Part shown: piece after piece, positions 1-64,000 of the stretch
Position numbering within the stretch: position 1 is the stretch's first letter
Layout: each line of letters starts with the position of its first letter
Assembly: GCF_006175995.1 (NCBI RefSeq)
Contig: NZ_VDMB01000001.1
Span: 124,001 to 188,000, forward strand
Length of the DNA: 64,000 bases
Source: Desulfobotulus mexicanus
Lineage (GTDB): Bacteria > Desulfobacterota > Desulfobacteria > Desulfobacterales > ASO4-4
Direction: 5' to 3'
Notes under the pieces: model-generated
What the model was told of the DNA's origin: nothing
The model's input: the letters and a program-made list of their open reading frames with translations, nothing else
The model's database searches: none
Made by a program: the position numbers and the translations under genes

Positions 1-1144
1 CGGCGGCAACGGGCATGCCCCGGTTGAAGATGATGGCCTTGTGCAGGATATTGCCGAACTCCCGGATATTGCCGGGCCAGTCATACAGCTCAAGTCTGTC
101 ACGGGCTTCATCACTGATTCCAGGATTTTCCATGCCCGACTCCATGGCAAAACGATGGAGGAAATAATCCGTTAAAAGGGCAATGTCTCCCTTTCTTTCC
201 CTTAGGGGCGGCAGGGTGAGGCTGACTACATTGAGGCGATAGTAGAGGTCTTCCCGGAATATACCTTCTTCTATGGCCTGCTCCAGATTGCGGTTGGTGG
301 CGGCAATGATGCGAACATCCACAGGAATGGTGTCCCTTCCGCCAATGCGTTCAATGCTGCGTTCCTGCAGCAGCCTCAGCAGCTTGGACTGCAGGGAAAG
401 GGGCATGTCTCCGATTTCATCGAGAAACACAGTACCGCCGTTGGCTTGTTCGATTTTCCCCATGCGCCGCTGTACGGCACCGGTAAAGGCTCCCTTTTCA
501 TAGCCGAAGAGCTCGGATTCCAGAAGGGTTTCCGGTATGGCAACACAGTTGATGATCTGAAAGGGTTTTTTGGATCTGCTGCTGTGCTGGTAAATGGCGC
601 TGGCCACAAGTTCCTTGCCCGTGCCGGATTCTCCCCGGATAAGTACTGTGGCCTCGGTGGCCGTAACCCTGCCGATGGCCTTGTAAACCTGCTGCATGGC
701 AGGGCTGCGGCCGATGATGGCCTCGTTTACGATGACAGGGGTTTCGCTGTCTTCACCCTGAGAAATCTGGGTTTTCATAAATTTTCCCGCATCCAGGGCT
801 TTTCCTATGAGCGTCAGCATATCCGGAATATCAAAGGGTTTTAAAATGTAATCAAAGGCTCCGGCCTTGGTGGCTTCTATGGCGGATTCTGTGGTGCCAA
901 AGGCGGTCATTATGATGACGGGCAGACGGGGATGGTTTGCGTGGATGATGGCAAAGATTTCAAGGCCGTTTTTGCCGGGCATCTGTATGTCCACAATGAC
1001 CAGATCCGGTATCTTTTCTCCCATAAGCCTCAGGCCCGCCTCTCCGGATGCGGCGGTGCTGACCTGAAAGCCTTCTTTGGTGAGCAGGCGCTGAAAGCTG
1101 GTTCTGAGCTGATCATCGTCATCAATGATGAGAATATGGGCCAT
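1..1144 (-). CDS. NtrC-family sigma-54-dependent response regulator (3' end outside window)
   Basis: This is an enhancer-binding activator of sigma-54 RNA polymerase, cut off at the window edge before its DNA-binding domain. Reading from the minus-strand start, there is an N-terminal receiver (DDDDQ acidic pocket, phospho-acceptor Asp in VIVDIQMPG, Lys in ILKPF) of about 120 residues. An AAA+ domain follows with Walker A GESGTGKE, the sigma-54 contact motif GAFTGA, a normal Walker B (GGTVFLDEIGD), and YDWPGNIRE near the window edge. The start codon overlaps the stop codon of the upstream kinase gene (TGATG), so the pair is translationally coupled and the kinase is the likely phosphodonor. The missing C-terminus should be a Fis-type helix-turn-helix. 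Confidence 0.95.
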   Translation of the reverse strand, partial: MAHILIIDDDDQLRTSFQRLLTKEGFQVSTAASGEAGLRLMGEKIPDLVIVDIQMPGKNGLEIFAIIHANHPRLPVIIMTAFGTTESAIEATKAGAFDYILKPFDIPDMLTLIGKALDAGKFMKTQISQGEDSETPVIVNEAIIGRSPAMQQVYKAIGRVTATEATVLIRGESGTGKELVASAIYQHSSRSKKPFQIINCVAIPETLLESELFGYEKGAFTGAVQRRMGKIEQANGGTVFLDEIGDMPLSLQSKLLRLLQERSIERIGGRDTIPVDVRIIAATNRNLEQAIEEGIFREDLYYRLNVVSLTLPPLRERKGDIALLTDYFLHRFAMESGMENPGISDEARDRLELYDWPGNIREFGNILHKAIIFNRGMPVAA

Positions 1145-2649
1145 CAGGCCTCTCCTTTTTTCTGTTCCATGGGGGGCAGCAGGATATCGAAAGAGGTGCC
1201 ATTTCCAGGCAGTGACATAACCTCTATGGAGCCACCGTGGTTTTCAATGATGCGACTTGCAATACTCAGGCCAAGGCCCGTGCCATCCTCCTTGGTGGTG
1301 ACAAAGGGATCAAAGATCCGGGGGAGCATTTCTTCAGGAATTCCAGGACCTGAGTCATGGATACGAATGCGGGTCATGGGCTTCTCATGGGTTTCAAGGC
1401 TTTCGGTTATTTCTATGTGCCCCGGCCTTCCTTCCATGGCCTGACAACTGTTTTCAATGAGGTTGACCAGCACCTCCTTGAGCTGTTCCGGATCTCCTGC
1501 GATATGGGGCAGGTTTTCTCTGCGTTTCACTGTGACGGTGACATCATAGGAGGCCAGTCTGTGTTTCAGCAGAGTCAGGGCCTGATCCACCACATCCGAG
1601 GGGCAGATGGACTGGATTTTTAGTTTCGGAGGTCTTGAAAACTCCAGAAAATGCTGGACAATTGTATCAATATGGTTGATTTCGTTTGATATAACATCAA
1701 AATCCTCCCTCTGGTCCTCATCCAGTTTCAGGGAGCGGGACAGGGAAAAAAGACGCATTTTGACGGAGGTGAGGGGATTGCGTATGGAGTGGGCCATGCC
1801 AGCGGCAAGCCTTGCCACAATGACCATTCGTTCGGCCTGTTCCAGATTTTCCCGGCTGCGCTCCAGTTTGCGGGAGGCTTCCCCTGCATTGCGGATCAGG
1901 CCCTGAACGCCCCTGCTGACAGCGTTGACCTCGTTGCCCCTTTGATAGTGCATGGCTCCCGTGGCCTGGGCCAGTTTCCTTAAGGGCCTTAGAATCTGTC
2001 TTGATATTTCTATGCCAAGGACGAAAACAAAGGCTGATGTGATGAGGAGAATGGAAAGGGTGAGGTTTCTGACCTGCCGGGTTTCCTTTCTTACATTTTC
2101 CTGAAGGTCTCTGAGGGCAGTGGCCTGAAGGGTTTTAAAGTCTTCGCAGAGCTGTATGATACGGAAAAAAAGAACACGGATTTCCGGGTGCTGTTCCTGC
2201 CCCTCCTGAAGGCGGCCTGAAACATAATGGTCAATGACAGCGTCTTTCATGAGAATATAGCGCTGGTAATTTTTGTCGATTTCCCTGATCAGGTCTTTCT
2301 GGGCCGGTGTTCTGGCCCGGCTTTTCGCATCTTCCAGTTTTTCCCTGAAGATGCGTCGGTATTCTCCCAGCCTCCGCAGCCATTCCGGGTCTTTGTCCTG
2401 CATATAATAAGTGACAAAGCCCTTTTGATTTATCATGGCAGTTTCCAGGGCCTCTGCGGACTGGAAAGCCGCAATGCTGCGGGGAATGTCCTCGTTCACC
2501 AGATTTTCAAGGGTCCGGGTGTACCAGGCCATGATGCCCGTTCCCGCACTCATCAGCAGAAGAATACCACCCAGAGAAAGATAAAGACGGCTCCTTAAGC
2601 TTAGGATGCCGTCTTCTTTTTTTGATGCGGTGCAGGCTGGAGATTCCAT
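1144..2649 (-). CDS. Membrane sensor histidine kinase paired with the NtrC-type regulator
   Basis: This 501-residue kinase is predicted to phosphorylate the regulator that starts in its stop codon. There is a transmembrane helix at about residues 24-44, then a periplasmic helical region of about 150 residues with no recognised ligand-binding fold (a four-helix bundle type is likely). A second helix lies near 196-214, followed by a HAMP linker. The H-box is AAGMAHSIRNPLTS, and the catalytic domain has LVNLIENSCQAM (N box), DSGPGI (G1), a DPFVTTK segment and GTGLGLSIA (G2). An AGGA ribosome-binding site lies about 7 bases before the ATG. All catalytic motifs are present. The signal sensed is unknown. 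Confidence 0.93.
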   Translation of the reverse strand: MESPACTASKKEDGILSLRSRLYLSLGGILLLMSAGTGIMAWYTRTLENLVNEDIPRSIAAFQSAEALETAMINQKGFVTYYMQDKDPEWLRRLGEYRRIFREKLEDAKSRARTPAQKDLIREIDKNYQRYILMKDAVIDHYVSGRLQEGQEQHPEIRVLFFRIIQLCEDFKTLQATALRDLQENVRKETRQVRNLTLSILLITSAFVFVLGIEISRQILRPLRKLAQATGAMHYQRGNEVNAVSRGVQGLIRNAGEASRKLERSRENLEQAERMVIVARLAAGMAHSIRNPLTSVKMRLFSLSRSLKLDEDQREDFDVISNEINHIDTIVQHFLEFSRPPKLKIQSICPSDVVDQALTLLKHRLASYDVTVTVKRRENLPHIAGDPEQLKEVLVNLIENSCQAMEGRPGHIEITESLETHEKPMTRIRIHDSGPGIPEEMLPRIFDPFVTTKEDGTGLGLSIASRIIENHGGSIEVMSLPGNGTSFDILLPPMEQKKGEA

Positions 2650-2712
2650 ATAAGATCCTTGGAAAAGACAGGGGACGATGCTGTCCGTCCCCTGTTTTGT
2701 GTATCGAAGCTA

Positions 2713-4188
2713 TTATCCCAGCATAGAAACGGGCATACCCATCAGGGGCCAGATAACCAGAATGAAGAGACTGAGTACAGCCAGTAGCAGAATACTGGCA
2801 ATAATACCAAATTTAAAGAACTCTCCTGTGGTGAACTGGCCTGAGTTGTAGGCAATGGCGTTGGGTGCGGCACCCACCAGCAGGAGGAAGGGCATACCTG
2901 CGGTGACAAGGGCTGCAAAGGTGATAACCTCGGGAGCCACGTTGAGGTAGGGCGCAATGACCAGGGCCACCGGCATGGAAATGGCAATGGCAGCCACGTT
3001 CATGATGAAGTTGGTCATGGCCAGAACAAAGACAGCCATGCCCATGACAAATACAAACCAGTGGGCTTTCTCAAAGAGGGTCAGCCAGTGCACGGCCATC
3101 CACTGGGCTGCTCCGGTCTGCCAGAGGCAGAAGCCTATGCTCATGGCACCGCCGAAAAGAAGAATGATGTTCCAGGGTACGGATTCCAGATCCTCTATGG
3201 TGAGGATGCGGGTGGTGAAGAAAATCAGGGTGGTTATGAGGATGAGGCCGGTTTTATCCAGCTTGCCCAGTGCGGGGATGAAGCTTCCTAAGGACATGAT
3301 GGCAATACAGGTGATAACTACGGAAGCGGCAATGATTTCCTTGGATGTGATGCCACCCTGCTGTGCAGCCAGTTCCGCAGCCCTTTCACGGACACCGTCA
3401 ATTTTCTTTTTTTCCGGGGGAAGGAGAAGTATCATCATGCCCCAGATGAGAAAGGCCATGAGCCAGCCTATTGGTGCCATGTAGTAGGTCAGCTCGAAAA
3501 AGGAAATTTCACGACCCACAATGTCTTTGTAAAAACCCAGAGCTACAGGCGCACGGGCAGCACCCAGAAGGGTGACTATACTTCCGGCACCGGCCACATA
3601 GGCCATGCCTATGAAAAGGCCTTTTCCGAAATTGGTGGGCTTGGAAGGATCGTCGGAGTACATGGCATAAACGGCCAGCAGCAGGGGATACATGGTGGCT
3701 GCAACGGCGGTGTGGGCCATGAAATGGGTGAGGGCTACTGTGATGAGAAAACAGCCCAGCATGATGAGATGGGTTTTTTCACCCACAATGGCGAGCATTT
3801 TGTAGGCAATGCGTTTGGTAAGTCCTGTTTTGGTGAATACAATGCCTATGATGAGGGAGGCAAAGATGAACATGACCGAAGGGGTCATGAAGTCTTTAAA
3901 GGCATCATTGGCGGAACGCACATGGAACATTACCTGCATGACACCGATGAGGATACTGGTGATGCCGATGGGCACAACTTCAAAGACCCACCAGGTGCCC
4001 GCCAGAAGGAAGATGGCAATGGCACCCTTGGCCTGGGGGGAGAGGCTGAAGGAAGCTCCCATGGGATCTATGGCGTCGGGGAAGGGGGGAGCCCAGTAAA
4101 CGATGCAGAAAAGAAAAAGCCCCAGAAACATGAAAAAGAGGCGCTTGTAGTCAACCTGAGCCTTTTGAACGGCAGCAGAGGCACTCAT
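2713..4188 (-). CDS. DASS/SLC13-family anion:sodium symporter
   Basis: This is a 491-residue polytopic inner-membrane protein with about 11-13 hydrophobic segments. Proteins of the DASS/SLC13 family import sulfate, dicarboxylates or related anions with sodium. The two family substrate/sodium-site segments appear as MTNFIMNVAAIAISMP in the C-terminal half and GAAPNAIAYNSGQF shortly after it. An AAGGAG ribosome-binding site sits 8 bases before the ATG. The gene lies between two groups of two-component genes, so its expression or activity is probably tied to one of them. The sequence cannot say whether the substrate is sulfate, a sulfonate or a C4-dicarboxylate. In a sulfate reducer, sulfate or an organic anion are both reasonable. 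Confidence 0.88.
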   Translation of the reverse strand: MSASAAVQKAQVDYKRLFFMFLGLFLFCIVYWAPPFPDAIDPMGASFSLSPQAKGAIAIFLLAGTWWVFEVVPIGITSILIGVMQVMFHVRSANDAFKDFMTPSVMFIFASLIIGIVFTKTGLTKRIAYKMLAIVGEKTHLIMLGCFLITVALTHFMAHTAVAATMYPLLLAVYAMYSDDPSKPTNFGKGLFIGMAYVAGAGSIVTLLGAARAPVALGFYKDIVGREISFFELTYYMAPIGWLMAFLIWGMMILLLPPEKKKIDGVRERAAELAAQQGGITSKEIIAASVVITCIAIMSLGSFIPALGKLDKTGLILITTLIFFTTRILTIEDLESVPWNIILLFGGAMSIGFCLWQTGAAQWMAVHWLTLFEKAHWFVFVMGMAVFVLAMTNFIMNVAAIAISMPVALVIAPYLNVAPEVITFAALVTAGMPFLLLVGAAPNAIAYNSGQFTTGEFFKFGIIASILLLAVLSLFILVIWPLMGMPVSMLG

Positions 4189-4275
4189 AATGACAACTCC
4201 TTGAATAATATTGGAAGATGGATTTTTGTTTTCAGGAAAGCCCCGATTGCATGGGTTCTTTCCCCAATGAAAAAA

Positions 4276-4710
4276 TTACCAGCCTTTATGCTGGATGATG
4301 TTATCCGTTTCCGCTTTTTGAATACGGTCTTCATGGCTGGCCTTGACGGCGGCAGCTTCTTTAATTTTTAAGGTAAGGGTTTCGGCATCTGTGGGCTTGA
4401 TGAGAAAATCATGGGCCCCCTGTTTCATGCCTTCAATGGCCGTCTCCACCGTTGCCTGCCCGGAAAGAAGAACAACCTGCATCATGGGATTGATGGCCTT
4501 GATCTGTTTTAGGACTTCAATGCCGCTGAGGCCGGGCATGAGGATGTCCAGCACCACAACATCGGTTTCATGGGGGTTTTCGGCAATGGCTTCCAGGCAC
4601 TGGCTTCCGTTGTAAGCTTTGCTTACGATGAAATCCCGCATGGTAAGCCTCTGGGCGAGGGTATCCACAAAGGGAGCCTCGTCATCCACGAGCATGACTC
4701 TGATTTTCAT
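4276..4710 (-). CDS. Stand-alone CheY-like response regulator
   Basis: This 144-residue protein is a single receiver domain with no output domain. The acidic pocket is VDDE, the phospho-acceptor Asp is in VVVLDILMPG, the conserved Ser/Thr is in LLSGQA and the Lys is in LIKPT. About 20 extra residues follow the last helix. The ribosome-binding site AGGAG is close upstream. It lies just downstream of the SLC13 transporter on the same strand and upstream of nothing else before the kinase pair, so it may act by protein-protein contact or phosphorelay rather than DNA binding. Confidence 0.9.
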   Translation of the reverse strand: MKIRVMLVDDEAPFVDTLAQRLTMRDFIVSKAYNGSQCLEAIAENPHETDVVVLDILMPGLSGIEVLKQIKAINPMMQVVLLSGQATVETAIEGMKQGAHDFLIKPTDAETLTLKIKEAAAVKASHEDRIQKAETDNIIQHKGW

Positions 4711-4880
4711 TTTTTCTCCTTGGCGCCTGTAGGAAATATTCCACCATAAAGGTTTCGGGGACCCTTAGGGGCTGCTTTGTTCCACAAGGCTGTCTGTGGG
4801 AAGATATCCCTGTAATTTATGTGTTGCCTATATTTTTTATGGTCAATGTCCATAAGAATCCTTGAATGGTTCCTTATATA

Positions 4881-6092
4881 TTATGGTGTTTCCCGCCTTT
4901 TCAGGATACGGGCATGGGCTTTGTTTATGGTTGCCTTCAGCTCATTGATATCCGCAGGCTTCTGCAGGCAGGCAAAGGCCCCCATGTCCATGCAGCGCTG
5001 CCGGTCAGTCTCCGAGCCATGGCCTGAAAGAATGATGATTTCTATGTCCGGGTATTTCTGCCTTGTCCTGCGGAGTACTTCAAAACCGTTAATACCGGGC
5101 ATCATGAGATCAAGAACCATGACATCCGGTGCATCTGTTTCCAGCAGGTCAAGGGCTTCTTTTCCGGAAAAAACGGCATGACTTGGATACTCCCTCATGC
5201 GGAGGCGCTCCGAGAGGGTCTGGACAAACTCCTTCTCATCATCCACCAGAAGAACCTTGCAAGCCACGGCAGCATCATATCTGTGGTAGTTTCTGGCATC
5301 GGTGGATACGGGACCGATGCAGATTTCCACTTCCTGTACACCGGGGGATGCGGATACTATGCTGTGCAGTTCGTTTGCCAGTTTTGAAGGATGGGGGAAT
5401 TTTTTTTCTATGGTGAGGCGTACTCTGCCCTGAAATACATCCACCTCCACATCGTGTCCTGCCAGATTGAGCTCCAGTTCAACCCTTGTCCGAAGACGGA
5501 AATCCTCCATAATCCAGCGGCCTTCTTTTGTAATCTGGTGCCGGGGCTGCGTCATGGTTTCAAGGATTTCTTCCAGGGGATTTTCTGCCTTGTCCATGGT
5601 CAGAATCATATGGAAGTGGTCTTTATCCATGGACGGTTTTTTCCAGAGGTGGCGGGTCCATAGGGCGGTGATGGTGTCGTGACGGCGGATGTCTTCTTCG
5701 GCTTCTTTTTCCGTGGTACCCATGGCTTTCGCCTGCATGATCCGCCATCTGCGGCCTGCTGTGATATGGATTCTCAGAACGTGGCTCAGGGAGAAGGGGA
5801 GAAGCAGGGCCGTGTGACCTGTAAAAATCTGGCCCTCGGTTTCCAGGAGGTCAGCGAGTGTGGCCCTTAGGCAGGCGGTGGCATATTCTTTTTCGTGGGT
5901 GAAATTATTGAATACGCTGGTTCCTGAGTAGAGGGCTTTTTTAAGAATCGCAGGTTTTATGTGGTGTCTGAGGGAGCAGCGTTCGATAATGTCCGTATCC
6001 CGAAAGATTCGGGAGCGGGTTTTCTGGCAGAGATCATCCACCAGAGATTCGCTTCCTGCATATCGAACACTGAAAAGGGAAAGGATGGTCAT
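4881..6092 (-). CDS. Fusion: cytidylate-kinase-like domain, BON-like domain, receiver domain
   Basis: This is a 403-residue protein. Residues 1-190 resemble the cytidylate-kinase-like fold, starting MTILSLFSVRYAGSES, but the P-loop lacks the usual Gly-Lys, so nucleotide phosphotransfer is doubtful. Residues of about 195-265 (VEVDVFQGRVRLTI onward) look like a BON or BON-like alpha/beta module. The C-terminal 120 residues are a receiver with VDDE, phospho-acceptor Asp in VMVLDLMMPG, LSGHG and LQKPA. I chose the ATG at 6092 because AGGAG lies 6 bases upstream. An open frame continues 25 codons further upstream without support. A kinase-like domain attached to a receiver next to an anion transporter suggests a nucleotide-sensing regulator, which is inference. 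Confidence 0.8.
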   Translation of the reverse strand: MTILSLFSVRYAGSESLVDDLCQKTRSRIFRDTDIIERCSLRHHIKPAILKKALYSGTSVFNNFTHEKEYATACLRATLADLLETEGQIFTGHTALLLPFSLSHVLRIHITAGRRWRIMQAKAMGTTEKEAEEDIRRHDTITALWTRHLWKKPSMDKDHFHMILTMDKAENPLEEILETMTQPRHQITKEGRWIMEDFRLRTRVELELNLAGHDVEVDVFQGRVRLTIEKKFPHPSKLANELHSIVSASPGVQEVEICIGPVSTDARNYHRYDAAVACKVLLVDDEKEFVQTLSERLRMREYPSHAVFSGKEALDLLETDAPDVMVLDLMMPGINGFEVLRRTRQKYPDIEIIILSGHGSETDRQRCMDMGAFACLQKPADINELKATINKAHARILKRRETP

Positions 6093-6346
6093 GGATGCTC
6101 CTGATGCGTTCAAAAGATGCTGCTGTCCTGTTTTCGGATCATTATCCTGTTGCAAAGGCGGGGCCAAAGGTCAGAAAATTTCAGTCTCTGTGATGCTTTG
6201 GTTTTTAAAGGTCTTGATTTTAAGTTGTATTTTGTTTTTGCTGGCGGGGGTGTTTTTTTTGGCGGCAGGGATGGCTAGGGGAAAAGGTCTGTCCTTGAAC
6301 CCATGTGAAACAAAAAGACACGCTGTCTGTTGGGCCTTTTGAAACA

Positions 6347-6943
6347 TTATGAATCAGAATTGTGTTTTATGCGGATACTGCTCGCATCTCCTGTCAGGTG
6401 AAAGTTACCGGACAGCTTTCTTGGATTCAGTTCAGAAAAAAGGCCCGATCCATGGAAGCATACCTCCGGTCCTTCTGTGAAGGATACAGAAATGAGGCTG
6501 TCTTCGGGAAGATTTAAACAAAGCTCCAGTGCCTGAAAGAGGGCTGCATAAAAATAAAATTTTGATGCCCTGATATGAATGATTTTTTCTTTGGTTTCGG
6601 GTGCAAGGGTGATACGCCGGAGTCTGCAAAGGCGCTCCGTCAGCTTAAAAAAATCAACGGCCGCCTCCTGAATATCTATACTTTCTTCCGGGTGGTCTGA
6701 ACTGTGGGCAAAGCTGTTGAGGTGGTCAATGAGCTGGCTTCCCCTCTGGACCTGATCTGAAATGGCTTTAAAACCGTTCTGGATGCGTTCTTCTTTGTCG
6801 GTTTCTTTTTCCTGACCCTGCAGAGCCATAATATCCTGCATCAGTCCGCTGGTTTCCCGGATCACGGCCAGAACGTTGCGAAGCTCGTGGGTGACGGATG
6901 CTGTGATTTTTCCTGCAAAACGGATTTCCTCAAAATTACTCAT
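6347..6943 (-). CDS. Small H-box protein without a recognisable ATPase domain (possible histidine phosphotransferase)
   Basis: This 198-residue protein has a clear dimerisation/phospho-acceptor helix, ASVTHELRNVLAVIRE, at about residues 15-30. The remaining 130 residues show no N box, G1 (DxGxG) or G2 (GTGLGL) motif. This is the layout of Spo0B/ChpT-type phosphotransfer proteins, which keep an H-box and a degenerate ATPase-like fold. It could equally be a decayed kinase. It lies 3' of a stand-alone receiver gene and 5' of the kinase-like/receiver fusion, so several receivers are at hand as partners. Its ribosome-binding site lies in a perfect 17-bp tandem duplication. Confidence 0.75.
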   Translation of the reverse strand: MSNFEEIRFAGKITASVTHELRNVLAVIRETSGLMQDIMALQGQEKETDKEERIQNGFKAISDQVQRGSQLIDHLNSFAHSSDHPEESIDIQEAAVDFFKLTERLCRLRRITLAPETKEKIIHIRASKFYFYAALFQALELCLNLPEDSLISVSFTEGPEVCFHGSGLFSELNPRKLSGNFHLTGDASSIRIKHNSDS

Positions 6944-6977
6944 TGTAAATTATCCCCTCTTGTAAATTATCCCCTCT
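6944..6977. repeat. Perfect 17-bp tandem duplication containing a ribosome-binding site
   Basis: TGTAAATTATCCCCTCT occurs twice without a gap. On the minus strand each copy supplies AGAGGGGAT, so the H-box gene downstream has two Shine-Dalgarno-like boxes. The upstream receiver gene ends in the first one. A recent slippage event is the simplest explanation. Confidence 0.9.
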
Positions 6978-7356
6978 AAGGCTGCTTTGCATCCGGTATG
7001 GCTTCCTGTATTTTCCGGATCAGCTCTTCAATGTTTAAAGGTTTCATAAGGTAATCAAAGGCGCCCAGCCGCATTCCCTCCATGCCTTCTCTGGTAGAAC
7101 CGTGGCCCGTTAGCAGGATAACCGGAACGGAAGGCTGAATTTCCTTGAGCCTTGCCAGCACTTCCAGACCGCCTATACCGGGCATCATGAGATCCAGGAG
7201 CACAATATCAAAGGTGTCTGGTGTGAATATGGAAAGGGCCGTTTCCCCGTCTTCGGCAATGGTGGGTGAAAATCCACGGATTTCCAGCCTTTCTGCCAGA
7301 GTAACCACAAATTCCTCTTCATCATCCACAAGGAGGATGCTTAAATGGTATTTCAT
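6976..7356 (-). CDS. Stand-alone CheY-like response regulator
   Basis: This 126-residue protein is one receiver domain. It has VDDEEE, phospho-acceptor Asp in IVLLDLMMPG, LLTGHG and LMKPL. Its start codon overlaps the stop of the dCache-type kinase upstream (ATGA), so it is the most likely direct target of that kinase. No output domain is present. The stop codon lies inside the 17-bp tandem duplication that carries the ribosome-binding site of the next gene. Confidence 0.92.
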   Translation of the reverse strand: MKYHLSILLVDDEEEFVVTLAERLEIRGFSPTIAEDGETALSIFTPDTFDIVLLDLMMPGIGGLEVLARLKEIQPSVPVILLTGHGSTREGMEGMRLGAFDYLMKPLNIEELIRKIQEAIPDAKQP

Positions 7357-9113
7357 TCCTTTTCCCTTTCATCCGCAGGATTTTCTGCTTCACTACTTCT
7401 GCTGTCTCCCTTCAGGGGCAGGGAAATGGTGAAGATGCTGCCTTCTCCCTCTTTACTGCTGACCTGTATGGTACCGCCCAGTTTTTTAATTATACCGTAG
7501 GTGATGGAAAGCCCGAGACCTGTACCGCTGCCCTTTTTGGTGGAAAAGAAGGGGTCGAAAATATGTTTCCGGGTTTCCTCAGTCATGCCACAGCCATTGT
7601 CTTCTATGGAGACCAAAACCTTTTTTTTGCGAATTTCAAACCGGGTACGTATTTTTATGCAGCCGCCGTTTTCCACGGCGGCAAAGGCGTTGGTGAGAAT
7701 ATTGAGAAAAACCTGCTGCAGCTGGCCCTTGTCCGAAACAATGGGCGGCAGTTCCGGAGACAGAAGCAGTTGCATGTCAATCTGGCGGTAGCTGGCTTCC
7801 CTTTCAAGGAAGCCCAGTGTATCCCTTAGAATGCCGTTGAGCTCCAGCTTTTCAAACTGCACGTCAATGCGCCTTGCAAAACCAAGTAGTCTGTGGGTGA
7901 TGGTCCGGCATCGTTCCACGGACTGCAGGATATTATCCGTAAGGGCCATGAAACGATTTTGATGTTCAAAGGGTTCTGAGAGGCCCACAAGATCCTGCAT
8001 CAGCCCTGCTTTTTCATTGATGATGGCCAGGGGGTTATTGATTTCATGGGCCACACCTGCGGCCAGACGGCCAATGGAGGAAAGCTTCTGGGTATGCTGC
8101 AGCTCCTGTATGGCTGTGGCCCTTCTTTCATCGGAGTTGCGGATTCGCTGCACCAGTACGTCGGCAACGCCCACCACGGCAAGGATAATGGCCACAACGC
8201 CAACGCCGAAAATGATGAGCATTTCCACCTTCAGTGCATAAAAACTGCGCAGCAGCACAGAGAGTGGTTTGACCAGTACCAGCGTGTAATTGGTGCGTAC
8301 CGGGGCAAAGGCCACAAGTACTTCCTTGCCCGCAGGATCTCTGGTTTTAATGGTGTAGGTGCCGTGGATGCCCGGCGGAATATCAAAGGGGGATTTTTCC
8401 AGTATTTTTCCGTAGAAACGGGCATTGGTCTGGAGAATGCCCTCGGGATTGACCAGAAAGGCATCAAATTCCGGCCGCAGGGCCATGCTGGCAATGAGGG
8501 CTTCGTAACGGCCCGTATCCAGAGTGGCCCGGATAAACCATATGCTGCCGTCTTCTGCCATGCGCTGTACCACAATGACCACATGGGGAAATTTTCTGTA
8601 TCCCATGAAAACATCGGAAATATAGACGCCCCGGACGGAAACTTCCTGAAAGGAAGGCTGCTGGGAATAATCTTTTCCAAGAAGATTGTAGGGACCTGCA
8701 TAGCTCACAAGGGCTCCCTGCTCATTAATGAGTCCCAGATCCACAAAGCCCACAAACTCCGAGCGCATGGTCCGCAGTACCCGCTGCAGGGTCTGTTCAT
8801 TCTGCAGTTCTTCGTGGGTGTATGCGTGGGCAATGAAGCGGACTGTGGAGAGGCGTTCTTCTATGAAAAGCTCAAAGGAGTGGCGGGTGTCTTCGGCCAT
8901 TACGTGTATGGGCCTCAGGATTTCGCTTTCAAGGTTGGCTCTGTAGAGGCTGTAGTTTATGCCCGCCATCAGGGCCAGGGGAATGATGCAGACAAGGCAC
9001 ATGATGAGGATGATATTGCGTTTTAAAATGACATAACGGTGGGGGGAGATGCTGTCTTCGGGAAAGGTCAGCATGGAATTGACGGCTTTATGCCAGAGTT
9101 TTCTAAGAAACAT
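7353..9113 (-). CDS. Membrane sensor histidine kinase with a large periplasmic (dCache-type) sensor region
   Basis: This 586-residue kinase has a first transmembrane helix near residues 36-56 and a periplasmic region of about 230 residues with the layout of a double Cache domain. A second helix lies near residues 302-325. The H-box is AAGVAHEINNPLAII and the catalytic motifs are FLNILTNAFAAVENG (N box), EDNGCGM (G1), DPFFSTK and GTGLGLSITYG (G2). I chose the ATG at 9113, which has GGAGG 6-7 bases upstream. A possible earlier ATG at 9149 lacks such a site. The gene overlaps the end of the NifX-like gene by about 11 bases, and its own end overlaps the next receiver gene. Cache domains usually bind small organic molecules, and the ligand is unknown. 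Confidence 0.92.
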   Translation of the reverse strand: MFLRKLWHKAVNSMLTFPEDSISPHRYVILKRNIILIMCLVCIIPLALMAGINYSLYRANLESEILRPIHVMAEDTRHSFELFIEERLSTVRFIAHAYTHEELQNEQTLQRVLRTMRSEFVGFVDLGLINEQGALVSYAGPYNLLGKDYSQQPSFQEVSVRGVYISDVFMGYRKFPHVVIVVQRMAEDGSIWFIRATLDTGRYEALIASMALRPEFDAFLVNPEGILQTNARFYGKILEKSPFDIPPGIHGTYTIKTRDPAGKEVLVAFAPVRTNYTLVLVKPLSVLLRSFYALKVEMLIIFGVGVVAIILAVVGVADVLVQRIRNSDERRATAIQELQHTQKLSSIGRLAAGVAHEINNPLAIINEKAGLMQDLVGLSEPFEHQNRFMALTDNILQSVERCRTITHRLLGFARRIDVQFEKLELNGILRDTLGFLEREASYRQIDMQLLLSPELPPIVSDKGQLQQVFLNILTNAFAAVENGGCIKIRTRFEIRKKKVLVSIEDNGCGMTEETRKHIFDPFFSTKKGSGTGLGLSITYGIIKKLGGTIQVSSKEGEGSIFTISLPLKGDSRSSEAENPADEREKE

Positions 9114-9462
9114 CTTTCCCCTCCATACGTCGTTTATGAAGGTTTTCACCTGCTTTGAGCCGGTTTTCCATGAAGAGTTCCGCAGCCTTCTGCCAGGGCC
9201 CCATCACGGAATCCAGAATCTTTACCTTTTTCCATGAGAGGTACTGAAAATATTCTTCTTCAATGCCGCCACATATCAGGGTAGCGATGCCATCGCTGAG
9301 GATGAGATGGCAGAGCTGTTCCGCAGAAGCCTGGGGCAGTACCATCATGCGTTCTTCCGGTGTGGGATTGCCCACTTCCCGGATAAGAATCACAACTTCT
9401 GTAGCCAGATCAAAACGGGGGGCTATGTCTTGACCGTAAATGGGGATCAGTATTTTTTCCAT
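9103..9462 (-). CDS. NifB/NifX-type dinitrogenase cofactor-binding domain protein
   Basis: This 119-residue protein resembles the small NifX/NafY/MTH1175-like family of ribonuclease-H-like fold, which binds iron-molybdenum or related cofactors. The start of the fold is MEKILIPIYGQDIAPRFDLA, the central part has a glycine-rich turn (LICGGIEEEYFQYL), and the C-terminus is a charged helix. The ATG at 9462 follows GAGGGA by about 7 bases. A longer frame to 9531 has no such support. It is sandwiched between a sigma-54 activator and a sensor kinase and overlaps the kinase start. That position suggests a regulatory or sensory role, not nitrogenase maturation, since no nif gene is in the window. Confidence 0.75.
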   Translation of the reverse strand: MEKILIPIYGQDIAPRFDLATEVVILIREVGNPTPEERMMVLPQASAEQLCHLILSDGIATLICGGIEEEYFQYLSWKKVKILDSVMGPWQKAAELFMENRLKAGENLHKRRMEGKDVS

Positions 9463-9472
9463 GCCATATCCC

Positions 9473-10855
9473 TCATGCGTCAATGCCGTACTGCTTGATT
9501 TTTCGCCAAAGGGTGCTGCGGCCCCATCCAAGGAGGGTGGCTGCCTTGCTCTTTCTGCCCCCAGCCTGGATCAGGGCATTGAGGATCATTTGCCTTTCCA
9601 CGGTATTCCATGAGGCTTCCGGGTTTCCCTGATGCAGCATCACGGAAGGCTTTTTATCCTGTGTGGTTTCCTGGCCGGATACGGTGCAGGTCAGATAGGC
9701 GGGCAGGTGGCAGGTATTTATGGTGCTGCCGGCGCAGACATTCATTGCATATTCCACAATATTTCTCAGCTCCCGCACATTGCCCTCAAAGGAGTATGCC
9801 AGAAGAATTCCCAGGGCTTCCGGTGCATAGCCCCTGATGCTTTTTTTTAGCTGACGGTTGAAGGTGGTTAAAAAATGATCCAGCAGCAGACGGACGTCAT
9901 CCTCCCTCTCCCGCAGGGGCGGCAGGTGAACCCTTGCCACATTGAGCCGGAAAAGAAGATCCTGACGAAAAGTTTTTTCCCGGACCATGTTTTCAAGATT
10001 TCTGTGGGTGGCGGCAACAATGCGGACATTGGCTGGAAAGCCTCTGGTGCTGCCCAAAGGAAAGATGATGCGGTCATCTAGAAAGGTTAAGAGTTTTACC
10101 TGAAGGCTTAGGGGCAGATCCCCGATTTCCGTAAGAAAGAGGGTGCCGCCATGTGCAAGGCGGAAGCGTCCGGGTTTGTTTTCCTGGGCACCGGTAAAGG
10201 CACCTTTCATATGCCCGAAAAGCTCCGACTCCAGAAGGGTTTCCGGCAGGGCACCGCAGTTCACCTTGACAAAAGGCCCCCTTGCTCTTTCTGAGCTTTG
10301 ATGCAGGGCTTCGGCCACCAGATCCTTGCCCGTGCCCGTTTCTCCGGTAATGAGAACAGAGGCATCGCTCTGGGCCAGAACCGGAAGAATCTGAAATATT
10401 TTTTCCATCTGGGGACTGCGGCCGATGAGGCTGGAAAAGCTGAAGGCCTTGTTCTGCTTTTCTCCCAGCTGCTTAAGGGGCCTTAAGTCTTCCAGGGTTT
10501 CAAGGAATCCTCTGGTTTTTCCATGGGAGTCGCAGAGGGGGGCTGCGGTTATGCGGACGGGAATGCGCTGGCGGTCCCTTGAGATGATGTCCGTTTCAAT
10601 GCTCTGGGATTCCCCCGTTTCCATGGCCTTTTTTACGGGGCAGTGCAGCATGCACTGGCGGCTGCGGAGGATGTCCCGGCAGGGAAGGCCCAAGGCCTGA
10701 TCCGAAGAAAATCCCGTAAGGGCCTCAAATCCGTGGTTGACACAGATAATGCGTTTTTCCCTGTCCGTGACAAAGACACCCATGGGAATGTGGTTCAGAA
10801 ATTTCTGAAAATCCAGATCCGTCTGAAAAAGATGGTTGATATGGGCTGTGGGCAT
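9473..10855 (-). CDS. PAS-domain sigma-54-dependent transcriptional activator with altered Walker B
   Basis: This 460-residue activator has an N-terminal PAS domain (residues 15-125, FLNHIPMGVFVTDREKRI) instead of a receiver. An AAA+ domain follows with Walker A GETGTGKD and the sigma-54 contact GAFTGA. The C-terminal Fis-type helix-turn-helix is seen as QAGGRKSKAATLLGWGRSTLW. The Walker B segment reads GGTLFLTEIGD. The Asp expected before Glu is Thr (codon at 10130-10132), while the other two activators in this window have FLDEIG. This may impair ATP hydrolysis. A GGAG box is 6 bases before the ATG. It heads the run NifX-like, kinase, receiver, H-box protein on the same strand and may regulate it. 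Confidence 0.93.
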   Translation of the reverse strand: MPTAHINHLFQTDLDFQKFLNHIPMGVFVTDREKRIICVNHGFEALTGFSSDQALGLPCRDILRSRQCMLHCPVKKAMETGESQSIETDIISRDRQRIPVRITAAPLCDSHGKTRGFLETLEDLRPLKQLGEKQNKAFSFSSLIGRSPQMEKIFQILPVLAQSDASVLITGETGTGKDLVAEALHQSSERARGPFVKVNCGALPETLLESELFGHMKGAFTGAQENKPGRFRLAHGGTLFLTEIGDLPLSLQVKLLTFLDDRIIFPLGSTRGFPANVRIVAATHRNLENMVREKTFRQDLLFRLNVARVHLPPLREREDDVRLLLDHFLTTFNRQLKKSIRGYAPEALGILLAYSFEGNVRELRNIVEYAMNVCAGSTINTCHLPAYLTCTVSGQETTQDKKPSVMLHQGNPEASWNTVERQMILNALIQAGGRKSKAATLLGWGRSTLWRKIKQYGIDA

Positions 10856-10951
10856 GTCAGACTCCGCCCTTTATGAAAGCGTTGGGTTTCCTGATGATAT
10901 TCTTATGGGCTACCTATTATAAAGAAGGTCTTTTTTGCAAGGATTCTTTTT

Positions 10952-12004
10952 TTATACCATCAGGCTCCCGTTGGGTTCATGGGAGGGCTGGGGGTTGTCG
11001 GCAAAGACCTCAAGGATTAGTTCTTTCAGGATCTGTCCGTTTTCCGCGCTGCGGATACGGGCGTGCATGCGGTGTCCGAAGGGATAGACGGCCATGGCAT
11101 AGGGAAGGATTTTTTTAAAAAGCCTTAAGCCCCGGATTTCACCGAAATGACGGCAGCAGCTTTCGTGTATGGAAAGGAGGACTTCTGCCGTATCCGGTGG
11201 TCCTGCAAGTTTTCCCGTCCACAGGGCAAAGAGCCAGGGCCTTGCGGCGGCCATGCGGCCGATGCTGAGACCATCACAGCCTGTTTCTTCCAGCATTTTC
11301 AACCCGTCTTCCGGGGTAAAGACATTGCCATTGCCGAAAACCGGTATGGATACGGCTTCTTTAACGGCTTTGATGTATTCCCACCTTGGCCTTCTGGATC
11401 TGCGGTCCGGTGCTACTCTGGGGTGGAAGGTGAGAAGGTCGCAGCCTGCATCTTCCAGCCGACGGGCCAGTTCAAGGGCTTTCTCCGGTTTGTCCTCCCA
11501 GCCTGTGCGGAATTTTACAGACAGGGGGATGGAAACGGCGGCCCGGACTTCTTTTACGATGGCAAGGGCCTGATCCGGATTTCTGAGGAGTGCCGCACCG
11601 GCTCCATGCTTGCAGATGGCTGAAACAGAACAGCCGAAATTCAGATCCACACCAAAAAAACCTTCCTTTTCTATCCTTTGGGCAGCCCTTGCCATGGTAA
11701 TGGGTTCTGCACCGAAAATCTGGCAGACCAGGCTGTTCAGTTCTTCCGGATGCCAGCGGAAAACTTCGGAGATGGCAGGGTTTTCGTGGGGCAGGGCCTT
11801 TGCGCTGCACATTTCAGTGAAAAGAAGGCCACAGCCGCCGAAACTTCTTATGCTCTCCCGGAATGCCAGATGATTAATACCGGCCATGGGTGCCAGAAAT
11901 ATACGGGAGGATACGGTTCTTCCTCTGATATCTATGGGTGTGGTAAGTTTCTGTGCCAGTGTCTCGTATGGCGGGGTGTAAGAGGAAGAAGGGGGAAGAT
12001 GCAT
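10952..12004 (-). CDS. tRNA-dihydrouridine synthase family protein
   Basis: This 350-residue flavoprotein reduces uridine to dihydrouridine in tRNA. The TIM-barrel start is IFLAPMAGINHLAFR, and the catalytic-Cys region reads DLNFGCSVSAICKHGAGAAL. Most Dus enzymes have GCP here and HGRTR later, while this protein has GCS and FHPRVAPDRRSRRP. The C-terminal barrel part (PVFGNGNVFTPEDG, DGLSIGRMAAARPW) holds the flavin phosphate site. The two variant motifs mark it as a divergent branch, so DusA/B/C assignment is not made. It is followed by the sigma-54 activator with a gap of about 95 bases. A strong ribosome-binding site is not visible. Confidence 0.88.
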   Translation of the reverse strand: MHLPPSSSYTPPYETLAQKLTTPIDIRGRTVSSRIFLAPMAGINHLAFRESIRSFGGCGLLFTEMCSAKALPHENPAISEVFRWHPEELNSLVCQIFGAEPITMARAAQRIEKEGFFGVDLNFGCSVSAICKHGAGAALLRNPDQALAIVKEVRAAVSIPLSVKFRTGWEDKPEKALELARRLEDAGCDLLTFHPRVAPDRRSRRPRWEYIKAVKEAVSIPVFGNGNVFTPEDGLKMLEETGCDGLSIGRMAAARPWLFALWTGKLAGPPDTAEVLLSIHESCCRHFGEIRGLRLFKKILPYAMAVYPFGHRMHARIRSAENGQILKELILEVFADNPQPSHEPNGSLMV

Positions 12005-12509
12005 GTTGCTTGACGCTTTCGGGTTCGGGAGGTTAGAGTAAGGAATTTTATATTAAACTATCAGAAAAGGTCTGATACTATACCTTGGATTGATTTTTTG
12101 GGAACGGTATTTTTTCTGTGTTCCTTTCAGAAGTACCTGACTTCTGAGTAACTTCACAAGTTACCTTATGACAAAAGGCCGTAACATGGCGTGGGTTGCT
12201 GTTCAGCACAGTTTGTTCCGACACTCCAATGCTGAAATTGCAGCAGCTTCGGTGTTATTGCAAGGCGCTCTGGCTGTTTGCAAGTGACGTTGCAATCGTT
12301 TCGGATCAGAGCTTTGCAGGCCTGTGCGAAAGAAGCGGCAAACTGTCTGAGCCGCCACAAAGGCAGCGTACCAAGGCTTGCTATGGTAATCAAAAAGCCT
12401 ATCCTGCCTGTGGCGGGGAGTTTTTGCCGCTTCCGCACAGGGCAAGAAGCTCTAAGAATAAGATTGCGTCACGGGCAAACAGCCTGGGTGCCGTGCATCT
12501 GTTTGGTAC

Positions 12510-13606
12510 TAATAAGATCATAACACACTCGACATTAAGCTAAAATATACTGGGTGTCTTGTGCTCTAAAAAAACTGGCAACTCTTACGGTTTTCTTTTG
12601 CAATGATCTCAAGATGGAGAAGACCTTTTTTCTGAGGTCTTCCGGGCCTGAAACAACCATTTTTCCAATCTTGTGATGTTTCAGGTATCCCCATACCATT
12701 TCATCCGGATTCAAATGAGGGGAGTATGGAGGCAGGAAGAACAAGCGGAGCTTTCCTGCCGTTTCTTCAACAAACTTATTGACCTTGCCTGATTTATGGA
12801 CAGGATGCCCGTCCACAATGAGGAAGATGGGAGAATCAGCCTTGTAAATCAGACGTTTCAGAAATGAGATAAACTTATCGGAATTCATTTTTCCGTCAAT
12901 GGTCATGAATCGGAGTTCCCCCGAGGGAGAGATGGCCGAAACCATGTTGATACCAAAGCGAGCCCCCGTTTTTTCAACGACTGGGGTGACTCCTGTGGGA
13001 GCCCAGGTCGTCCCGCTGTGGTAGTCTGATCTTACGGTTGATTCATCGGCAAAAAAGATTTTTGCATTCTCTTTTTCAGCCTGTTTCTTTATTTCCGGGA
13101 ACTCATTTTCAACCCATTCCTTTACCCGGTCTTCGTCCCTCTGCCAGGCTTTTTTTAAAGGCTTCTGTGGCGAAAAACCAATTTTTTTCAAAAGACGACC
13201 GACAGTGGCATTACTTATGGAAACATCGAACTCCTTTTTGATAAACTCCCGAATCATTTCACGGGTCCACAGAGCAAATGGAAATCCGTAGTCCATAGGA
13301 TTTTTATCCGCAATCTTCCAGAAAAGCTCATCAAAATCTTTGGTATGGAACTTAACGGGCCGACCTGGAATCGGTTTCGTCTTTAAAGCGTCAAGGCCGC
13401 CTTTGCGGTATTTGGCTATCCACTGGTAAATTGCGGATCGATGGTAACCCAGAGCCCTGGCGATAACCTCTGGGCTTTCACCCGATTCGATCTGCTGGAC
13501 AGCGCGTATACGGATAGCCTCACGGGTCTTATGATCGAGTTTTCTAGCGTCTTGTTTTTTCATAAGCAGCAATATACATCATGTCGAGTTGGTTTTGAAC
13601 TTTTTA
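12510..13606 (-). mobile_element. IS630-family insertion sequence, intact
   Basis: The element is about 1.1 kb and is bounded by TA dinucleotides, as IS630/mariner elements are. Imperfect inverted repeats of 26 bp occupy 12510-12535 and 13581-13606. They share 21 positions, with the inner eight (CTCGACAT) identical. The single gene it carries is full length. It sits inside copy 1 of the palindromic element, whose right end resumes at 13607 with the sequence found in copy 2. Confidence 0.88.
12535..13572 (-). CDS. IS630-family transposase
   Basis: This 345-residue DDE transposase mobilises the surrounding element. The N-terminal helix-turn-helix region (residues 10-75, ALGYHRSAIYQWIAKYR) would bind the ends. 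A second winged-helix-like part includes ISNATVGRLLKKIGFSPQ. The catalytic acids appear as FFADEST, FLIVDGHPVH and LNPDEMVWGYLK, giving the D, D and E of the family. The length is usual and there is no frameshift, so the enzyme may be active. The stop codon reaches the left terminal repeat. Confidence 0.95.
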   Translation of the reverse strand: MLLMKKQDARKLDHKTREAIRIRAVQQIESGESPEVIARALGYHRSAIYQWIAKYRKGGLDALKTKPIPGRPVKFHTKDFDELFWKIADKNPMDYGFPFALWTREMIREFIKKEFDVSISNATVGRLLKKIGFSPQKPLKKAWQRDEDRVKEWVENEFPEIKKQAEKENAKIFFADESTVRSDYHSGTTWAPTGVTPVVEKTGARFGINMVSAISPSGELRFMTIDGKMNSDKFISFLKRLIYKADSPIFLIVDGHPVHKSGKVNKFVEETAGKLRLFFLPPYSPHLNPDEMVWGYLKHHKIGKMVVSGPEDLRKKVFSILRSLQKKTVRVASFFRAQDTQYILA

Positions 13607-13685
13607 GTAGCTGTGGTACTTGGAAAACTGTGCTGAACAATTACAGGAGTACTTGCTTTTACTCATCCACTCAGGAGGTGACAGG

Positions 13686-14570
13686 GTGCGTTTCTTTTTT
13701 GCAGGATTATTCATTCTGTTTTTTCTTCTCACGGTCAATGCCTTTTCTGCTGAAAAAGGTCCGGAAATTACCGTGCTGGAGTTTCACAAGGAAAAGATCT
13801 CCTTTGTCAGCAAGGCTCTTTCCGCCAGAACTTCGGAGATTAAAAGTCTGGATCCCAATTTCCCCGGAAATACGCTTCATTCATTTCATGGAGCTTTTAT
13901 TGGCGATCTGGTGAGCAAAGACGTGGAAAACCTGACTCTGCTCAGTGCAGATCAGTATATGGCTTTTTTCCCCATGGATTTTATCCGTGAAAAAGGGGCC
14001 ATGCTGGCCTGGTCCGAGAATGGAAGGGGGATTCCCCGGACCCGTGGTGGTCCCCTGAAGCTTATTTTTGAAAAAAAAGACAGTCTGCATCCATCTGCCA
14101 ATGCATGGTATGTGACGGCTCTTATTCCCGGAAAAGGTCAGGGCGTTCCCCTGCGTCTTGTTAAGGGGGATGTGGTGCATCTTGTATCCGGAGAGGAGTA
14201 TTTGGAACCGGGCGCAGTTTTACTTGATATGCTGGTTCCGGTTCCCAAGGGCTATCGCCATACGCCCCTCGGCAGTGTCGGAAAACAGGAGGTCCGGGGT
14301 TTTATTGTGGAGGATCTTTTAAAAAGAAAAGGCCTTTCCTTTGATACCATGATTTTAAAATCTCTGGCAGGACGGGATCTGCACCTTGAGCGCAGGGATA
14401 TCGAAGGAAAAGAAATTTTTCTTTTTTCCCATAAAGATGGTGTTCCCCTGTCTGTTCCCTGCGGAGGTCCATGGTTTCTCTGGGTACCACCACAGCAATA
14501 TCCCCAGCTGGCAGAAAAGCTGCCCAATCCGGATTCACTTTTTTTCATCCATGAGATTGTTCTGGAATAA
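13686..14570 (+). CDS. Secreted protein resembling the molybdopterin-binding (sulfite-oxidase-type) oxidoreductase domain
   Basis: This is a 294-residue protein with a signal peptide ([20 protein letters not shown]). Residues 40-165 include [25 protein letters not shown] and [11 protein letters not shown], a pattern like the small domain of molybdopterin-dependent oxidoreductases. The Cys that ligates molybdenum in that family is not seen, so cofactor binding is doubtful. The C-terminal 120 residues are not recognised. I chose GTG at 13686, which has AGGAGG 7 bases upstream. The upstream ATG at 13620 would lie in the palindromic repeat. It precedes a sensor kinase and ApbE, so it may act as a periplasmic sensor or redox partner. 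Confidence 0.7.
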
Positions 14571-14584
14571 AGGGGGAAGAACGG

Positions 14585-16588
14585 ATGAGGCATAAGCCCA
14601 GTTTACGGAGCAGAATTATTTTAATTGTGACCCTGCTGATTTCTATTCAGATTTTTTTTCTGGGTATTTTTATTTCCCAGAAGGCTGGGAAAGCCTTGCG
14701 GGAAACCAGCTATGGGCGAATTCATTTTGTTGTAAATGAAATTTCCCGCCGCAGCGGTCAGCTTTTATACCATGCCAACTGGGCCAATCTGGCGGTGAAT
14801 CTCAGCCATGATTTTTTCAATGATCCGGACCTCATCTATTTTTTTGTTACAGATCCCCAAGGGATAATTCTCCTTGCCCAGAATGATGCCCTGATGGATA
14901 TGGCGGAAGATTCCGCACTGCCTCTGGAACCTCAAAGTTTTAAGCTTGCGGATGAAAGGGATCTGCACCTTTTTCCATATGGTGGAAAAGAATCTTTTCA
15001 GATCAGCCACGCCCGCCTGAATCAGTCTGTCGTGTACATGGGCGGGGAACGGGGAAGGGCCGGAGAACCCGTTCTGGATGTTATCCGCCCCATACATTAT
15101 ACTGGAGAGCTCATGGGCTATCTGCGCATGGGTTTTTCCACGGAAAAGCTGCGTCAGCAGCTCACTGGTCTCTACCTCATGACCGGTTTGGGGGGGCTTT
15201 TTCTTTTGCTGACCCTTGTGGGTACGATAGCCATGGCCCTGAACCGCCATCTTCGCCCCCTCTCCGAGATTACCCGGGAGCTGGCCCGCCTGGAAGGGGC
15301 GGACTCTCCACTGATGCTGCGTCAGCGTCTTGAAGAAATGAGGCCTGAGGATGTGAAGGTGACCACCCGTGAGATGGAAGCTCTTCAGGATATTTTTGTA
15401 AGGATAGGCAGGCACCTTGCGGATAATTTTATCCAGCTGGAACATCTCATGGAAAAAACCCGCATTCTTGCTTCCCAGGCCCATTCGGCCAGTGAGGCCA
15501 AAGGGCAGTTTCTTGCAAATATGAGCCATGAGATCCGTACTCCCATGAACGGGGTCATTGGCATGGCTGAGCTGCTTCTGGAAACAAAGATGGACCCTGT
15601 GCAGAGAAACTATGCTGAAATGATACGTTCTTCGGGGGAGGGTTTGCTGGAAATCATCACAAGGGTTCTGGATTATTCCAAAATGGAGGCCGGATGCGAG
15701 AATCTCAGTCAGGAGTCTTTTTCCCTGAGAGATCTGATGGAAGAAAGCCTTGATGTGCTGGCCATTTCTGCGGCTACCCGGAAAATTGGCCTCACCGGGT
15801 GGATCAGCCGGGAGATTCCGGATGCCCTTGAAGGAGATGCCCTGCGGCTGAAACAGGTTTTGGTCAATCTCTTGGGCAATGCGGTCAAGTTTACGGAAAA
15901 AGGCGAAGTCTGTCTCAAAATTGCTATGGAAAGTGAATCTGAAAAGAACCTTATGCTTCGCTTTGAGGTTTCGGATACGGGGATAGGTATTCCCGAGGAT
16001 GCAGGGGACGCCTTGTTTCAGCCCTTTTTTCAGGGGGATTCTTCCATGAGCCGACGCTATGGTGGTACAGGGCTGGGGCTTGTGATTTCAAAGCAGCTTG
16101 TGAATCTCATGGGTGGAGAGATGGGTTTTGTCGCCAGAGAAACCGGAGGCAGTATGTTCTGGTTCACGGCTGTGCTGGCTAAGGGGACTAAGGACGAAGA
16201 GAGGGTTTCCCGTTTTCTGGCTGGCAGGAGGGTTGTGCTTGTGATGTCCCATCCCCTGCTCAGCTCTCAGCTGGAAGGCTATTTTCAGGAGTGGGGAGGA
16301 ACTGTCAGGCGTTTTGTTTCCCTTAAAGAGATTCAGGTTCTTCCGGCTGGTGAAATGAAAGACTTTTCTCTGATTCTGGTGGATGAGGATGCGGAGGATT
16401 TCGGGCTTCTGTCTCTGGAGGATTTCCCTGCAAAGAATGGGATCCCGCCCTGGGGACTTTTATCTTCCCGGATGTTCTGTCCGGGCAGCGGCACTGTTGG
16501 AGGGGATTTTGCTTTCTGCCTTCCAAGGCCTGTGAAATATGCACAGCTGCGTCAGGCTGTGTTGGATCTGATCAAGCGGGAGACGTGA
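14585..16588 (+). CDS. Membrane sensor histidine kinase with degenerate C-terminal receiver-like domain
   Basis: This 667-residue kinase has a transmembrane helix near residues 8-28 and a periplasmic region of about 165 residues. A second helix lies near 197-217 and a HAMP-like linker follows. The H-box is [18 protein letters not shown], of the BarA/hybrid type, followed by [15 protein letters not shown] (N box), SDTGIGI (G1) and [10 protein letters not shown] (G2). The last 120 residues look like a receiver fold ([22 protein letters not shown]) but lack the acidic pair, and the conserved Lys segment reads LPRPVK. It may be a pseudo-receiver. The gene is tight between the upstream secreted protein and ApbE, whose start overlaps its stop. 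Confidence 0.9.
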
Positions 16589-17607
16589 TGAAAACAGTTT
16601 TTCATGTGGTTTTTTTTCTTTTAATTCCTGTGATTTTATGTGGTTGTGACCGGGTTCGCATGGAAACTTTTTCCGGTAATACCATGGGAACCACCTGGCA
16701 GGTTAAGGGTCTGTTGCCCTCATCTGTGGGAAGGGAAGCCATCGAGAGCCTTCTGAATGAGCGTCTTGGGGAAGTGAACCGGTCCCTTTCCGTTTACCAG
16801 CCGGACAGCACTGTTTCCAGATTCAATGCCATGAAAGCCGGAGAAACAATGCAGCCGGATTATTATCTGCAGAGGGTTCTGGAATCTGCCTACAGGGCAT
16901 ATACCCTGACGGAAGGCGCTTTGGATCCAACGGTTTTACCCCTCGTAAATATATGGGGTTTTGGGCCTGCAGGCTATGATGGGAGTGTTCCCGATGAAGA
17001 GGTCCTTTCCGGGGCAAAGGCGCTGGTGGGATTTGACAGGATTCTTTTTTATGGGGATGGCAGTATAGGAAAAGAAAAAGACGGCGTGAGTCTGGACCTC
17101 GGCGCCATTGCCAAGGGTTATGGTGTTGATCTGCTGGCCGAAGTGCTGGAAAAGGCCGGAGTTAAACAATATCTGGTGGAGATTGGCGGAGAGATCCGGG
17201 TGTCGGGATGCAGGCCCGATGGCAGTCCATGGGTTCTGGGCATCACCCGGCCTGTGCCCGGAGCCCTGCCTTCGGAACTTGTCATGCGCCTTGAAATCTG
17301 TAAGGGTTGCCTTGCCACCAGCGGAGATTATCGTAATTTCTTTGAATCCGGCGGCAGACGTTTTTCCCATATTCTGGACCCGGTTTCGGGAAAGCCTGTG
17401 GATACAAAAATAATCAGTGCTTCGGTGCGCCATGAAAACTGCATGATGGCCGATGCTTTTGCTACGGCCATACCGGTTATGGGTATGGAAAGGGCAAAGA
17501 AAATGATTCTGGGGCTTGATGGTGTGGAAGCCTTTATTATAAAGGAAAAGGAAGATGGCTTTGCGGAAAGCTGGATGAGTCCGGGTTTTATGGAAAATCT
17601 GCGTTGA
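16588..17607 (+). CDS. apbE: ApbE: FAD:protein FMN transferase
   Basis: This enzyme attaches FMN covalently to Thr/Ser of target flavoproteins such as RnfG/NqrC-type subunits in or on the membrane. The 339 residues begin with a lipoprotein signal ending in LCGC, so the protein is likely anchored on the periplasmic side. Conserved parts include GNTMGTTWQVK, ALDPTVLPLVNIWGFGP, LDLGAIAKGYGVD, GGEIRVSG, ISASVRHENCMMADAFAT and the substrate loop. The ATG at 16588 overlaps the kinase stop (TGATG). GGAG lies 5 bases upstream. An in-frame GTG at 16585 is less likely. No target flavoprotein is in the window. The secreted protein two genes upstream is a candidate. Confidence 0.93.
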   Translation: MKTVFHVVFFLLIPVILCGCDRVRMETFSGNTMGTTWQVKGLLPSSVGREAIESLLNERLGEVNRSLSVYQPDSTVSRFNAMKAGETMQPDYYLQRVLESAYRAYTLTEGALDPTVLPLVNIWGFGPAGYDGSVPDEEVLSGAKALVGFDRILFYGDGSIGKEKDGVSLDLGAIAKGYGVDLLAEVLEKAGVKQYLVEIGGEIRVSGCRPDGSPWVLGITRPVPGALPSELVMRLEICKGCLATSGDYRNFFESGGRRFSHILDPVSGKPVDTKIISASVRHENCMMADAFATAIPVMGMERAKKMILGLDGVEAFIIKEKEDGFAESWMSPGFMENLR

Positions 17608-17633
17608 CGCATGGTGAATCGGATATTAAAGAA

Positions 17634-17668
17634 GTGGGAAGTGGGAAGTGGGAAGTGGGAAGTGGGAA
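17634..17668. repeat. Five perfect GTGGGAA heptamers
   Basis: The heptamer occurs five times without gap directly before copy 2 of the palindromic element, in the gap after apbE. It is a microsatellite-like tract that may vary by slippage. Confidence 0.95.
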
Positions 17669-17681
17669 TCTTTCAGATCTT

Positions 17682-18027
17682 GTAACTGTTCAGCACAGTT
17701 TATTCTGAACTGCCAATGCTGTAATTACAGCAGCATCGTACTGTTGCAAGGCTCCGTGGCTATTTGCAAGTGACATTGCAATCGTTTCGGATCAGAGTTT
17801 TGCAGGCCTGTGCGAAAGAAGCGGCAAACTGTCTGAGCCGCCACAAAAGCAGCGTGCTTAAGCCTGCCATGGTAATCAAAAAGCTTATCCTGCCTGTGGC
17901 GGGGAGTTTTTGCCGCTTCCACACAGGGCAAGAAGCTCCCGAATAAGATTGCGTCACGGGCAAATAGCCGGGGCCTGTGCATCTGTCTTGCAGGTATGGT
18001 ACTTGGAAAACGGTGCTGAATAATTAC
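17682..18027. repeat. Palindromic element, copy 2 (uninterrupted, with 8-bp target duplication)
   Basis: This 346-bp copy runs from GTAACTGTTCAGCACAGTTT to the inverted AACGGTGCTGAATAATTAC. It is flanked by a direct repeat CAGATCTT at 17674-17681 and 18028-18035, the signature of transposition. The arms pair along nearly the full length, with the central part around GCCGCCACAAA and TGTGGCGGGG. It resembles the other two copies throughout. It carries no transposase, so a full-length relative elsewhere would have to move it. Confidence 0.88.
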
Positions 18028-18073
18028 CAGATCTTAAACCTTTACATTAAAAATAAAGAAAAGAGGATGAAGC

Positions 18074-18892
18074 ATGACGGAGAGCAGCTATTATCTTGTG
18101 GAAAAAAAAGGTGAAGTGGCATGGGTTTATCTGAACAGACCGGAAAAGAAAAATGCCATGCATATGCCTGCATGGCAGGATGCTCCGGCAATTTATGCGG
18201 ATCTGGATGCAGATCCTGATATCCGTGTCATTGTTGTGGCAGCCAAGGGGCCTTCCTTCTGTGCTGGTATTGATCTCATGGGAATGATGGGGGCCATGCC
18301 CGAGCTGATGGAAGAGCAGAAGGGCGGAGTGAAGTGGCGCTTTATTCCTAAGATCAAGATGCTGCAGGAGACCATGAGCTGCATAGAAAAATGCCGTAAG
18401 CCTGTGATTGCTGCGGTGCATGGTCACTGCATCGGTGCCGGGCTTGACATGATCAGTGCCTGTGACATCCGTCTCTGTTCCGCAGATGCTGTTTTCTGCC
18501 TCAAGGAGGCTGCCGTGGGATTTGTGGCGGATGTGGGGTCATTGCAGCGGGTTCCCCGCATTGTGGGCGAAGGTATTGCCCGTGAGCTGGCCTTTACGGC
18601 AAAAACCATTGATGCCCGCCGTGCCAGAGAAATTCTGCTGGTCAATGAGGTGTATGCGGATCAGGAGAGCCTGATGGCTGCCGCAGAAGCCATGGCCCTT
18701 GAAATTGCGGCTAATTCTCCGCTGGCCGTGCAGGCATCCAAGGACGTTCTCAATTTTGGTGCAGGCCGCACCGTTGGAGAGGGCCTTGACTATGTAGCTT
18801 CGGTGAGCGCCAATATTGTGCCCTCCGATGATCTCATTGAGGCTTTTACGGCCTTTGCCGAGCGCAGGGCGCCGAAGTTTACCGGGAAATAA
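18074..18892 (+). CDS. Crotonase-family protein, delta(3,5)-delta(2,4)-dienoyl-CoA isomerase-like
   Basis: This 272-residue enzyme belongs to the enoyl-CoA hydratase/isomerase family. The oxyanion loops are FCAGIDL and HGHCIGAGLDM. The catalytic acids expected for dienoyl-CoA isomerase are visible as the Asp in SACDIRLC and the Glu and Asp eight residues apart in KEAAVGFVADVGSLQRVP, which is a strong match to that subgroup. The product would be a 2,4-dienoyl-CoA in beta-oxidation of polyunsaturated acyl chains, or a related step. GAGGA is close upstream of the ATG. It is not in an obvious operon. Upstream lies the palindromic element, and 267 bases separate it from rimO. Confidence 0.82.
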   Translation: MTESSYYLVEKKGEVAWVYLNRPEKKNAMHMPAWQDAPAIYADLDADPDIRVIVVAAKGPSFCAGIDLMGMMGAMPELMEEQKGGVKWRFIPKIKMLQETMSCIEKCRKPVIAAVHGHCIGAGLDMISACDIRLCSADAVFCLKEAAVGFVADVGSLQRVPRIVGEGIARELAFTAKTIDARRAREILLVNEVYADQESLMAAAEAMALEIAANSPLAVQASKDVLNFGAGRTVGEGLDYVASVSANIVPSDDLIEAFTAFAERRAPKFTGK

Positions 18893-18989
18893 TTTTTTTT
18901 TGGTAATTATTCAGTAAAAGGGCCTTGGGGCATCCTTTACGGGTGCCTGCGGGCAATTTACCGATCTTGAATCGGAAATGGGTTTTCTG

Positions 18990-19014
18990 TAGGGGCACCC
19001 CCCCCGTGGGGGGC
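18990..19014. repeat. GC-rich hairpin (GTAGGGGCA type)
   Basis: The run CACCCCCCCCGTGGGGGG in this stretch folds on itself. It has a similar start (GTAGGGGCA) to the inverted hairpin after hisD, suggesting an intergenic repeat family. No T-run follows, so it is not a normal terminator. Between the crotonase and rimO genes a second hairpin, GCCCGCGCCG with CGGCGTGGGC, lies at 19102-19127. Confidence 0.45.
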
Positions 19015-19159
19015 CAAAACCAAGGCAGACTTTTTATGGTTGAAAGCTTGTGGTAATCAGATTTTTTTTAAAACATGGATTGTTCATGTTTTTTACTGGG
19101 GGCCCGCGCCGGTGTCACGGCGTGGGCATTGAAATTTGCAGGGGGCGGCTGAGCTTTTT

Positions 19160-20506
19160 ATGAAATGCTATATTGAAACTCTGGGCTGTGCCCGAAATCA
19201 GGTGGACAGTGAAGTTCTTGCGGGGCATCTGTCCTTGGCCGGTTTCCCCGGTGTAGACAATCCTGAAAGTGCTGAAATTATTATCATTAATACCTGTGGG
19301 TTCATACAGGATGCCATTGATAATTCCATTGATACCATTCTGGAGCTGGCCGCATACCGCAGGGAAGGCTCCTGCCGTTATCTCATTGTGGGGGGCTGTC
19401 TGCCCGAGCGTTTTCAGGAAGATATTCTGGAATCCCTTCCTGAGGTGGATTTTTTTGCAGGCACCGCCGCCTATTTTTCCATTCTCTCCTTTTTAGAAAA
19501 AGGAGAAGCCTTTATCCGTGAAAAGGGAAGCCTTTTCTGCCCGGATCCCGTGACAGCTCCCCTGCAGACCTCAGAAATGGAAAGGCACAGAACTCAGGTT
19601 CATACGGCCTATCTTAAGGTGGCGGAAGGCTGTTCCCGGCACTGCACTTACTGTATTATTCCCATGCTAAGGGGAGTGCAGCGCAGCCGTTCCTTGGAGG
19701 ACATTGTGGCGGAAGCCCGCAATCTTACGGAAAGCGGGGTTCGGGAGCTGGTGCTGGTGGCCCAGGAAACCACGGACTGGGGAAAGGATCTTGCAAGGGA
19801 TCAGACTATCTGCGACCTTGTACGGGCTGTCTGCGATACGGTGGGTGATGGTGTCTGGGTACGGCTTCTCTACGGGCATCCTGAGAGTTTAAGTGATGAC
19901 CTTCTGGATCTCATGGCGGAAAAAAAGAATTTTTGCTCCTATCTGGATTTGCCTGTGCAGCATGCTTCGGATACGGTGCTGAGGCGCATGGGAAGGCATT
20001 ATACCCGCTCGGATCTTTATTCCCTTTTTTCCCGTATACGGGAAAAGGTCAAGGATGTGGTTCTGCGCACCACGCTGATTACGGGTTTTCCCGGTGAAAG
20101 CGAAGAAGATTTTCTGGAGCTGCTTGAATTTGTAAGAACCATGCGTTTTGATCATCTGGGGGTTTTCACCTATTCGGATATGGAAGATCTGCCATCCCAT
20201 CATTTGAAAAAACATGTCCCGCCGGAGATTGCCGCCGCTCGCAGGGATGCCGTGATGGAGGTACAGGCTGGTATTTCATGGGAAAAAAACAGGCAGAGAC
20301 TTGGGGAAAGATACCCTGTACTGATAGAAAAACTTTCCGAAGGGGAGCTGGCTGAGGGAAGGACGCCTTTTCAGGCACCGGAGGTGGATGGTATCACCTA
20401 TGTGGACGGCAGCGGGTTTCAGGTGGGGGATGTGGTGCTCCTTGAGATCACCGATGCCTTTGATTATGATCTTGCGGGAAATGTGGTGGACGGATGGGAA
20501 GTCTGA
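19160..20506 (+). CDS. rimO: RimO: ribosomal protein S12 methylthiotransferase
   Basis: This radical-SAM enzyme adds a methylthio group to Asp of ribosomal protein S12. The 448 residues show the N-terminal UPF0004 domain with its cluster-binding cysteines (ETLGCARNQVDSE, INTCGF and GGCLPER). Next is the radical-SAM motif CSRHCTYC in a stretch typical of RimO (KVAEGCSRHCTYCIIP), and a C-terminal TRAM domain (YPVLIEKLSEGELAEGR). I chose the ATG at 19160, where the family start KCYIETLGC begins. A TTG further up (19136) is possible. The gene overlaps the polyprenyl synthase by 13 bases. MiaB is a close relative, but the S12-type motif favours RimO. Confidence 0.92.
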   Translation: MKCYIETLGCARNQVDSEVLAGHLSLAGFPGVDNPESAEIIIINTCGFIQDAIDNSIDTILELAAYRREGSCRYLIVGGCLPERFQEDILESLPEVDFFAGTAAYFSILSFLEKGEAFIREKGSLFCPDPVTAPLQTSEMERHRTQVHTAYLKVAEGCSRHCTYCIIPMLRGVQRSRSLEDIVAEARNLTESGVRELVLVAQETTDWGKDLARDQTICDLVRAVCDTVGDGVWVRLLYGHPESLSDDLLDLMAEKKNFCSYLDLPVQHASDTVLRRMGRHYTRSDLYSLFSRIREKVKDVVLRTTLITGFPGESEEDFLELLEFVRTMRFDHLGVFTYSDMEDLPSHHLKKHVPPEIAAARRDAVMEVQAGISWEKNRQRLGERYPVLIEKLSEGELAEGRTPFQAPEVDGITYVDGSGFQVGDVVLLEITDAFDYDLAGNVVDGWEV

Positions 20507-21471
20507 AGGAAAAAATAGTCGGAGCCGTGGCCGGAGATCTTTCAGCCATAGAAAAAAGGCTGGAGGCCAATCTTGCGCCGGAGCTGGATCTGGTCCGGGA
20601 GATTGCGGGGCATATTCTTTTTTCCGGGGGCAAGCGCCTGCGTCCTCTGCTCTGTTTGCTAATGCACAGGGCCTTTGGAGGAAAGCATGATCTTGTACTG
20701 GACGTGGCAGGGATTTTTGAGTTTCTCCACGCAGCTACCCTCATCCATGATGATGTGGTGGACGGGGCTGTGCTGAGGAGGGGGAAGTCTGCCGCCCATA
20801 CCCTTTTCGGGCCTGCGGAAGCCGTGCTGACGGGGGATTTTCTTCTGGCTCGCTCCCTGAACCTTGCGGCGGCTACGGCAAATCCTGAAATCATATCGGT
20901 GATTGCCAGGATCACGGAGCAGATGGCTCAGGGGGAAATTGAGCAGCTTCGCAACAAGGGAAATCTGGATCTTACGGAAGCGGCCTATGACCGGGTGATA
21001 GAGAGAAAAACCGCAGTACTCATCGAAGGAGCCTGTAAAACCGGTGCGCTTCTGGCGGGCGTGAACAGAGAAGATGCGGATGCTGCGGCCCTTTATGGAT
21101 GGGAGCTGGGCATGGCCTTTCAGATGGCCGATGATCTTTTGGATTATACGGAGGATGAAAAGGGCTTAGGCAAGCTTCCGGGGGCGGATCTTCGTGAAGG
21201 TAAGGCCACTTTGCCCCTGATATGTGCCCTGCGCTCTGCCGATACAGAGACGGCGGCTTTTATAAGAAATATTGCAGGCACAGAATTTTTGGCGCAGGAT
21301 TTTGACTTTGTAAAAAGAGCCGTGGAAAAAGCCGGAGGCATGGAGATGACCCGGCAGAGGGCCATGGATCATGTGGCTTCTGCAAAAAAAGCCATAGAAG
21401 TATTGCCTGCCGGGGCGGAAAAGGATCTTCTGGGAATGCTGGCGGAATATGCCCTTGTGCGGAAACAGTAG
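20494..21471 (+). CDS. Polyprenyl diphosphate synthase (long-chain type)
   Basis: This 325-residue enzyme condenses isopentenyl diphosphate to make the side chain of a quinone, or geranylgeranyl-type precursors. Conserved parts are GGKRLRPLL, the first Asp-rich motif HDDVVDGAVLRRG and the second ADDLLDYTEDE. The protein length fits the octaprenyl/solanesyl (IspB-like) group. The start lies inside rimO (ATG at 20494), so the two are co-translated. The product chain length cannot be read with confidence, but menaquinone side-chain synthesis is the natural role in an anaerobe. Confidence 0.9.
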   Translation: MGSLKEKIVGAVAGDLSAIEKRLEANLAPELDLVREIAGHILFSGGKRLRPLLCLLMHRAFGGKHDLVLDVAGIFEFLHAATLIHDDVVDGAVLRRGKSAAHTLFGPAEAVLTGDFLLARSLNLAAATANPEIISVIARITEQMAQGEIEQLRNKGNLDLTEAAYDRVIERKTAVLIEGACKTGALLAGVNREDADAAALYGWELGMAFQMADDLLDYTEDEKGLGKLPGADLREGKATLPLICALRSADTETAAFIRNIAGTEFLAQDFDFVKRAVEKAGGMEMTRQRAMDHVASAKKAIEVLPAGAEKDLLGMLAEYALVRKQ

Positions 21472-21501
21472 GATTTTATCTGATACTGACAGGAAATGAC
21501 T

Positions 21502-22671
21502 ATGATCAGAATTATGCTGTGTGGTATTTTGCTTTTTCTCTGTTTTCAGACTTCATGGGCAAAAGAGAGGGAAGGCTTTCTTGTTATGGATGCTGTGCCT
21601 GCTCAGGGTGTGGATGCCCGGGAGGCAAGAAACCGTGCTGAAAGGGCTGTGCTGGCCCGGGCTGTGGAACGCTTTGTTCTGGAAAGTCTTCCGGAAGCCC
21701 GCATATCATCGGCCCTAAGAACTCTTGCGCCTTTGCTGGAGGAGAATCCCAAAAATTATGTCAGGGATTTCAGGATTCTTGCCACCATCGAGGAAAAGGG
21801 AAGCTACCGAATGGTGGCCAGGGTTTCGCCGGATGCTGAGTCTATAAAACGACGCATGAAAGAGCTTGGCATGGATTTTTCACGGCTTCCTGCAATCCTG
21901 TTTATGGTGTCGGAGCAGGGGCTGGAGGACGCATCTCCATTGAAATGGTGGGTGCCGGGTGCTGAAATGGTGTTTTTTGGCGGACGCAGTACGGAAGCCA
22001 TGGCATCGGTGATGGGGGGAGCAGGATTTGATCTGGTGGTTCCCGATGGCCGGAATCTTTCTGGTGGCGGGGTGTCAGGGCCTGTTTTGGATATGCGTGA
22101 GGCAAGGCGGATTGGCATTCTTTTTGAGGCAGCTGTGGTGATGGCCGGACGGGTCCGGGTGACACCAGGGGGCAATGTTATGGGAGACCGGAAGCAGTCT
22201 TTCCGTGCGGATGTGCTTCTTATTGCTCTGGATACGGATACCGGTGATGTGCTGGCTGAGGTTGAGGACTCTTTTGTGGTGGTCAGTGAGACGGCTGCGG
22301 CCGGAGAGAGGGAGGCTCTGTCTGAGGCTGGAAGAAAGGCTGCATCCCGTATTGTGCCGGATTTGCAGGCAGCATGGTTGCGTAAGGCTGAAAAAGATGC
22401 AGAGGTGCGGGAAATCCGCATGGATATTGCCGGGGAGAATTACCTGGCCCGTTTTACCCATTTCCGAAGGATTCTGGGTGAGATTGAGGGGCTTGTTTCC
22501 ATTGAAAGGCGGGAAATAACAGGGCAGGGTATGGATGTCCGTGTCCGGTATCGGGGAACGGCCGAAGAGCTTGCCGGTCTTCTGATGGGAAAGAATTATG
22601 ATCGTTTTGGTGTTCGTATTTCCGATGTGGAGGATAACAGGATGCGTGTGACTCTGGTTTCTTCGCCTTGA
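21502..22671 (+). CDS. Secreted protein of FlgT/LPP20-like type, function unknown
   Basis: This protein of about 389 residues has a signal peptide (IMLCGILLFLCFQTSWA). After it comes VMDAVPAQGVDAREARNRAERAVLARAVERFV, the Ala/Arg-rich helix seen at the start of FlgT/LPP20-like domains, which recur in flagellar and outer-membrane proteins. The middle has an alpha/beta region (PAILFMVSEQGLED) and the C-terminus an FlgT-like beta region. The ATG at 21502 has AGGA 7 bases upstream. An ATG two codons earlier is too close to it. A flagellin gene is about 34 kb away. No definite function is claimed. Confidence 0.6.
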   Translation: MIRIMLCGILLFLCFQTSWAKEREGFLVMDAVPAQGVDAREARNRAERAVLARAVERFVLESLPEARISSALRTLAPLLEENPKNYVRDFRILATIEEKGSYRMVARVSPDAESIKRRMKELGMDFSRLPAILFMVSEQGLEDASPLKWWVPGAEMVFFGGRSTEAMASVMGGAGFDLVVPDGRNLSGGGVSGPVLDMREARRIGILFEAAVVMAGRVRVTPGGNVMGDRKQSFRADVLLIALDTDTGDVLAEVEDSFVVVSETAAAGEREALSEAGRKAASRIVPDLQAAWLRKAEKDAEVREIRMDIAGENYLARFTHFRRILGEIEGLVSIERREITGQGMDVRVRYRGTAEELAGLLMGKNYDRFGVRISDVEDNRMRVTLVSSP

Positions 22672-22704
22672 GATTTTTTTTATTATAAAGGAAGGAGGCA
22701 TGTT

Positions 22705-23175
22705 TTGACACAGACGGCAAAAAAGCAGCGGAGTTACGGATTGCGGCTGGCAGCTTTTGCAGCAATTCTTTTCTGGATGCTGATGATTTCTGCCGCTGCT
22801 GCGGCAGAACGTCTTACGGTGGAAAGACCGACTCTGAATGTTCGCTCGGGACCGGGGACACAATATAGTGTTCTCTGGCAGGCGGAAGCCAATTATCCGG
22901 TGGAAGTCCTTGAAAAAAAGGATGGATGGGTTCGTTTCAGGGATTTTGAAGGTTATGAGGGCTGGGTTTCCGGACGGCTGCTTGGCCGTACACCCTCTGT
23001 GGTTGTTAAAAATCCAAGGGCCAATGTCCGTTCCGGGCCAGGCACCGGTCATTCCATTGTGTTTACCGTTGAAAAAGGAGTGCCTTTCCGGGTGCTGGGC
23101 CGTCAGGGAGACTGGATTCAGATTCGGCATGCGGATGGGGATGAGGGCTGGATTCATGGGAATCTTGTCTGGTGA
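22705..23175 (+). CDS. Secreted protein with two bacterial SH3 domains
   Basis: This 156-residue protein has a signal peptide ending near AAAAERL. Two SH3b domains follow: LNVRSGPGTQYSVLW...GWVRFRDFEGYEGWVSGR and ANVRSGPGTGHSIVF...WIQIRHADGDEGWIHG. Each has the typical NVRSGPG and EGWV/IxG pair. SH3b domains often bind peptidoglycan or act in the cell envelope. No enzyme domain is attached. The start is TTG at 22705, with AGGAGG 6-7 bases upstream. The first internal ATG would delete the signal peptide start. Confidence 0.85.
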   Translation: MTQTAKKQRSYGLRLAAFAAILFWMLMISAAAAAERLTVERPTLNVRSGPGTQYSVLWQAEANYPVEVLEKKDGWVRFRDFEGYEGWVSGRLLGRTPSVVVKNPRANVRSGPGTGHSIVFTVEKGVPFRVLGRQGDWIQIRHADGDEGWIHGNLVW

Positions 23176-23209
23176 TGGGGGATGGTTTTTTTAATGAAAG
23201 GCAGGGAAC

Positions 23210-24241
23210 ATGGATCTGAGAGGTCGCATAAGGGCCCGTGGGAAAAAAGTGCTGGGCGTGGGTTCGGCCCTTACGGATATTCTGGTGCAGACTTCCGATG
23301 AGGTGCTGCGCAGTATAAGTGATATCAAGGGCGGGATGACACTGGTGGAGTCGGAGTTTCTGGATGGGTGCCTGCCAAAGGTTCCGCAGGATAAGGAGAT
23401 TGTGCCCGGAGGTGCTGCCTGTAATACCATACAGGGGCTTGCCAGGCTGGGAGGCGATACAGTCTTTGTTGGAAAACGGGGAAATGATGCCACGGGTGAG
23501 GCCTTTGAATCTTCCCTTCGGATTTCGGGGGTGAAACCTGTTCTGTCAACATCTTTAACCCCGTCGGGTCGAGTCCTCTCCATTATCACCCCTGATGCCC
23601 AGCGTTCCATGTTCACTTTTCTGGGGGCTTCTTCGGAACTGAGGCCTGCTGATCTGCCTGAAGATTTATTTTCCAGGGCGGCCATTGTGTTTATGGAAGG
23701 GTATCTTTTTTTCAACCCGGATCTGGGGCTTGCCGTTCTGGAAAAGGCAAGGGCTGCGGGTGCTGTTACTGCCATGGATCTTGCCAGTTTTACCGTGGTT
23801 GAGGCTGCTCCGGATCTTCTGCACAGGGTTATTCCTGAATATGTGGACATTCTCATTGCCAATGAGGATGAGGCACAGGCCTACACAGGATATTCAGATC
23901 CTGAAAAAGCGCTGGAGGCAATGGCATCGGAGGTTGACCTTGCGGTTCTGAAGCTGGGCAGTGAGGGGAGCCGCATTCGTATGGGCCATGAAAGCTGGGT
24001 CATTGATGCCTGTGCAGGGCAAGGGGTAAGGGATACAACAGGAGCCGGAGATCTTTGGGCGGCAGGATTCTTGCATGGACTCGTCGAGGACTGGCCCATG
24101 GAGCGCTGCGGTAATCTGGCTTCAGCCTGTGGGTATGAGGTCTGTTGTGTGGTGGGGGCGCAGATCCCGGAGGCCGGATGGTCACGGATCGCATCCCGTT
24201 TTTTATCCCCCGGGGGCAGCCTGCCCCCTTCCGGTTCCTGA
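23210..24241 (+). CDS. PfkB-family sugar/nucleoside kinase
   Basis: This 343-residue ribokinase-like enzyme transfers phosphate from ATP to a sugar or nucleoside. It has the PfkB N-terminal GGAACNTIQGLARLGG motif and the second signature DTTGAGDLWAAGFLHG, whose Asp is the catalytic base. Members of this subgroup in the same kind of genome are called adenosine kinase-like or ribokinase-like. The substrate is not determined. It follows the SH3b gene by about 34 bases and precedes the TPR gene closely. Confidence 0.88.
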   Translation: MDLRGRIRARGKKVLGVGSALTDILVQTSDEVLRSISDIKGGMTLVESEFLDGCLPKVPQDKEIVPGGAACNTIQGLARLGGDTVFVGKRGNDATGEAFESSLRISGVKPVLSTSLTPSGRVLSIITPDAQRSMFTFLGASSELRPADLPEDLFSRAAIVFMEGYLFFNPDLGLAVLEKARAAGAVTAMDLASFTVVEAAPDLLHRVIPEYVDILIANEDEAQAYTGYSDPEKALEAMASEVDLAVLKLGSEGSRIRMGHESWVIDACAGQGVRDTTGAGDLWAAGFLHGLVEDWPMERCGNLASACGYEVCCVVGAQIPEAGWSRIASRFLSPGGSLPPSGS

Positions 24242-24253
24242 GGAGAAGTGTCG

Positions 24254-24922
24254 ATGGAAGAAAAAAATACCAATGTACCAAGAATTCCCCTTGATATGAT
24301 TCATGATGATCCCATGGCCCGGTTTTTTACCCGGGTCTGGGATTTCTGTCATGTACACACAAAATTACTGGTGCTGACAGGGATCGCGCTGCTTGTAACC
24401 GTATCTGCAGGTCTTGGATACTGGGGTTGGAAGGTGAGTGCGGAAAGGGATGCTTCTGCCAGGCTGGGAATAGTACTGCAGACAGCAGGGCTGACAGAAA
24501 ATGGCAGCTCGCCAGCCCTGATTCAGGAGATCAGAGATATCCGGGAATCCAGGTCTGCTACCCTTGCCGGACGTATTGCCCATATTTATGAGGCCCGTAT
24601 GCTTTTTGATGGCGGAGATGCGGCCGCAGCTCTGGAAGCCTATAATTCGGCATTCTCTGTGCTCGGAAAGGACAGAATTCTGGGTCGTCTTGTTGTATGG
24701 GAACGGGCCCATGTGCATCTGGTGCTGGGGGATAAGGTTTCTGCCCTTGCTGATTTTAAAAGGGTTTCTTCGGAGAAGGATTTCTTTTTGCAGGAATCCG
24801 CCCTTTTCCATGTGGCTCGCCTGGAAGCCGAAATGGGTGCCATGGATAAAAGCCGGGCCGCCTATGAAAGTATGCTGGATCAGTACCCTGATTCCCCCTA
24901 CAGAGAGACACGGCTTTTTTAA
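24254..24922 (+). CDS. YfgM-like tetratricopeptide membrane protein
   Basis: This protein of about 222 residues has one transmembrane helix (LLVLTGIALLVTVSAGLGYW, residues 35-55) close to its N-terminus. A helical, TPR-like periplasmic part ends DQYPDSPYRETRLF. The layout is that of YfgM, an ancillary SecYEG/periplasmic chaperone contact protein. The ATG at 24254 follows AGGAG by 8 bases. A GTG at 24248 would leave only 2. It is the last gene before two stacked terminators. Confidence 0.75.
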   Translation: MEEKNTNVPRIPLDMIHDDPMARFFTRVWDFCHVHTKLLVLTGIALLVTVSAGLGYWGWKVSAERDASARLGIVLQTAGLTENGSSPALIQEIRDIRESRSATLAGRIAHIYEARMLFDGGDAAAALEAYNSAFSVLGKDRILGRLVVWERAHVHLVLGDKVSALADFKRVSSEKDFFLQESALFHVARLEAEMGAMDKSRAAYESMLDQYPDSPYRETRLF

Positions 24923-25070
24923 GAGCTTGATTTTCTAGATTTAAATGACCTGTGGTTGTCCGGCACTTTTTTATTTGCTGACGGTCATATCTGTTATTAG
25001 GGTGTCTTGCATCGTAATCCGTTCAGAATGAAGCTTGTCTGTCAGCGGCCTGTCTGTTTTTGAGAATAAG

Positions 25071-25103
25071 AAAGCGGACCGGGGTCAGTCGGTCCGCTTT
25101 TCT
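25071..25103 (+). terminator. Rho-independent terminator (first of two)
   Basis: AAAGCGGACC and GGTCCGCTTT form a perfect 10-bp stem around a 10-base loop, followed by TCT. It is about 150 bases after the YfgM-like gene. As the arms start with A-run and end with T-run, it could work in both directions. Confidence 0.85.
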
Positions 25104-25139
25104 GGGAGAATGGCTGTTTGTTGATTGTTAATATAGCAA

Positions 25140-25175
25140 AAGCCGTGCCATGTTTTGTGGCGCGGTTTTTTTGTT
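25140..25175 (+). terminator. Rho-independent terminator (second of two)
   Basis: A stem of about 9 bp with GU pairs (GCCGTGCCA with TGGCGCGGT) around TGTTTTG is followed by TTTTTTTGTTTTT. It would back up the first terminator for plus-strand transcripts. Confidence 0.75.
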
Positions 25176-25478
25176 TTTATTCAATTACTTATCTTTTTGC
25201 TGGAGGGGTGGGGGCTGGCTGTTGGAGGAGGCTGTGTTCATAAAAATGAACTGTCATTTTTATTTTCTTGGAGTGATGTCTTTCATGTCTCTGATATATC
25301 TAGTTTTTTTGGCCGGTTCATTTTTTTGAACTTTTTTAAGGAGTGGTATGCATGTGCAAAACCCAATTCTGATGAAGGCCTGAAAAGCAGGGTTTGCAGT
25401 CCTTGCTTCTGTCTGCTGCCATCTCTGAAGGGTGTTCTTGCTTGTCACCCGCACCCATGTAAATGTTTTGTTGGGAGC

Positions 25479-26867
25479 TTATTCTGTATCCAGAGGTCTG
25501 GTCAGGTCTATCTTGTATTTTTTTATTTTCTGGTGCAATCCGCTTTTGGTGATGCCCAGACGGGCAGCGGCATGGGCCTGAACGTGGGAAGTTGCTTTCA
25601 GTGCCCGTTCTATCAGCTCTTTTTCAACCTGAGCAAGGGTTTCACTGAGGGTTCCTTCCTTAAATATCAGGGTTATACCAGCCTGTCTGCTGGATTCACG
25701 GATTTCTGCAGGGAGATCTTCTGGCTGGATATGGGGTCCGGCAGACAGTAGTACGGCCCTTTCCATAACATTTTCCAACTGGCGTACATTCCCGGGCCAT
25801 GGGTATGCAAGAAGGTGTTTTCTGCAGTCATGGCTGATGCCGGAAATGGACTGGCTGTCTGTGCGCTGATCAGCAAATTTTTGCAGAAAGGCCTGGGCCA
25901 GCAGAAGAATATCGTTATCCCTTTCCCGTAGAGGAGGTATCTGAAGGTGGACCACGTTTAGTCGATAATACAGGTCTTCCCTGAAGGTTCCTTTGATGAC
26001 TTCACTTTTCAGGGTTTTGTTGGTTGCGGCCATCAGGCGGAAGTCTACGGAAATGGCTTTGCTGCCGCCTACCCGTTCTATGGATTTTTCCTGAAGTACC
26101 CGAAGGAGTTTTACCTGCATAGGCAGGCTGATTTCTCCTATTTCATCGAGAAACAGAGTGCCGCCATGGGCCAGTTCAAAGCGGCCTTTTTTCATGGTGG
26201 CTGCTCCGGTAAAGGCCCCCTTTTCATGGCCGAAAAGCTCTGATTCCAGAAGATTTTCTGCAAGGGCTGCGCAATTGACAGCCACAAAGGGCTTATCTTT
26301 TCTGGGGCTGTTGAAGTGCAGGGCCCTTGCCACCAGCTCTTTACCTGTGCCGGAATCTCCCTCAATAAGTATGGTAGCCGTTGACGGTGCCACTTTTCGG
26401 ATGGTGGTGTAGATTTTCTGCATGGCTTCGCTTTTGCCGATGAGCTTTGAAAAGGAAAAACGGTCTGCCACCATATCCCGCAGTCTCCGGTTTTCCAGTA
26501 CTACCCGGTAGAGATCCATGGCTTTGGAAACATGTTGTATCAGTGTTTTATTTTCAAAGGGTTTCAGAATATAGGTGTAGGCACCCAGCTGCATGGCCTC
26601 CACTGCTTTTTCCACGGTTCCGTGGGCTGTCATCATGATTACGGGAAGGTCAGTCTGTTTTTCCTTGATGGCGCGGAGCAGGGCTATGCCGTCCATGCCG
26701 GGCATCCGCATATCCGTCAGTACAAGGTCAATGCCGGATTCTCCCAGAAGGCCCAGAGCCTCTTCTCCGGAATGGGCTCTAAGGGTTTCATAGCCCTCTT
26801 CTTCAAGTATCGCGCTGAGGATGAGGGGATAATTTTTCTCATCATCCACAATTAGTATGGTTTCCAT
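25479..26867 (-). CDS. NtrC-family sigma-54-dependent response regulator
   Basis: This 462-residue activator has a receiver (VDDEKN, phospho-acceptor Asp in LVLTDMRMPG, LKPF). The AAA+ domain has Walker A EGDSGTGKE, GAFTGA and normal Walker B FLDEIGE. The C-terminal Fis-type helix-turn-helix is ARLGITKSGLHQKIKKY. Its kinase partner is the gene just upstream, with a gap of 12 bases. The pair is of the AtoS/AtoC or ZraS/ZraR layout. Target genes are unknown. The pilMNOPQ operon lies divergently beyond the kinase. Confidence 0.95.
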   Translation of the reverse strand: METILIVDDEKNYPLILSAILEEEGYETLRAHSGEEALGLLGESGIDLVLTDMRMPGMDGIALLRAIKEKQTDLPVIMMTAHGTVEKAVEAMQLGAYTYILKPFENKTLIQHVSKAMDLYRVVLENRRLRDMVADRFSFSKLIGKSEAMQKIYTTIRKVAPSTATILIEGDSGTGKELVARALHFNSPRKDKPFVAVNCAALAENLLESELFGHEKGAFTGAATMKKGRFELAHGGTLFLDEIGEISLPMQVKLLRVLQEKSIERVGGSKAISVDFRLMAATNKTLKSEVIKGTFREDLYYRLNVVHLQIPPLRERDNDILLLAQAFLQKFADQRTDSQSISGISHDCRKHLLAYPWPGNVRQLENVMERAVLLSAGPHIQPEDLPAEIRESSRQAGITLIFKEGTLSETLAQVEKELIERALKATSHVQAHAAARLGITKSGLHQKIKKYKIDLTRPLDTE

Positions 26868-26879
26868 GCTGTGTTCCTC

Positions 26880-28346
26880 TCAGGCGGTTTCCGCAGGTTC
26901 TGTTGTGGGAAGGGATACTTTGACCCGGACTCCGCCTTCCTGCCGGTTACTGATTTCCATTTTGCCACCATGGGCGGCAATGATTTTTTCCACAATGCCC
27001 AGTCCCAGACCTGTTCCTTTTTCCTTTGTCGTGAAAAAAGGCTCCTTTATTTTTTCGAGAATATGATCCTTAATTCCCGGTCCCCTGTCTTCAAAGACAA
27101 TATGGACTCTGCCGGGTCCGTTCAGAATGGAAATGTTTATTCTGCCTCCTTCTGGCATGGCCTGCATGGCATTGAGGATCAGATTTAAAAAGGCCTGATA
27201 GAGCATGTCTGGATCTGCAATGATCTCTGGTACTTTTGGTGCACAGTAAATGTGAAGATCAAAGCTGCCCGATTTAAGTTCATTGCTTAAAAACAACTTG
27301 TTTTTGCTTATAATATCAAATATATGGCAAGGGATTGGAGACATGATTCTGGGGCGGGCGTAGGTCAGAAAATCTGTAATGATGGCATTCATTCTTGTGG
27401 ATTCTTCAACAATGATGTCTGCAATGGTGTTGCCGGGCTCCAGTCGGTTCATCTTTGTCTGCAGCAGTTCCGCAGAACTCCGTATTATGCCAAGGGGGTT
27501 TCTGATTTCATGGGAGATGGCAGCTGTCATTTCACCAAGGGCTGAAAGATGACGATTACGGTTAACTTCTTCTTTCAGTCGGAGCTGCTCTTCGTTTCTT
27601 TCTTCGAGGATACGTTCACCGTGTTTTACAATGCTTCTCAGGATAATAAAAAGAAAACCCATGACAAGGGAACTTGTCAGTATTACAATGATTTGCAATC
27701 GAAAGATTTTTTTATAGTCATCAGAAACATTTTGAACAATTTCCACAACACCGATGATGGGGCCGGAAAGGGAAGAGGTGGAATCCTCCATGCGCAGGGG
27801 GGCAAAGGTGGTTATTCGTGTAATTCTTGGAATGCGGAAAAGCATTTCCCACTGATTGCCAATCTGTATGAAGGAAGTGGTGGATTCTCCCTGCATGGCT
27901 TTTTCATATCCGGCACCACCAATGTCTTTTTCTCCAATAATTTCAGGATTAAAGCTGTAGGATATGACATTGTCCAGATCATAGATGTTGACCATGTCCG
28001 TATGGAAGCTGTGCAGGGTGTTCCGGACCACATTGTCCATACGCTGGAACTGATCCGGATCCTTGAGCTGAATCTGTCCGAACTGAAAGTAAACTGGTAG
28101 CAGAAACTGCATGAAAATCTGATGATTGAGGTTTTCTATCAGAAGATTCCCATATTCTTCACTTTTTTCAATCAAAAGATTGCGTACCAGATGGGTATGC
28201 AGGGTGGAGAGTATGATGGCACCGCTGAACATTAGAATCAGGCTGCTCAAGGTAAAATATTTCACCAGGGTAAAGGATTGCCCGGGCGAAGATTTTTTGT
28301 GGGGGGATGGGGGTTCCGGGGCGGAAATGAGTTTAAAGCTGTTCAT
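26880..28346 (-). CDS. Membrane sensor histidine kinase paired with the sigma-54 regulator
   Basis: This 488-residue kinase has a transmembrane helix near residues 30-52, a periplasmic domain of about 165 residues and a second helix near 215-240. The H-box region is LGEMTAAISHEIRNPLGII and the catalytic motifs are LNLILNAMQAM (N box), EDRGPGI (G1), EPFFTTK and GTGLGLGIVE (G2). It is full length and overlaps nothing. The regulator follows on the same strand within 12 bases. The periplasmic region is probably a PAS/Cache-like sensor, but no residue proves the ligand. Confidence 0.92.
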   Translation of the reverse strand: MNSFKLISAPEPPSPHKKSSPGQSFTLVKYFTLSSLILMFSGAIILSTLHTHLVRNLLIEKSEEYGNLLIENLNHQIFMQFLLPVYFQFGQIQLKDPDQFQRMDNVVRNTLHSFHTDMVNIYDLDNVISYSFNPEIIGEKDIGGAGYEKAMQGESTTSFIQIGNQWEMLFRIPRITRITTFAPLRMEDSTSSLSGPIIGVVEIVQNVSDDYKKIFRLQIIVILTSSLVMGFLFIILRSIVKHGERILEERNEEQLRLKEEVNRNRHLSALGEMTAAISHEIRNPLGIIRSSAELLQTKMNRLEPGNTIADIIVEESTRMNAIITDFLTYARPRIMSPIPCHIFDIISKNKLFLSNELKSGSFDLHIYCAPKVPEIIADPDMLYQAFLNLILNAMQAMPEGGRINISILNGPGRVHIVFEDRGPGIKDHILEKIKEPFFTTKEKGTGLGLGIVEKIIAAHGGKMEISNRQEGGVRVKVSLPTTEPAETA

Positions 28347-28921
28347 GTATTCCTGTTTTTGTATGGGGTTGAAACTGCGAATGATAGCGGGAGAAGTGTA
28401 AAAGATTTTTAAGGGAAGCTCAAGGGGTGTTGTTGTCGATTTTTGTCATAAAAATACAAAATATGTCAGCTGTGGATGGGTCAGGTCCTGCAATGGTGGA
28501 AAGGGCAAGGTTGATTGATATGTCCGCTAACACTAAGAATCCTAAGATTCCGAAGAAGTTTTTATGGGTCTGTCTTCATATTTGGTCCGATATTTGCTGT
28601 TATTCACTCGTTTTGGCTGTAGGGATCTTTTTATGTTTTTAATTTCTTCGGGGGCGGGATTATTTTTTTCCAAGACCTTGTTTCTACTGCCTCTTGCCAT
28701 GGAAGGTTCCTTGGAAAAGAAGCGGAAAACATAAAAAATATTGACTTGAACGCTGTTTTATCTGAAAAATACAGAACAATCATTGTTGTTGCTTGTATAT
28801 CTGGGTTCGGTCGGCAGGTTTCTCCGCAGTTGTCAAAGGCCTTGTCTCTGAAGGTTTTTCCCTGAGTACAGGACTTGAACATTGCAATTATTTTGTAAAA
28901 ATTCGGATAAGAAAGGCTGCC
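28347..28921. other. Intergenic region between divergent kinase and pil operon
   Basis: No gene with a family match was found in this 575-bp stretch. It must hold the divergent promoters of the kinase gene and pilM. One candidate for pilM is TTGACT at 28741 with AAAAAT 18 bases on, listed separately. Its length would allow binding sites for a regulator such as the adjacent sigma-54 activator, but I find no good sigma-54 promoter. Confidence 0.6.
28741..28770 (+). promoter_or_regulatory. Possible sigma-70-type promoter for the pil operon
   Basis: TTGACT (28741-28746), an 18-base spacer and AAAAAT (28765-28770) match the -35 box in five of six positions and the -10 box in four of six. It ends about 150 bases before the pilM ATG. 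Confidence 0.3.
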
Positions 28922-29977
28922 ATGCTGTTTTCAAAGAAAAATCATCTTGTGGGGCTGGATATAGGCTCATCCATGGTCAAGGCGGCGGAAGTACTTGATT
29001 CTAAAAAGGGAAGAATACTGAAACGTTTTGGGATGATTCCTTTAAAAGCCGGGGCCATTGAAGATGGTCTCATCCGGGATCCGGAATATGTGGCTGGCGT
29101 GATCCGGGAGCTTTTTTCCCTTCACGGAATCCGTAATGAGAGGGTTGCGCTTTCCATTGGCGGGTATTCTGCCATTGTGAAAAAAATTACCATGCCTGCC
29201 ATGGCAGAAGAGGCACTGCAGAAAAGTATCCTTGTGGAGGCGGAACAATATATACCCTTTGATATTAAGGATATACGTATGGATTTTCAGGTTATGGGTC
29301 CCAGTACCCAGAATCCTGAGCATCTGAATATTCTGCTGGTGGCGGCAAAAAAAGAGCTTGTGAATCAGTATGTGGACGTTGCTGAACTTGCTGGGCTGAC
29401 TCCCTGTATTGTGGATGTGGATGCCCTGGCGGTTCAGAATATTTATGAGGCTGTCTATGGGATAACTTCGGAAGAGGTGGTCCTTTTGAATGTGGGCGCA
29501 GCCAAGATGTCCTTAAATATAATAAAAAATGGGGATTCCGTTTTTATGCGGGATGTTTCCCTGGGTTGCAGGCAGATCAATTCTAGGATTCGGGCTTCTA
29601 CGGGGTGCAGCGAAGAGGAGGCAGAGGCTCTGAAGCTTGCATCGGGGGGAGAAAATATGCCGGAGGATGAGTATTTGGGTGCTGTGGGGCAGGTGGTCGG
29701 TCAATGGTGTACGGAAATTGGAAGAGCCCTGGACTTCTTTTACTCAACCTATCCGGGAGAGCGGGTGGAAAAGATGGTGCTTTCCGGTGGGGGAGCCCAT
29801 CTGCAAACCTTTATGGATGCCCTCTCCGTGCAGACCGGGTCTGAGGTCTTGCTGCTGGATCCTTTTAATGGTTTTCAGATGGAGCCCGGTAGGCTGGATA
29901 TGGATGATCTTCGCAAGATGGCTCCGCAGGCAGCCGTTGCCATGGGGCTGGCGTTGAGAAAGGTGGAAGACAAATGA
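28922..29977 (+). CDS. pilM: PilM: type IV pilus inner-membrane platform ATPase-fold protein
   Basis: This cytoplasmic actin-like protein binds the N-terminus of PilN and links the pilus motor to the alignment complex. The 351 residues start MLFSKKNHLVGLDIGSSMVK with the actin-fold phosphate loop DIGSSMVK. Later DVDALAVQNIYEA and the second phosphate site LSGGGAHLQ are seen. I placed the start at 28922, with AAAGG 5 bases upstream, where PilM homology begins. The frame extends 43 codons upstream without homology. The stop overlaps the pilN start (ATGA). The five pil genes make a normal pilMNOPQ operon. Confidence 0.96.
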   Translation: MLFSKKNHLVGLDIGSSMVKAAEVLDSKKGRILKRFGMIPLKAGAIEDGLIRDPEYVAGVIRELFSLHGIRNERVALSIGGYSAIVKKITMPAMAEEALQKSILVEAEQYIPFDIKDIRMDFQVMGPSTQNPEHLNILLVAAKKELVNQYVDVAELAGLTPCIVDVDALAVQNIYEAVYGITSEEVVLLNVGAAKMSLNIIKNGDSVFMRDVSLGCRQINSRIRASTGCSEEEAEALKLASGGENMPEDEYLGAVGQVVGQWCTEIGRALDFFYSTYPGERVEKMVLSGGGAHLQTFMDALSVQTGSEVLLLDPFNGFQMEPGRLDMDDLRKMAPQAAVAMGLALRKVEDK

Positions 29978-30510
29978 TAAAAATCAATCTTCTGCCCTTC
30001 AGATCCGCAAGAAAGAAAGAGAACATCCGCAGGCAGGTTTCTGTTTTCATGCTGTCTCTGGTGCTGGTTTTTCTTGTTATGGGGATTGTATATAAGCGTA
30101 TGGATACCCAGGTGAATGAAGGGCGCGAAAATCTTGCAAGGCTTCAGACAGAGGCAAGGAATCTGGAAAATCAGGCAAAAGAGGTTGGTGTGATCCGCCG
30201 GGAGCTTGAGATTCTGGAACAGAAGCTGGGAGTCCTTGAGTCTTTGGAAACAGGCCGTAGGGGATCTGTGGAAATTTTTGAGGCATTGACGGAAGCAGTG
30301 GTTCCCCAGCGGATGTGGCTGCTGAATTATAAGGAAGATGGCGGGAGTGTCCGTATGAACGGCCTGGCACTGGATGATAAGACCGTTGCGGATTTTATGA
30401 CAAACCTTGAAAAGAGCGGTTTTTTTTCATCTGTTAGTCTTGACAGCGTGAGGCAGCAGATGCAGGGAAATATTGCCCTGCGGTCTTTTTCTCTGGTGTG
30501 TCAGAAATGA
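29974..30510 (+). CDS. pilN: PilN: type IV pilus alignment protein
   Basis: This 178-residue bitopic protein has the signature start MIKINLLPFRSARKKENIR, whose INLLP is the part bound by PilM. One transmembrane helix follows (residues 25-45), then a coiled coil and a small ferredoxin-like domain. It pairs with PilO. The ATG overlaps the pilM stop. Confidence 0.96.
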   Translation: MIKINLLPFRSARKKENIRRQVSVFMLSLVLVFLVMGIVYKRMDTQVNEGRENLARLQTEARNLENQAKEVGVIRRELEILEQKLGVLESLETGRRGSVEIFEALTEAVVPQRMWLLNYKEDGGSVRMNGLALDDKTVADFMTNLEKSGFFSSVSLDSVRQQMQGNIALRSFSLVCQK

Positions 30511-30546
30511 GAGGGGGCTACGTGTCCATAAAAAAGGTAAGCAGCC

Positions 30547-31227
30547 ATGACAGATGATCAGAAAAAGAAAATAGGGGGAGGACTGAAGGAGCAGGTTCAG
30601 GCCCTGTCTGCCCAACTGGAACCGCTTATGGCAAAGATCAATGCCCTGACTCGTCCCCAGCGTATCCTGGTGGTTGCCATCACCATAACCCTCCTCTGTG
30701 GGAGTTTTGTTTATTTTGTCTATCTCCCTAAAATGCAGGAGCTTACAAAAATAGCTGAGGATACCCGCAGGGTTGAGGGCCGCATCCAGAAGGCAAGATC
30801 GGATCTGCGTCAGTTAAAACCATTGCAGGAGCAAAAGGCAGAAAAGGAGCTGGTCTTCAAAGAAGCCATGCGGGCACTTCCGGAAAGACGCGAAATTCCA
30901 CTTTTTTTGGCTACTATTTCTGCATACGGCAGGGATGCGGGCCTTGAGTTTTTACTGTTCAAGCCGGAGTCAGAGGTTCGCCGGGATTTTTATGCAGAAA
31001 TCCCCGTGTCCGTTGAAATGGTGGGTGGTTTCCATGAAACGGTGACCTTCCTTGATATTCTGGCCCGTATGCATCGTGTGGTGAATGTACGGGGTGTGGA
31101 TCTGCAGAGCCAGGCTGACAGGGACAGGGGGCAGATCATTCGTACCCGCTGCCAGATTGTGACCTATCGTTTTGTGGAACCGGAACCTGAATCGGGACAG
31201 CCCGCACAGAGAGGCCGCAGAAAATGA
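30547..31227 (+). CDS. pilO: PilO: type IV pilus alignment protein
   Basis: This 226-residue protein has a transmembrane helix near residues 38-60 (ILVVAITITLLCGSFVYFVY), a coiled coil (residues 65-110) and a ferredoxin-like C-terminal domain. It is the partner of PilN and the contact for PilP. The stop overlaps the pilP start. Confidence 0.95.
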   Translation: MTDDQKKKIGGGLKEQVQALSAQLEPLMAKINALTRPQRILVVAITITLLCGSFVYFVYLPKMQELTKIAEDTRRVEGRIQKARSDLRQLKPLQEQKAEKELVFKEAMRALPERREIPLFLATISAYGRDAGLEFLLFKPESEVRRDFYAEIPVSVEMVGGFHETVTFLDILARMHRVVNVRGVDLQSQADRDRGQIIRTRCQIVTYRFVEPEPESGQPAQRGRRK

Positions 31228-32267
31228 TACGATTTGATAAGAAATCAGGTTGTCGGGGCACAGCGTGGCTGTTTTTTATGCTTGTGCTTCTCGTTTTGTC
31301 TTTTGGATGCGGGCAGGAGCCTCCGCCACCCCCTGCACCTGAAAAGGCTGAGATACTCAGAAGATCCATTATTTTTCAGGAAGCTGAGAAGGATATCAGG
31401 TCTGGAGATTCCTTATACGGAAAAACAGAGACAGAAACTGAATATTCGAAGGAAACTTCCGATGACGGAGATCTGGAAAAGCTTCTTGTTTCAAATGAAC
31501 AGAAGGCTTTGAATGGTGTCAAGACTGTAAGGCTTCCATCGGAAGAAGTTTCTGAAAAGAAGGTGGTTTCATTGGAGCCAGTGGAAGAAGCCAAGGCTTT
31601 GGTTGAGCCTTCTGATACAGATCCGGTAAAAGCTTCTGATGTGTCTGAAATGGATGCGGATGCTTTGGCTCTCCTTGAGAAAAAAAGAAAACAGGAGAGC
31701 AAGGATTTTTTTCCGGTAAAAGATACGGTTTCCCCCTCTGTGGATAATGAAAAAAAACCTGCAGAAGCTCCTGAAGCAGGTGACATCTCCCTTGTTTCAG
31801 AAGAAGATGGTGTTTTATCAGGGGATTTTGAAGAAATTGTTTCAGGGGAAGAAGTTTTAGATGACAAAATGCTGGTGGCAGTTCCAGAACAACCTGTGTA
31901 TAAGCCCGAAGGTCGCATTGATCCCTTCAGGCCCTTAATTCAGGAAAGACCAAGAGTGCAGCAGCAACAGAGAAGTGAGGAGAGACCTGAGAGGCGTATT
32001 CCCCAGACCCCCCTTGAAAAGGTGGATTTAAGTCAGTTGAAGCTTGTGGGTATTGTCCGTTCTCCCATGGGACCCCGGGCCATGGTGGAAGAGTCCAGCG
32101 GCCGCGGATATGTGGTAACGGAAGGAACCTATATGGGGCTGCACGGCGGAAGGGTGACGGCCATAGAGCGGGAGAGGTTGGTAGTTACGGAAATTGTGGA
32201 AAATCTTGCCGGTGAATTCCGGGAGGAAGAACGTGAAATGAGACTCCAGAAGCCAACCGGAGAATAG
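31224..32267 (+). CDS. pilP: PilP: type IV pilus lipoprotein, with a long acidic linker
   Basis: This lipoprotein joins the PilNO complex to the secretin PilQ. The 347 residues begin with a lipoprotein signal (LLVLSFGCGQ). The PilP domain lies in the last 120 residues (GRIDPFRPL, LSQLKLVGIVRSP, GYVVTEGTYMGLHGGRVTAIE). Between lies about 190 residues rich in Glu, Asp, Ser and Lys with no fold signal, making the protein about twice the usual size. The insert may span a deep periplasm or bind another part. The gene is tightly coupled to pilO. Confidence 0.92.
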   Translation: MIRFDKKSGCRGTAWLFFMLVLLVLSFGCGQEPPPPPAPEKAEILRRSIIFQEAEKDIRSGDSLYGKTETETEYSKETSDDGDLEKLLVSNEQKALNGVKTVRLPSEEVSEKKVVSLEPVEEAKALVEPSDTDPVKASDVSEMDADALALLEKKRKQESKDFFPVKDTVSPSVDNEKKPAEAPEAGDISLVSEEDGVLSGDFEEIVSGEEVLDDKMLVAVPEQPVYKPEGRIDPFRPLIQERPRVQQQQRSEERPERRIPQTPLEKVDLSQLKLVGIVRSPMGPRAMVEESSGRGYVVTEGTYMGLHGGRVTAIERERLVVTEIVENLAGEFREEEREMRLQKPTGE

Positions 32268-32284
32268 ATAATTCAGGGGGTATA

Positions 32285-34948
32285 ATGCGAATATTCAAAA
32301 AATGGCAGATGGCGGGGATTCTCGTGGCTGGTTTGCTGGTGGCCTGTACACCCAGGTCGGGCGCAGAAAAGGAGATCAGTCAGGGGGAGGTCAATTCTGT
32401 TCAAAACCGGATAGAAAAAATTTATCTGGATGTTCAAGATGAAAAAACCCTTCTTTTTGTGCAATCCAAAGGTCACCTTGCCTATACGGCAGTCAAAGAG
32501 CATGATCCACCCGGGGTAAGGCTGTATTTTCCGGATACCCTTCTGGCTTCAGACGCTTTGCCGTTAAAAGGCTCTGCCGGGTCTGTTTTGTCTGTCTCTG
32601 CTGAAAGCATATCAGAGACAGAGGTACGCCTGTCAATGATTCTGGCGGAAGATATGCCCTATGAGGTCAAATCCCAAGGGGATTCGGGTATACGAATTGC
32701 CGTGGGTGGAGTTTCTTCAGATGGAAGAGGGGATGGAGCTGGCAGTCAGGGCCGTATACGTGTTCATAATATCAGTCGTGGAGATAACGGGGTTTTACGC
32801 CTTTTGGAAGTGAAGTCTGAAATAAAAGATGATGGCGTAAGGGTTGGGATAATGGCCAGCAGCTCCCTTAAAGATGTACATACCTTCACCCTGGAAAATC
32901 CCCCCAGAATTGTTCTGGATATTGCAGGTCTTGTTTCTCCCTTTACCGGTGAGCAGCGATTTGCTGTGGACAGCCCCCATGTCCGCTCAGTCCGTCACTA
33001 TGCCTATCCGGATAAGGTCAGGGTGGTGCTGGATACGGATGTGAAGGGTCTTGGGGCATTTGAAGGCAGTTCGGTTACAGAAGGATATGAAATCTTTGTT
33101 GCAAAGGCTCCGTCTCTTTTACATACAGCGCAGGTAAAAAAAAGAGAGGATAAAGCCCTTGTAGTTTCTGAAAAGCCAGCCCTTGTAAAGGATATGGGAT
33201 TTACCCAATTGCCCGAGGGACGTTCACAGCTTTTTATTGAAACGGACAGGCCAGTTGTCCATGAGGTGATTTCTGAAGGAAAAAACCGTGTCCGGCTTTC
33301 CCTTGCAAATACCCGGCTTCCCGAAAGATACCAGAGGCCTTTGATAACAACTCGCTTTGAAAGTGCCTTGGATCAGGTGATGCCGCAGCAGGGAGCTTCT
33401 GGTGCAACATTTTTGTTGATTGATATGCGCGAGCCGGTTGCTTATGTTGTCAATCCTCAGGGGAATCGCTTGGAAGTCCGTTTTGAAGCCAGCTCCGTAG
33501 GCCCGAGACCCATTGAGGGAGCTTTTGCCTATGGGGAAAAAGAGGCTGTGGAAGTTGCTTCACAAAGTATTGCTATTTCGTATGTAAATAATAATGTGTC
33601 TGCACCTGCAGTGATTCCAGCTGTGCCTTCGACTGGACAGTCTGAAGTGGTAGTAGAGCCGAAAGTCGGTCTTCCTAAGCCACCTTTATCATCTGTGGCG
33701 GTTTTCACGGGGACTCCCATATCCATAGATTTTTTTGATACAGATATTAAAAATGTTTTCCGTATTCTTCAGCACATCAGTGGTAAGAACTTTGCCATAG
33801 ATAAGGATGTTGCTGGTAAGGTGACCATGAGTCTGGAGCATCCGGTACCATGGGACCAGATCATGGATCTGGTCCTGCGCATGAATGGACTGGGTATGGT
33901 GCATGAAGGTAATATTATCCGTATTGCCACCATGACCACCCTGCGCAGGGAAGAAAGCCTCAGGCAGGAGGTTCTCAGGGCAAGGCAGGAAAATGAGCAG
34001 AGGGAGAGTGATTTGGCTCCCCTTGTGACGGAATATATTCTCATTAATTATTCCAATGTATCTTCCGAGATTATCCCCCATATCCAGAATGTTCTTACGG
34101 AAAGAGGGCGTGTCAGTGCAGACAACCGTAACAATCAGTTGATAATAAGGGATACGGCGGAAGTCATTGCCAGTGCAAGAACGATTATTGAAAAAATCGA
34201 TAAAATTACCCCCCAGGTTGTTATAGAAGCCAGAATAGTGGAGGCCAGTGATTCATTTGCCAGGGCTTTAGGGGCGGAATGGCAGGGAAGCAGTCGTGGT
34301 AGCGTTGATGGCAGTGACTATGCGACAATTAACAGGAAAGAGATCGGCGGAAAGTATGGATACAATGTTTCCATGAATACCCCTACGGGAACAGGAAGCA
34401 TAGGTTTGCATTTTGCCCGAATTGCGGGAACGCAATTGGCTCTGAATGCCCGTTTGAATCTAAGTGAGCAAAGAGGTGAGACAAAAATAGTCTCTTCTCC
34501 CCGTATTGTTACCTTGGATAATAAAAAGGCTACCATCAAACAGGGTTTTCAGTATCCTTATCAAAGCGTTGATAAAGACGGAAATCCTGTAACGGAGTTT
34601 AAGGATATCAATCTGGAACTTGAGGTAACACCCCATGTAACTGCTGATAATCGTGTTGCCATGGCTATAAAAATTTTGAAAGATGATCTTTATATGCCTA
34701 CATCCGATGGCTGGGCTCTTCAGACAAAAGAGGTTCAAACAGAGCTTCTGGTTAATGATGGGGATACTATTGTTATTGGTGGCGTGGTTCAGACTTCGAC
34801 CAGTTTTTCCCAAAATAGAATTCCTTTTTTTCACAGAATCCCCCTTTTAGGGTGGCTTTTTAAGAGTGCGGACAGGAGCGAGCGTAAAGATGAACTTCTT
34901 ATTTTTTTAACCCCGAGGATTGTGCAGTTGGAAAATTCAATGCAATGA
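32285..34948 (+). CDS. pilQ: PilQ: type IV pilus secretin
   Basis: This 887-residue protein forms the outer-membrane pore. It begins with a lipoprotein-like signal (GLLVACTPRSG). AMIN domains lie at about residues 20-130 and 160-270, with further AMIN-like parts (VVHEVISEGKNRVRLSLA). The N0 domain is near 475-555 (ISIDFFDTDIKNVFRIL), N1 near 580-650 (EYILINYSNVSSEIIPHI) and the secretin C-domain near 650-885, with VASPR-like KIVSSPRIVTLDNKKA and the ending LLIFLTPRIV. The upstream gap to pilP is 17 bases. A hairpin follows about 110 bases after the stop. Confidence 0.96.
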   Translation: MRIFKKWQMAGILVAGLLVACTPRSGAEKEISQGEVNSVQNRIEKIYLDVQDEKTLLFVQSKGHLAYTAVKEHDPPGVRLYFPDTLLASDALPLKGSAGSVLSVSAESISETEVRLSMILAEDMPYEVKSQGDSGIRIAVGGVSSDGRGDGAGSQGRIRVHNISRGDNGVLRLLEVKSEIKDDGVRVGIMASSSLKDVHTFTLENPPRIVLDIAGLVSPFTGEQRFAVDSPHVRSVRHYAYPDKVRVVLDTDVKGLGAFEGSSVTEGYEIFVAKAPSLLHTAQVKKREDKALVVSEKPALVKDMGFTQLPEGRSQLFIETDRPVVHEVISEGKNRVRLSLANTRLPERYQRPLITTRFESALDQVMPQQGASGATFLLIDMREPVAYVVNPQGNRLEVRFEASSVGPRPIEGAFAYGEKEAVEVASQSIAISYVNNNVSAPAVIPAVPSTGQSEVVVEPKVGLPKPPLSSVAVFTGTPISIDFFDTDIKNVFRILQHISGKNFAIDKDVAGKVTMSLEHPVPWDQIMDLVLRMNGLGMVHEGNIIRIATMTTLRREESLRQEVLRARQENEQRESDLAPLVTEYILINYSNVSSEIIPHIQNVLTERGRVSADNRNNQLIIRDTAEVIASARTIIEKIDKITPQVVIEARIVEASDSFARALGAEWQGSSRGSVDGSDYATINRKEIGGKYGYNVSMNTPTGTGSIGLHFARIAGTQLALNARLNLSEQRGETKIVSSPRIVTLDNKKATIKQGFQYPYQSVDKDGNPVTEFKDINLELEVTPHVTADNRVAMAIKILKDDLYMPTSDGWALQTKEVQTELLVNDGDTIVIGGVVQTSTSFSQNRIPFFHRIPLLGWLFKSADRSERKDELLIFLTPRIVQLENSMQ

Positions 34949-35457
34949 AAGTTTAAGGCTATTATCGTATTTGCTTTTGTGTCGGCGTAGTTGTCATTTT
35001 AGCTTGATTAAACATAGAATTTAGATTTTTGTATATAAAAATTAGTTTTTTATATAGGAGGGGATAAACCTTGAAGGTTTTTCCCCTTCTTTGTTTGAAA
35101 GTCTCAATCTTTTAAGCGTTAATATTGTGCAGGCTATGGCGGGTTAGATGTTGCTGCACCATGTAACAAGGATTTGTTCAATTTTTGCTCGTTTTTGAGC
35201 ATCAAATGCATAATGTCTTAAAAGCTCAGCCGTATACTCTATGTTCTTGCCTATTTCTAATACTCCTTTTTATTTAAGATTCTTAAGGCTAATTTCCCGT
35301 CTGCTATCTCTGCCTTTTTCCCCTCTGGCACACATCCTGCTAAAGGCCCTGTTTCGGTTCCCCGTGAACAGGGATGCCCTTATTTTTACCCATCCTTCCG
35401 CAAGACCCGGGTCTTACAATATTTTAAGGCCCCGCCATAAAAGGAGAAAAAAAGCCC
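34949..35457. other. Intergenic stretch before the giant synthase gene
   Basis: No gene is supported. It contains the pil-operon terminator-like hairpin (listed). It also has a possible promoter for the giant gene: TTGCTC at 35185 and CATAAT at 35209 with an 18-base spacer, a moderate match. Confidence 0.6.
35057..35090 (+). terminator. Terminator-like hairpin after pilQ
   Basis: GGGGATAAACC pairs with GGTTTTTCCCC around TTGAA, and a T-rich stretch (TTCTTTGTTT) follows. Confidence 0.6.
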
Positions 35458-38400
35458 ATGCAGAGAATACTGGATTGCCGCCTTCCCCTGCTTGCCTGTC
35501 TGCCCCAGAAAGTTTTCAACCTCCGCTACATGGAAAGCCTGCACAGGGCAGGGGTCCTTCCGGTTCTGGATGCGGAGTTCATGGACACAGAAACTATTCT
35601 GGAGGCAGGCAGGACGCTGGATGAAAAAAATATCCTCTTTGCCATCCGGGTTCCCCTTTCCCGAAAAGACCTTCTGGAAAAGCTTAAAAAAAATCCCCCC
35701 CGATATCTGGAAGCCCTCATTTTTTCCTATGATTTTGAAGATGCCCTAAATAATCTGGATTTGAAAGCTTGGCCCGTCAAGCGCCTTCTGGAGCTGAAAC
35801 ACACGGGCCATGGCCCAGAGCTTTCCCGCATGGGCATCCATGGGCTGGTACTGAAGGGACTTGAGGCCGGAGGTTCCGTTTCCCGGCACACGGCCCTCAT
35901 TCTCATGCAGGAATATCTTGAGACAAGTGATCTTCCCCTTTTCATCCACGGGGGTGTGGGCATGCACACGGCAGCGGGGTTTTTCAGTGCAGGAGCCAGC
36001 GGCCTTGTGCTGGATGCCCAGCTCTGGCTCTGCCGGGAATCCCCCCTTGGGGAGAATTTCCGCAAGCTTTTGAACGGCATTGAGGATCTCGACACCCTGC
36101 TGCTGGAAGGCCCGGAAGGCTCCCGTTACCGTTTTTTTGCAAGGCTCGGCACCCGTGTGGCCCAGGATCTGAAAAAGCTGGAGCCCCGCTTTGTGCTGGG
36201 TGCGGATCAAAAAAGCGAAGAAGCCCGCATCCTTTCTGAAACCCTGAAGGAAAAAATGGCCGATCTTTCCGATGGGGCTGCGGAAAGTGTGCAGAGTCTT
36301 TTCTATCTGGGTCAGGATGCCGTGTTCGCAAGGCATTTCCTTCGCAGGGGCGAGGGTGTGGAAGCCATGATCCACGGGCTTTTTGAGGAAGTGAGAAAAA
36401 GCCTTGCCGTTTTAGAAACGGCCGACCCCTTACGGGCCGGAAGTCCCCTGGCAAAAGAGCACGGGGTGAGGTACCCCATCATGCAGGGCCCCATGGCCAA
36501 CATCAGTGATAACGTGGACTTTGCCGAGAAGGTGGCAGAGGCCGGAGGCCTTCCCTTTTTTGCCATGGGCAGCCTGCCTGTTCCCTTGGCGGAAACTATG
36601 CTGGAAAAGGCTTCGGAAAAGGGCATTCCCTGCGGTGCGGGGCTCATCGGCATTGAGGCCTTCAACCGCCGCCTTCCCGAGCACATGGATCTTACCCGCA
36701 AATTCAACATTCCCTTTGCCCTCATTGCAGGGGGAAGCCCCGCCCAGGTGCGGGAGCTGGAAGCCTCCGGTATCCGCACCTACCTGCATACCCCCGCCAC
36801 CCGCATGCTGGAAAATGCCCTTGTCGGCGGGGTGTCCCGTTTCATTCTGGAAGGTACGGAGTGCGGCGGGCATGTGGGCTCCCTCACAAGTCTTGTGCTC
36901 TGGGAAATGGGCACGGAGCTTTTGTCTCAGCTGGATGACGCTGCATTGCAGGAAAAAACCCTTGTGTATGCAGGGGGCATTTCCACGGAAGCCGCCTCCC
37001 ATTTCATCTCCGGTATGGCAGCAGGCCTTTGCCAAAGGGGTCTTAAGATAGGCATTCAGGTGGGAACGGCCTATCTTTTCACCCGTGAGATTGTGGAAAC
37101 GGGTGCTCTCCATACCCGGTACCAGAAGGAAGTGCTGCACCAGAAGGAAACTCAGGTGATTGGCCGCACCGTAGGCCTTCCCTGCCGCACCGTGGAAAGC
37201 CCCTTTTCCGTCAGGATGCGGGAGCTGGAGCACAGCCGCATGGAAAAGGGCGATCCCCTTTCCGGCCGCAAGGATGCCTTTGAAAAGGACAACATGGGCT
37301 CCCTTCTCATTGCGGCCAAGGGCATGGTGCCGGATTTTTCCGGAAAAAGTGTCGAATGCCGGATGCTGGAAGAAGAGGACATCTTTGAAAAGGGCAACTT
37401 CTGCGTGGGCGATTCCCTGGTCTTTTTCAAAGACACCTGCACGGTGAAGTCCATCCACGGCCGTCTTTTTGACAACAAGACGGCCCTGCGGCGGCATCTT
37501 GATACCCTGGAACGGCTTACCCGTCCCGATGGAGAAATATTTGATGAAATTGCCGTGGTGGGCATGGGCTGCGTGCTGCCGGATGCTCCTTCGCCGGAGG
37601 CTTTCTGGGAGAATATCTTACACCGCCATGTTTCCATCCGGAAGATGGAGGAAAGCCGCCTGCCTTCCCTCTATGTGAGTGAGGATAAAAGTGCGGAAGA
37701 TAAAAGTTATACCTCCGTGGCCGCAGATGTCCGTGATTTTACCTTTGATCCGGTAAAATACGGGCTGGATGCAAAAACCGGAGCCCGCCTTTCCCGCAGT
37801 CAGCAGCTGGTTCTGGAAGCCGCGTATCAGGCGGCCAGATCCGGTGGTTTTTCTGTGCAAAACAGTAAGGGGAGTAAAACCCTTCCTTTAGAAACGCCTG
37901 TGATTCTGGCCTCCTGTCTTGGCAATGAGCTGACCCATGATCTGCACATGAAATACTGGACTCCGGAAATCCTTTCTGTCCTGAAAGCTTTGCCTGAGTT
38001 TGAGACCCTTGAAGAAGGGGAAAAGACGGCTCTGGTGAAAGGGATCAGAGAAAGCCTTGCGGGAAAATTTCGTAATGAGCCGCCGGATACGGCTGTACTC
38101 AACATTGAGGCCAGCCGGGTGGCCGCCTGTCTGGGAGTGGAAGGCCCCAACTATCTCATCGATGCGGCCTGCGCCACCAGCTTTGCGGCCCTGGACTGCG
38201 CCATGCAGGAGCTTCTTTCCGGCAGGGCCCAGGCGGCCATCGTGGGAGGCATCAATACCAACCTCGCTCCGGAAACCTTTGTGGGCTTTTCCAAGATGGG
38301 GGCATTGTCTTCCAAAGGCTCCTGGCCCTTTGACGGCCGGGCCGACGGCTTTGTGCTGGGCGAAGGGGCTGTGGTTTTTATCCTGAAGCGCATGCGGGAT

Positions 38401-41400
38401 GCTGTGGCCGAAGGGGATAAAATCTTTGGCGTGATCCGGGGCATGGGAGCCAGCTCCGATGGCAAGGGCAAGGCCATTGCCGCCCCCAATGTGAAGGGGC
38501 AGATACTGGCCATGGGCCGGGCCTTTGAAAACATGAAACGGCCCCTTTTGCCCGAAGCCGTCACCTTTCTGGAAGCCCATGGCACCTCCACCCGCATGGG
38601 CGATGCGGCAGAACTTGAAAGCGTGAAGGGTTTTTACGGCAAAAACCCAAGCCTTGGGGTGAGTTCCGCCAAAAGTCAGGTGGGTCACCTTCTGGGAGGG
38701 GCCGGAGCCGCAGGGCTTTTAAAGGCCCTTCTGGCCCTGAACCACGGTATTCTGCCGCCCAACGGAGATTTTGAGGAACTGGGTCCGGTGCATGATCTTT
38801 CGGGAACGGGCATCTTTGTGGTAAAGGATGCCTCTCCCTGGCCCGTAGAAAAAGACCAGCCCCTTCTGGCCGCCGTCAGCGCCTATGGTTTCGGAGGGAT
38901 TAACTACCACTGCGTATTGGAAGCCCCGGCCTCAGACTACAGCCCCCTTAAGAGGGAGGTATTTCCCGACCTTTCTTTTGATCCCAATGATCAGCGCATC
39001 GTGGTGGCGGGCATGGGGCTGGTGCTGCCCGGAACTGAAGATGAAGACAGCTTCATGGAAACCATGGCTTCGGGAAAAAGCCTTCTCACGGAAAAAGCCC
39101 ATCTGGGTTTTGATGCAAAGGCCTATGCCGAGGAAGACAGGGAATACCGCATTCCCTATCTCAAGGCCGGTCTGTGCAGGGATTTCACCTTTGATTCCAT
39201 GCGTTTTCGCATTCCGCCCAAAAGCCTTGCCTTCATCGACAGGGGCCAGCTTCTCGCCCTTACGGCGGCGGACCGGGCCATCCGTGGGGCGGGTCTGGAA
39301 GAGGAGCTGAAAACACCTGCCAACCGGGTCGGGGTGATGCTGGGTGCCATATCCAGTACCCGCCATGTTGAAAACATTCTCCGCATCCGCCTTGATTTTG
39401 TGGCGGCCTGTATGGAAAAAACCAGGGGGCTTTCGCCGGAAAAAAGCGCAAAGCTGGCGGAAGCCCTGACCACCGTCTTCCGCAAGCGCCTGCCGCCCAA
39501 TACGGAAGACACCACGCCGGGGCTGCTCACCAATATCGTGTCCGGCAGGGTAGCCAATGTGCTGAACTGCAACGGACCCAACTTCACCGTGGATGCGGCC
39601 TGTGCCTCTTCGGGCTTTGCCCTGCGGGCAGCCATGATGCACCTTGTGTCCGGCCGCTGCGATTATGTGATCAGCGGCGGGGTGGATTCGGCCTTTTATC
39701 CTGCGGCCCTTCTGGTCTTCAAGCGTCTCGGTTTGCTTTCCAAGGAGGACACCCGGTTCTGGGATAAGGGCAAGTCTCAAGGGGTGAACCTCTCGGAAGG
39801 AGCTGCGGTGCAGGTGCTGACCACTTACGCCAAGGCAAAGGAAAAGGGCCTTCCCATTTTAGGAGAAATCCGCAGCATTGCCATGGCCTCCAGAGCAGGA
39901 GAAAGTGTTTTCGCCCTTTCAGAAAATCTGCTGGCAAGGGAAATGGGGGCAGCCTACCGGGAAGCGGGCATGCTGCCTTCGGACCTGCACCACCTCGATC
40001 CCTTCGGCTTTGGTCACAGAATTCCCGACAGCATGGAAAAACGGGCCGTGCACATGGGCCTTGACGGCGCATCGGGCATTTCCTTTGGCAATATCAAGCC
40101 GGAATACGGGTATTACAAAGGGGCCAATCCCGCCATCATCCTTTCCCGGCTCCTTCTCATGCAAAAAAACAGAAAAAGACTGCCCCATCACAGCTTTGAT
40201 CCGGAAACCACCCTCATGGAAGCAGGCGGCCCTCTGGTGAGCCCGGATGAGGCCGAAGACTTTGGTCCGATGCGAAGACCGGCCCTTGCCACCAACCTTC
40301 ATGGCTTTGGGGGCAACCATGGGCATATGGTAGTTTCTGCCCTGCCTCCCTTCCTCCGGAAAGAAGAGGTCGGAAAAGAAGAAAGGCTGGCCGATTCCCT
40401 GCAGCCCTCTCTGGCCCTGCCAGCCACCCTTAGCGGAATGTCCGTGCTCCTTTCCGGTCAGGGAGCCCAGAAGGTGGGCATGATGAAGGATCTCTACGGA
40501 GCCTATCCTGAAATCCGCAGCCTCGGGGATCAGGCGGAAAGGCTCTTTCAGGCAAAACGGGGAAAAAGTCTCTTACGCCTGATGTTTGAAGGAAAGGGCG
40601 GGGATCTCAACCACACGGAAAATACCCAGCCTGCGGTATTTCTGGCCTCTGCCGCCATCCACAGCCTGCTTGTGAAAAAGGGCCTGAAGCCCGATGCCTG
40701 GCTGGGCCACAGCCTTGGGGAATATACGGCCCTCTTTGCCTCGGGCGCTTTAGATTTTGATGCGGCCTTTTCTCTGGTGCTCACCCGCTCTTCTCTGATG
40801 CAGCGGGCCGCAGGGGACTTTCCCGGCAGCATCATGGCTGTCTTCAAGGGGCCGCAGGAGGTGGCGGATCTGATTGCTGCCTTTAATGCCGAAGGGGTGT
40901 ACATCGCCAATAAGAATGCCCCCGGTCAGACCGTGGTTTCCGGCGAAAAAATGGCCATGCTGCGTTTCGGGGAGTTTCTCACCCAGAAAAGTGTGCTTTT
41001 CCGCAAGCTGAACCTTTCCGGAGCCTTTCACACGCCGCTCTTTGCCGATGCCGCCAAAGGCATGGCCAAGGCCCTCGGCCCCTTGCATTTTCAGACCAAA
41101 GCCTTGCCCCGTATCATCTCCAATGTCACGGCAAAACCCTATCCCGAAGATGAGAACGCGGTGAAGGAGCTTCTCACCCGGCAGATGGTTTCTCCCGTCG
41201 AGTTCATGGAAGGGGTGCGCCATCTCTATGATCAGGGCTGCCGCTCCTTCCTTGAGGTGGGGCCGGGCAATCTTCTGGCCCGTCTGGTGGAAAGCCACCG
41301 CCTGGAAGGGTTGGATCTGCGCTCTGCCGTTGACCCCAAAAAGGGTGAAAGCGCCAGCATGGAGACCCTCTTCACAAGCCTTGGCAGGGAAAAAGGCTTG

Positions 41401-44400
41401 TCTGAAAAAAGAGAGGTGCCGCCACAGACGAAGAACCATAGCGCCAGAAATCAGGCCGATATCAAGGGGAGTTTCACCATGAAAGAGGATGAGGACAAAG
41501 GGTTTGCCGCATTTCTGGAGGCCAACCGCAGCCGCATGGAAGCCGCCCTTTTGGAGGAATATGAGAAGGAGCAGGATGGTCTTCGCTTAAAAGCCTATGA
41601 AAATTTTGGTTTCTACACGGGTGCCGTTTCCATTGCTGGTGTTTCCGTGGGCCTTCCCGGAAGCGGCAGGGCCGTTTTTTCCGATGATCATTTTGACAGC
41701 CTGATACAGGGGCAGAATTTCATTGAAGCACTGGGGCAGGAAGAAAAGGAAGCCATGTTCCAGCGCAATATCCGCAGGCTGCACAAAACGCCGGAAGGCA
41801 ATGCACGTTTTGTGGACATCGCCTCCACGGACGAGGTGATTCATCTTGCGGGAAAACTCGGCTTCTTTGATCCGGAAGGGGAGTACGGTCTGGAAAAGGG
41901 GCAGGACATCAGCATTGCCCTTGCCATGGCCGCAGGTCTGGAAGCCCTGAAGGATGCCCGCATTCCCCTGCTGGAGGGCCAGAGCAAAGCAGGCTCCCGC
42001 CTTGCCGGAGAGGAGCTGGCCCTGCCTGCTTCCATGCAGGAAACTACCGGTGTCATCTTCACCGGCCTTTTCCCCGGATGGGAAACCCTCATCCATGAAA
42101 TGGAGGCCTTCCAGCAGCACCGCTATCAGGAAGGGCCGGGACGGGCCCTTGAAAGTCTCTACTATGATCTCATGGAAAACATCGGCGAGCGCAATCTCAA
42201 ACAAAGGGTGGCGGGCTGGTTCCACGCCATCCGTCCCCTCTGGGAGAAGAAGGAGGAGTACCGCTTTGACAGTACCTTCCTCGATAAAATCACCCCCCTT
42301 GCCTCCGCCCACTTTGCCAAAATGATCCGGGCCCGTGGTCCTAATGTGCACTTGAGCGGAGCCTGTGCTTCCACCACTCAGGCCATTGCCGTGGCCGAAG
42401 ACTGGATTCGCAGCGGCCGCTGTGAGCGGGTGGTGGTGATTGGTTCGGAAACGGCCACGGCATCGGGTCAGGGCCCTTGGATCAGTGCGGGATTTTTAAG
42501 CCTGGGCGCTGCCTCCATTGAAAAGGAGATTTCCAAAGCAGCCAAGCCCTTTGATGCGGATCGCAACGGCACCCTGTTGGGTGCCGGAGCCACGGCCCTT
42601 GTTGTGGAAAGAAGGGACCGTATCCGGGAACGCGGCCTTGAGGGGCAGGCGGAAATCCTTGGCACCTTCCTTGCCAATGCGGCCTTCCACACCACCCGCA
42701 TTGATGTGCCTTATCTGGCAGGAACCATGGCCCGTTTTGTGCGGCAGGTGGAGGCCCGCCATGGTCTTGATGCGGAAAGCTACGCTTCCCGCATGGTGTT
42801 CATGTCCCACGAAACCTTCACCCCTGCGCGGGGCGGCAGTGCGGATGCGGAAATTGAGGCCCTGCGTGCGGCCTATGGCCGGGATGCGGGCAAAATCACC
42901 ATCACCAACACCAAGGGCCTCACGGGCCATACCCTGGGGGCGGCCATTGAAGACGCGGTCATGGTGAAAGCCCTGCAAAGGGGCCAGACCCCGCCCGTGG
43001 CCCACCTGAAGAAGGTGCCGGAGCATTTCAGCGATCTGAAGTTCAGCCGTGGAGAAAAGGGAGACTTCCAGTACGGCCTGCATTTTTCCGCAGGTTTTGG
43101 CTCCCACTTTGCCCTGCTCATGGTGAAGCGCACGGAAGAACGGGCCACGGAAAATAACGCCGCCTATGAGGCCTGGCTCTCTGCCATCTCCGGCATGGAA
43201 AAGCCCGACCTCAAGATGAAAAACCGGGTGCTGGTGCTGGCAAGCGCTCCGGGTTTTTCGGGAGAAAGTCTTCCCGTCCTTACAAAGGAAAAACCCCCTG
43301 CCCCTGTTATGAAGGCAAAGGCTGAGCCGAAGGTCTCTTCCCGGGTGAAGATTCTGGAAGAAATCCGGAACATTCTTTCCGAGCAGACGGGCTATGGCAC
43401 GGACATGCTGGCGGAAGATCTGGATCTTGAGGCGGATCTCGGCATTGATACGGTAAAACAGGTGGAAATTTTCTCCAAGGTCATGGGGCATTTCGGCCTT
43501 GGAACCAAAGAGGACGCGCCTTTGCGGGAGCTTTCCACCTTAGGGAAAATTGCGGACTACATTGCGGCCCAGTCGGGCGCAGTATCCCTTGAAGAAAAAG
43601 AGGTGGCAGAAATTTCTGCCGCAGGTGTTTCCGGGAGAGAGGGTATCCTTTCAGAAATCCGGAACATCCTCTCCGAACAGACGGGGTATGGCACGGACAT
43701 GTTGGCCGAAGATCTGGATCTTGAGGCGGATCTCGGTATTGATACGGTAAAGCAGGTGGAAATTTTCTCTAAGGTCATGGGGCATTTTGGCCTTGGGGCC
43801 GAAGAGGATGCGCCTTTGCGGGAGCTTTCCACCTTAGGTAAAATTGCGGACTACATTGCGGCCCAGTCGGGCGCGGTATCCCTTGAAGAGAAAGAGGTGG
43901 CAGAAGTTTCTGCCGCAGGTGTTTCCGGAAGGGAGGCCATCCTTTCAGAAATTCGGAACATTCTTTCCGAGCAGACGGGCTATGGCACGGACATGCTGGC
44001 CGAAGATCTGGATCTTGAGGCGGATCTCGGCATTGATACGGTGAAACAGGTGGAGATTTTCTCTAAGGTCATGGGGCATTTTGGCCTTGGGGCCGAAGAG
44101 GACGCGCCCCTGCGGGAGCTTTCCACCTTGGGTAAAATTGCCGACTACATTGCGGCCCAGAAGGGGGCCAGCGCTCCCGAAGAAGACGGAAGGGGGGAGA
44201 GCCTTGTTTCTGAAAGTCCCGGAAGCGAAGAAGATCCTTCTCTTCTTCCGGCAGACCCTAGCGGCAGTGAAAAAGGGCTTTTCCGCTTTGTGCCGGATGT
44301 ACGCAAAGCTCCTGCGGAGGCAGGCCCCCGTTTTGGTATTTCAGGTCGTAAGGTGCTGGTGACCTTAGACGATCAGGGCCTTGCCGCACCCGTGATGGAA

Positions 44401-46737
44401 GGCCTTGAAGCCGCAGGTGCCGTGATTCTCACCGCAGGCCGGGACAGGGGCGATTATCTCCTTGAAGACCGGGATGCGGAAAAAAGCGCCCTCCTTTTCG
44501 AAGAAATTGCCAAGGCCCATCCGGATCTCTGCGGCCTTGTGCTGCTCCATCCCTTGAATACGGAGGTGCCAGAAGGCCGTGAGCGCATGCCCGCCGCCCT
44601 CTTTACCGCCATCCATGCCCTGCGGGAGTCTTTAAACCGGCAGGGAGCCTTCATTGCCATGCCCGCCTTCCAGTCCGTGATCTTTCCCACGGCCATGGGC
44701 ATCCGGGAAGGCGAGATGCGTCCGGACCCGGTGCAGGCGGCCTTTTCCGGTTTTCTGAAAAGCCTTGCCCGGGAGTTTCCCCATACCCGCATCAAGGTTA
44801 CGGATTTCGGGGACAAGCGCTTTGACGGCCCCTCCATGGCCAGCCGCTTTGTGAAGGAACTCCTCACCGGCGATGGCCGGGTGGAAACGGGCTTTGTGGG
44901 GGAAACCCGCTTTCTGCCCACCCTCCTTGAAAAAAAGGTTCAGGGGCAGAAGAACATCCTTTCCGGCTGCACCGTCCTTGTCACCGGCGGGGCAGGGGGC
45001 ATTACCTTTGAGATGGTGAAGGCCCTTGCGGAGGAAGAAAAGGATGTGGCCTTCATCCTTGTGGGCCGTTCGGACTTAAAGGATCTCACTCCGGAGACCG
45101 CAGGTCTTTCTTTAAAGGATCTCATGGCCCGTCTGGCGGATAAAATGCCGGGCCTGTCTCCCCTTCACCTGAAAAAAACCGCAGAGCGCATGCAGGGCCT
45201 GCACCGCACGGCGGAGAGTCTCCGTCTTCTGGAGGAAAAGGGCGTTTCCGTACGCTATGTGTCTGCGGATGTGACGGATTCTGCCGCCGTTCAGAAACTG
45301 GCCGAAAGCTTCCCGGAGGTGGATGCCATCATCCACGGGGCAGGTGTGGAGGAATCCCAGGTCTTTGATAAGAAAACTCTGGATTCCTTCCTCCGGGTCT
45401 TCACGCCCAAGGTCAGGGGTATGGCCCATCTGCTGAAAGCCTTCTCCGGCCATGATCTCAAGGCGATTTTCGCCTTTTCCTCGGTCACGGCCCGTTTTGG
45501 CAATGCCGGTCAGTGCGATTACACCGCAGCCAACGACATGCTGGGCAAAATGGTCTTGGCGGAGCAGGTGAAGCGGCCCCACTGCGTCACCAAGGTGCTG
45601 GCCTGGACAGCCTGGGAAGGCACGGGCATGGCCACACGGGGTTCTGTGAAAACCGTGCTGGAAAGCCGGGGCCTCACCTTCCTGCCCTTAAAGGCGGGAA
45701 TCCGCTTCTTCCTTGGGGAGTGCCGCAGCCCCGAACCCTGCGAGGCCGTGTTCACGGGCAAAGACCGGGCCTTTGATCCCGATGGCCTGCTGCCCCTTGC
45801 CGGTCAGGGGCCGGTGCTGGATGCCTTTCTGGATGCAGGGCTGGAGCTGGAAGGTGAAACGGCCCGTTTTGTCCGCACCCTGACTTTGGAGCGGGATCTT
45901 TTCCTCAAAGATCACAGTCTGGACGGCGTTCCCCTTTTCCTCGGAGCCACGGGTCTTGAAACCCTGGCCGAGGCGGCCCTTCAGGTGAGCGGAAGGCGCT
46001 ATGTGACGGAAATCGAGGAATTTTCCATTCCCTATGGGATCAAGCTTTTGAAAAACCGTTCCAAACGGTTGGAAATCCGGGCCAAAGGCCCTGAAGCGGA
46101 TAGCGTGGCTGTAGAAATGCTTTCTTCCTTCACACGGCCCGGTTCTTCGGAAACCACGGAAACCCTGCACTATACGGGCAGGGTGCAGACGGCGGATCTG
46201 CGGCCCGGCGTTCAGCTCATGGTCATTCCCGATCTGCCGGGCCTGCGCCACAAGGGCAGCCTCGGGGATCTCATCTACCGGCCCACACGGCTTTTCATGG
46301 ACGGGGTTTTCCGCAGCATTGAGTCCGTGGCGGGTTTTGACGGCAGGCAGCTTGTCACCCTGATGCGGGATCCGGGGCAGGGCTTTTTCTTTGCCGGTGT
46401 CAAGGCACCTGATTTCCGAATCCCTGTGGTGCTGCTGGATGCCATGTTCCAGACCGGAGGCCTGTTCAACATGCTGGGAAAGGGTACGCCTGTGCTGCCC
46501 TCTTCCTTTAGTCGGATGCGGATTTTTGATATGCCCGAAGCCCGTACGGCCTATGTCTGCGTGACGGAGAAAAAGGCGGAACTGGAAAAGACGGATCTCT
46601 TTGACATGGCCCTTGTGGATGCCAACGGCCGCCTCATGGTGCGGGTGGAGGATTTTCAGATGATCCGCATTCCTGCGGCGGCGGGATTTTCCCTGGAAGG
46701 GGAGGTGGAGGCCTTTGGGGTGAAGAAGGTTTCTTAG
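35458..46737 (+). CDS. Giant multidomain polyketide/fatty-acid synthase-like protein (PfaA/PfaD-like architecture)
   Basis: This is a single 3,759-residue reading frame. By residue: 1-320 looks like a TIM-barrel half (FIHGGVGMHTAAGFFSAGAS). From 330 to 650 is a nitronate-monooxygenase/PfaD-like flavin enoyl reductase (YPIMQGPMANISD, ALIAGG, EGTECGGHVG). From 695 is KS1 with Cys905, His1041 and His1077. From 1178 is KS2 with Cys1382 but Phe1516 and Tyr1552 in place of both His. From 1660 is an acyltransferase (Ser1752 in GHSLGE, His1858 in GAFHTP, malonyl-like). From 2055 is KS3 with Cys2303, His2451 and His2491. Carrier-like domains are centred at 2665, 2763 and 2861. A ketoreductase begins near 3170 (TGGAGG, Ser3342, Tyr3355, Asn3359). 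A dehydratase-like double hot-dog has His3486 and Asp3661. The start has AGGAG 11 bases upstream. It looks like PUFA-type synthase genes pressed into one chain. The product is unknown. No thioesterase or phosphopantetheinyl transferase is near. Confidence 0.9.
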   Translation: MQRILDCRLPLLACLPQKVFNLRYMESLHRAGVLPVLDAEFMDTETILEAGRTLDEKNILFAIRVPLSRKDLLEKLKKNPPRYLEALIFSYDFEDALNNLDLKAWPVKRLLELKHTGHGPELSRMGIHGLVLKGLEAGGSVSRHTALILMQEYLETSDLPLFIHGGVGMHTAAGFFSAGASGLVLDAQLWLCRESPLGENFRKLLNGIEDLDTLLLEGPEGSRYRFFARLGTRVAQDLKKLEPRFVLGADQKSEEARILSETLKEKMADLSDGAAESVQSLFYLGQDAVFARHFLRRGEGVEAMIHGLFEEVRKSLAVLETADPLRAGSPLAKEHGVRYPIMQGPMANISDNVDFAEKVAEAGGLPFFAMGSLPVPLAETMLEKASEKGIPCGAGLIGIEAFNRRLPEHMDLTRKFNIPFALIAGGSPAQVRELEASGIRTYLHTPATRMLENALVGGVSRFILEGTECGGHVGSLTSLVLWEMGTELLSQLDDAALQEKTLVYAGGISTEAASHFISGMAAGLCQRGLKIGIQVGTAYLFTREIVETGALHTRYQKEVLHQKETQVIGRTVGLPCRTVESPFSVRMRELEHSRMEKGDPLSGRKDAFEKDNMGSLLIAAKGMVPDFSGKSVECRMLEEEDIFEKGNFCVGDSLVFFKDTCTVKSIHGRLFDNKTALRRHLDTLERLTRPDGEIFDEIAVVGMGCVLPDAPSPEAFWENILHRHVSIRKMEESRLPSLYVSEDKSAEDKSYTSVAADVRDFTFDPVKYGLDAKTGARLSRSQQLVLEAAYQAARSGGFSVQNSKGSKTLPLETPVILASCLGNELTHDLHMKYWTPEILSVLKALPEFETLEEGEKTALVKGIRESLAGKFRNEPPDTAVLNIEASRVAACLGVEGPNYLIDAACATSFAALDCAMQELLSGRAQAAIVGGINTNLAPETFVGFSKMGALSSKGSWPFDGRADGFVLGEGAVVFILKRMRDAVAEGDKIFGVIRGMGASSDGKGKAIAAPNVKGQILAMGRAFENMKRPLLPEAVTFLEAHGTSTRMGDAAELESVKGFYGKNPSLGVSSAKSQVGHLLGGAGAAGLLKALLALNHGILPPNGDFEELGPVHDLSGTGIFVVKDASPWPVEKDQPLLAAVSAYGFGGINYHCVLEAPASDYSPLKREVFPDLSFDPNDQRIVVAGMGLVLPGTEDEDSFMETMASGKSLLTEKAHLGFDAKAYAEEDREYRIPYLKAGLCRDFTFDSMRFRIPPKSLAFIDRGQLLALTAADRAIRGAGLEEELKTPANRVGVMLGAISSTRHVENILRIRLDFVAACMEKTRGLSPEKSAKLAEALTTVFRKRLPPNTEDTTPGLLTNIVSGRVANVLNCNGPNFTVDAACASSGFALRAAMMHLVSGRCDYVISGGVDSAFYPAALLVFKRLGLLSKEDTRFWDKGKSQGVNLSEGAAVQVLTTYAKAKEKGLPILGEIRSIAMASRAGESVFALSENLLAREMGAAYREAGMLPSDLHHLDPFGFGHRIPDSMEKRAVHMGLDGASGISFGNIKPEYGYYKGANPAIILSRLLLMQKNRKRLPHHSFDPETTLMEAGGPLVSPDEAEDFGPMRRPALATNLHGFGGNHGHMVVSALPPFLRKEEVGKEERLADSLQPSLALPATLSGMSVLLSGQGAQKVGMMKDLYGAYPEIRSLGDQAERLFQAKRGKSLLRLMFEGKGGDLNHTENTQPAVFLASAAIHSLLVKKGLKPDAWLGHSLGEYTALFASGALDFDAAFSLVLTRSSLMQRAAGDFPGSIMAVFKGPQEVADLIAAFNAEGVYIANKNAPGQTVVSGEKMAMLRFGEFLTQKSVLFRKLNLSGAFHTPLFADAAKGMAKALGPLHFQTKALPRIISNVTAKPYPEDENAVKELLTRQMVSPVEFMEGVRHLYDQGCRSFLEVGPGNLLARLVESHRLEGLDLRSAVDPKKGESASMETLFTSLGREKGLSEKREVPPQTKNHSARNQADIKGSFTMKEDEDKGFAAFLEANRSRMEAALLEEYEKEQDGLRLKAYENFGFYTGAVSIAGVSVGLPGSGRAVFSDDHFDSLIQGQNFIEALGQEEKEAMFQRNIRRLHKTPEGNARFVDIASTDEVIHLAGKLGFFDPEGEYGLEKGQDISIALAMAAGLEALKDARIPLLEGQSKAGSRLAGEELALPASMQETTGVIFTGLFPGWETLIHEMEAFQQHRYQEGPGRALESLYYDLMENIGERNLKQRVAGWFHAIRPLWEKKEEYRFDSTFLDKITPLASAHFAKMIRARGPNVHLSGACASTTQAIAVAEDWIRSGRCERVVVIGSETATASGQGPWISAGFLSLGAASIEKEISKAAKPFDADRNGTLLGAGATALVVERRDRIRERGLEGQAEILGTFLANAAFHTTRIDVPYLAGTMARFVRQVEARHGLDAESYASRMVFMSHETFTPARGGSADAEIEALRAAYGRDAGKITITNTKGLTGHTLGAAIEDAVMVKALQRGQTPPVAHLKKVPEHFSDLKFSRGEKGDFQYGLHFSAGFGSHFALLMVKRTEERATENNAAYEAWLSAISGMEKPDLKMKNRVLVLASAPGFSGESLPVLTKEKPPAPVMKAKAEPKVSSRVKILEEIRNILSEQTGYGTDMLAEDLDLEADLGIDTVKQVEIFSKVMGHFGLGTKEDAPLRELSTLGKIADYIAAQSGAVSLEEKEVAEISAAGVSGREGILSEIRNILSEQTGYGTDMLAEDLDLEADLGIDTVKQVEIFSKVMGHFGLGAEEDAPLRELSTLGKIADYIAAQSGAVSLEEKEVAEVSAAGVSGREAILSEIRNILSEQTGYGTDMLAEDLDLEADLGIDTVKQVEIFSKVMGHFGLGAEEDAPLRELSTLGKIADYIAAQKGASAPEEDGRGESLVSESPGSEEDPSLLPADPSGSEKGLFRFVPDVRKAPAEAGPRFGISGRKVLVTLDDQGLAAPVMEGLEAAGAVILTAGRDRGDYLLEDRDAEKSALLFEEIAKAHPDLCGLVLLHPLNTEVPEGRERMPAALFTAIHALRESLNRQGAFIAMPAFQSVIFPTAMGIREGEMRPDPVQAAFSGFLKSLAREFPHTRIKVTDFGDKRFDGPSMASRFVKELLTGDGRVETGFVGETRFLPTLLEKKVQGQKNILSGCTVLVTGGAGGITFEMVKALAEEEKDVAFILVGRSDLKDLTPETAGLSLKDLMARLADKMPGLSPLHLKKTAERMQGLHRTAESLRLLEEKGVSVRYVSADVTDSAAVQKLAESFPEVDAIIHGAGVEESQVFDKKTLDSFLRVFTPKVRGMAHLLKAFSGHDLKAIFAFSSVTARFGNAGQCDYTAANDMLGKMVLAEQVKRPHCVTKVLAWTAWEGTGMATRGSVKTVLESRGLTFLPLKAGIRFFLGECRSPEPCEAVFTGKDRAFDPDGLLPLAGQGPVLDAFLDAGLELEGETARFVRTLTLERDLFLKDHSLDGVPLFLGATGLETLAEAALQVSGRRYVTEIEEFSIPYGIKLLKNRSKRLEIRAKGPEADSVAVEMLSSFTRPGSSETTETLHYTGRVQTADLRPGVQLMVIPDLPGLRHKGSLGDLIYRPTRLFMDGVFRSIESVAGFDGRQLVTLMRDPGQGFFFAGVKAPDFRIPVVLLDAMFQTGGLFNMLGKGTPVLPSSFSRMRIFDMPEARTAYVCVTEKKAELEKTDLFDMALVDANGRLMVRVEDFQMIRIPAAAGFSLEGEVEAFGVKKVS
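43361..44160 (+). repeat. Three 294-bp tandem units encoding near-identical carrier-like domains
   Basis: Equal sequences begin at 43361, 43655 and 43949, so the period is exactly 294 bp (98 codons). Each unit encodes a carrier-type helix bundle (ILSEQTGYGTDMLAEDLDLE) and the motif ADLGIDTVKQVE, where the Ser that carries phosphopantetheine in other carriers is Thr. The units are almost identical, so duplication or gene conversion is recent. Confidence 0.95.
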
Positions 46738-46848
46738 GGTGAGACAGGAGATGTGCTTTTAAAGTGAAAAGGGGCGGGTTTTCCGGGGGTGCCGGGCCTG
46801 CCCCTCTTTTTCACTGCGGGTACCTGTTGTTATGGGCGTTCATAAGAA

Positions 46849-47670
46849 TCAGCGCTCAATTTTATGCAGATACACATCCTGCTGGGGAAAGGGAATGGAG
46901 ATGCCTTCCGCATCAAAGCGTTTTTTCATTTTTTCATTCAGGTCAAAAAGCACGGGCCAGTAGTCACCACTTTTTACCCAGGGCCGGACAAAAAAGTTCA
47001 CGCTGCTGTCGCCCAAGGAAGAAAGGGCAATAAGGGGTTTGGGTTCTTCCAGTATTCGGCTTTCCTCGTTGAGAACCTCTGCAATCACCCTTTTGACCTT
47101 ATCGATGTCATCGCCGTAACTGACACCGAAAACCATGTCCACCCTCCGGGTTCCGGTTACGGAATAGTTGATGATATTGTCTCCAGTGAGTTTTGCATTG
47201 GGTACAATCACCTTTTTATTGTCCGGCGTGGTGAGTTCTGTGGTGAAAATGCCAATATCCTGTACGGTGCCAGCTGTGCCGCCTCCTTCAATATAATCAC
47301 CGACCCGGAAGTGGCGGAAAATGATCATGAGCACCCCTGCTGCAAAGTTGGAAAGGGAGCCCTGCAGGGCGAGACCGACGGCCAGACCTGCGGCACCGAG
47401 GATGGCGATGAAGGAGGTGGTCTGCACTCCCAGTTTTCCAAGGGCTGCGATGATCACAAAGGTCAGGATGCCGAAATAAACAACACTTGTGAAAAATCCG
47501 GAGAGGGTGGGATCTATCTTTGACCGGTCCATGGCTGTTTTCAGCATTTTGCGTATGGACCCTGCAATCATACGGCCGATAATGAAAATGGCCAGGGCTG
47601 CAAGAACCCGCAGGCCGTAAAGGGCCAGAAAGCTTTGAACATCAACAATCATGGAATCAACGGATGGCAT
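46849..47670 (-). CDS. MscS-family small-conductance mechanosensitive channel
   Basis: This 273-residue membrane channel releases solutes under osmotic downshock. The three transmembrane helices include the pore-lining GAAGLAVGLALQGSLSNFAAG. The beta domain begins RHFRVGDYIEGGGTAGTVQDI and the alpha/beta cytoplasmic part includes FGVSYGDDIDKV. GGGAG lies upstream of the ATG. It faces the giant synthase gene tail-to-tail with about 110 bases between. Confidence 0.95.
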   Translation of the reverse strand: MPSVDSMIVDVQSFLALYGLRVLAALAIFIIGRMIAGSIRKMLKTAMDRSKIDPTLSGFFTSVVYFGILTFVIIAALGKLGVQTTSFIAILGAAGLAVGLALQGSLSNFAAGVLMIIFRHFRVGDYIEGGGTAGTVQDIGIFTTELTTPDNKKVIVPNAKLTGDNIINYSVTGTRRVDMVFGVSYGDDIDKVKRVIAEVLNEESRILEEPKPLIALSSLGDSSVNFFVRPWVKSGDYWPVLFDLNEKMKKRFDAEGISIPFPQQDVYLHKIER

Positions 47671-48124
47671 GGATTTTCTCCCTGTTTTCGGGTTGACGGA
47701 AATGTTTTATGGTGAAGGGACCGTTTGTTTAAAGGTACAGGAGCTTTTGGATGGCAGGCAAGGTGTTTTTTGCCGGAGCATGAAAGGCGGATAATTTTTA
47801 AGAAAGCCCAATGACACGGAACCGCAGATGCACAGGATGATCATTGCAGAGTTTTGAACGAGTTTTAAAAATGCATGTTCAAAAACTGTTCAAAAGTGCT
47901 TGAACGATAAGGCATAGGTCAGTACTTCTTCCTGCCATCGGATGTCGATTTTATGATACGTTCAAAACCTGTCTATAAAATGGGCAGGTATGAAAGGTTT
48001 TGTTTTTTTGCTTGCCACCAGAGAGTCCAGCCGGGCAAGGCTTGTGGAATAAAAAAACTTATGAACACTCCCTGTTGAAAAGTCTGCATGGCAGGTATGT
48101 ATTTTTGGAAGGAAATATGATTTT
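47671..48124. other. Intergenic region upstream of cydC with repeated GTTCAAAA motifs
   Basis: No gene is supported. Between 47850 and 47970 the motif GTTTTGAAC or its inverse GTTCAAAA occurs about five times, in both orientations (TTTTGAACGAG, GTTCAAAAACTGTTCAAAAG, CTTGAAC, CGTTCAAAACC). This could be a regulator-binding array or simple AT-rich drift. It lies 150-270 bases before cydC. Confidence 0.45.
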
Positions 48125-49825
48125 ATGGAAAAACTAGAAAAGAGAAAGAAACAAGCAGAGCAAGGTGCAGGTTTTTTTGGAAAAAAGCTCCTGGCCCTGT
48201 CTTCGCTTTTTTTTCTTCAGGGTCCCATGGGTTTTGCCGGACTGGGGCTTGGAATGCTGGGTCTGGGGGCGGCTGTGCTTTTGCTGGCGGTTTCGGGCTG
48301 GTTTATCACAGCAGCAGGGGTGGCGGCACTTTCCCTTGCTACCCTGCACAGCTTTAATTATCTACAGCCAGCAGCCCTGATCCGTCTTCTGGCCATTAGC
48401 CGTACCCTGGCCCTTTACGGGGAGCGTATTGTTTCCCACGATGGTATTCTTAGTCTTCTACAGCGCTTGAGGCTCTGGCTCTTTGACGGACTTTCCAGCA
48501 TGAACCGTTTTCGTATGGCAGGTTTTGGCAGCGGTGAGCTGATGCAGCGTATGCTGGCGGATATGGATCGTCTGGATCAGTGGCCCCTGCGGGGGCTTGC
48601 CCCATGGGCCTGGGCCACAGGGCTCTCTGCCCTTGTCTCTGCTCTGCTGTTCTGGCTGCAGCCTGATCTTGCAGTGATTTTTCTTCTTTTTATCATTGCC
48701 GTATGGGGGCTTCTGCCCTGTTTCATACTGCTGCCGGTTCTTCGATGTACCCGTTCCCATACCCGGATGGAGGGAAAGCGCAGGCAGTTTCTCCTTGAGA
48801 CTCTGGCAGGTCTCATCACCCTGCGTACCACGGGTGCTTTTAGGGCCAGAGGTAAAGCTCTGGAAGCCATGGATAGCGAAATCCTCGGGAACCAGTGGCG
48901 TATACAGGTGTTTGGTCTTGTCGCCCAGCTTTTTATTCTGCTGAGCCTTTCCGCAGTGCTATGGATGGTGGTGTTCCATGGGGGAAGGGCCGTTGAGGCC
49001 GGTCAGTTTTCTGGGGCTGTGCTGGTGGGTATCGCCTGCGTGATTCTGGGACTGACGGAAGTGTTTTTGCCATTATCTGCAACCTTTCAGTCACTGGGTT
49101 TCACCCTTGAAGCCAGGGACCGGATCACTGATTCTGTGGCAGGAGCCAGGGAAATAAAGGGCGGTGTGAGATCCCTGCCACAAAATCTTTCCTTTTGCCT
49201 TGAAAATGTAAGTGCCCGTCAGAAAAATGCGGCAACGGGACCGCAGGGGGTTTCATTGACCCTGCATAGGGGCGACAGTCTCTGGATAGAAGGGCCTTCG
49301 GGCTGTGGAAAGTCCACTCTGGCTGCGGTTATGGCGGGCTGGCTTTCTCCGGAAGCAGGGGAGGTTCGGGTAAACGGTGTAGCCCTGATTGATGTTGAGG
49401 AAGGCTGCCTGCGCCGGCATGTGGGGCTTCTGGATCAGGATGTGCATCTTTTTCCCATGATGCTGGGAGAAAATCTCCGGCTTGCCAGCCCCCTTGCCGG
49501 GGATGATCTTTTGATGGACCTGCTTGATGAGGTGGCCCTTGGCGACTGGGCAAGGGAGCTTCCCGAAGGACTGAATACGCCCATCGGGGATTACGGGACA
49601 GGGGTTTCAGGGGGCCAGGCCCGGAGACTGGCCCTGGCCCGGCTTCTTTTAATGGAAACGCCGGTTCTTATTCTGGATGAACCCTTTGAAGGTCTGGATG
49701 CTGACACGGCGGATGCCCTGCTTACCATGCTGCGCAGAAGACAGAAGGATGGGATTCTCATTGTGATCAGTCACCAGCATCTGAAGGGGAGCTTCACCCA
49801 TTATCTTCGTCTGTCTCCAGCATAA
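48125..49825 (+). CDS. cydC: CydC-like ABC exporter subunit
   Basis: This 566-residue half-exporter has about six transmembrane helices and the CydC pattern YGERIVSHDGILSLLQRLRLWLF, then a C-terminal ATPase with Walker A EGPSGCGKST, signature VSGGQARRLALARLL and Walker B PVLILDEPFEG. CydDC exports cysteine and glutathione to the periplasm for cytochrome bd assembly. No cydD or cydAB lies in the window, so either the partner is elsewhere or it works as a homodimer. Its 3' part is duplicated at 51329-51767. Confidence 0.85.
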   Translation: MEKLEKRKKQAEQGAGFFGKKLLALSSLFFLQGPMGFAGLGLGMLGLGAAVLLLAVSGWFITAAGVAALSLATLHSFNYLQPAALIRLLAISRTLALYGERIVSHDGILSLLQRLRLWLFDGLSSMNRFRMAGFGSGELMQRMLADMDRLDQWPLRGLAPWAWATGLSALVSALLFWLQPDLAVIFLLFIIAVWGLLPCFILLPVLRCTRSHTRMEGKRRQFLLETLAGLITLRTTGAFRARGKALEAMDSEILGNQWRIQVFGLVAQLFILLSLSAVLWMVVFHGGRAVEAGQFSGAVLVGIACVILGLTEVFLPLSATFQSLGFTLEARDRITDSVAGAREIKGGVRSLPQNLSFCLENVSARQKNAATGPQGVSLTLHRGDSLWIEGPSGCGKSTLAAVMAGWLSPEAGEVRVNGVALIDVEEGCLRRHVGLLDQDVHLFPMMLGENLRLASPLAGDDLLMDLLDEVALGDWARELPEGLNTPIGDYGTGVSGGQARRLALARLLLMETPVLILDEPFEGLDADTADALLTMLRRRQKDGILIVISHQHLKGSFTHYLRLSPA

Positions 49826-49834
49826 CGGGTTTCG

Positions 49835-49928
49835 GCGCCCTGGCAAATGCCGCTGTTATTATACATCCGAGGCAGGCTAAGCCTGCAAGCAGAAGGGCCT
49901 TTTCAAATCCTATGGCAATGGCCAGCCT
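49835..49928 (-). pseudogene. Duplicated 3' fragment of the OFA-type MFS transporter gene
   Basis: About 90 bases just after cydC match the end of the MFS gene at 54331-54424 with only a few differences (GCCCTGGCAAATGCCGCTGT and ATCCGAGGCAGG are shared). It has no start and stops abruptly in unrelated sequence, so it is a remnant. Confidence 0.85.
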
Positions 49929-49941
49929 GTTGAAAATCCAT

Positions 49942-50067
49942 ATGCTTTTTTCAAAAATGAATCTTAAACCAGAAGAAATAGCCGTAGGTATTGGGCTTAC
50001 CCCCGAACAGGTAAAGGCCGTCAGGGCAGGGGGGCTGATCCTGTGGCCTCCTATCTATAAGGTTTAA
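49942..50067 (+). pseudogene. C-terminal remnant of an Rpn-family gene
   Basis: The frame reads FSKMNLKPEEIAVGIGLTPE, closely like FSELNIKPEDIAHGVGLTPE at the end of the intact Rpn gene next door, but no nuclease domain precedes it. It is a decayed duplicate, and the stop is at 50065-50067. Confidence 0.75.
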
Positions 50068-50246
50068 ATCCTGTTTTCCGGGCGGTATCGGGCGGAGTGA
50101 TCTTTTGGTGGCTGTTTCTTGCGCTTTATGATTCAGGGGATTATAATTTTAGATAATAAAGGTTATCGGCCCATGGTTAATGCAAGTCTGTAGCCATGCA
50201 GGATTTTTTACTGTAAGAATAGAGTAATAGAAATGAGAGGAAGCCA

Positions 50247-51188
50247 GTGGGCAACCATGATATTTTTTTCAAGAAGATTTTAGATGTAGAGGGCCATGCA
50301 GAGGAACTGGTACGGTCATCACTGCCGTCTGCCATACTTGAGGGCTTGGATCTGAGTACCCTGAAGGAGGAAAAAGGCTCATTTTTAGGAGAGGAGCTGT
50401 CAGAGTATTTTTCTGATCTGCTTTACACATGCCAGTTTAAAGGTACGCTGATCCGTATAGCCCTGCTTTTTGAGCATAAAAGCTATGTGGATAATGATCT
50501 TCCTTTTCAGATTCATTTATACACGGGTGGTTTCTGGGAACGCTGCCGTAAGCAGAAGATAGAACGAACCCCCATAATTCCCATAGTGATCTATCATGGA
50601 GAAAGAAAATGGCAGCCCGGTCTTCTCAGTGACTGTTTTAAAGACCTGCCCCCCATGATCAAGCCCTTCATCCCGGATTCAGAGTACATTTTTGTGGATC
50701 TTTCAAGCTGGCAAGATGAAGATATCAAGAATAAGCTCTTTGCCATGGTTTCCATGAAGTTCTGCATGCTCATTTTTAAGAACGTTTTTGATCCTGATAA
50801 GCTGAAAGACAATATAAAGGAATATTTTGAGCTGGCATCCTCATTGTTTGAAGATGAAGATGGTCTCAAGATCATCAAAAATGTCATAGAGTACATTTTT
50901 AAAGCCACAGATCTTCAGCCTGAATATGTGGCTGAGACGATAGGTAGTGTAAGCCTGAAAGGAAAGGAGCTTGCTATGACTACAGCGGAAAGACTTATAA
51001 ATGAGGGCCGTAATGAAGGTGTATATAGCGAGAAGTACCAGACCATTATGCGCTTCTCAGAACTGAATATCAAACCTGAAGATATTGCCCATGGTGTTGG
51101 ACTTACACCAGAGAAGGTGCGGGCTGTTATTGCCGCAGGGGACAAGGGGCTGGATCTTCTCATAGGAGAGGATACTACCAAACATTAA
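50247..51188 (+). CDS. Rpn-family PD-(D/E)XK nuclease (recombination-promoting, transposase_31 type)
   Basis: This 313-residue protein has the Rpn/YhgA layout. The N-terminal nuclease core has DIFFKKILDVEGHAEELVRS, a Glu-X-Lys in LLFEHKSYVDND, and PIIPIVIYHGERKW. The C-terminus has the repeat-like helices MRFSELNIKPEDIAHGVG. The family is known to cleave DNA and raise RecA-independent recombination in E. coli. The start is GTG with AGAGGA about 6 bases upstream. It lies among duplicated scraps of cydC, of the MFS gene and of another Rpn gene, consistent with local rearrangement. Confidence 0.88.
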   Translation: MGNHDIFFKKILDVEGHAEELVRSSLPSAILEGLDLSTLKEEKGSFLGEELSEYFSDLLYTCQFKGTLIRIALLFEHKSYVDNDLPFQIHLYTGGFWERCRKQKIERTPIIPIVIYHGERKWQPGLLSDCFKDLPPMIKPFIPDSEYIFVDLSSWQDEDIKNKLFAMVSMKFCMLIFKNVFDPDKLKDNIKEYFELASSLFEDEDGLKIIKNVIEYIFKATDLQPEYVAETIGSVSLKGKELAMTTAERLINEGRNEGVYSEKYQTIMRFSELNIKPEDIAHGVGLTPEKVRAVIAAGDKGLDLLIGEDTTKH

Positions 51189-51328
51189 GCCCTTCTGATT
51201 TTGATTTTTACCCATCCATGACCGGACGCAGCCTTCACATGGGTTGTGCCCGGTTGTTGTCTTGTGGGGTATTCTGTGGCTCTTGTGCCTGGCCTTGTAT
51301 CCAACAGTTCTTCCGTATCACCCCCCCC
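51189..51328. other. Junction sequence between the Rpn gene and the cydC copy
   Basis: No match to any window sequence was seen. A run of eight C lies at the very edge of the cydC duplicate (51321-51328) and may mark the breakpoint. Confidence 0.5.
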
Positions 51329-51767
51329 GATTGATGTTGAGGAAGGCTGCCTGCGCCGCCATGTGGGGCTTCTGGATCAGGATGTGCATCTTTTTCCCAT
51401 GACGCTGGGAGAAAATATCCGGCTTGCCAGCCCCCTTGCCGGGGATGATCTTTTGATGGACCTGCTGGATGAGGTGGCCCTTGGCGACTGGGCAAGGGAG
51501 CTTCCCGAAGGGCTGAATACGCCCATCGGGGATTACGGGACAGGGGTTTCCTGGGGCCAGGCCCGGAGACTGGCCCTGGCCCGGCTCCTTCTCATGGAAA
51601 CGCCGGTTCTTATTCTGGATGAACCCTTTGAAGGTCTGGATGCGGACACGGCGGATGCCCTGCTTACCATGCTGCGCAGAAGGCAGCAGGAGGGGATTCT
51701 CATTGTGATCAGTCACCAGCATCTGAAGGGGAGCTTCACCCATTATCTTCGTCTGTCTGCCTCATGA
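51329..51767 (+). pseudogene. Duplicated 3' fragment of cydC
   Basis: These 439 bp match 49387-49825 with no gaps and few substitutions. It encodes the ATPase half without Walker A or membrane part, so it cannot work as a transporter. The signature VSGGQ has become VSWGQ, a sign of relaxed selection. The open frame is a leftover. Confidence 0.92.
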
Positions 51768-51818
51768 AATAATTTCTGTTTCCATGGTGATCTGTAATTG
51801 GATTCAGTAGCTTGTTTT

Positions 51819-53906
51819 TTATACCCGAAAGCGTACCACAAGATGACTCAGTTCCGATCCGAGACGGGCAAGTTCGCTGGAGCTGTTCATAACTTCGTCG
51901 CCTTCTTTTTTCAGGTTGACGGTTTTTTCATTTACGCCTGAAATATCCCTTGAAATATCAGAAGAAACTGTGGAAAGCTGGCTTACATTGGAATTGACTT
52001 CCTGTGCCCCTGCAGAGGCCTGGGAGATGTTACCTGCAATTTCTCTTGTGGCAACGCTCTGTTCTTCCACAGCAGTGGCAATGGTGGTGTTTATTTCGGA
52101 TATTTCGCCTATTACACTTACAACTTCTGATATGGTATTTATGGTTTCTCTGCTAAGGGCCTGAACCCCTTCTATGCTGGTGCGGATTTCCTGGGTAGCA
52201 TGACTGGTCTGTCGTGAAAGCTCTTTTATTTCTCCGGCCACAACGGTAAAGCCTTTTCCTGCTTCACCTGCACGGGCGGCTTCAATGGTGGCATTGAGGG
52301 CAAGAAGGTTAGTCTGCTCAGATATTTCCGTTATGGTTTCCGTAACCGTGGAAATCTGACGGGCGGCCTGTTCAAGGGCCTGCATGCGCTCTGAAGCTGC
52401 CTGGCCTGTATTGACGGCTTTTTCTGAAATTTTTCTTGCCTTTTCAGTATGCCCGGCTATTTCCGTTATGGTTGAGGTCATCTGTTCTGTGGCTGTGGCT
52501 ACCATATTGATACTGGTGCTGGCTTCTTCCATGGCCGATGCCACGGCATGGATGCTTGTACTCATTTCATGGCTGGCTGCGGCAACACGGCCTGCATTTA
52601 TTGCGGTGCCTTCGGTCTCTCTGGCCATGTTTACTGCAATACTGTTAAGGCCGGAGGAGGATTTTTCAAGGCTGAGGGCATTCTTCTGAATCTGTCCTAC
52701 CATAGCCTGCAGTTTTTCCATGAAGGTATTGAAACTGCGGCTTAGCAGTGCAATCTCATCATTTCCTTTCACAAACAGGCGCTTGGTAAGATCTCCTTCA
52801 CCTTCGGATATATCTTTAAGATTATCAGCTACTCTGCGGATGGGGCGGGTGATGGAGCCTGAAAAAAGTATAACAGCAAAGGCTGCAATGGCAATGACTG
52901 CAAGACCTGTGGCAACAATATAGTAAAGAAGGCTTTTTACTGGGGCCAGAACCTGATTCATGGGTATTCCCACGGCAAAGGACCATGGTGTTGTGGATCT
53001 GCCTATGGAAAAGGGATGTGCCAGTACATAAATATCCGTACCCATTTGCTCTGCATATACGGTAAATGTGTATTGTCTGCCGTTTTTTACCGCATCGGCA
53101 AAATCATTGACCTTGTCTCCTGTCATGTCCCTTTCGCTTTCACGCATCTGTCTGCCGAGTCTGGAAGAATCAAAGTGAGCGGCTACTGTCCCGCCGTTGG
53201 CAAATATGGCGGCGACACCTGTGCCGTAGGGCCGGATTTTTTCTACCTGGGACTGAAGATGGTTGATGGACATGTCTATGCCGACCACACCCACCACGGC
53301 TCCCTTGCTTTTAATGGGTACGGCAAAGCTTGTGATCCAGGTTTCTGCACCGCCGATATTATAAGAGTAGGGGTCTATAATGGATTCATTACCTGTTTTA
53401 AGGGGAATCTGGTAGTAGTCTCCGTCACCGGCGCTGTTGTATCCCACTAGGGCTTCTACGGCGATCCTTCCGCTGCCACGGTTCCAGAAGGGTATGAATC
53501 TTCCGCTGGCATCCGTACCTTCTTTGTTGCGGTGCAGATTATCAAGGCCATCCAGTGCATCCGGCTCCCATACGGACCAGGCTCCTATAAATCCTGGGTT
53601 GGCTTCCAATACTCTTCTGAGGATGCTGTTAAAATGGGCTCGTCTTTCTTCTGCCCTCAGGTTTTCAAATCCTTCCATGATCTGGGCCATGGTGCGGGCT
53701 GCAAGCATGCCTTCTTCAAACTGAGCCCTTATGTCTTTGGCATATCCGTCGGCAAGAACCTCCGCATATTCCACTGCCGAGGCAGTCTGCATGGTCCCAG
53801 CCCTTATATAAATTACCGTTGCCATGCAAACAACGCCTGCCGTAATGATTGCGAGAACTGAGCCTATAAGTTTCTGTCCAATGGTCATTTTTTGAAGATT
53901 TATCAT
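51819..53906 (-). CDS. Methyl-accepting chemotaxis protein with Cache-type sensor
   Basis: This 695-residue receptor has a transmembrane helix at residues 12-34, a periplasmic double-Cache region (residues 40-320, with a [15 protein letters not shown] stretch), a second helix near 330-355, a HAMP domain and a methyl-accepting signalling domain. The hairpin tip is [23 protein letters not shown], with [13 protein letters not shown] after it. It will control the flagellar motor (a flagellin gene is near) or the pilus. The ligand may be an amino acid or organic acid, but the residues do not prove it. Glu/Gln methylation sites are plausible in the helices. Confidence 0.95.
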
Positions 53907-54314
53907 GTTTAGGACATCCTTTTCTGCTGGTTTTGGCAGAAATCCATATAAAACAATATTTTATTCTGCTTTGTCTGATGGTGTGACAGGGAGAGTGAAG
54001 AACGTAAGGATATACTCTGATCGTCCTTTTTTAAGAGGACATAAGAAAAACTTTGGCCAGTTTGTTTACAATTTTCTTATGTTTGATTGTTGATCATTTG
54101 GAGTATAAAAATTTGGCAAGAAAAACAGGTGCTAGTATGATTTAAAACAGAATAACCCAGCAAAAAGGCTTAAGTCCACCTTTTTCTCGGAGATTTTGAA
54201 AAAATGTCATAATTGGATTTAAGCTCAAGGCGGGATTAAACTGTCTTGGTTAATAATGGAAAGATGCCCCGGCGTATGTTCGTGGCATCTTCCATTCGGA
54301 TAATTTGAATGATC
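53907..54314. other. Intergenic region between chemoreceptor and MFS genes
   Basis: No gene is supported in this 408-bp AT-rich stretch. AAGATGCC and GGCATCTT near 54274-54293 make a hairpin after the MFS gene, without a strong T-run in either direction. Confidence 0.6.
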
Positions 54315-55529
54315 TTATGACCTGTGATCAGGTGCCCTGGCAAATGCCGCTGTTATGATACATCCGAGGCAGGCAAATCCTGCAACCAGAAGGGCCTTTT
54401 CAAATCCTATGGCAATGGCCAGTCTTGGAGCGATGAGGGCGGCAAGGCCGTAGAAGATAAAGATGGCACCATAATTATTTCCCACATTTTCAAGGCCGAA
54501 CCATTCTGCGGTAATGGTGGGCAGCATGGCTGCAAGGCCGCCGAAACTGAAGCCAACGGCGCAGGTTGCCATGAGAAAACCCGCATAATTCATGGGCATG
54601 AGGGCCATATAGAACATGGCGGCACTGAGGAGTATGAAAATTCCCAGCATGGAAAATTTTCTGCCCAGCCTGTCGGAAATCCATCCCCAGCCCAAACGGC
54701 CAAAGGCATTGAAAAGGGAAATGGTGACAACGGCGTTTCCTGCGGCCGCAAGGCTCAGCCCTACCATTTCCGTACCTATACTGGCGGCAACACTGATTAT
54801 CATCAGCCCTGCGGAAACTCCGAAAAACATCCATACGACAAGCATGTAGAACTGGGGCGTGGCCATGGCCTGCAGGGGTGTGAATTCCTGCCTTGCAGAC
54901 TTTCCTTTTTCAGGGGCGGGCGGATTCCAGCCCGGCGGCTGGTAGCCTTTGGGGGGAACCACCAGAGCCATGGCACCTGCAACGATAAGGCTGCCATAAA
55001 TCAGCCCCAGATAGAGAAAGGCTTTGGAAACGCCGTAGTTTTCTATGAAAAAAAGAATTACTGGCTTGAAAAGCATACCACCCAGACCTAAGGCTGCAAG
55101 GATAAGGCCTGTAATAAGACCTCTTTTTTCAGGAAACCACTTGGAGCAGGTGGCAAGGGGTGTAACATAGGCGGCTCCGATGCCGATACCCGCAATCACA
55201 CCATAGCTTAAATAAAGAAAATAGATGTTTGTGGCAAAGCTTGCCATGGATACGCCAAGGCCCGTCAGGATGCCCCCGGCTATGGCCACTTTGCGGGGGC
55301 CCACCTTGTCCTGTATTCTTCCCGCCACAATAACAGCCAGAGAAAAGAAGGCCAGGGTCAAAGAAAAGGTGAATACCGTATCTCCTGCTGACCAGCCGAA
55401 GGTTTCCACAAGGGGCTGGTTGAAAAGACTCCAGGTGTAAATGGCCCCCAGACTGAGCTGCATGAGAAGGGAGCCTGCAACCACAAGCCAGCGGTTGGGA
55501 AGGGAGGATTTTTCAAAATTTTCCATCAT
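54315..55529 (-). CDS. MFS transporter, OFA (oxalate/formate antiporter) family
   Basis: This 404-residue protein has twelve hydrophobic segments. OFA features include LSLGAIYTWSLFNQPL at the first helix, GRIQDKVGPRKV in the loop and YVTPLATCSKWFPEKRGLITG. Substrates of the family are small carboxylates such as formate, oxalate or lactate. The 3' end is duplicated downstream of cydC. A loose match to the ribosome-binding site lies about 11 bases before the ATG. A second ATG is the next codon. Confidence 0.9.
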   Translation of the reverse strand: MMENFEKSSLPNRWLVVAGSLLMQLSLGAIYTWSLFNQPLVETFGWSAGDTVFTFSLTLAFFSLAVIVAGRIQDKVGPRKVAIAGGILTGLGVSMASFATNIYFLYLSYGVIAGIGIGAAYVTPLATCSKWFPEKRGLITGLILAALGLGGMLFKPVILFFIENYGVSKAFLYLGLIYGSLIVAGAMALVVPPKGYQPPGWNPPAPEKGKSARQEFTPLQAMATPQFYMLVVWMFFGVSAGLMIISVAASIGTEMVGLSLAAAGNAVVTISLFNAFGRLGWGWISDRLGRKFSMLGIFILLSAAMFYMALMPMNYAGFLMATCAVGFSFGGLAAMLPTITAEWFGLENVGNNYGAIFIFYGLAALIAPRLAIAIGFEKALLVAGFACLGCIITAAFARAPDHRS

Positions 55530-55605
55530 GAATCTGTATTCTCCGTTATGATATGAATAGAAAGAATTGACATTAAAAATCTAAGGTTTATAGTATTTTA
55601 AGTAA

Positions 55606-55620
55606 GGTTTGGTCTTTGCA
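55606..55620 (+). promoter_or_regulatory. Possible sigma-54 promoter of flagellin
   Basis: GG at 55606-55607 and GC at 55618-55619 are spaced by 10 bases as in sigma-54 promoters, in AGGTTTGGTCTTTGCA, 37 bases before the flagellin ATG. The -24 box lacks the usual CAC, so the match is moderate. Confidence 0.35.
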
Positions 55621-55656
55621 TGACACCTTTACCTTTTTTAAAAAAGGAGGTCCGCC

Positions 55657-56505
55657 ATGACCCTCCGGTTCAATACAGACATAACAGGCATGTTCGGGGC
55701 AAACCAGCTTTCCCGTTTGCAGCAGGGGCTGGGTTCGTCCATTTCCCGCATGGGGTCCGGTCTGCAGATCCAGAAGGCAGCGGATAATGCTTCCGGTCTT
55801 ACCATTGCCAATAATCTTTCTTCACAGGCAAGGGGATTCGGTCAGGCCATGCGCAATGCCAGCGATGCCATAAGCATTGCCCAGGTGGCAGATGGCGGGA
55901 TGTCCGGTGTATCCGCAACCCTTCACGGTATCCGGGAAAAGGTGCTACAGGCGGCCAATGCCAGTCAGTCCACCGAGAGCAGGACTGCCATTCAGGCAGA
56001 TATTTCAAAGGCCGTTACTGCCATGGATGACATTGCATCCAATACCCGTTTCAACAATCAGCCCCTCCTTTCCGGAACTTTTACGGATAAAAGTTTTCAG
56101 ATAGGAAACCTGCCGGGCCAGACACTAAACTTTTCCATCTCTGCCGTCAATTCCGGCCGTCTTGGAGATCCGGATCTTGGTACTGTTGCGGATATTGATG
56201 TGACCACAGAAGAAGGTGCCAGGACTGCTCTGGGTATTGTGGATGCTGCCCTTGGGCAGGTTAATGCTAACCGTGCCAATCTGGGTTCGGCCCATAATCA
56301 GCTGGAAAGCAGTATCAGAAGCATTGCCACCAGCCGTGTTCAGACATCTGCTGCGGAATCTTCCATCAGGGATGTGGATATTGCCGAAGAATCCATGAAT
56401 ATGAATCGGATAAAAAATCTTACCAATGCCAGTCTTTTTGCCCAGATTCAGGGGCGGGCCAACCGGGAGAATGTATTTTCCATTCTGATGCCGGGTGCTG
56501 CATAA
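55657..56505 (+). CDS. Flagellin (short)
   Basis: This 282-residue protein keeps the D0/D1 ends of flagellin: LSRLQQGLGSSISRMGSGLQIQKAADNASGL at the N-terminus and LGSAHNQLESSIRSIATSR with SLFAQIQGRANRENVFSILMPG at the C-terminus. The variable middle is only about 60 residues, so the filament surface is small. The ribosome-binding site AGGAGGT is 7 bases before the ATG. No other flagellar gene is in the window. A strong terminator follows. Confidence 0.95.
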   Translation: MTLRFNTDITGMFGANQLSRLQQGLGSSISRMGSGLQIQKAADNASGLTIANNLSSQARGFGQAMRNASDAISIAQVADGGMSGVSATLHGIREKVLQAANASQSTESRTAIQADISKAVTAMDDIASNTRFNNQPLLSGTFTDKSFQIGNLPGQTLNFSISAVNSGRLGDPDLGTVADIDVTTEEGARTALGIVDAALGQVNANRANLGSAHNQLESSIRSIATSRVQTSAAESSIRDVDIAEESMNMNRIKNLTNASLFAQIQGRANRENVFSILMPGAA

Positions 56506-56895
56506 GCCAGAGGCCTGACGCATCTGTGGATATGATAAATTAATTTAAAATGAGAAAGGACAGCTCTAGCTCTGCTGTCCTTTTTCTATGCTGGAAGACA
56601 GCAGGCAGTTCTTGAGTCTGCTCACGGCTATCCGTAAAGGCTTATTCTCTGTGATCTCTGACCATAAAATACCCGCTGAAGGTCTTTCTCCTATAGGGAA
56701 GCATCTCATGTACTGAGCCGGTGTCCGGGAAAAATGGCTGAGCTAGAGTGTTAAACATAAAAAAATATAAGTTTCAGATTTTATAGTTTAAAAAAAACAG
56801 AATATGATGTATGAATTTTGCTTCATAATTAAGAATTAGTGTTCTTGTTTTCGGGCAGGAACAAAAAAATAATAGATTTTTTATAAGGAGAAACC
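56506..56895. other. Intergenic region with flagellin terminator and CoA-transferase promoter zone
   Basis: The terminator is listed separately. The 56770-56880 part is AT-rich (over 70% by eye) and holds the ribosome-binding site AAGGAG before the CoA-transferase. No gene is seen. Confidence 0.6.
56555..56587 (+). terminator. Flagellin rho-independent terminator
   Basis: AAAGGACAGC and GCTGTCCTTT form a perfect 10-bp stem around TCTAGCTCT, followed by TT and a T-rich end. Confidence 0.92.
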
Positions 56896-58245
56896 ATGGC
56901 CGTAAATGTAATGAATGAATACAAATCAAAGCTGACAAGTGCGGAAAATGCCGTGAAAGTCGTCAAGTCCGGTGACCATGTTTTTTACGGAGAGTTTGTT
57001 CTCTTTCCCCGCAGACTGGATGAGGCCCTTGCGGAAAGAATCCACGAGCTGAACGGTCTTGAGGTGAGGGGAGTATGTTTTACCCAGTTTCCCAAGGTGA
57101 TAGAAAAGGATCCCCAGAGGAAGCATGCTGTGGTTTCAGATTATCATTTCAGCGGCATTTCAAGGCGGCTGCATGATCAGAATCTCTGCAATTATGTGCC
57201 CATCACCTATCACCAGAGTCCGAGGTTCATAAGAAAATACATCCAGCCCGATGTGGCTTTCATTACCACAGCCCCCATGGACAAAAACGGGTTTCTCAAT
57301 TTCGGCCTTGCCAATTCCGTGACCGGAGCCAATCTTAGCAAGGCAAAGAAAATTGTGGTGGAGATCAATGAAAATGTTCCCTACTGCATGGGCGGTAATT
57401 TTGAGTCCATCCATGTGTCCAAGGTGGATTACATAGTGGAAGGCAGTAATTTCCCCCTGATTGAGGTGCCGCCTGCACCGGGCAAAGATGTCGACCGGGA
57501 AATTGCCACACACATTCTCAAGGAAATTGAAGATGGTGCCACCCTTCAGCTGGGCATCGGCGGCCTGCCCAATCTTATTGGTGAGATGATCGCAGCAAGT
57601 GATCTGAAGGATATCGGTATCCACACGGAAATGCTGGTGGATTCCTGTGTGGATCTTTATGAGTCAGGAAGGGTGACGGGAAGGAAGAAGAATATTGATC
57701 ATTTCAAGATGGCCTACACCTTTGCCATGGGTACAAAAAAACTCTATGACTTTCTGCACCTGAACCCTGCAGGCGCATCCTACCCTGTCAATTATGTCAA
57801 TGATCCGAGGATTGTGGCCCTTAATCCCAAGGTGGTTGCCATAAACAATGCCGTTGAGGTGGATCTCTTTTCTCAGGTCTGCTCAGAATCTTCGGGATAC
57901 CGTCAGATTTCCGGTACCGGCGGGCAGTTTGACTTTATTTTCGGAGCTTTCAATTCCAAAGGCGGCAAAGGAATCATTGCCCTGACTTCCACTTACACGG
58001 ACAAGGATGGCACCCTGAAGTCCCGGATTGTCCCCACACTGAAACCCGGAGCCATTGTCACGGTGCCAAGGTCCATCACCCATTATGTGGCTACGGAGTA
58101 TGGCATTGCCATGCTCAAGGGTAAATCCACCTGGCAGCGGGCCGAGGAGCTGATTAATTTGGCCCATCCGGATTTCAGGGATGAACTGATCAAAGAAGCC
58201 GATAAGATGAAAATCTGGGTGAACAGCAACAAGCACGATGCATAA
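56896..58245 (+). CDS. Acetyl-CoA hydrolase/transferase-family CoA-transferase (4-hydroxybutyrate/butyryl-CoA:acetate type)
   Basis: This 449-residue class I-like CoA-transferase moves CoA between an acyl-CoA and an acid such as acetate. The conserved Glu that forms the acyl-enzyme is in CSESSGYRQISGTGGQ. ATLQLGIGGLPNLIG and TEMLVDSCVDLYESGRVTG are other family parts. AAGGAG lies 5-6 bases before the ATG. In a sulfate reducer it could activate butyrate or propionate. It stands alone, about 650 bases from the flagellin coding end. Confidence 0.88.
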   Translation: MAVNVMNEYKSKLTSAENAVKVVKSGDHVFYGEFVLFPRRLDEALAERIHELNGLEVRGVCFTQFPKVIEKDPQRKHAVVSDYHFSGISRRLHDQNLCNYVPITYHQSPRFIRKYIQPDVAFITTAPMDKNGFLNFGLANSVTGANLSKAKKIVVEINENVPYCMGGNFESIHVSKVDYIVEGSNFPLIEVPPAPGKDVDREIATHILKEIEDGATLQLGIGGLPNLIGEMIAASDLKDIGIHTEMLVDSCVDLYESGRVTGRKKNIDHFKMAYTFAMGTKKLYDFLHLNPAGASYPVNYVNDPRIVALNPKVVAINNAVEVDLFSQVCSESSGYRQISGTGGQFDFIFGAFNSKGGKGIIALTSTYTDKDGTLKSRIVPTLKPGAIVTVPRSITHYVATEYGIAMLKGKSTWQRAEELINLAHPDFRDELIKEADKMKIWVNSNKHDA

Positions 58246-58280
58246 ATTTTGATTACAGGGATTAAATTCTGTACTTGTAT

Positions 58281-58301
58281 GGGCACCCTTCACGGGTGCC
58301 C
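58281..58301. repeat. GGGCACCC hairpin
   Basis: GGGCACCC and GGGTGCCC form an 8-bp stem 36 bases after the CoA-transferase. No T-run follows. It is like the other GC-rich intergenic hairpins in this window. Confidence 0.5.
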
Positions 58302-58352
58302 CTGATATATTGGGCTCAGATCCAGATGACTGAAAAGACGCAGTTCTCAGCT

Positions 58353-58649
58353 TCAGTAATGATATTTTGCCTGCACAAAGTCTATTTTATCATGGGTAAC
58401 AACATAAACCAGCCGATGTTCCTGTGTGATCCTGCGCGACCAGACACCGGAGCCTAAGAATTTGAGGGGTTCCGGCTTACCGATACCTTGAAAAGGGTCT
58501 CTCATAACGGCTTCGATCAGCTGAAAAATCCGGAGAGCGGTTTTCCGATCCGTTTCCACCCAATACCTTAGATCTTCTCTGAATTCCGGCTGGAATACGG
58601 ATTCTTTAGGTTTTTGGGTATGAGATGGAAGCTTTCCCTTTTTACCCAA
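58353..58649 (-). CDS. yoeB: YoeB/Txe-family toxin (mRNA interferase)
   Basis: This protein of 98 residues has FQPEFREDLRYWVETDRKTALRIFQL, PFQGIGKPEPLKFL, VWSRRITQEHRLVYVV and the terminal AKYHY, the pattern of YoeB toxins that cleave mRNA in the ribosome A site. The catalytic Glu/Arg/His/Tyr residues are represented. There is no ATG. A TTG at 58649 has AGAGG 6 bases upstream, and a TTG at 58655 is also possible. The N-terminal extension of about 20 residues is longer than usual. It overlaps the antitoxin gene. Confidence 0.9.
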   Translation of the reverse strand: MGKKGKLPSHTQKPKESVFQPEFREDLRYWVETDRKTALRIFQLIEAVMRDPFQGIGKPEPLKFLGSGVWSRRITQEHRLVYVVTHDKIDFVQAKYHY

Positions 58650-58920
58650 GACCAACCTCTTTTCTCAGATCATCGATTCTCTGAGGAGAGCCGGAATTTT
58701 CACGGACTCTTTCAAGGCTTTTAAGAAGTCTTGCTGCGTTTTTAGGGGATCTGAGAAGATGAGCGGTTTCCAGCACGCCGGAAAGCTCGTTGGCACTTAT
58801 CATGGCAACATCTTCCCGCCCACGGCGCTGAATAATGACAATTTCCCGGTTATCCGTGACTGTATCCAGTAAAGACGCAAGGCCTGCACGGGCCTGAGTA
58901 TATGTTGTCTGTATGGTCAT
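58642..58920 (-). CDS. yefM: YefM/Phd-family antitoxin
   Basis: This 92-residue antitoxin has the Phd-type N-terminal DNA-binding half (TTYTQARAGLASLLDTVTDN, REIVIIQRRGREDVAMISANEL) and a C-terminal toxin-binding tail. GGAGG is 6 bases before the ATG. It overlaps the toxin gene, as expected for an autoregulated pair. Confidence 0.92.
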   Translation of the reverse strand: MTIQTTYTQARAGLASLLDTVTDNREIVIIQRRGREDVAMISANELSGVLETAHLLRSPKNAARLLKSLERVRENSGSPQRIDDLRKEVGLG

Positions 58921-59068
58921 TGTCTGCCTCCCTGTATAATGTACACGATAACAGTACTTATGCTGTGCAGATGTGTCAATATATCGGCCTGCCTGATGAT
59001 TGCTTCTGCCGATGTCAGCTGATTTAATTTCTTGGCTTTGCTATGCCCTTATCCGTAACCTGATTTTT

Positions 59069-60157
59069 TCAGCCCTTTCTTTTTTCAAAATCTTTCATAA
59101 ATGCCAGAAGACTTTCCACGGCATCCATGCCCGTGGCATTGTAAAGGGATGCCCTGCACCCGCCCACACTTTTGTGTCCCTTGAGTCCGCTTAAGCCTGC
59201 GTTCAGGGCTTCCTTGATGAATACAGGCTCAAGTTCCGTGTTTTTTAGCCGGAAGGTGACATTCATCAGGGAGCGGTCTTCTTTTTCTGCTGTGCCCTGA
59301 TAAAAGTCCGTGGCATCCAGAGCCTGATAAAGGCGTTCTGCTTTGGCCCTGTTAAGGGCTGCCATTTTTTCAAGTCCACCGATCTCATTTTCCAGCCAGG
59401 CCATGACCTTTTCTGCAACATATATGCCGAAGCAGGGTGGAGTATTGTACATGGAATAGTGGTCGGAATAGGTTTTGTATCGCATTAGGGTGGGCATGAC
59501 GGCATCGGGATTCCAGTGCAGCATATCTTCCCGGATAATGACCAGCGTAAGGCCGGAAGGTCCAAGATTTTTCTGGGCTCCCGCATATATGAGGCCGAAT
59601 TTTTCCACGGGTACGGGCCTGCTGAAAATATCAGAGCACATGTCGCAAACCAGAGGCATTTCTCCCGTATCCGGATAATGCTGCCACTGGGTACCCCGTA
59701 TGGTGTTGTTGGATGTGATGTGCACATAGCGGGCTTTTGGGTCAAAATCTGCGTTTTTTGGAATAAAGGAAAAGGCTTTTTCTTCGGAAGATGCGGCATA
59801 ACGGACCTTTTTCCCCAGAAGAGAGGCCTGTTCAAAGGCTTTGGTGGCCCAGGTGCCTGTGTTTATGTAATCCGCCCTGTCATCGGGACCCAGAAAGTTC
59901 ATGGGTGCCATGGCAAACTGCAGGCTGGCACCGCCCTGAATAAAAAGCACACGGTAGTTGTCCGGCAGATTTAAAAGTCTTTTGGCCCTGTTTCTGGCAC
60001 TTGCCAGCACCTCAGCGAAGAGATCCGAGCGATGGCTGATTTCCAGAATAGACATACCTGAATTCTTGAAATTCAGCATTTCCGCCTGCACTTCCTCCAG
60101 CACGGAAAGGGGCAGGGCTGCGGGGCCGGGGTTGAAATTGTGGATACGCTCTGTCAT
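59069..60157 (-). CDS. serC: SerC: phosphoserine aminotransferase
   Basis: This PLP enzyme makes 3-phosphoserine from 3-phosphohydroxypyruvate. The 362 residues begin MTERIHNFNPGPAALP, with the PLP-Lys in AGAQKNLGPSG, QGGASLQFAM and GCRASLYNA. I chose the ATG at 60157, with AGGGGG 7 bases upstream. A frame to 60214 lacks support. It is divergent from hisD. Confidence 0.96.
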   Translation of the reverse strand: MTERIHNFNPGPAALPLSVLEEVQAEMLNFKNSGMSILEISHRSDLFAEVLASARNRAKRLLNLPDNYRVLFIQGGASLQFAMAPMNFLGPDDRADYINTGTWATKAFEQASLLGKKVRYAASSEEKAFSFIPKNADFDPKARYVHITSNNTIRGTQWQHYPDTGEMPLVCDMCSDIFSRPVPVEKFGLIYAGAQKNLGPSGLTLVIIREDMLHWNPDAVMPTLMRYKTYSDHYSMYNTPPCFGIYVAEKVMAWLENEIGGLEKMAALNRAKAERLYQALDATDFYQGTAEKEDRSLMNVTFRLKNTELEPVFIKEALNAGLSGLKGHKSVGGCRASLYNATGMDAVESLLAFMKDFEKRKG

Positions 60158-60374
60158 GGAAAAACCCCCTTTCGGGATGGAGATTTGTTTTTTTTCAGTT
60201 TTTTGCCTTTGCATGCCTGCCGTTTATCCCCGGATGAAAAAAACTTGTCAATACCCATTTATCCTGTGTGCATAGTCTTACCTTAAAGCCTTTCCTGTGT
60301 TATGAAAGCTTTAGTGTATAAGCTCATTTAAAATGGTGAAATTTTAACCTGTCTGGTTATCGGGAGTTTTAGAT

Positions 60375-61679
60375 ATGGAAATGCTGAAATATCCTTCGGC
60401 TGAAGCCGAAGCGAGGCTTCAGGCCATTGTGGCCAGAGGCCTTGGAGAAACGGAAGAAATGACAGCCCAGGTGGCCCGTATTCTTGAGGATGTCCGCACA
60501 AGGGGAGACGAGGCGGTTTTGGAATATACCCGCCGTTTTGATGCACCGGATCTGTCGGCCCATGCCCTCTGCGTGACGGAAGTGGAGATAGATGCCGCAG
60601 AAAAAATGGTCAATCCTGCTTTTATGAAGGCACTGGACAGGGCCGTGGAGCAGATAGCATCCTTTCACAGAAGACAGGTGCAGAATTCCTGGATTGATAC
60701 CCCCAGAGACGGAGTTATGCTGGGCCAGCTTGTGAAGCCCGTGGATGCGGCAGGGGTTTATGTTCCCGGAGCCACCGGAGGTATGACGCCGCTGGTTTCT
60801 TCCGTACTAATGGGGGGAATTCCCGCCCGTATTGCCGGTGTGAAGAAGGTTATCATGACAACGCCGCCCATGGCGGATGGTTCCGTGAACCCCCATCTTC
60901 TGGTGGCGGCCCGCAAAGTGGGTATGGATGCGGTTATCCGGGCTGGAAGTGCCTGGGGCATTGCTGCCATGGCCTGGGGAACGGAGCAGGTCCCCAGGGT
61001 GGATGTGATTGTGGGACCGGGCAATATCTGGGTGACTTTGGCTAAGAAGCTGGTTTCCGGCATGGTGGGCATAGACATGATAGCCGGTCCTTCGGAAATA
61101 CTTGTGATCAGTGACGGAAAAGCTCCTGCCGCCTATGCTGCCGCCGATCTTCTTTCCCAGGCGGAGCATGACACCATGGCTTCGGCCATTCTGGTGACAA
61201 CGGATGCCGCCTTTGCCAAAGAGGTGCTGGCTGAGCTGGAAAAGCAGCTGGCAAACCTTCCCAGAAAGGATACGGCGGAAGCTTCCCTGCGGGATTTCGG
61301 AGCCATCCTTGTGGTGGATACCCTGGAGCAGGCCTTTGATGTTTCCAACCGTTTGGCCCCGGAACATCTGGAGCTGCTCATGGAAGACCCCCTTTCCTGG
61401 ATAGGAAAGGTCCGTAATGCCGGAGCCATTTTCTGCGGCACCCATACGCCGGAACCCATGGGGGACTATATTGCAGGACCCAACCATGTGCTTCCTACGG
61501 CAGGCACTGCCCGTTTTGCCTCTGCCCTTGGAGTGGATCATTTTGTGAAAAAATCCAGCCTGATATCCTATACAAGGGATGCTTTTATGAAGGAAGCCGA
61601 AGATGTGATGCATCTTGCAGGCATTGAGGGCCTTGAGGCCCACGCCCATTCGGTGCGGGTGCGGCTGGAAAAGGGTTGA
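60375..61679 (+). CDS. hisD: HisD: histidinol dehydrogenase
   Basis: This zinc enzyme carries out the last two steps of histidine synthesis with NAD. The 434 residues have the family parts GPGNIWVTLAKKLV, the zinc-site QAEHD, LAPEHLEL with the catalytic Glu-His, and GPNHVLPTAGTARF. GGGAG is 8 bases before the ATG. No other his gene is in the window. Confidence 0.97.
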   Translation: MEMLKYPSAEAEARLQAIVARGLGETEEMTAQVARILEDVRTRGDEAVLEYTRRFDAPDLSAHALCVTEVEIDAAEKMVNPAFMKALDRAVEQIASFHRRQVQNSWIDTPRDGVMLGQLVKPVDAAGVYVPGATGGMTPLVSSVLMGGIPARIAGVKKVIMTTPPMADGSVNPHLLVAARKVGMDAVIRAGSAWGIAAMAWGTEQVPRVDVIVGPGNIWVTLAKKLVSGMVGIDMIAGPSEILVISDGKAPAAYAAADLLSQAEHDTMASAILVTTDAAFAKEVLAELEKQLANLPRKDTAEASLRDFGAILVVDTLEQAFDVSNRLAPEHLELLMEDPLSWIGKVRNAGAIFCGTHTPEPMGDYIAGPNHVLPTAGTARFASALGVDHFVKKSSLISYTRDAFMKEAEDVMHLAGIEGLEAHAHSVRVRLEKG

Positions 61680-61719
61680 TCTGCTGGTATGCAAATAAAG
61701 ATACCTTGCGCCTGTCTGC

Positions 61720-61741
61720 GGGCAGGCACAGGGGCCTGCCC
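61720..61741. repeat. GGGCAGG hairpin after hisD
   Basis: GGGCAGG and CCTGCCC form a 7-bp stem around CACAGGGG. It resembles the hairpin near 18990 read on the other strand (GTAGGGGCA). No T-run follows. Confidence 0.45.
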
Positions 61742-61878
61742 CTACAACATCTTTTACCCTCACGGTCTTTTTTAAATATCTTAAAGGCTCTAAACTCGGC
61801 AGGCCTCAGGTGCTTGCCTTCATTAAGGACCCTAAAGACCTTAGAGACTGCCCGCACCCGTAAAGCGGAGCCTGCAAA

Positions 61879-62529
61879 TCAGTAAAGCTCAGGCCGCATT
61901 CTTTCCTCCAGGGTCTTTCTTACCACTTCAAAGCTTTCCGGGTCTGCGTCCATATCCGGCGGGTTCAGGGGCTCTTCAAAGCTGAGAATGACAGTGGAAA
62001 AGGGTTTGGGGATGACAAAGCGATCCCAGCTTTCGGCCTGCCAGCGTTTTTCTGCTATAAGCAGTACGGGCAGGAGCAGGGCTTCGCTTTGCTGGGCAAT
62101 GCGGATGGCTCCGGGTTTAACGATGCCTATGGGTCCTGTGGGACCATCCAGTATGTGCCCCCCCAGTCCGGTTCTGCGGATGTGGGCGATCATCTCCGCC
62201 ATGGCTTCACTGCCTCCCCGTGTGGAAGATCCCCGTACCGTATGCCAGCCGACCCGCTCTGCCACATTGGCGATGATTCTGCCGTCTTCACTCCGGCTGA
62301 TCATCAGCCCCGGTTTAAAACGGTTGAACCACCTGCCATAGCGGGCAATGGCAGGAAAAAACTGCTGGTGCCACTGGCAGATGAGAATTTTTTCACCCTT
62401 TTCAAGCCTTGTCATTACCTTATCCAGCCCTCTGGTTCTGTAGCGGTAGGTGGCACTGATGAGGCGGATGATGAATAAAATAACTATGGCGAGTACGGGG
62501 TTGCCCAGCTGTTTTCTTATGGCTTTCAT
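61879..62529 (-). CDS. DUF374 (lysophospholipid acyltransferase-like) membrane protein
   Basis: This 216-residue protein has an N-terminal transmembrane helix (NPVLAIVILFIIRLISAT). The motif CQWHQQFFP and ISRSEDGRIIANVAERVGW, RGSSTRGGSEAM and LDGPTGPIG match the DUF374 branch of lysophospholipid/lipid A acyltransferases. The substrate may be a lipid A or phospholipid intermediate. I chose the ATG at 62529, with AGGA 6 bases upstream. The frame to 62562 would begin inside the palindromic element. Confidence 0.82.
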   Translation of the reverse strand: MKAIRKQLGNPVLAIVILFIIRLISATYRYRTRGLDKVMTRLEKGEKILICQWHQQFFPAIARYGRWFNRFKPGLMISRSEDGRIIANVAERVGWHTVRGSSTRGGSEAMAEMIAHIRRTGLGGHILDGPTGPIGIVKPGAIRIAQQSEALLLPVLLIAEKRWQAESWDRFVIPKPFSTVILSFEEPLNPPDMDADPESFEVVRKTLEERMRPELY

Positions 62530-62548
62530 GAGTATCCTTTTTTCATTC

Positions 62549-62899
62549 GAATTATTCAGCACTATTTTTCTTTGGCAAATTGAATATCTTTAATCTGGTG
62601 CATAGACAACCGGACCATTTGTTCGTGACGCAATCTTATTCGGGATCTTCTTGCCCTGTGCGGAAGCGGCAAAAACTCCCCGCCACAGGCAGGATAAGCA
62701 TTTTGATTACCATGGCAGGCTTAAGCACGCTGCCTTTGTGGCGGCTCAGACAGTTTGCCGCTTCTTTCGCACAGGCCTGCGAAGCTCTGATCCGAAACGA
62801 TTGCAATGTCACTCACAAACAGCCCGATTGTCTTTTGTTAGAGCCAAGGCATTGAAATTAAAATGCAATGTTTCAGCTTGAAATGTGCTGGGCAGTTGC
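62549..62899. repeat. Palindromic element, copy 3 (opposite orientation)
   Basis: This copy of about 351 bp starts GAATTATTCAGCAC and ends in GTGCTGGGCAGTTGC, the inverted terminal repeat. It reads inverted to copies 1 and 2 and shares the GCCGCCACAAAGGCAGC and TGCCTGTGGCGGGG arms. The right end is more diverged. No target duplication was found. It fills the gap between the DUF374 and MlaD-family genes. Confidence 0.85.
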
Positions 62900-62914
62900 G
62901 TCCTTTTTTAATTT

Positions 62915-63925
62915 TTATCTGCCGTCCGCTTCCAGGGCCATCCCCGGTGCTTCCTGCGGAATATTGCCCCTGATGAGAACGTTTTTCTGGACGGAAGTTA
63001 CTACCTTGTCCAGCTCCCGGAGGGTTTCACGAACTTCCTGTATGCCGGACCGGGCGTTTGATGTTATGGCGGGCACATCATGTCCTGCTGTGGCAATATC
63101 ATCTATCATGCGGGAAATTTTGTCCAGCTCCCCATGCAGCCCCTCCATGATGGTGTCCATATCTTTGTTCAGGCGTTCTCCCATGACCTTTAGTTGAGCC
63201 AGATTCTCATTGACAAGATCCACGCTTTCAGGGGTTTTGCCCGCAGCTTCTTCCACATGGGCAAGGATGGCACTGACCTCTGCCATGCGGGCATGGATTT
63301 CTTCCATCAGTTCACGGGACTTCAGAATGGAGCCAAGGGTACCTTTTCCTTCCTGTAATTCCATTAAAATAAGATTCACCGTGTCCATGGCGGTGAAGAC
63401 CGGACCCTTGGGGTCACGGAACGCGCTTGTCATTTCCGAAAGATCCTGCACAGCTCCTATGACCATTTTTGCGGTTTTTTCTATCTCAAATTCCGCAATG
63501 AGGTCAGATATGGATTTTCTTTCCTGGGAGAAAATTTCTCCGCCATGGGGAACAAGGGGGGCATCACTGCGGCCTGCCGTGCGTATGGACACATATTCCG
63601 AGCCTATGAGTGTCGGGCTTTCCACGGTGGCCATGGTATCTTCACGGATGCGGGAGCTGTAGGCTTCCAGTATGTCCAGATCCACCCGGACATGCTCACC
63701 CTTGACTGTTACCCTGCGTACCCGGCCCACATCCGTATTGAAGAGTTTTACAGCGGCTCCCCGCTGCAGGTTGTAGCTTTCCGCAAAAATTGTATGGTAG
63801 CTGATGTGCCTTTCAAACCAGCCTTTTCCCCTGCCAAGGATGAAAAGGCTTGATAGCAGCAGCACCATAATGGCCACCACAAAGGTACCCACCACACGTT
63901 CTCTGCGGCTGAATTCCAGATCCAT
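62915..63925 (-). CDS. MlaD/MCE-family lipid-transport protein
   Basis: This 336-residue periplasmic-facing protein has one N-terminal transmembrane helix (VVGTFVVAIMVLLLSSLFIL) and an MCE domain (residues 35-115, GAAVKLFNTDVGRVRRVTVKG, VESPTLIGSEYVSIR). A long helical tail (residues 120-320) may form a tube like MlaD/PqiB members. It would take part in lipid transport between membranes, with an ABC transporter. The upstream gene is cut by the window edge. The 3' end abuts palindromic copy 3. GAGGA is close before the ATG. Confidence 0.92.
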   Translation of the reverse strand: MDLEFSRRERVVGTFVVAIMVLLLSSLFILGRGKGWFERHISYHTIFAESYNLQRGAAVKLFNTDVGRVRRVTVKGEHVRVDLDILEAYSSRIREDTMATVESPTLIGSEYVSIRTAGRSDAPLVPHGGEIFSQERKSISDLIAEFEIEKTAKMVIGAVQDLSEMTSAFRDPKGPVFTAMDTVNLILMELQEGKGTLGSILKSRELMEEIHARMAEVSAILAHVEEAAGKTPESVDLVNENLAQLKVMGERLNKDMDTIMEGLHGELDKISRMIDDIATAGHDVPAITSNARSGIQEVRETLRELDKVVTSVQKNVLIRGNIPQEAPGMALEADGR

Positions 63926-63941
63926 ATTATTATTCTCCTCT

Positions 63942-64000
63942 TTAGAGCCTTATTTCCCGGAAGCTGCCCTCTTCCAGAAGCCATTTCCGGGTAGTCCAGC
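63942..64000 (-). CDS. C-terminal end of the upstream gene (partial)
   Basis: A 19-residue tail (WTTRKWLLEEGSFREIRL) ends in TAA 16 bases before the MlaD-family start, with the ribosome-binding site of that gene between. In such operons this would be the ATPase or permease partner, but the tail is too short to say. Confidence 0.4.
   Translation of the reverse strand, partial: WTTRKWLLEEGSFREIRL

What the first reader, a model, noticed from the sequence alone, without database searches (positions are those of the whole stretch)
35458..46737. One-gene polyketide/fatty-acid synthase with enoyl reductase, three KS, AT, carriers, KR and DH in an unusual order
The frame is uninterrupted over 11.3 kb and I can order the domains TIM-barrel half, PfaD-like enoyl reductase, KS, degenerate KS, AT, KS, three carrier-like units, KR, DH. 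PUFA synthases (PfaA to PfaD) spread these functions over several proteins with the reductase separate. Here the reductase is N-terminal and all is in one chain. It sits alone between a pil operon and a mechanosensitive channel gene, with no thioesterase or Sfp-type enzyme nearby. I recall similar unnamed giant proteins in other anaerobes and actinobacteria, but I know of no product for this layout.
Basis: partly seen in the sequence, partly recalled or inferred. Interest (0 to 1): 0.85.

Follow-up and report, generated by a model that had tools for sequence, protein, structure and literature searches.

The report
Fatty-acid megasynthase with threonine carriers
A single 3,759-residue protein in a sulfate-reducing bacterium (Desulfobotulus) carries almost everything needed to build a fatty chain, but its carrier domains have threonine where essentially all known carriers have serine, and the same oddity recurs in relatives from several bacterial phyla and Asgard archaea, often with the activating enzyme next door or fused on.

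Summary
The 11.3-kb ORF is real, intact and under purifying selection. The N-terminal 'half barrel' is modelled as a complete second TIM barrel. The reductase is FabK-like rather than PfaD-like. The degenerate KS has lost both catalytic histidines. KS1 and KS3, AT, KR, DH and ER keep their catalytic residues across relatives.

All three carriers, 33 of 33 repeats in ten orthologs, and 212 of 215 in a wider family have threonine at the phosphopantetheine site (DLGIDTVKQ instead of DLGIDS). The family covers Desulfobacterales, Spirochaetes, Asgard archaea, Chloroflexi, Elusimicrobia and Thermoplasmatota, plus one actinobacterium. Other carriers in the same genomes have serine. E. coli ACP S36T is reported as unmodifiable. 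Many orthologs have an Sfp-type phosphopantetheinyl transferase adjacent to the gene. In Asgard archaea and one other Desulfobacterota family it is fused to the synthase. In one complete Asgard genome the only carriers detected are these Thr-ACPs and the only transferase is the fused one.

Best reading: an iterative, fully reducing type I synthase of saturated long acyl chains that works on threonine-linked phosphopantetheine. The attachment is inferred, not shown. Product and release step are unknown.

The parts
35458..46737 (+). Complete megasynthase ORF, 3759 aa
   Evidence: orthologs; dN/dS
35458..36177 (+). N-terminal TIM barrel (res. 1-240), degenerate NMO/FabK-type fold, function unknown
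   Evidence: weak NMO hit E=0.0013; eight strands in the AF2 model; conserved in Desulfobacterales, Spirochaetes and Asgard
36463..37257 (+). FabK-like FMN enoyl reductase (res. 336-600), catalytic-motif His472 in EGTECGGHVG
   Evidence: His invariant
37540..38937 (+). KS1, condensing ketosynthase (res. 695-1160), triad C905/H1041/H1077
   Evidence: tree
38995..40332 (+). Degenerate KS = CLF-like domain (res. 1180-1625); Cys1382 kept, both His lost (GFG; GYYKGANPA)
   Evidence: KS-CLF of PfaC (6riw) aligns to 696-1381
40438..41295 (+). Acyltransferase, malonyl type (res. 1661-1946): S1752, R1777, GAFH1858
   Evidence: malonyl preference inferred from motif
41620..43137 (+). KS3, divergent FabF-like ketosynthase (res. 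2055-2560), triad C2303/H2451/H2491; own clade
43357..43563 (+). ACP1; phosphopantetheine-site residue is Thr2665 (codon 43450-43452 ACG)
43651..43857 (+). ACP2; Thr2763 (43744-43746 ACG)
43945..44151 (+). ACP3; Thr2861 (44038-44040 ACG)
44335..44937 (+). structural half of the KR didomain (res. 2960-3160)
   Evidence: position before KR and conservation in orthologs; inference
44950..45657 (+). Ketoreductase (res. 3165-3400), S3342/Y3355/N3359
45820..46683 (+). PKS-type double-hotdog dehydratase (res. 3455-3742), H3486 and D3661-xxx-Q3665

Best explanation
It is an iterative, fully reducing type I synthase that makes saturated, probably long, fatty-acyl chains, and its tandem carriers bear the phosphopantetheine arm on threonine. 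An Sfp-type PPTase transfers the arm from CoA to Thr2665, Thr2763 and Thr2861; in this genome the only PPTase detected is on another contig. The AT loads malonyl. KS1, paired with the non-condensing CLF-like domain, and KS3 do the condensations, possibly splitting early from late steps. KR, DH and the FabK-like ER then reduce each beta-carbon fully. The first barrel may pair with the ER as a built-in pseudo-dimer partner. Release needs an outside enzyme. Shown by sequence: domain order, intact catalytic residues, Thr at the site, and PPTase linkage or fusion in relatives. Inferred: that Thr carries the arm, the division of labour between the KSs, the barrel's role, the saturated product and release in trans.
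For: Thr carriers: 33 of 33 repeats in 10 orthologs and 212 of 215 ACPs in the wider family, with no other serine conserved above 30%. Alignment to solved ACPs puts Thr opposite the modified Ser, and in the AF2 ACP model helix II starts at that residue. The same genome's PfaA carriers read LGIDS, and the other carriers that could be read in the sampled genomes are Ser. Among 395 phylum genomes the Thr motif occurs only in the six with KS3-type synthases, and the reversed-pattern control finds none. PPTase: adjacent in some Desulfobacterales, Spirochaetes, Elusimicrobia and Chloroflexi, fused at the C terminus in Asgard archaea and bacterial family f114. In complete genome G447 (Ca. Harpocratesius repetitus) the only PF00550 domains found are the synthase's, all Thr, and the only PF01648 domain is the fused one. 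Nonomuraea has a single ACP and it is Thr. Synthesis: catalytic residues invariant across phyla; dN/dS about 0.1; acyl-CoA carboxylase genes beside relatives.
Against: No biochemistry was done. E. coli AcpP S36T is reported not to be modified by 4'-PP (PMC3340395), so Thr use is not a trivial swap, although that was the E. coli system. The window has no adjacent PPTase, and its only detected PPTase must also serve Ser carriers. Three of 215 carriers have Ser, two of them in a Heimdallarchaeum synthase that also has one Thr. The product is not predicted by any test here.
Confidence: 0.66

Rival explanations
1. An ordinary Pfa-type polyunsaturated fatty acid synthase whose subunits have been fused.
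For: Tandem ACPs, a KS-CLF pair as in PfaC (6riw aligned over 696-1381), the PfaA model TIGR02813 as best NCBIfam hit at 792.7 bits; KR-DH order as I recall from PfaA.
Against: TIGR02813 score is below its cut-off of 1010. No FabA-type DH/isomerase was found in it. ER is not PfaD. KS1 and CLF do not group with the host's own PfaA and PfaC-like KS domains. Carriers have Thr. The host has separate PfaA, PfaD and PfaC-like proteins.
Confidence: 0.12
2. The Thr-ACPs are not phosphopantetheinylated; they are scaffolds, and a serine carrier works in trans.
For: E. coli S36T ACP is unmodifiable and non-functional (PMC3340395). Serine ACPs such as AcpP are present in the host genome.
Against: In G447 no other PF00550 carrier was found and the only PPTase is fused to the Thr-ACP protein. 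The Nonomuraea relative has only one ACP and it is Thr. The ACP core around Thr is nearly invariant.
Confidence: 0.12
3. It makes a polyketide or hydroxylated/unsaturated chain instead of a saturated fatty acid, because reduction is partial.
For: Two active KSs and an uncertain ER partner barrel; class C relatives lack the fused ER.
Against: KR, DH and ER catalytic residues are intact and essentially invariant in the window's class.
Confidence: 0.2
4. A decaying remnant, as a review suggested for the pfa genes of Desulfobacterium autotrophicum.
For: Suggestion in PMC4882568; patchy distribution, 6 of 395 phylum genomes.
Against: dN/dS about 0.1 over the whole ORF; conserved active sites across phyla.
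Confidence: 0.03

Closest known systems
Type R 'secondary lipid synthases' (Shulse and Allen 2011, PMC3098273: Elusimicrobium, Roseiflexus, Koribacter, Solibacter), KS-MAT-CLF-ACP(3-6)-KR plus PPTase
   Same: KS1-AT-KS3-ACPn-KR core, with Thr-ACPs in my Roseiflexus, Chloroflexi and Elusimicrobia relatives; PPTase beside the gene in some.
   Different: The window protein adds two TIM barrels and a CLF-like domain. The domain at the paper's 'CLF' position keeps a full Cys-His-His triad in my relatives. The paper's text does not mention serine or threonine.
Pfa polyunsaturated fatty acid synthases (PfaA-PfaE)
   Same: Tandem ACPs, KS-CLF pair, AT, KR.
   Different: One chain, FabK-like ER, no FabA-type DH/isomerase, Thr in ACPs, KSs in other clades.
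Fused pfaDA / pfaBC-PPTase systems (Ottowia, Aquimarina, Flavobacterium; PMC13291983)
   Same: ER fused to the PfaA homologue, and a PPTase domain fused in some.
   Different: Two or more proteins; other domain set and order.
Heterocyst glycolipid synthase HglC [KS-CLF-AT] (type F, PMC3098273)
   Same: KS-CLF-AT block.
   Different: Other domains on separate genes.
FabK enoyl-ACP reductase
   Same: ER domain sequence and fold.
   Different: Here inside a megasynthase, preceded by a second barrel.

Membership tests
Pfa / secondary lipid synthase (Shulse and Allen) | KS, ACP and KR present, ACPs usually in tandem | tested here: met
Pfa / secondary lipid synthase (Shulse and Allen) | PPTase gene in direct proximity (named types) | tested here: inconclusive
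   not in the window; adjacent in G002 (same genus), G010, G011, G016, G022, G048 and others
Pfa / secondary lipid synthase, types M-T | PPTase motifs x(G/D)xP and hShxH | tested here: met
   read by eye on the PPTase alignment against the motifs in PMC3098273
PUFA-making Pfa synthase | FabA-type DH/isomerase domains | tested here: not met
   no FabA hit in Pfam scan; PF07977 matches in G000 are on other contigs
PUFA-making Pfa synthase | PfaA model TIGR02813 above cut-off | tested here: not met
   792.7 bits against 1010.1
PUFA-making Pfa synthase | ER of PfaD family (TIGR02814) | tested here: not met
   only the FabK model hit; host PfaD scores 574 bits
PUFA-making Pfa synthase | KS groups with PfaA or PfaC KS | tested here: not met
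   separate supported clades; deeper order unresolved, few references
Phosphopantetheine carrier (PF00550) | fold and profile match | tested here: met
Phosphopantetheine carrier (PF00550) | attachment residue is serine | tested here: not met
   Thr in all three copies
Phosphopantetheine carrier (PF00550) | is actually phosphopantetheinylated | not testable with these tools
   needs mass spectrometry
Type S of Shulse and Allen (D. autotrophicum HRM2) | same domain order | not testable with these tools
   shown only in a figure not held; a MAG titled Desulforapulum autotrophicum has the giant (L061)
Chain length factor | KS fold without condensing triad | tested here: met
   both His lost in class A copies; Cys retained in most, unlike classical CLF (from memory)

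The most novel reading that the evidence does not exclude
A widespread natural class of acyl carrier proteins bears 4'-phosphopantetheine on threonine, is activated by its own (often fused) PPTase, and gives some Asgard archaea a self-contained type I fatty-acyl synthase whose only detected carriers are threonine carriers.
Probability: 0.7. Interest if true: 0.87.

Novelty: new variant of a known kind. Interest (0 to 1): 0.77.

Why it matters
Serine is treated as the invariant anchor of the phosphopantetheine arm, and the S36T change is used as a dead control in E. coli. A large family, spread over bacteria and archaea, in which threonine is the rule would change how carriers are recognised by annotation tools, raise the question of what the PPTase and partner enzymes changed to accept it, and offer an orthogonal carrier system for engineering. 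The same protein family gives Asgard archaea, whose ability to make fatty acids matters for ideas on the origin of eukaryotic membranes, a single-gene candidate synthase that can be expressed and tested.

Tried and rejected
PfaD identity of the ER was tested and rejected. The idea that the giant is the host's only fatty-acid synthase was rejected: the host has a FabZ, AcpP, FabF, PfaA, PfaD and a PfaC-like protein with FabA domains. The idea that Thr is a sequencing error was rejected (three copies here, hundreds elsewhere, Ser in other carriers of the same assembly). An alternative conserved Ser in the ACP was looked for and not found. AcpS was searched and not found in G000. Literature searches for Thr carriers found none; only open-licence papers were searched. 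The plasmid collection gave one useful relative, Nonomuraea. Some PF00550 hits were printed from the wrong strand and were ignored.

Full report
OBSERVATION. The frame 35458-46737 (+) is open for 3759 codons. Pfam gives, in order, NMO/enoyl reductase, two ketoacyl synthases, acyltransferase, a third ketoacyl synthase, three PP-binding domains, KR and PKS-type DH. The window lies in a 3.83-Mb genome (G000) whose closest named relative by the KS3 domain is Desulfobotulus alkaliphilus (98%). Two congeners and at least seven other genera of the order carry full-length co-linear orthologs. dN/dS to the congeners is 0.10-0.12 overall and low in every domain, including the first barrel and the degenerate KS.

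CORRECTIONS TO THE DOMAIN CALLS. AlphaFold2 on residues 1-690 with an 18-row alignment (mean pLDDT 84, pTM 0.89) shows two runs of eight strands alternating with helices, i.e. two TIM barrels, not one and a half. Only the second carries the FabK-type EGxExGGH motif, whose His is invariant in all relatives. By sequence and by fold (TM normalised by target about 0.8 for FabK, about 0.43 for PfaD) the reductase is FabK-like. KS1 and KS3 keep Cys-His-His. The middle KS keeps Cys1382 in most copies but has lost both His, so it should not condense; it sits after KS1 as CLF does in PfaC, and the PfaC KS-CLF structure aligns over KS1 and part of it. The AT has Ser, Arg and the GAFH motif, which I read as malonyl-specific (inference). 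KR and DH residues are intact.

THREONINE CARRIERS. All three carriers read DLEADLGIDTVKQVEIF; the residue aligned with the modified serine of solved ACPs is threonine. Every repeat in ten orthologs (33 of 33) has it, as do 212 of 215 in the wider set. No other serine is conserved. In the AF2 model of one ACP helix II begins at that Thr. In the same genome PfaA has three LGIDSIKRVE carriers, and AcpP and NRPS carriers have Ser. In 395 genomes of the phylum the Thr motif occurs in exactly six, at the KS3-type synthase genes, and nowhere else, with zero in the control pattern. In E. coli the S36T ACP is described as unable to receive 4'-PP and is used as a dead control (PMC3340395), and S36T failed to replace the wild type in another assay (PMC9456370).

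THE PARTNER ENZYME. The window has no PPTase beside the gene, and G000 has one detectable PPTase elsewhere (C5) and no AcpS. In G002 (same genus), G010, G011, G016 and G048 an Sfp-type PPTase follows the gene, in G048 with a FabH between; in G022 it lies divergently upstream. The same holds for Desulfobacter vibrioformis (downstream), two Spirochaetes (upstream), Elusimicrobia and some Chloroflexi. In many other Desulfobacterales loci with enough flank no PPTase was found, so adjacency is recurrent but not universal. In Asgard archaea and in one other Desulfobacterota family (f114) the PPTase is fused to the C terminus.

A NATURAL TEST CASE. Two Asgard genomes, each a complete chromosome, were searched. 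In Ca. Harpocratesius repetitus the only PP-binding domains found belong to the synthase, all are Thr, and the only PPTase found is fused to it. In Ca. Heimdallarchaeum endolithica the same is true except that two of three carriers are Ser. Neither has a detectable FabA/FabZ. The Nonomuraea relative has one ACP, Thr, in an otherwise intact-looking synthase, followed by an acetyl-CoA carboxylase-type gene. Carboxylase genes also flank the Heimdallarchaeum gene, with an alpha/beta hydrolase directly downstream, and a carboxyltransferase gene follows the PPTase in G011. The simplest reading is malonyl supply, carrier activation and chain synthesis on Thr carriers, but the modification has not been observed.

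FAMILY AND EVOLUTION. Three layouts share KS1-AT-KS3-ACPn-KR-DH. Class A adds two barrels and the CLF (Desulfobacterales, Spirochaetes). Class B adds two barrels and a fused PPTase, without CLF (Asgard, f114). Class C lacks the barrels (Chloroflexi, Elusimicrobia, Thermoplasmatota, Nonomuraea). KS3 forms its own clade with full support; KS1 and CLF are separate from the host's PfaA and PfaC-like KSs (the deeper order is unresolved). 37 of 227 species searched in the phylum of Harpocratesius have the KS3 domain. Class C corresponds to type R of Shulse and Allen (PMC3098273); whether their type S (D. autotrophicum) is the window's kind cannot be told because only a figure shows it.

FUNCTION. 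The intact KR, DH and ER predict full reduction and a saturated chain; the missing FabA-type isomerase argues against polyunsaturation. KS-CLF pairing and tandem carriers suggest long chains by analogy with Pfa, Hgl and phenolic-lipid systems. No thioesterase is in the chain. The host has separate FAS II and Pfa genes, so this is probably a dedicated, not a housekeeping, lipid path here.

LIMITS. Genome-wide absence of other carriers or PPTases rests on PF00550 and PF01648 sensitivity (Pfam saw four of the five Harpocratesius repeats). Many relatives are MAG contigs. No experiment was done.

Noticed in passing
window 48125-49825, 50247-51188, 51246-51767: An ABC-transporter gene is followed by a YhgA-like (Transposase_31) gene and then by a second, truncated near-copy of the transporter's C-terminal end, as if an insertion had duplicated part of the target gene.
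   Followed up: partly
L039 (G000 C13) 4939-11646 and 11665-13317; L040 (G000 C11) 2133-8135: The host also has a canonical Ser-type PfaA next to a PfaD, and elsewhere a PfaC-like protein with FabA domains: a split Pfa system alongside the giant.
   Followed up: partly
L106, L107, L109, L112, L114, L119: Asgard archaea encode self-contained synthases of about 3,400-3,800 aa with fused PPTase; where looked at, biotin carboxylase and carboxyltransferase genes lie close by.
   Followed up: partly
L230, L231 (family f114): A Desulfobacterota family outside the window's order has the same fused-PPTase layout as the Asgard proteins, which suggests transfer between domains of life.
   Followed up: no
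L106:5180-15727: The Heimdallarchaeum synthase mixes one Thr and two Ser carriers under a single fused PPTase, a natural intermediate.
   Followed up: no
L131:6917-17350: In one Anaerolineae contig the class C synthase is split over consecutive ORFs: KS-AT-KS3-ACP, ACP-ACP, KR-DH, then PPTase.
   Followed up: no
L125:5065-14313: A Thermoplasmatota relative has two extra Thr-ACPs at the N terminus before KS1.
   Followed up: no
L061 / L037: The Desulforapulum autotrophicum copy has a shortened CLF with Asp in place of Cys, the furthest decay of that domain seen.
   Followed up: no
L159:788-1798: A FabH (KAS III) gene sits between the giant gene and its PPTase in G048, hinting at a starter-unit source.
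   Followed up: partly

What the first reader, a model, noticed from the sequence alone, without database searches (positions are those of the whole stretch)
43361..44160. All three carrier-like domains carry Thr instead of the phosphopantetheine Ser
Each unit reads ADLGIDTVKQVE (Thr2665, Thr2763, Thr2861) where PUFA-type carriers have LGIDS. Loss in all three units at once, while the units stay near-identical, argues for a conserved variant and not decay. If Thr is not modified, the domains may be scaffolds or carry the chain by other chemistry. I recall DTVKQ forms in other giant synthases, so this may define a family.
Basis: partly seen in the sequence, partly recalled or inferred. Interest (0 to 1): 0.75.

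Follow-up and report, generated by a model that had tools for sequence, protein, structure and literature searches.

The report
Fatty-acid synthases with threonine carrier sites
A widespread family of giant lipid-making enzymes, found in bacteria and in Asgard archaea, holds its growing chains on carrier domains that have threonine where almost all others have serine; partner enzymes fused to some of them suggest that threonine does the same job, which would break a textbook rule.

Summary
All three carriers of the 3759-aa synthase (window 35458..46737) read LGIDTVKQ, with Thr2665, Thr2763 and Thr2861. The same genome holds a separate PfaA-like synthase with three LGIDSIKR (Ser) carriers.
Homologues were collected by a neighbouring ketosynthase domain (KS3), without using the carriers. 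They carry Thr in 371 of 377 distinct carrier domains (3 Ser, 3 others), across Desulfobacterota, Spirochaetota, Chloroflexota, Elusimicrobiota, Thermoplasmatota and Asgard archaea, with all four Thr codons in use. PfaA-like carriers had Ser in 62 of 62.
The scaffold idea is unlikely. The predicted fold is an ordinary carrier with Thr at the start of helix II. Sfp-type phosphopantetheinyl transferases (PPTases) are fused to the synthase in 8, and near it in 10, of 40 complete loci. In four of seven Asgard genomes the only detected PPTase is the fused one and no detected carrier has Ser at the site.
Best explanation: threonine is the phosphopantetheine attachment site of an iterative, reducing fatty-acyl synthase. 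The synthase itself is known: Types R and S of Shulse & Allen 2011. I found no report of the Thr site. No biochemistry was available, and Ser-to-Thr mutants of other carriers are reported as defective.

The parts
35458..46737 (+). 3759-aa single-gene synthase: ER - KS1 - KS2 - AT - KS3 - 3 carriers - KR - DH
36463..37257 (+). FMN-type enoyl reductase-like domain (NMO/FabK-like), residues about 336-600
   Evidence: Pfam NMO, TIGR03151 FabK-like stretch 336-595
37546..38955 (+). KS1 with Cys-His-His motifs (DAACATS, EAHGTST, SQVGHLL)
   Evidence: motif meaning recalled
39025..40377 (+). KS2: Cys kept (DAACASS), both His motifs lost (DPFGFGH, PEYGYYK); CLF- or decarboxylase-like by inference; limits approximate
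   Evidence: inference
40450..41295 (+). AT domain, GHSLGEY
41608..43131 (+). KS3, the family-defining FabF-like domain with Cys and two His (GACASTT, MSHETFT, GLTGHTL); used as an unbiased bait
43342..43578 (+). carrier 1; Thr2665 codon ACG at 43450-43452, first residue of predicted helix II
43636..43872 (+). carrier 2; Thr2763 codon ACG at 43744-43746
43930..44166 (+). carrier 3; Thr2861 codon ACG at 44038-44040
44971..45618 (+). ketoreductase (KR)
45829..46683 (+). dehydratase-like (PKS_DH_N / PS-DH)

Best explanation
The three domains are working acyl carriers whose 4'-phosphopantetheine arm is attached through the threonine, giving O-phosphopantetheinyl-threonine. An Sfp-type PPTase moves the arm from CoA to the Thr hydroxyl at the start of helix II. 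In some Asgard and Desulfobacterota relatives that PPTase is fused to the synthase; in others it sits nearby; in this genome it is the single Sfp-type enzyme at G000:C5. The loaded carriers then pass malonyl and acyl groups among KS1, AT, KS3, KR, DH and the fused FMN-type ER, making a reduced fatty acyl chain. Shown here: sequence, conservation, predicted fold, PPTase linkage and genome-wide bookkeeping. Inferred: that the Thr is modified, the order of reactions, and the product.
For: KS3-selected census, carriers not in the query: 371 Thr, 3 Ser and one each Ala, Asn, Glu among 377 distinct carrier domains in 143 loci; 137 loci have only Thr; codons ACG 198, ACC 82, ACA 52, ACT 39. In the alignment of distinct rows of 60 aa or more, Thr holds 328 of 331, about as conserved as the flanking DLGxD. 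The only other Ser/Thr columns above 90% in that alignment are T15 and T70, and Thr or Ser is also found at both in PfaA-type carriers, so no replacement site is visible. Thr is coupled to Gln or Met three residues on (337 of 337), Ser to other residues (3 of 3 in the family, 51 of 51 PfaA-like). PPTase fused in 8 and near in 10 of 40 loci with a complete synthase and 1 kb flanks, catalytic D, E, E, K, E invariant in 15 aligned, Sfp-like fold predicted. In Asgard genomes G309, G310, G311 and G313 the sole ACPS-family hit is the fused one and no PP-binding hit above the cut-off has Ser at the site. L090 has Ser, Thr, Ser in one protein with one PPTase, fused, and its closest KS3 relative L095 carries Thr. 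The carrier model has helix II starting at Thr and matches ACPs at TM 0.85.
Against: No biochemistry was available. Ser-to-Thr mutants elsewhere behave badly: a passage in PMC9310384 says the spinach ACP Ser38 to Thr or Cys change led to loss of function, and PMC13343975 found that E. coli ACP S36T loses IscS binding. In 22 of the 40 complete loci, including the window's close relative L038, no PPTase was found near the synthase, and the window genome's one PPTase lies elsewhere. Several Asgard records are MAGs, so a missing PPTase or carrier gene cannot be excluded, and Pfam could miss a divergent one.
Confidence: 0.85

Rival explanations
1. The Thr carriers are never modified and serve as spacers or docking scaffolds, while a separate Ser carrier does the chemistry.
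For: Laboratory Ser-to-Thr carrier mutants are reported as defective. The window genome does have other Ser carriers, including a stand-alone ACP.
Against: In G309, G310, G311 and G313 no Ser carrier was found above the Pfam cut-off, yet a PPTase is fused to the synthase. The DLGxD and KxxE surface around the site stays near-invariant.
Confidence: 0.06
2. A different residue of the domain has taken over phosphopantetheine attachment.
For: None found; only logically possible.
Against: The other near-invariant Ser/Thr columns, T15 and T70, are also Ser or Thr in PfaA-type carriers that keep the normal Ser, and they do not lie at the start of helix II.
Confidence: 0.03
3. Thr is modified only where a dedicated PPTase is fused or adjacent; in genomes such as this one the synthase is partly or wholly apo.
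For: 22 of 40 complete loci lack a nearby PPTase; the window genome has one PPTase that would have to serve both Ser and Thr carriers.
Against: Thr conservation does not depend on PPTase linkage. The window genome's unlinked PPTase is 32% identical to the one next to the L036 synthase.
Confidence: 0.06

Closest known systems
Secondary lipid synthase Types R and S (Shulse & Allen 2011, PMC3098273; passages and sections 7 and 9 read)
   Same: Type R: KS-MAT-CLF-ACP(3-6)-KR with a downstream PPTase, in Roseiflexus, Elusimicrobium and Acidobacteria; Type S in Desulfobacterium autotrophicum. Here a Roseiflexus record (L106) and a Desulforapulum autotrophicum MAG (L046) carry the KS3 synthase with Thr carriers.
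   Different: The word threonine does not occur in that paper. The window protein adds ER, KS2 and DH. The domain called CLF there corresponds by position to KS3 here, which keeps Cys and both His motifs. Asgard members with fused PPTase are not in its Table 2.
PfaA polyunsaturated fatty acid synthase (TIGR02813)
   Same: KS, AT, tandem ACPs, KR in one polypeptide; carriers 39-43% identical to those of the genome's own PfaA-like protein.
   Different: 792.7 bits against a cut-off of 1010.1; Thr-Val-Lys-Gln in place of Ser-Ile-Lys-Arg; ER, KS3 and DH fused in one gene.
Acyl carrier proteins such as T. maritima ACP (PDB 6lvu, 6lvt)
   Same: Same predicted fold, TM 0.85, rmsd 1.3-1.5.
   Different: Ser at the site in the solved ACP in the alignment shown (6lvt).
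Sfp-type PPTases (human AASDHPPT 2cg5, Sfp 4mrt)
   Same: The fused domain of L108 matches them and keeps the catalytic residues.
   Different: Fused to the C-terminus of the synthase; the carriers it would load have Thr.

Membership tests
Phosphopantetheine carrier domain (PF00550) | Score above the family cut-off | tested here: met
   28.1, 27.7 and 27.7 bits against 20.8
Phosphopantetheine carrier domain (PF00550) | Helical bundle with the attachment residue at the start of helix II | tested here: met
   AlphaFold pLDDT 87, helix 37-50, Thr at 37; Foldseek
Phosphopantetheine carrier domain (PF00550) | Serine at the attachment site | tested here: not met
   Thr in all three carriers and in 371 of 377 family carriers
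Phosphopantetheine carrier domain (PF00550) | Carries phosphopantetheine | not testable with these tools
   Needs mass spectrometry; genomic inference only
PfaA PUFA synthase (TIGR02813) | Score above the curated cut-off | tested here: not met
   792.7 against 1010.1 bits
PfaA PUFA synthase (TIGR02813) | LGIDS carriers | tested here: not met
   LGIDT in all three
Type R/S secondary lipid synthase (Shulse & Allen 2011) | KS-AT-(CLF or KS3)-ACPn-KR order in one gene | tested here: met
   the window protein adds ER, KS2 and DH
Type R/S secondary lipid synthase (Shulse & Allen 2011) | Downstream PPTase gene (Type R) | tested here: not met
   No PPTase seen among the ORFs listed beside the window gene; met in relatives such as L110 and L111
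Type R/S secondary lipid synthase (Shulse & Allen 2011) | Same sequence family as the published Type S protein | tested here: inconclusive
   A MAG labelled Desulforapulum autotrophicum (L046) has it; the HRM2 protein itself was not compared
Sfp-type PPTase (fused domain of L108) | ACPS family score, catalytic residues, fold | tested here: met
   61.5 bits against 25; invariant D, E, E, K, E; fold

The most novel reading that the evidence does not exclude
O-phosphopantetheinyl-threonine is a natural, ancient and common form of acyl carrier, fixed at the root of a synthase family shared by several bacterial phyla and Asgard archaea. In some Asgard archaea the whole reducing fatty-acyl synthase, with its own Thr-loading PPTase, is one polypeptide and the only phosphopantetheine carrier system in the genome.
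Probability: 0.6. Interest if true: 0.82.

Novelty: new variant of a known kind. Interest (0 to 1): 0.72.

Why it matters
The serine of acyl and peptidyl carriers is generally treated as invariant (established knowledge), and Ser-to-Thr is used or reported as a loss-of-function change. A family in which Thr is the rule in hundreds of carriers, with its own PPTases, would widen what PPTases accept, change how carriers are annotated as active or dead, and offer a carrier that may be orthogonal to Ser systems (inference). It also draws attention to an apparently self-contained fatty-acyl synthase in Asgard archaea, which bears on lipid synthesis in the lineage closest to eukaryotes (background knowledge, not tested here).

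Tried and rejected
Decay: rejected, because Thr stays fixed while its codon varies over all four synonyms and the other family columns stay conserved.

Local oddity of one genome: rejected.

The first phylum search with a 1639-aa query mixed PfaA-like proteins with true relatives; only G186 and G102 besides the window were of the type. The KS3 profile was cleaner.

Whether Thr is derived or ancestral: a midpoint-rooted KS3 tree shows Thr throughout and L090 (Ser, Thr, Ser) next to L095 (Thr). Midpoint rooting leaves the root open. Nineteen of 138 tips were labelled 'none', partly because duplicates had been removed before labelling and partly because the held DNA ends before the carriers or the KS3 stands alone (L054, L105).

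Literature: 'LGIDTVKQ', 'DTVKQ' with acyl carrier protein, 'threonine instead of serine' and 'Ser to Thr' gave no paper; searches listed nothing that, from titles and the passages read, describes a natural Thr carrier; some searches were aimed at the synthase family. Subscription papers are mostly not in the library, so absence is weak evidence.

Full report
What is there. The finding lies in a 3759-aa ORF at 35458..46737 on the + strand. Pfam and NCBIfam show an NMO/FabK-like enoyl reductase, three ketosynthase-type domains, an acyltransferase, three PP-binding carriers, a ketoreductase and a dehydratase-like end. The carriers read LGIDTVKQVE, with Thr2665, Thr2763 and Thr2861, all codon ACG. 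The gene stands alone: ORFs that I read as a type IV pilus pilM-Q operon lie upstream and an MscS-like channel gene lies on the other strand downstream (names by reading, not by a family search). The closest record is Desulfobotulus alkaliphilus (L038), 93.8% nt and 95.4% aa identical over the synthase.

Internal control. The genome has nine PP-binding hits. Three are the Thr carriers. The other six have Ser: three in a separate PfaA-like protein with a PfaD-like gene beside it (PfaD by reading), one stand-alone ACP and two of the GGDS type.

Unbiased census. To avoid choosing homologues by the motif in question I used KS3, the ketosynthase-like domain just before the carriers, as bait (A1). 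A scan of 84,980 species genomes gave at least 568 relatives, of which the best 80 were kept. They come from Desulfobacterales, Spirochaetes, Chloroflexi, Elusimicrobia, an Archangiaceae MAG, Thermoplasmatota and Heimdall- and Lokiarchaeota. A KS3 profile (A2) then found members in 20 of 119 genomes of the phylum of G307, an Asgard archaeon, 6 of 395 of the window's phylum, 16 of 301 of the phylum of G315, Anaerolineae, 53 of 149 of that of G317, Elusimicrobia and 10 of 198 of that of G301, Spirochaetes. Up to 30 loci per search were fetched; that is 30 of 53.

Ser or Thr. An HMM of carriers, seeded with both Ser and Thr types, was run on the 169 KS3 loci in hand. After removal of repeats by local DNA there were 377 carrier domains with a residue at the site: 371 Thr, 3 Ser, and one each of Ala, Asn and Glu in domains that look degenerate. 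Fourteen further rows had a gap at the site, mostly domains cut by contig ends, and were not counted. 143 loci gave rows, 137 of them only Thr. The Thr codons were ACG 198, ACC 82, ACA 52, ACT 39. By the same kind of search PfaA-like carriers had Ser in 62 of 62 (the two 'other' Thr rows there were a second copy of the L037 locus). The exceptions are L090, titled Candidatus Heimdallarchaeum endolithica, with Ser, Thr, Ser in one protein, and L117, a Thermoplasmatota KS3-carrier protein of different make-up. Close relatives within genera are over-represented, so the counts are of domains and not of independent events.

A second route to the same answer. A DNA pattern for DLGxDTxKQ in any codon found 14 places in 6 of 395 genomes of the phylum; the reversed control pattern gave none. 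The six genomes are exactly those with a KS3 synthase (G000, G186, G102, G448, G466, G522).

The signature is wider than one residue. Thr goes with Gln or Met three residues on in 337 of 337 carriers; the three Ser carriers of the family have Ala, Ile or His there, and 51 PfaA-like ones have Arg, Lys or Leu. In the family alignment Thr is 328 of 331 and Gln 325 of 331.

Does Thr carry the arm? The domain is still a carrier: AlphaFold gives pLDDT 87 with helix II starting at Thr, and Foldseek's best matches are bacterial ACPs. No other conserved Ser or Thr appears that is not already present in Ser-type carriers. Sfp-type PPTases travel with the synthase: of 40 loci with a complete synthase ORF and 1 kb on both sides, among 82 examined, 8 have the PPTase fused at the C-terminus and 10 have it in the locus (the first, narrower profile is). 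In L113 the matching ORF is 632 aa and only partly PPTase. The catalytic residues are invariant in 15 aligned PPTases, and the fused L108 domain is predicted at pLDDT 91 and matches human AASDHPPT and Sfp.

Genome bookkeeping. In six of seven Asgard genomes examined the single ACPS-family hit is the domain fused to the synthase (G307, G309, G310, G311, G313, G318). PP-binding hits in those genomes: G313, 5 of 5 on the synthase, all Thr; G310, 2 of 2, both Thr; G311, 4 of 4 above cut-off, all Thr; G309, two on the synthase (Thr) and one 97-aa ORF with Glu at the site. So in four genomes the only PPTase found has only Thr carriers to act on. G318 has in addition a 92-aa Ser carrier; G307 is the Ser, Thr, Ser case; G308 has a second PPTase about 2 kb from a separate Ser carrier. 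L108 is a single 4.36-Mb contig and L090 a record titled complete genome; the others are MAG fragments.

How it probably works. KS1 and KS3 keep Cys and both His motifs, KS2 keeps Cys but has lost both His motifs, and AT, KR and DH motifs are present (the meaning of the motifs is recalled). Together with the FMN-type ER this is a complete reducing cycle, so a saturated or partly unsaturated fatty acyl chain is the likely product (inference). No release domain was seen. Shulse & Allen suggested that Type S could be the core fatty acid synthase of D. autotrophicum, which lacks fabA and fabZ. Why Thr: a secondary-alcohol phosphodiester should be less prone to beta-elimination, and Thr with Gln could keep these carriers apart from other PPTases; both are speculation.

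What is known. The architecture corresponds to Types R and S of Shulse & Allen 2011, which does not mention threonine. Literature on Ser-to-Thr changes points the other way: spinach ACP (cited in PMC9310384, passage seen) and E. coli ACP S36T, which loses IscS binding (PMC13343975, passages seen). I found no description of natural Thr carriers (search listings, plus the passages named). So the synthase is a known kind and the Thr carrier a new variant, pending biochemistry.

Noticed in passing
L108 5036..16420 (+): In an Asgard archaeon (title: Candidatus Harpocratesius repetitus) one 3794-aa protein holds ER, KS, AT, KS3, five carriers, KR, DH and a PPTase: an apparently self-contained fatty-acyl synthase in an archaeon.
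   Followed up: partly
L117 731..5248 (+): A Thermoplasmatota MAG has a KS3-carrier protein with DSVT (Ser) in a row with a prenyl-diphosphate-synthase-like gene and an alpha-oxoamine-synthase-like gene, which hints at another use of KS3 (names by reading).
   Followed up: no
L054 9902..11659 (+) and L105 743..2380 (+): KS3 occurs as a stand-alone protein without carriers.
   Followed up: no
window 35458..36210: The first 250 residues of the synthase look like a second FabK/NMO-type barrel before the one that Pfam recognises, so the ER may be a tandem pair (by reading only).
   Followed up: no
window 48125..51767 (+): The end of an ABC-transporter gene (CydC-like by reading) is repeated after an intervening 313-aa ORF that resembles Rpn-type transposase/nuclease proteins (50247..51188), like a duplication or insertion footprint.
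   Followed up: no
L102 5092..14310 (+): A Thermoplasmatota synthase has Thr carriers at both ends of the ketosynthase block, two before and three after.
   Followed up: no
genomes (phylum of G317, Elusimicrobia): 53 of 149 genomes, many of them only 1.3-1.7 Mb, keep the KS3 synthase, which suggests a core and not an accessory role there.
   Followed up: no
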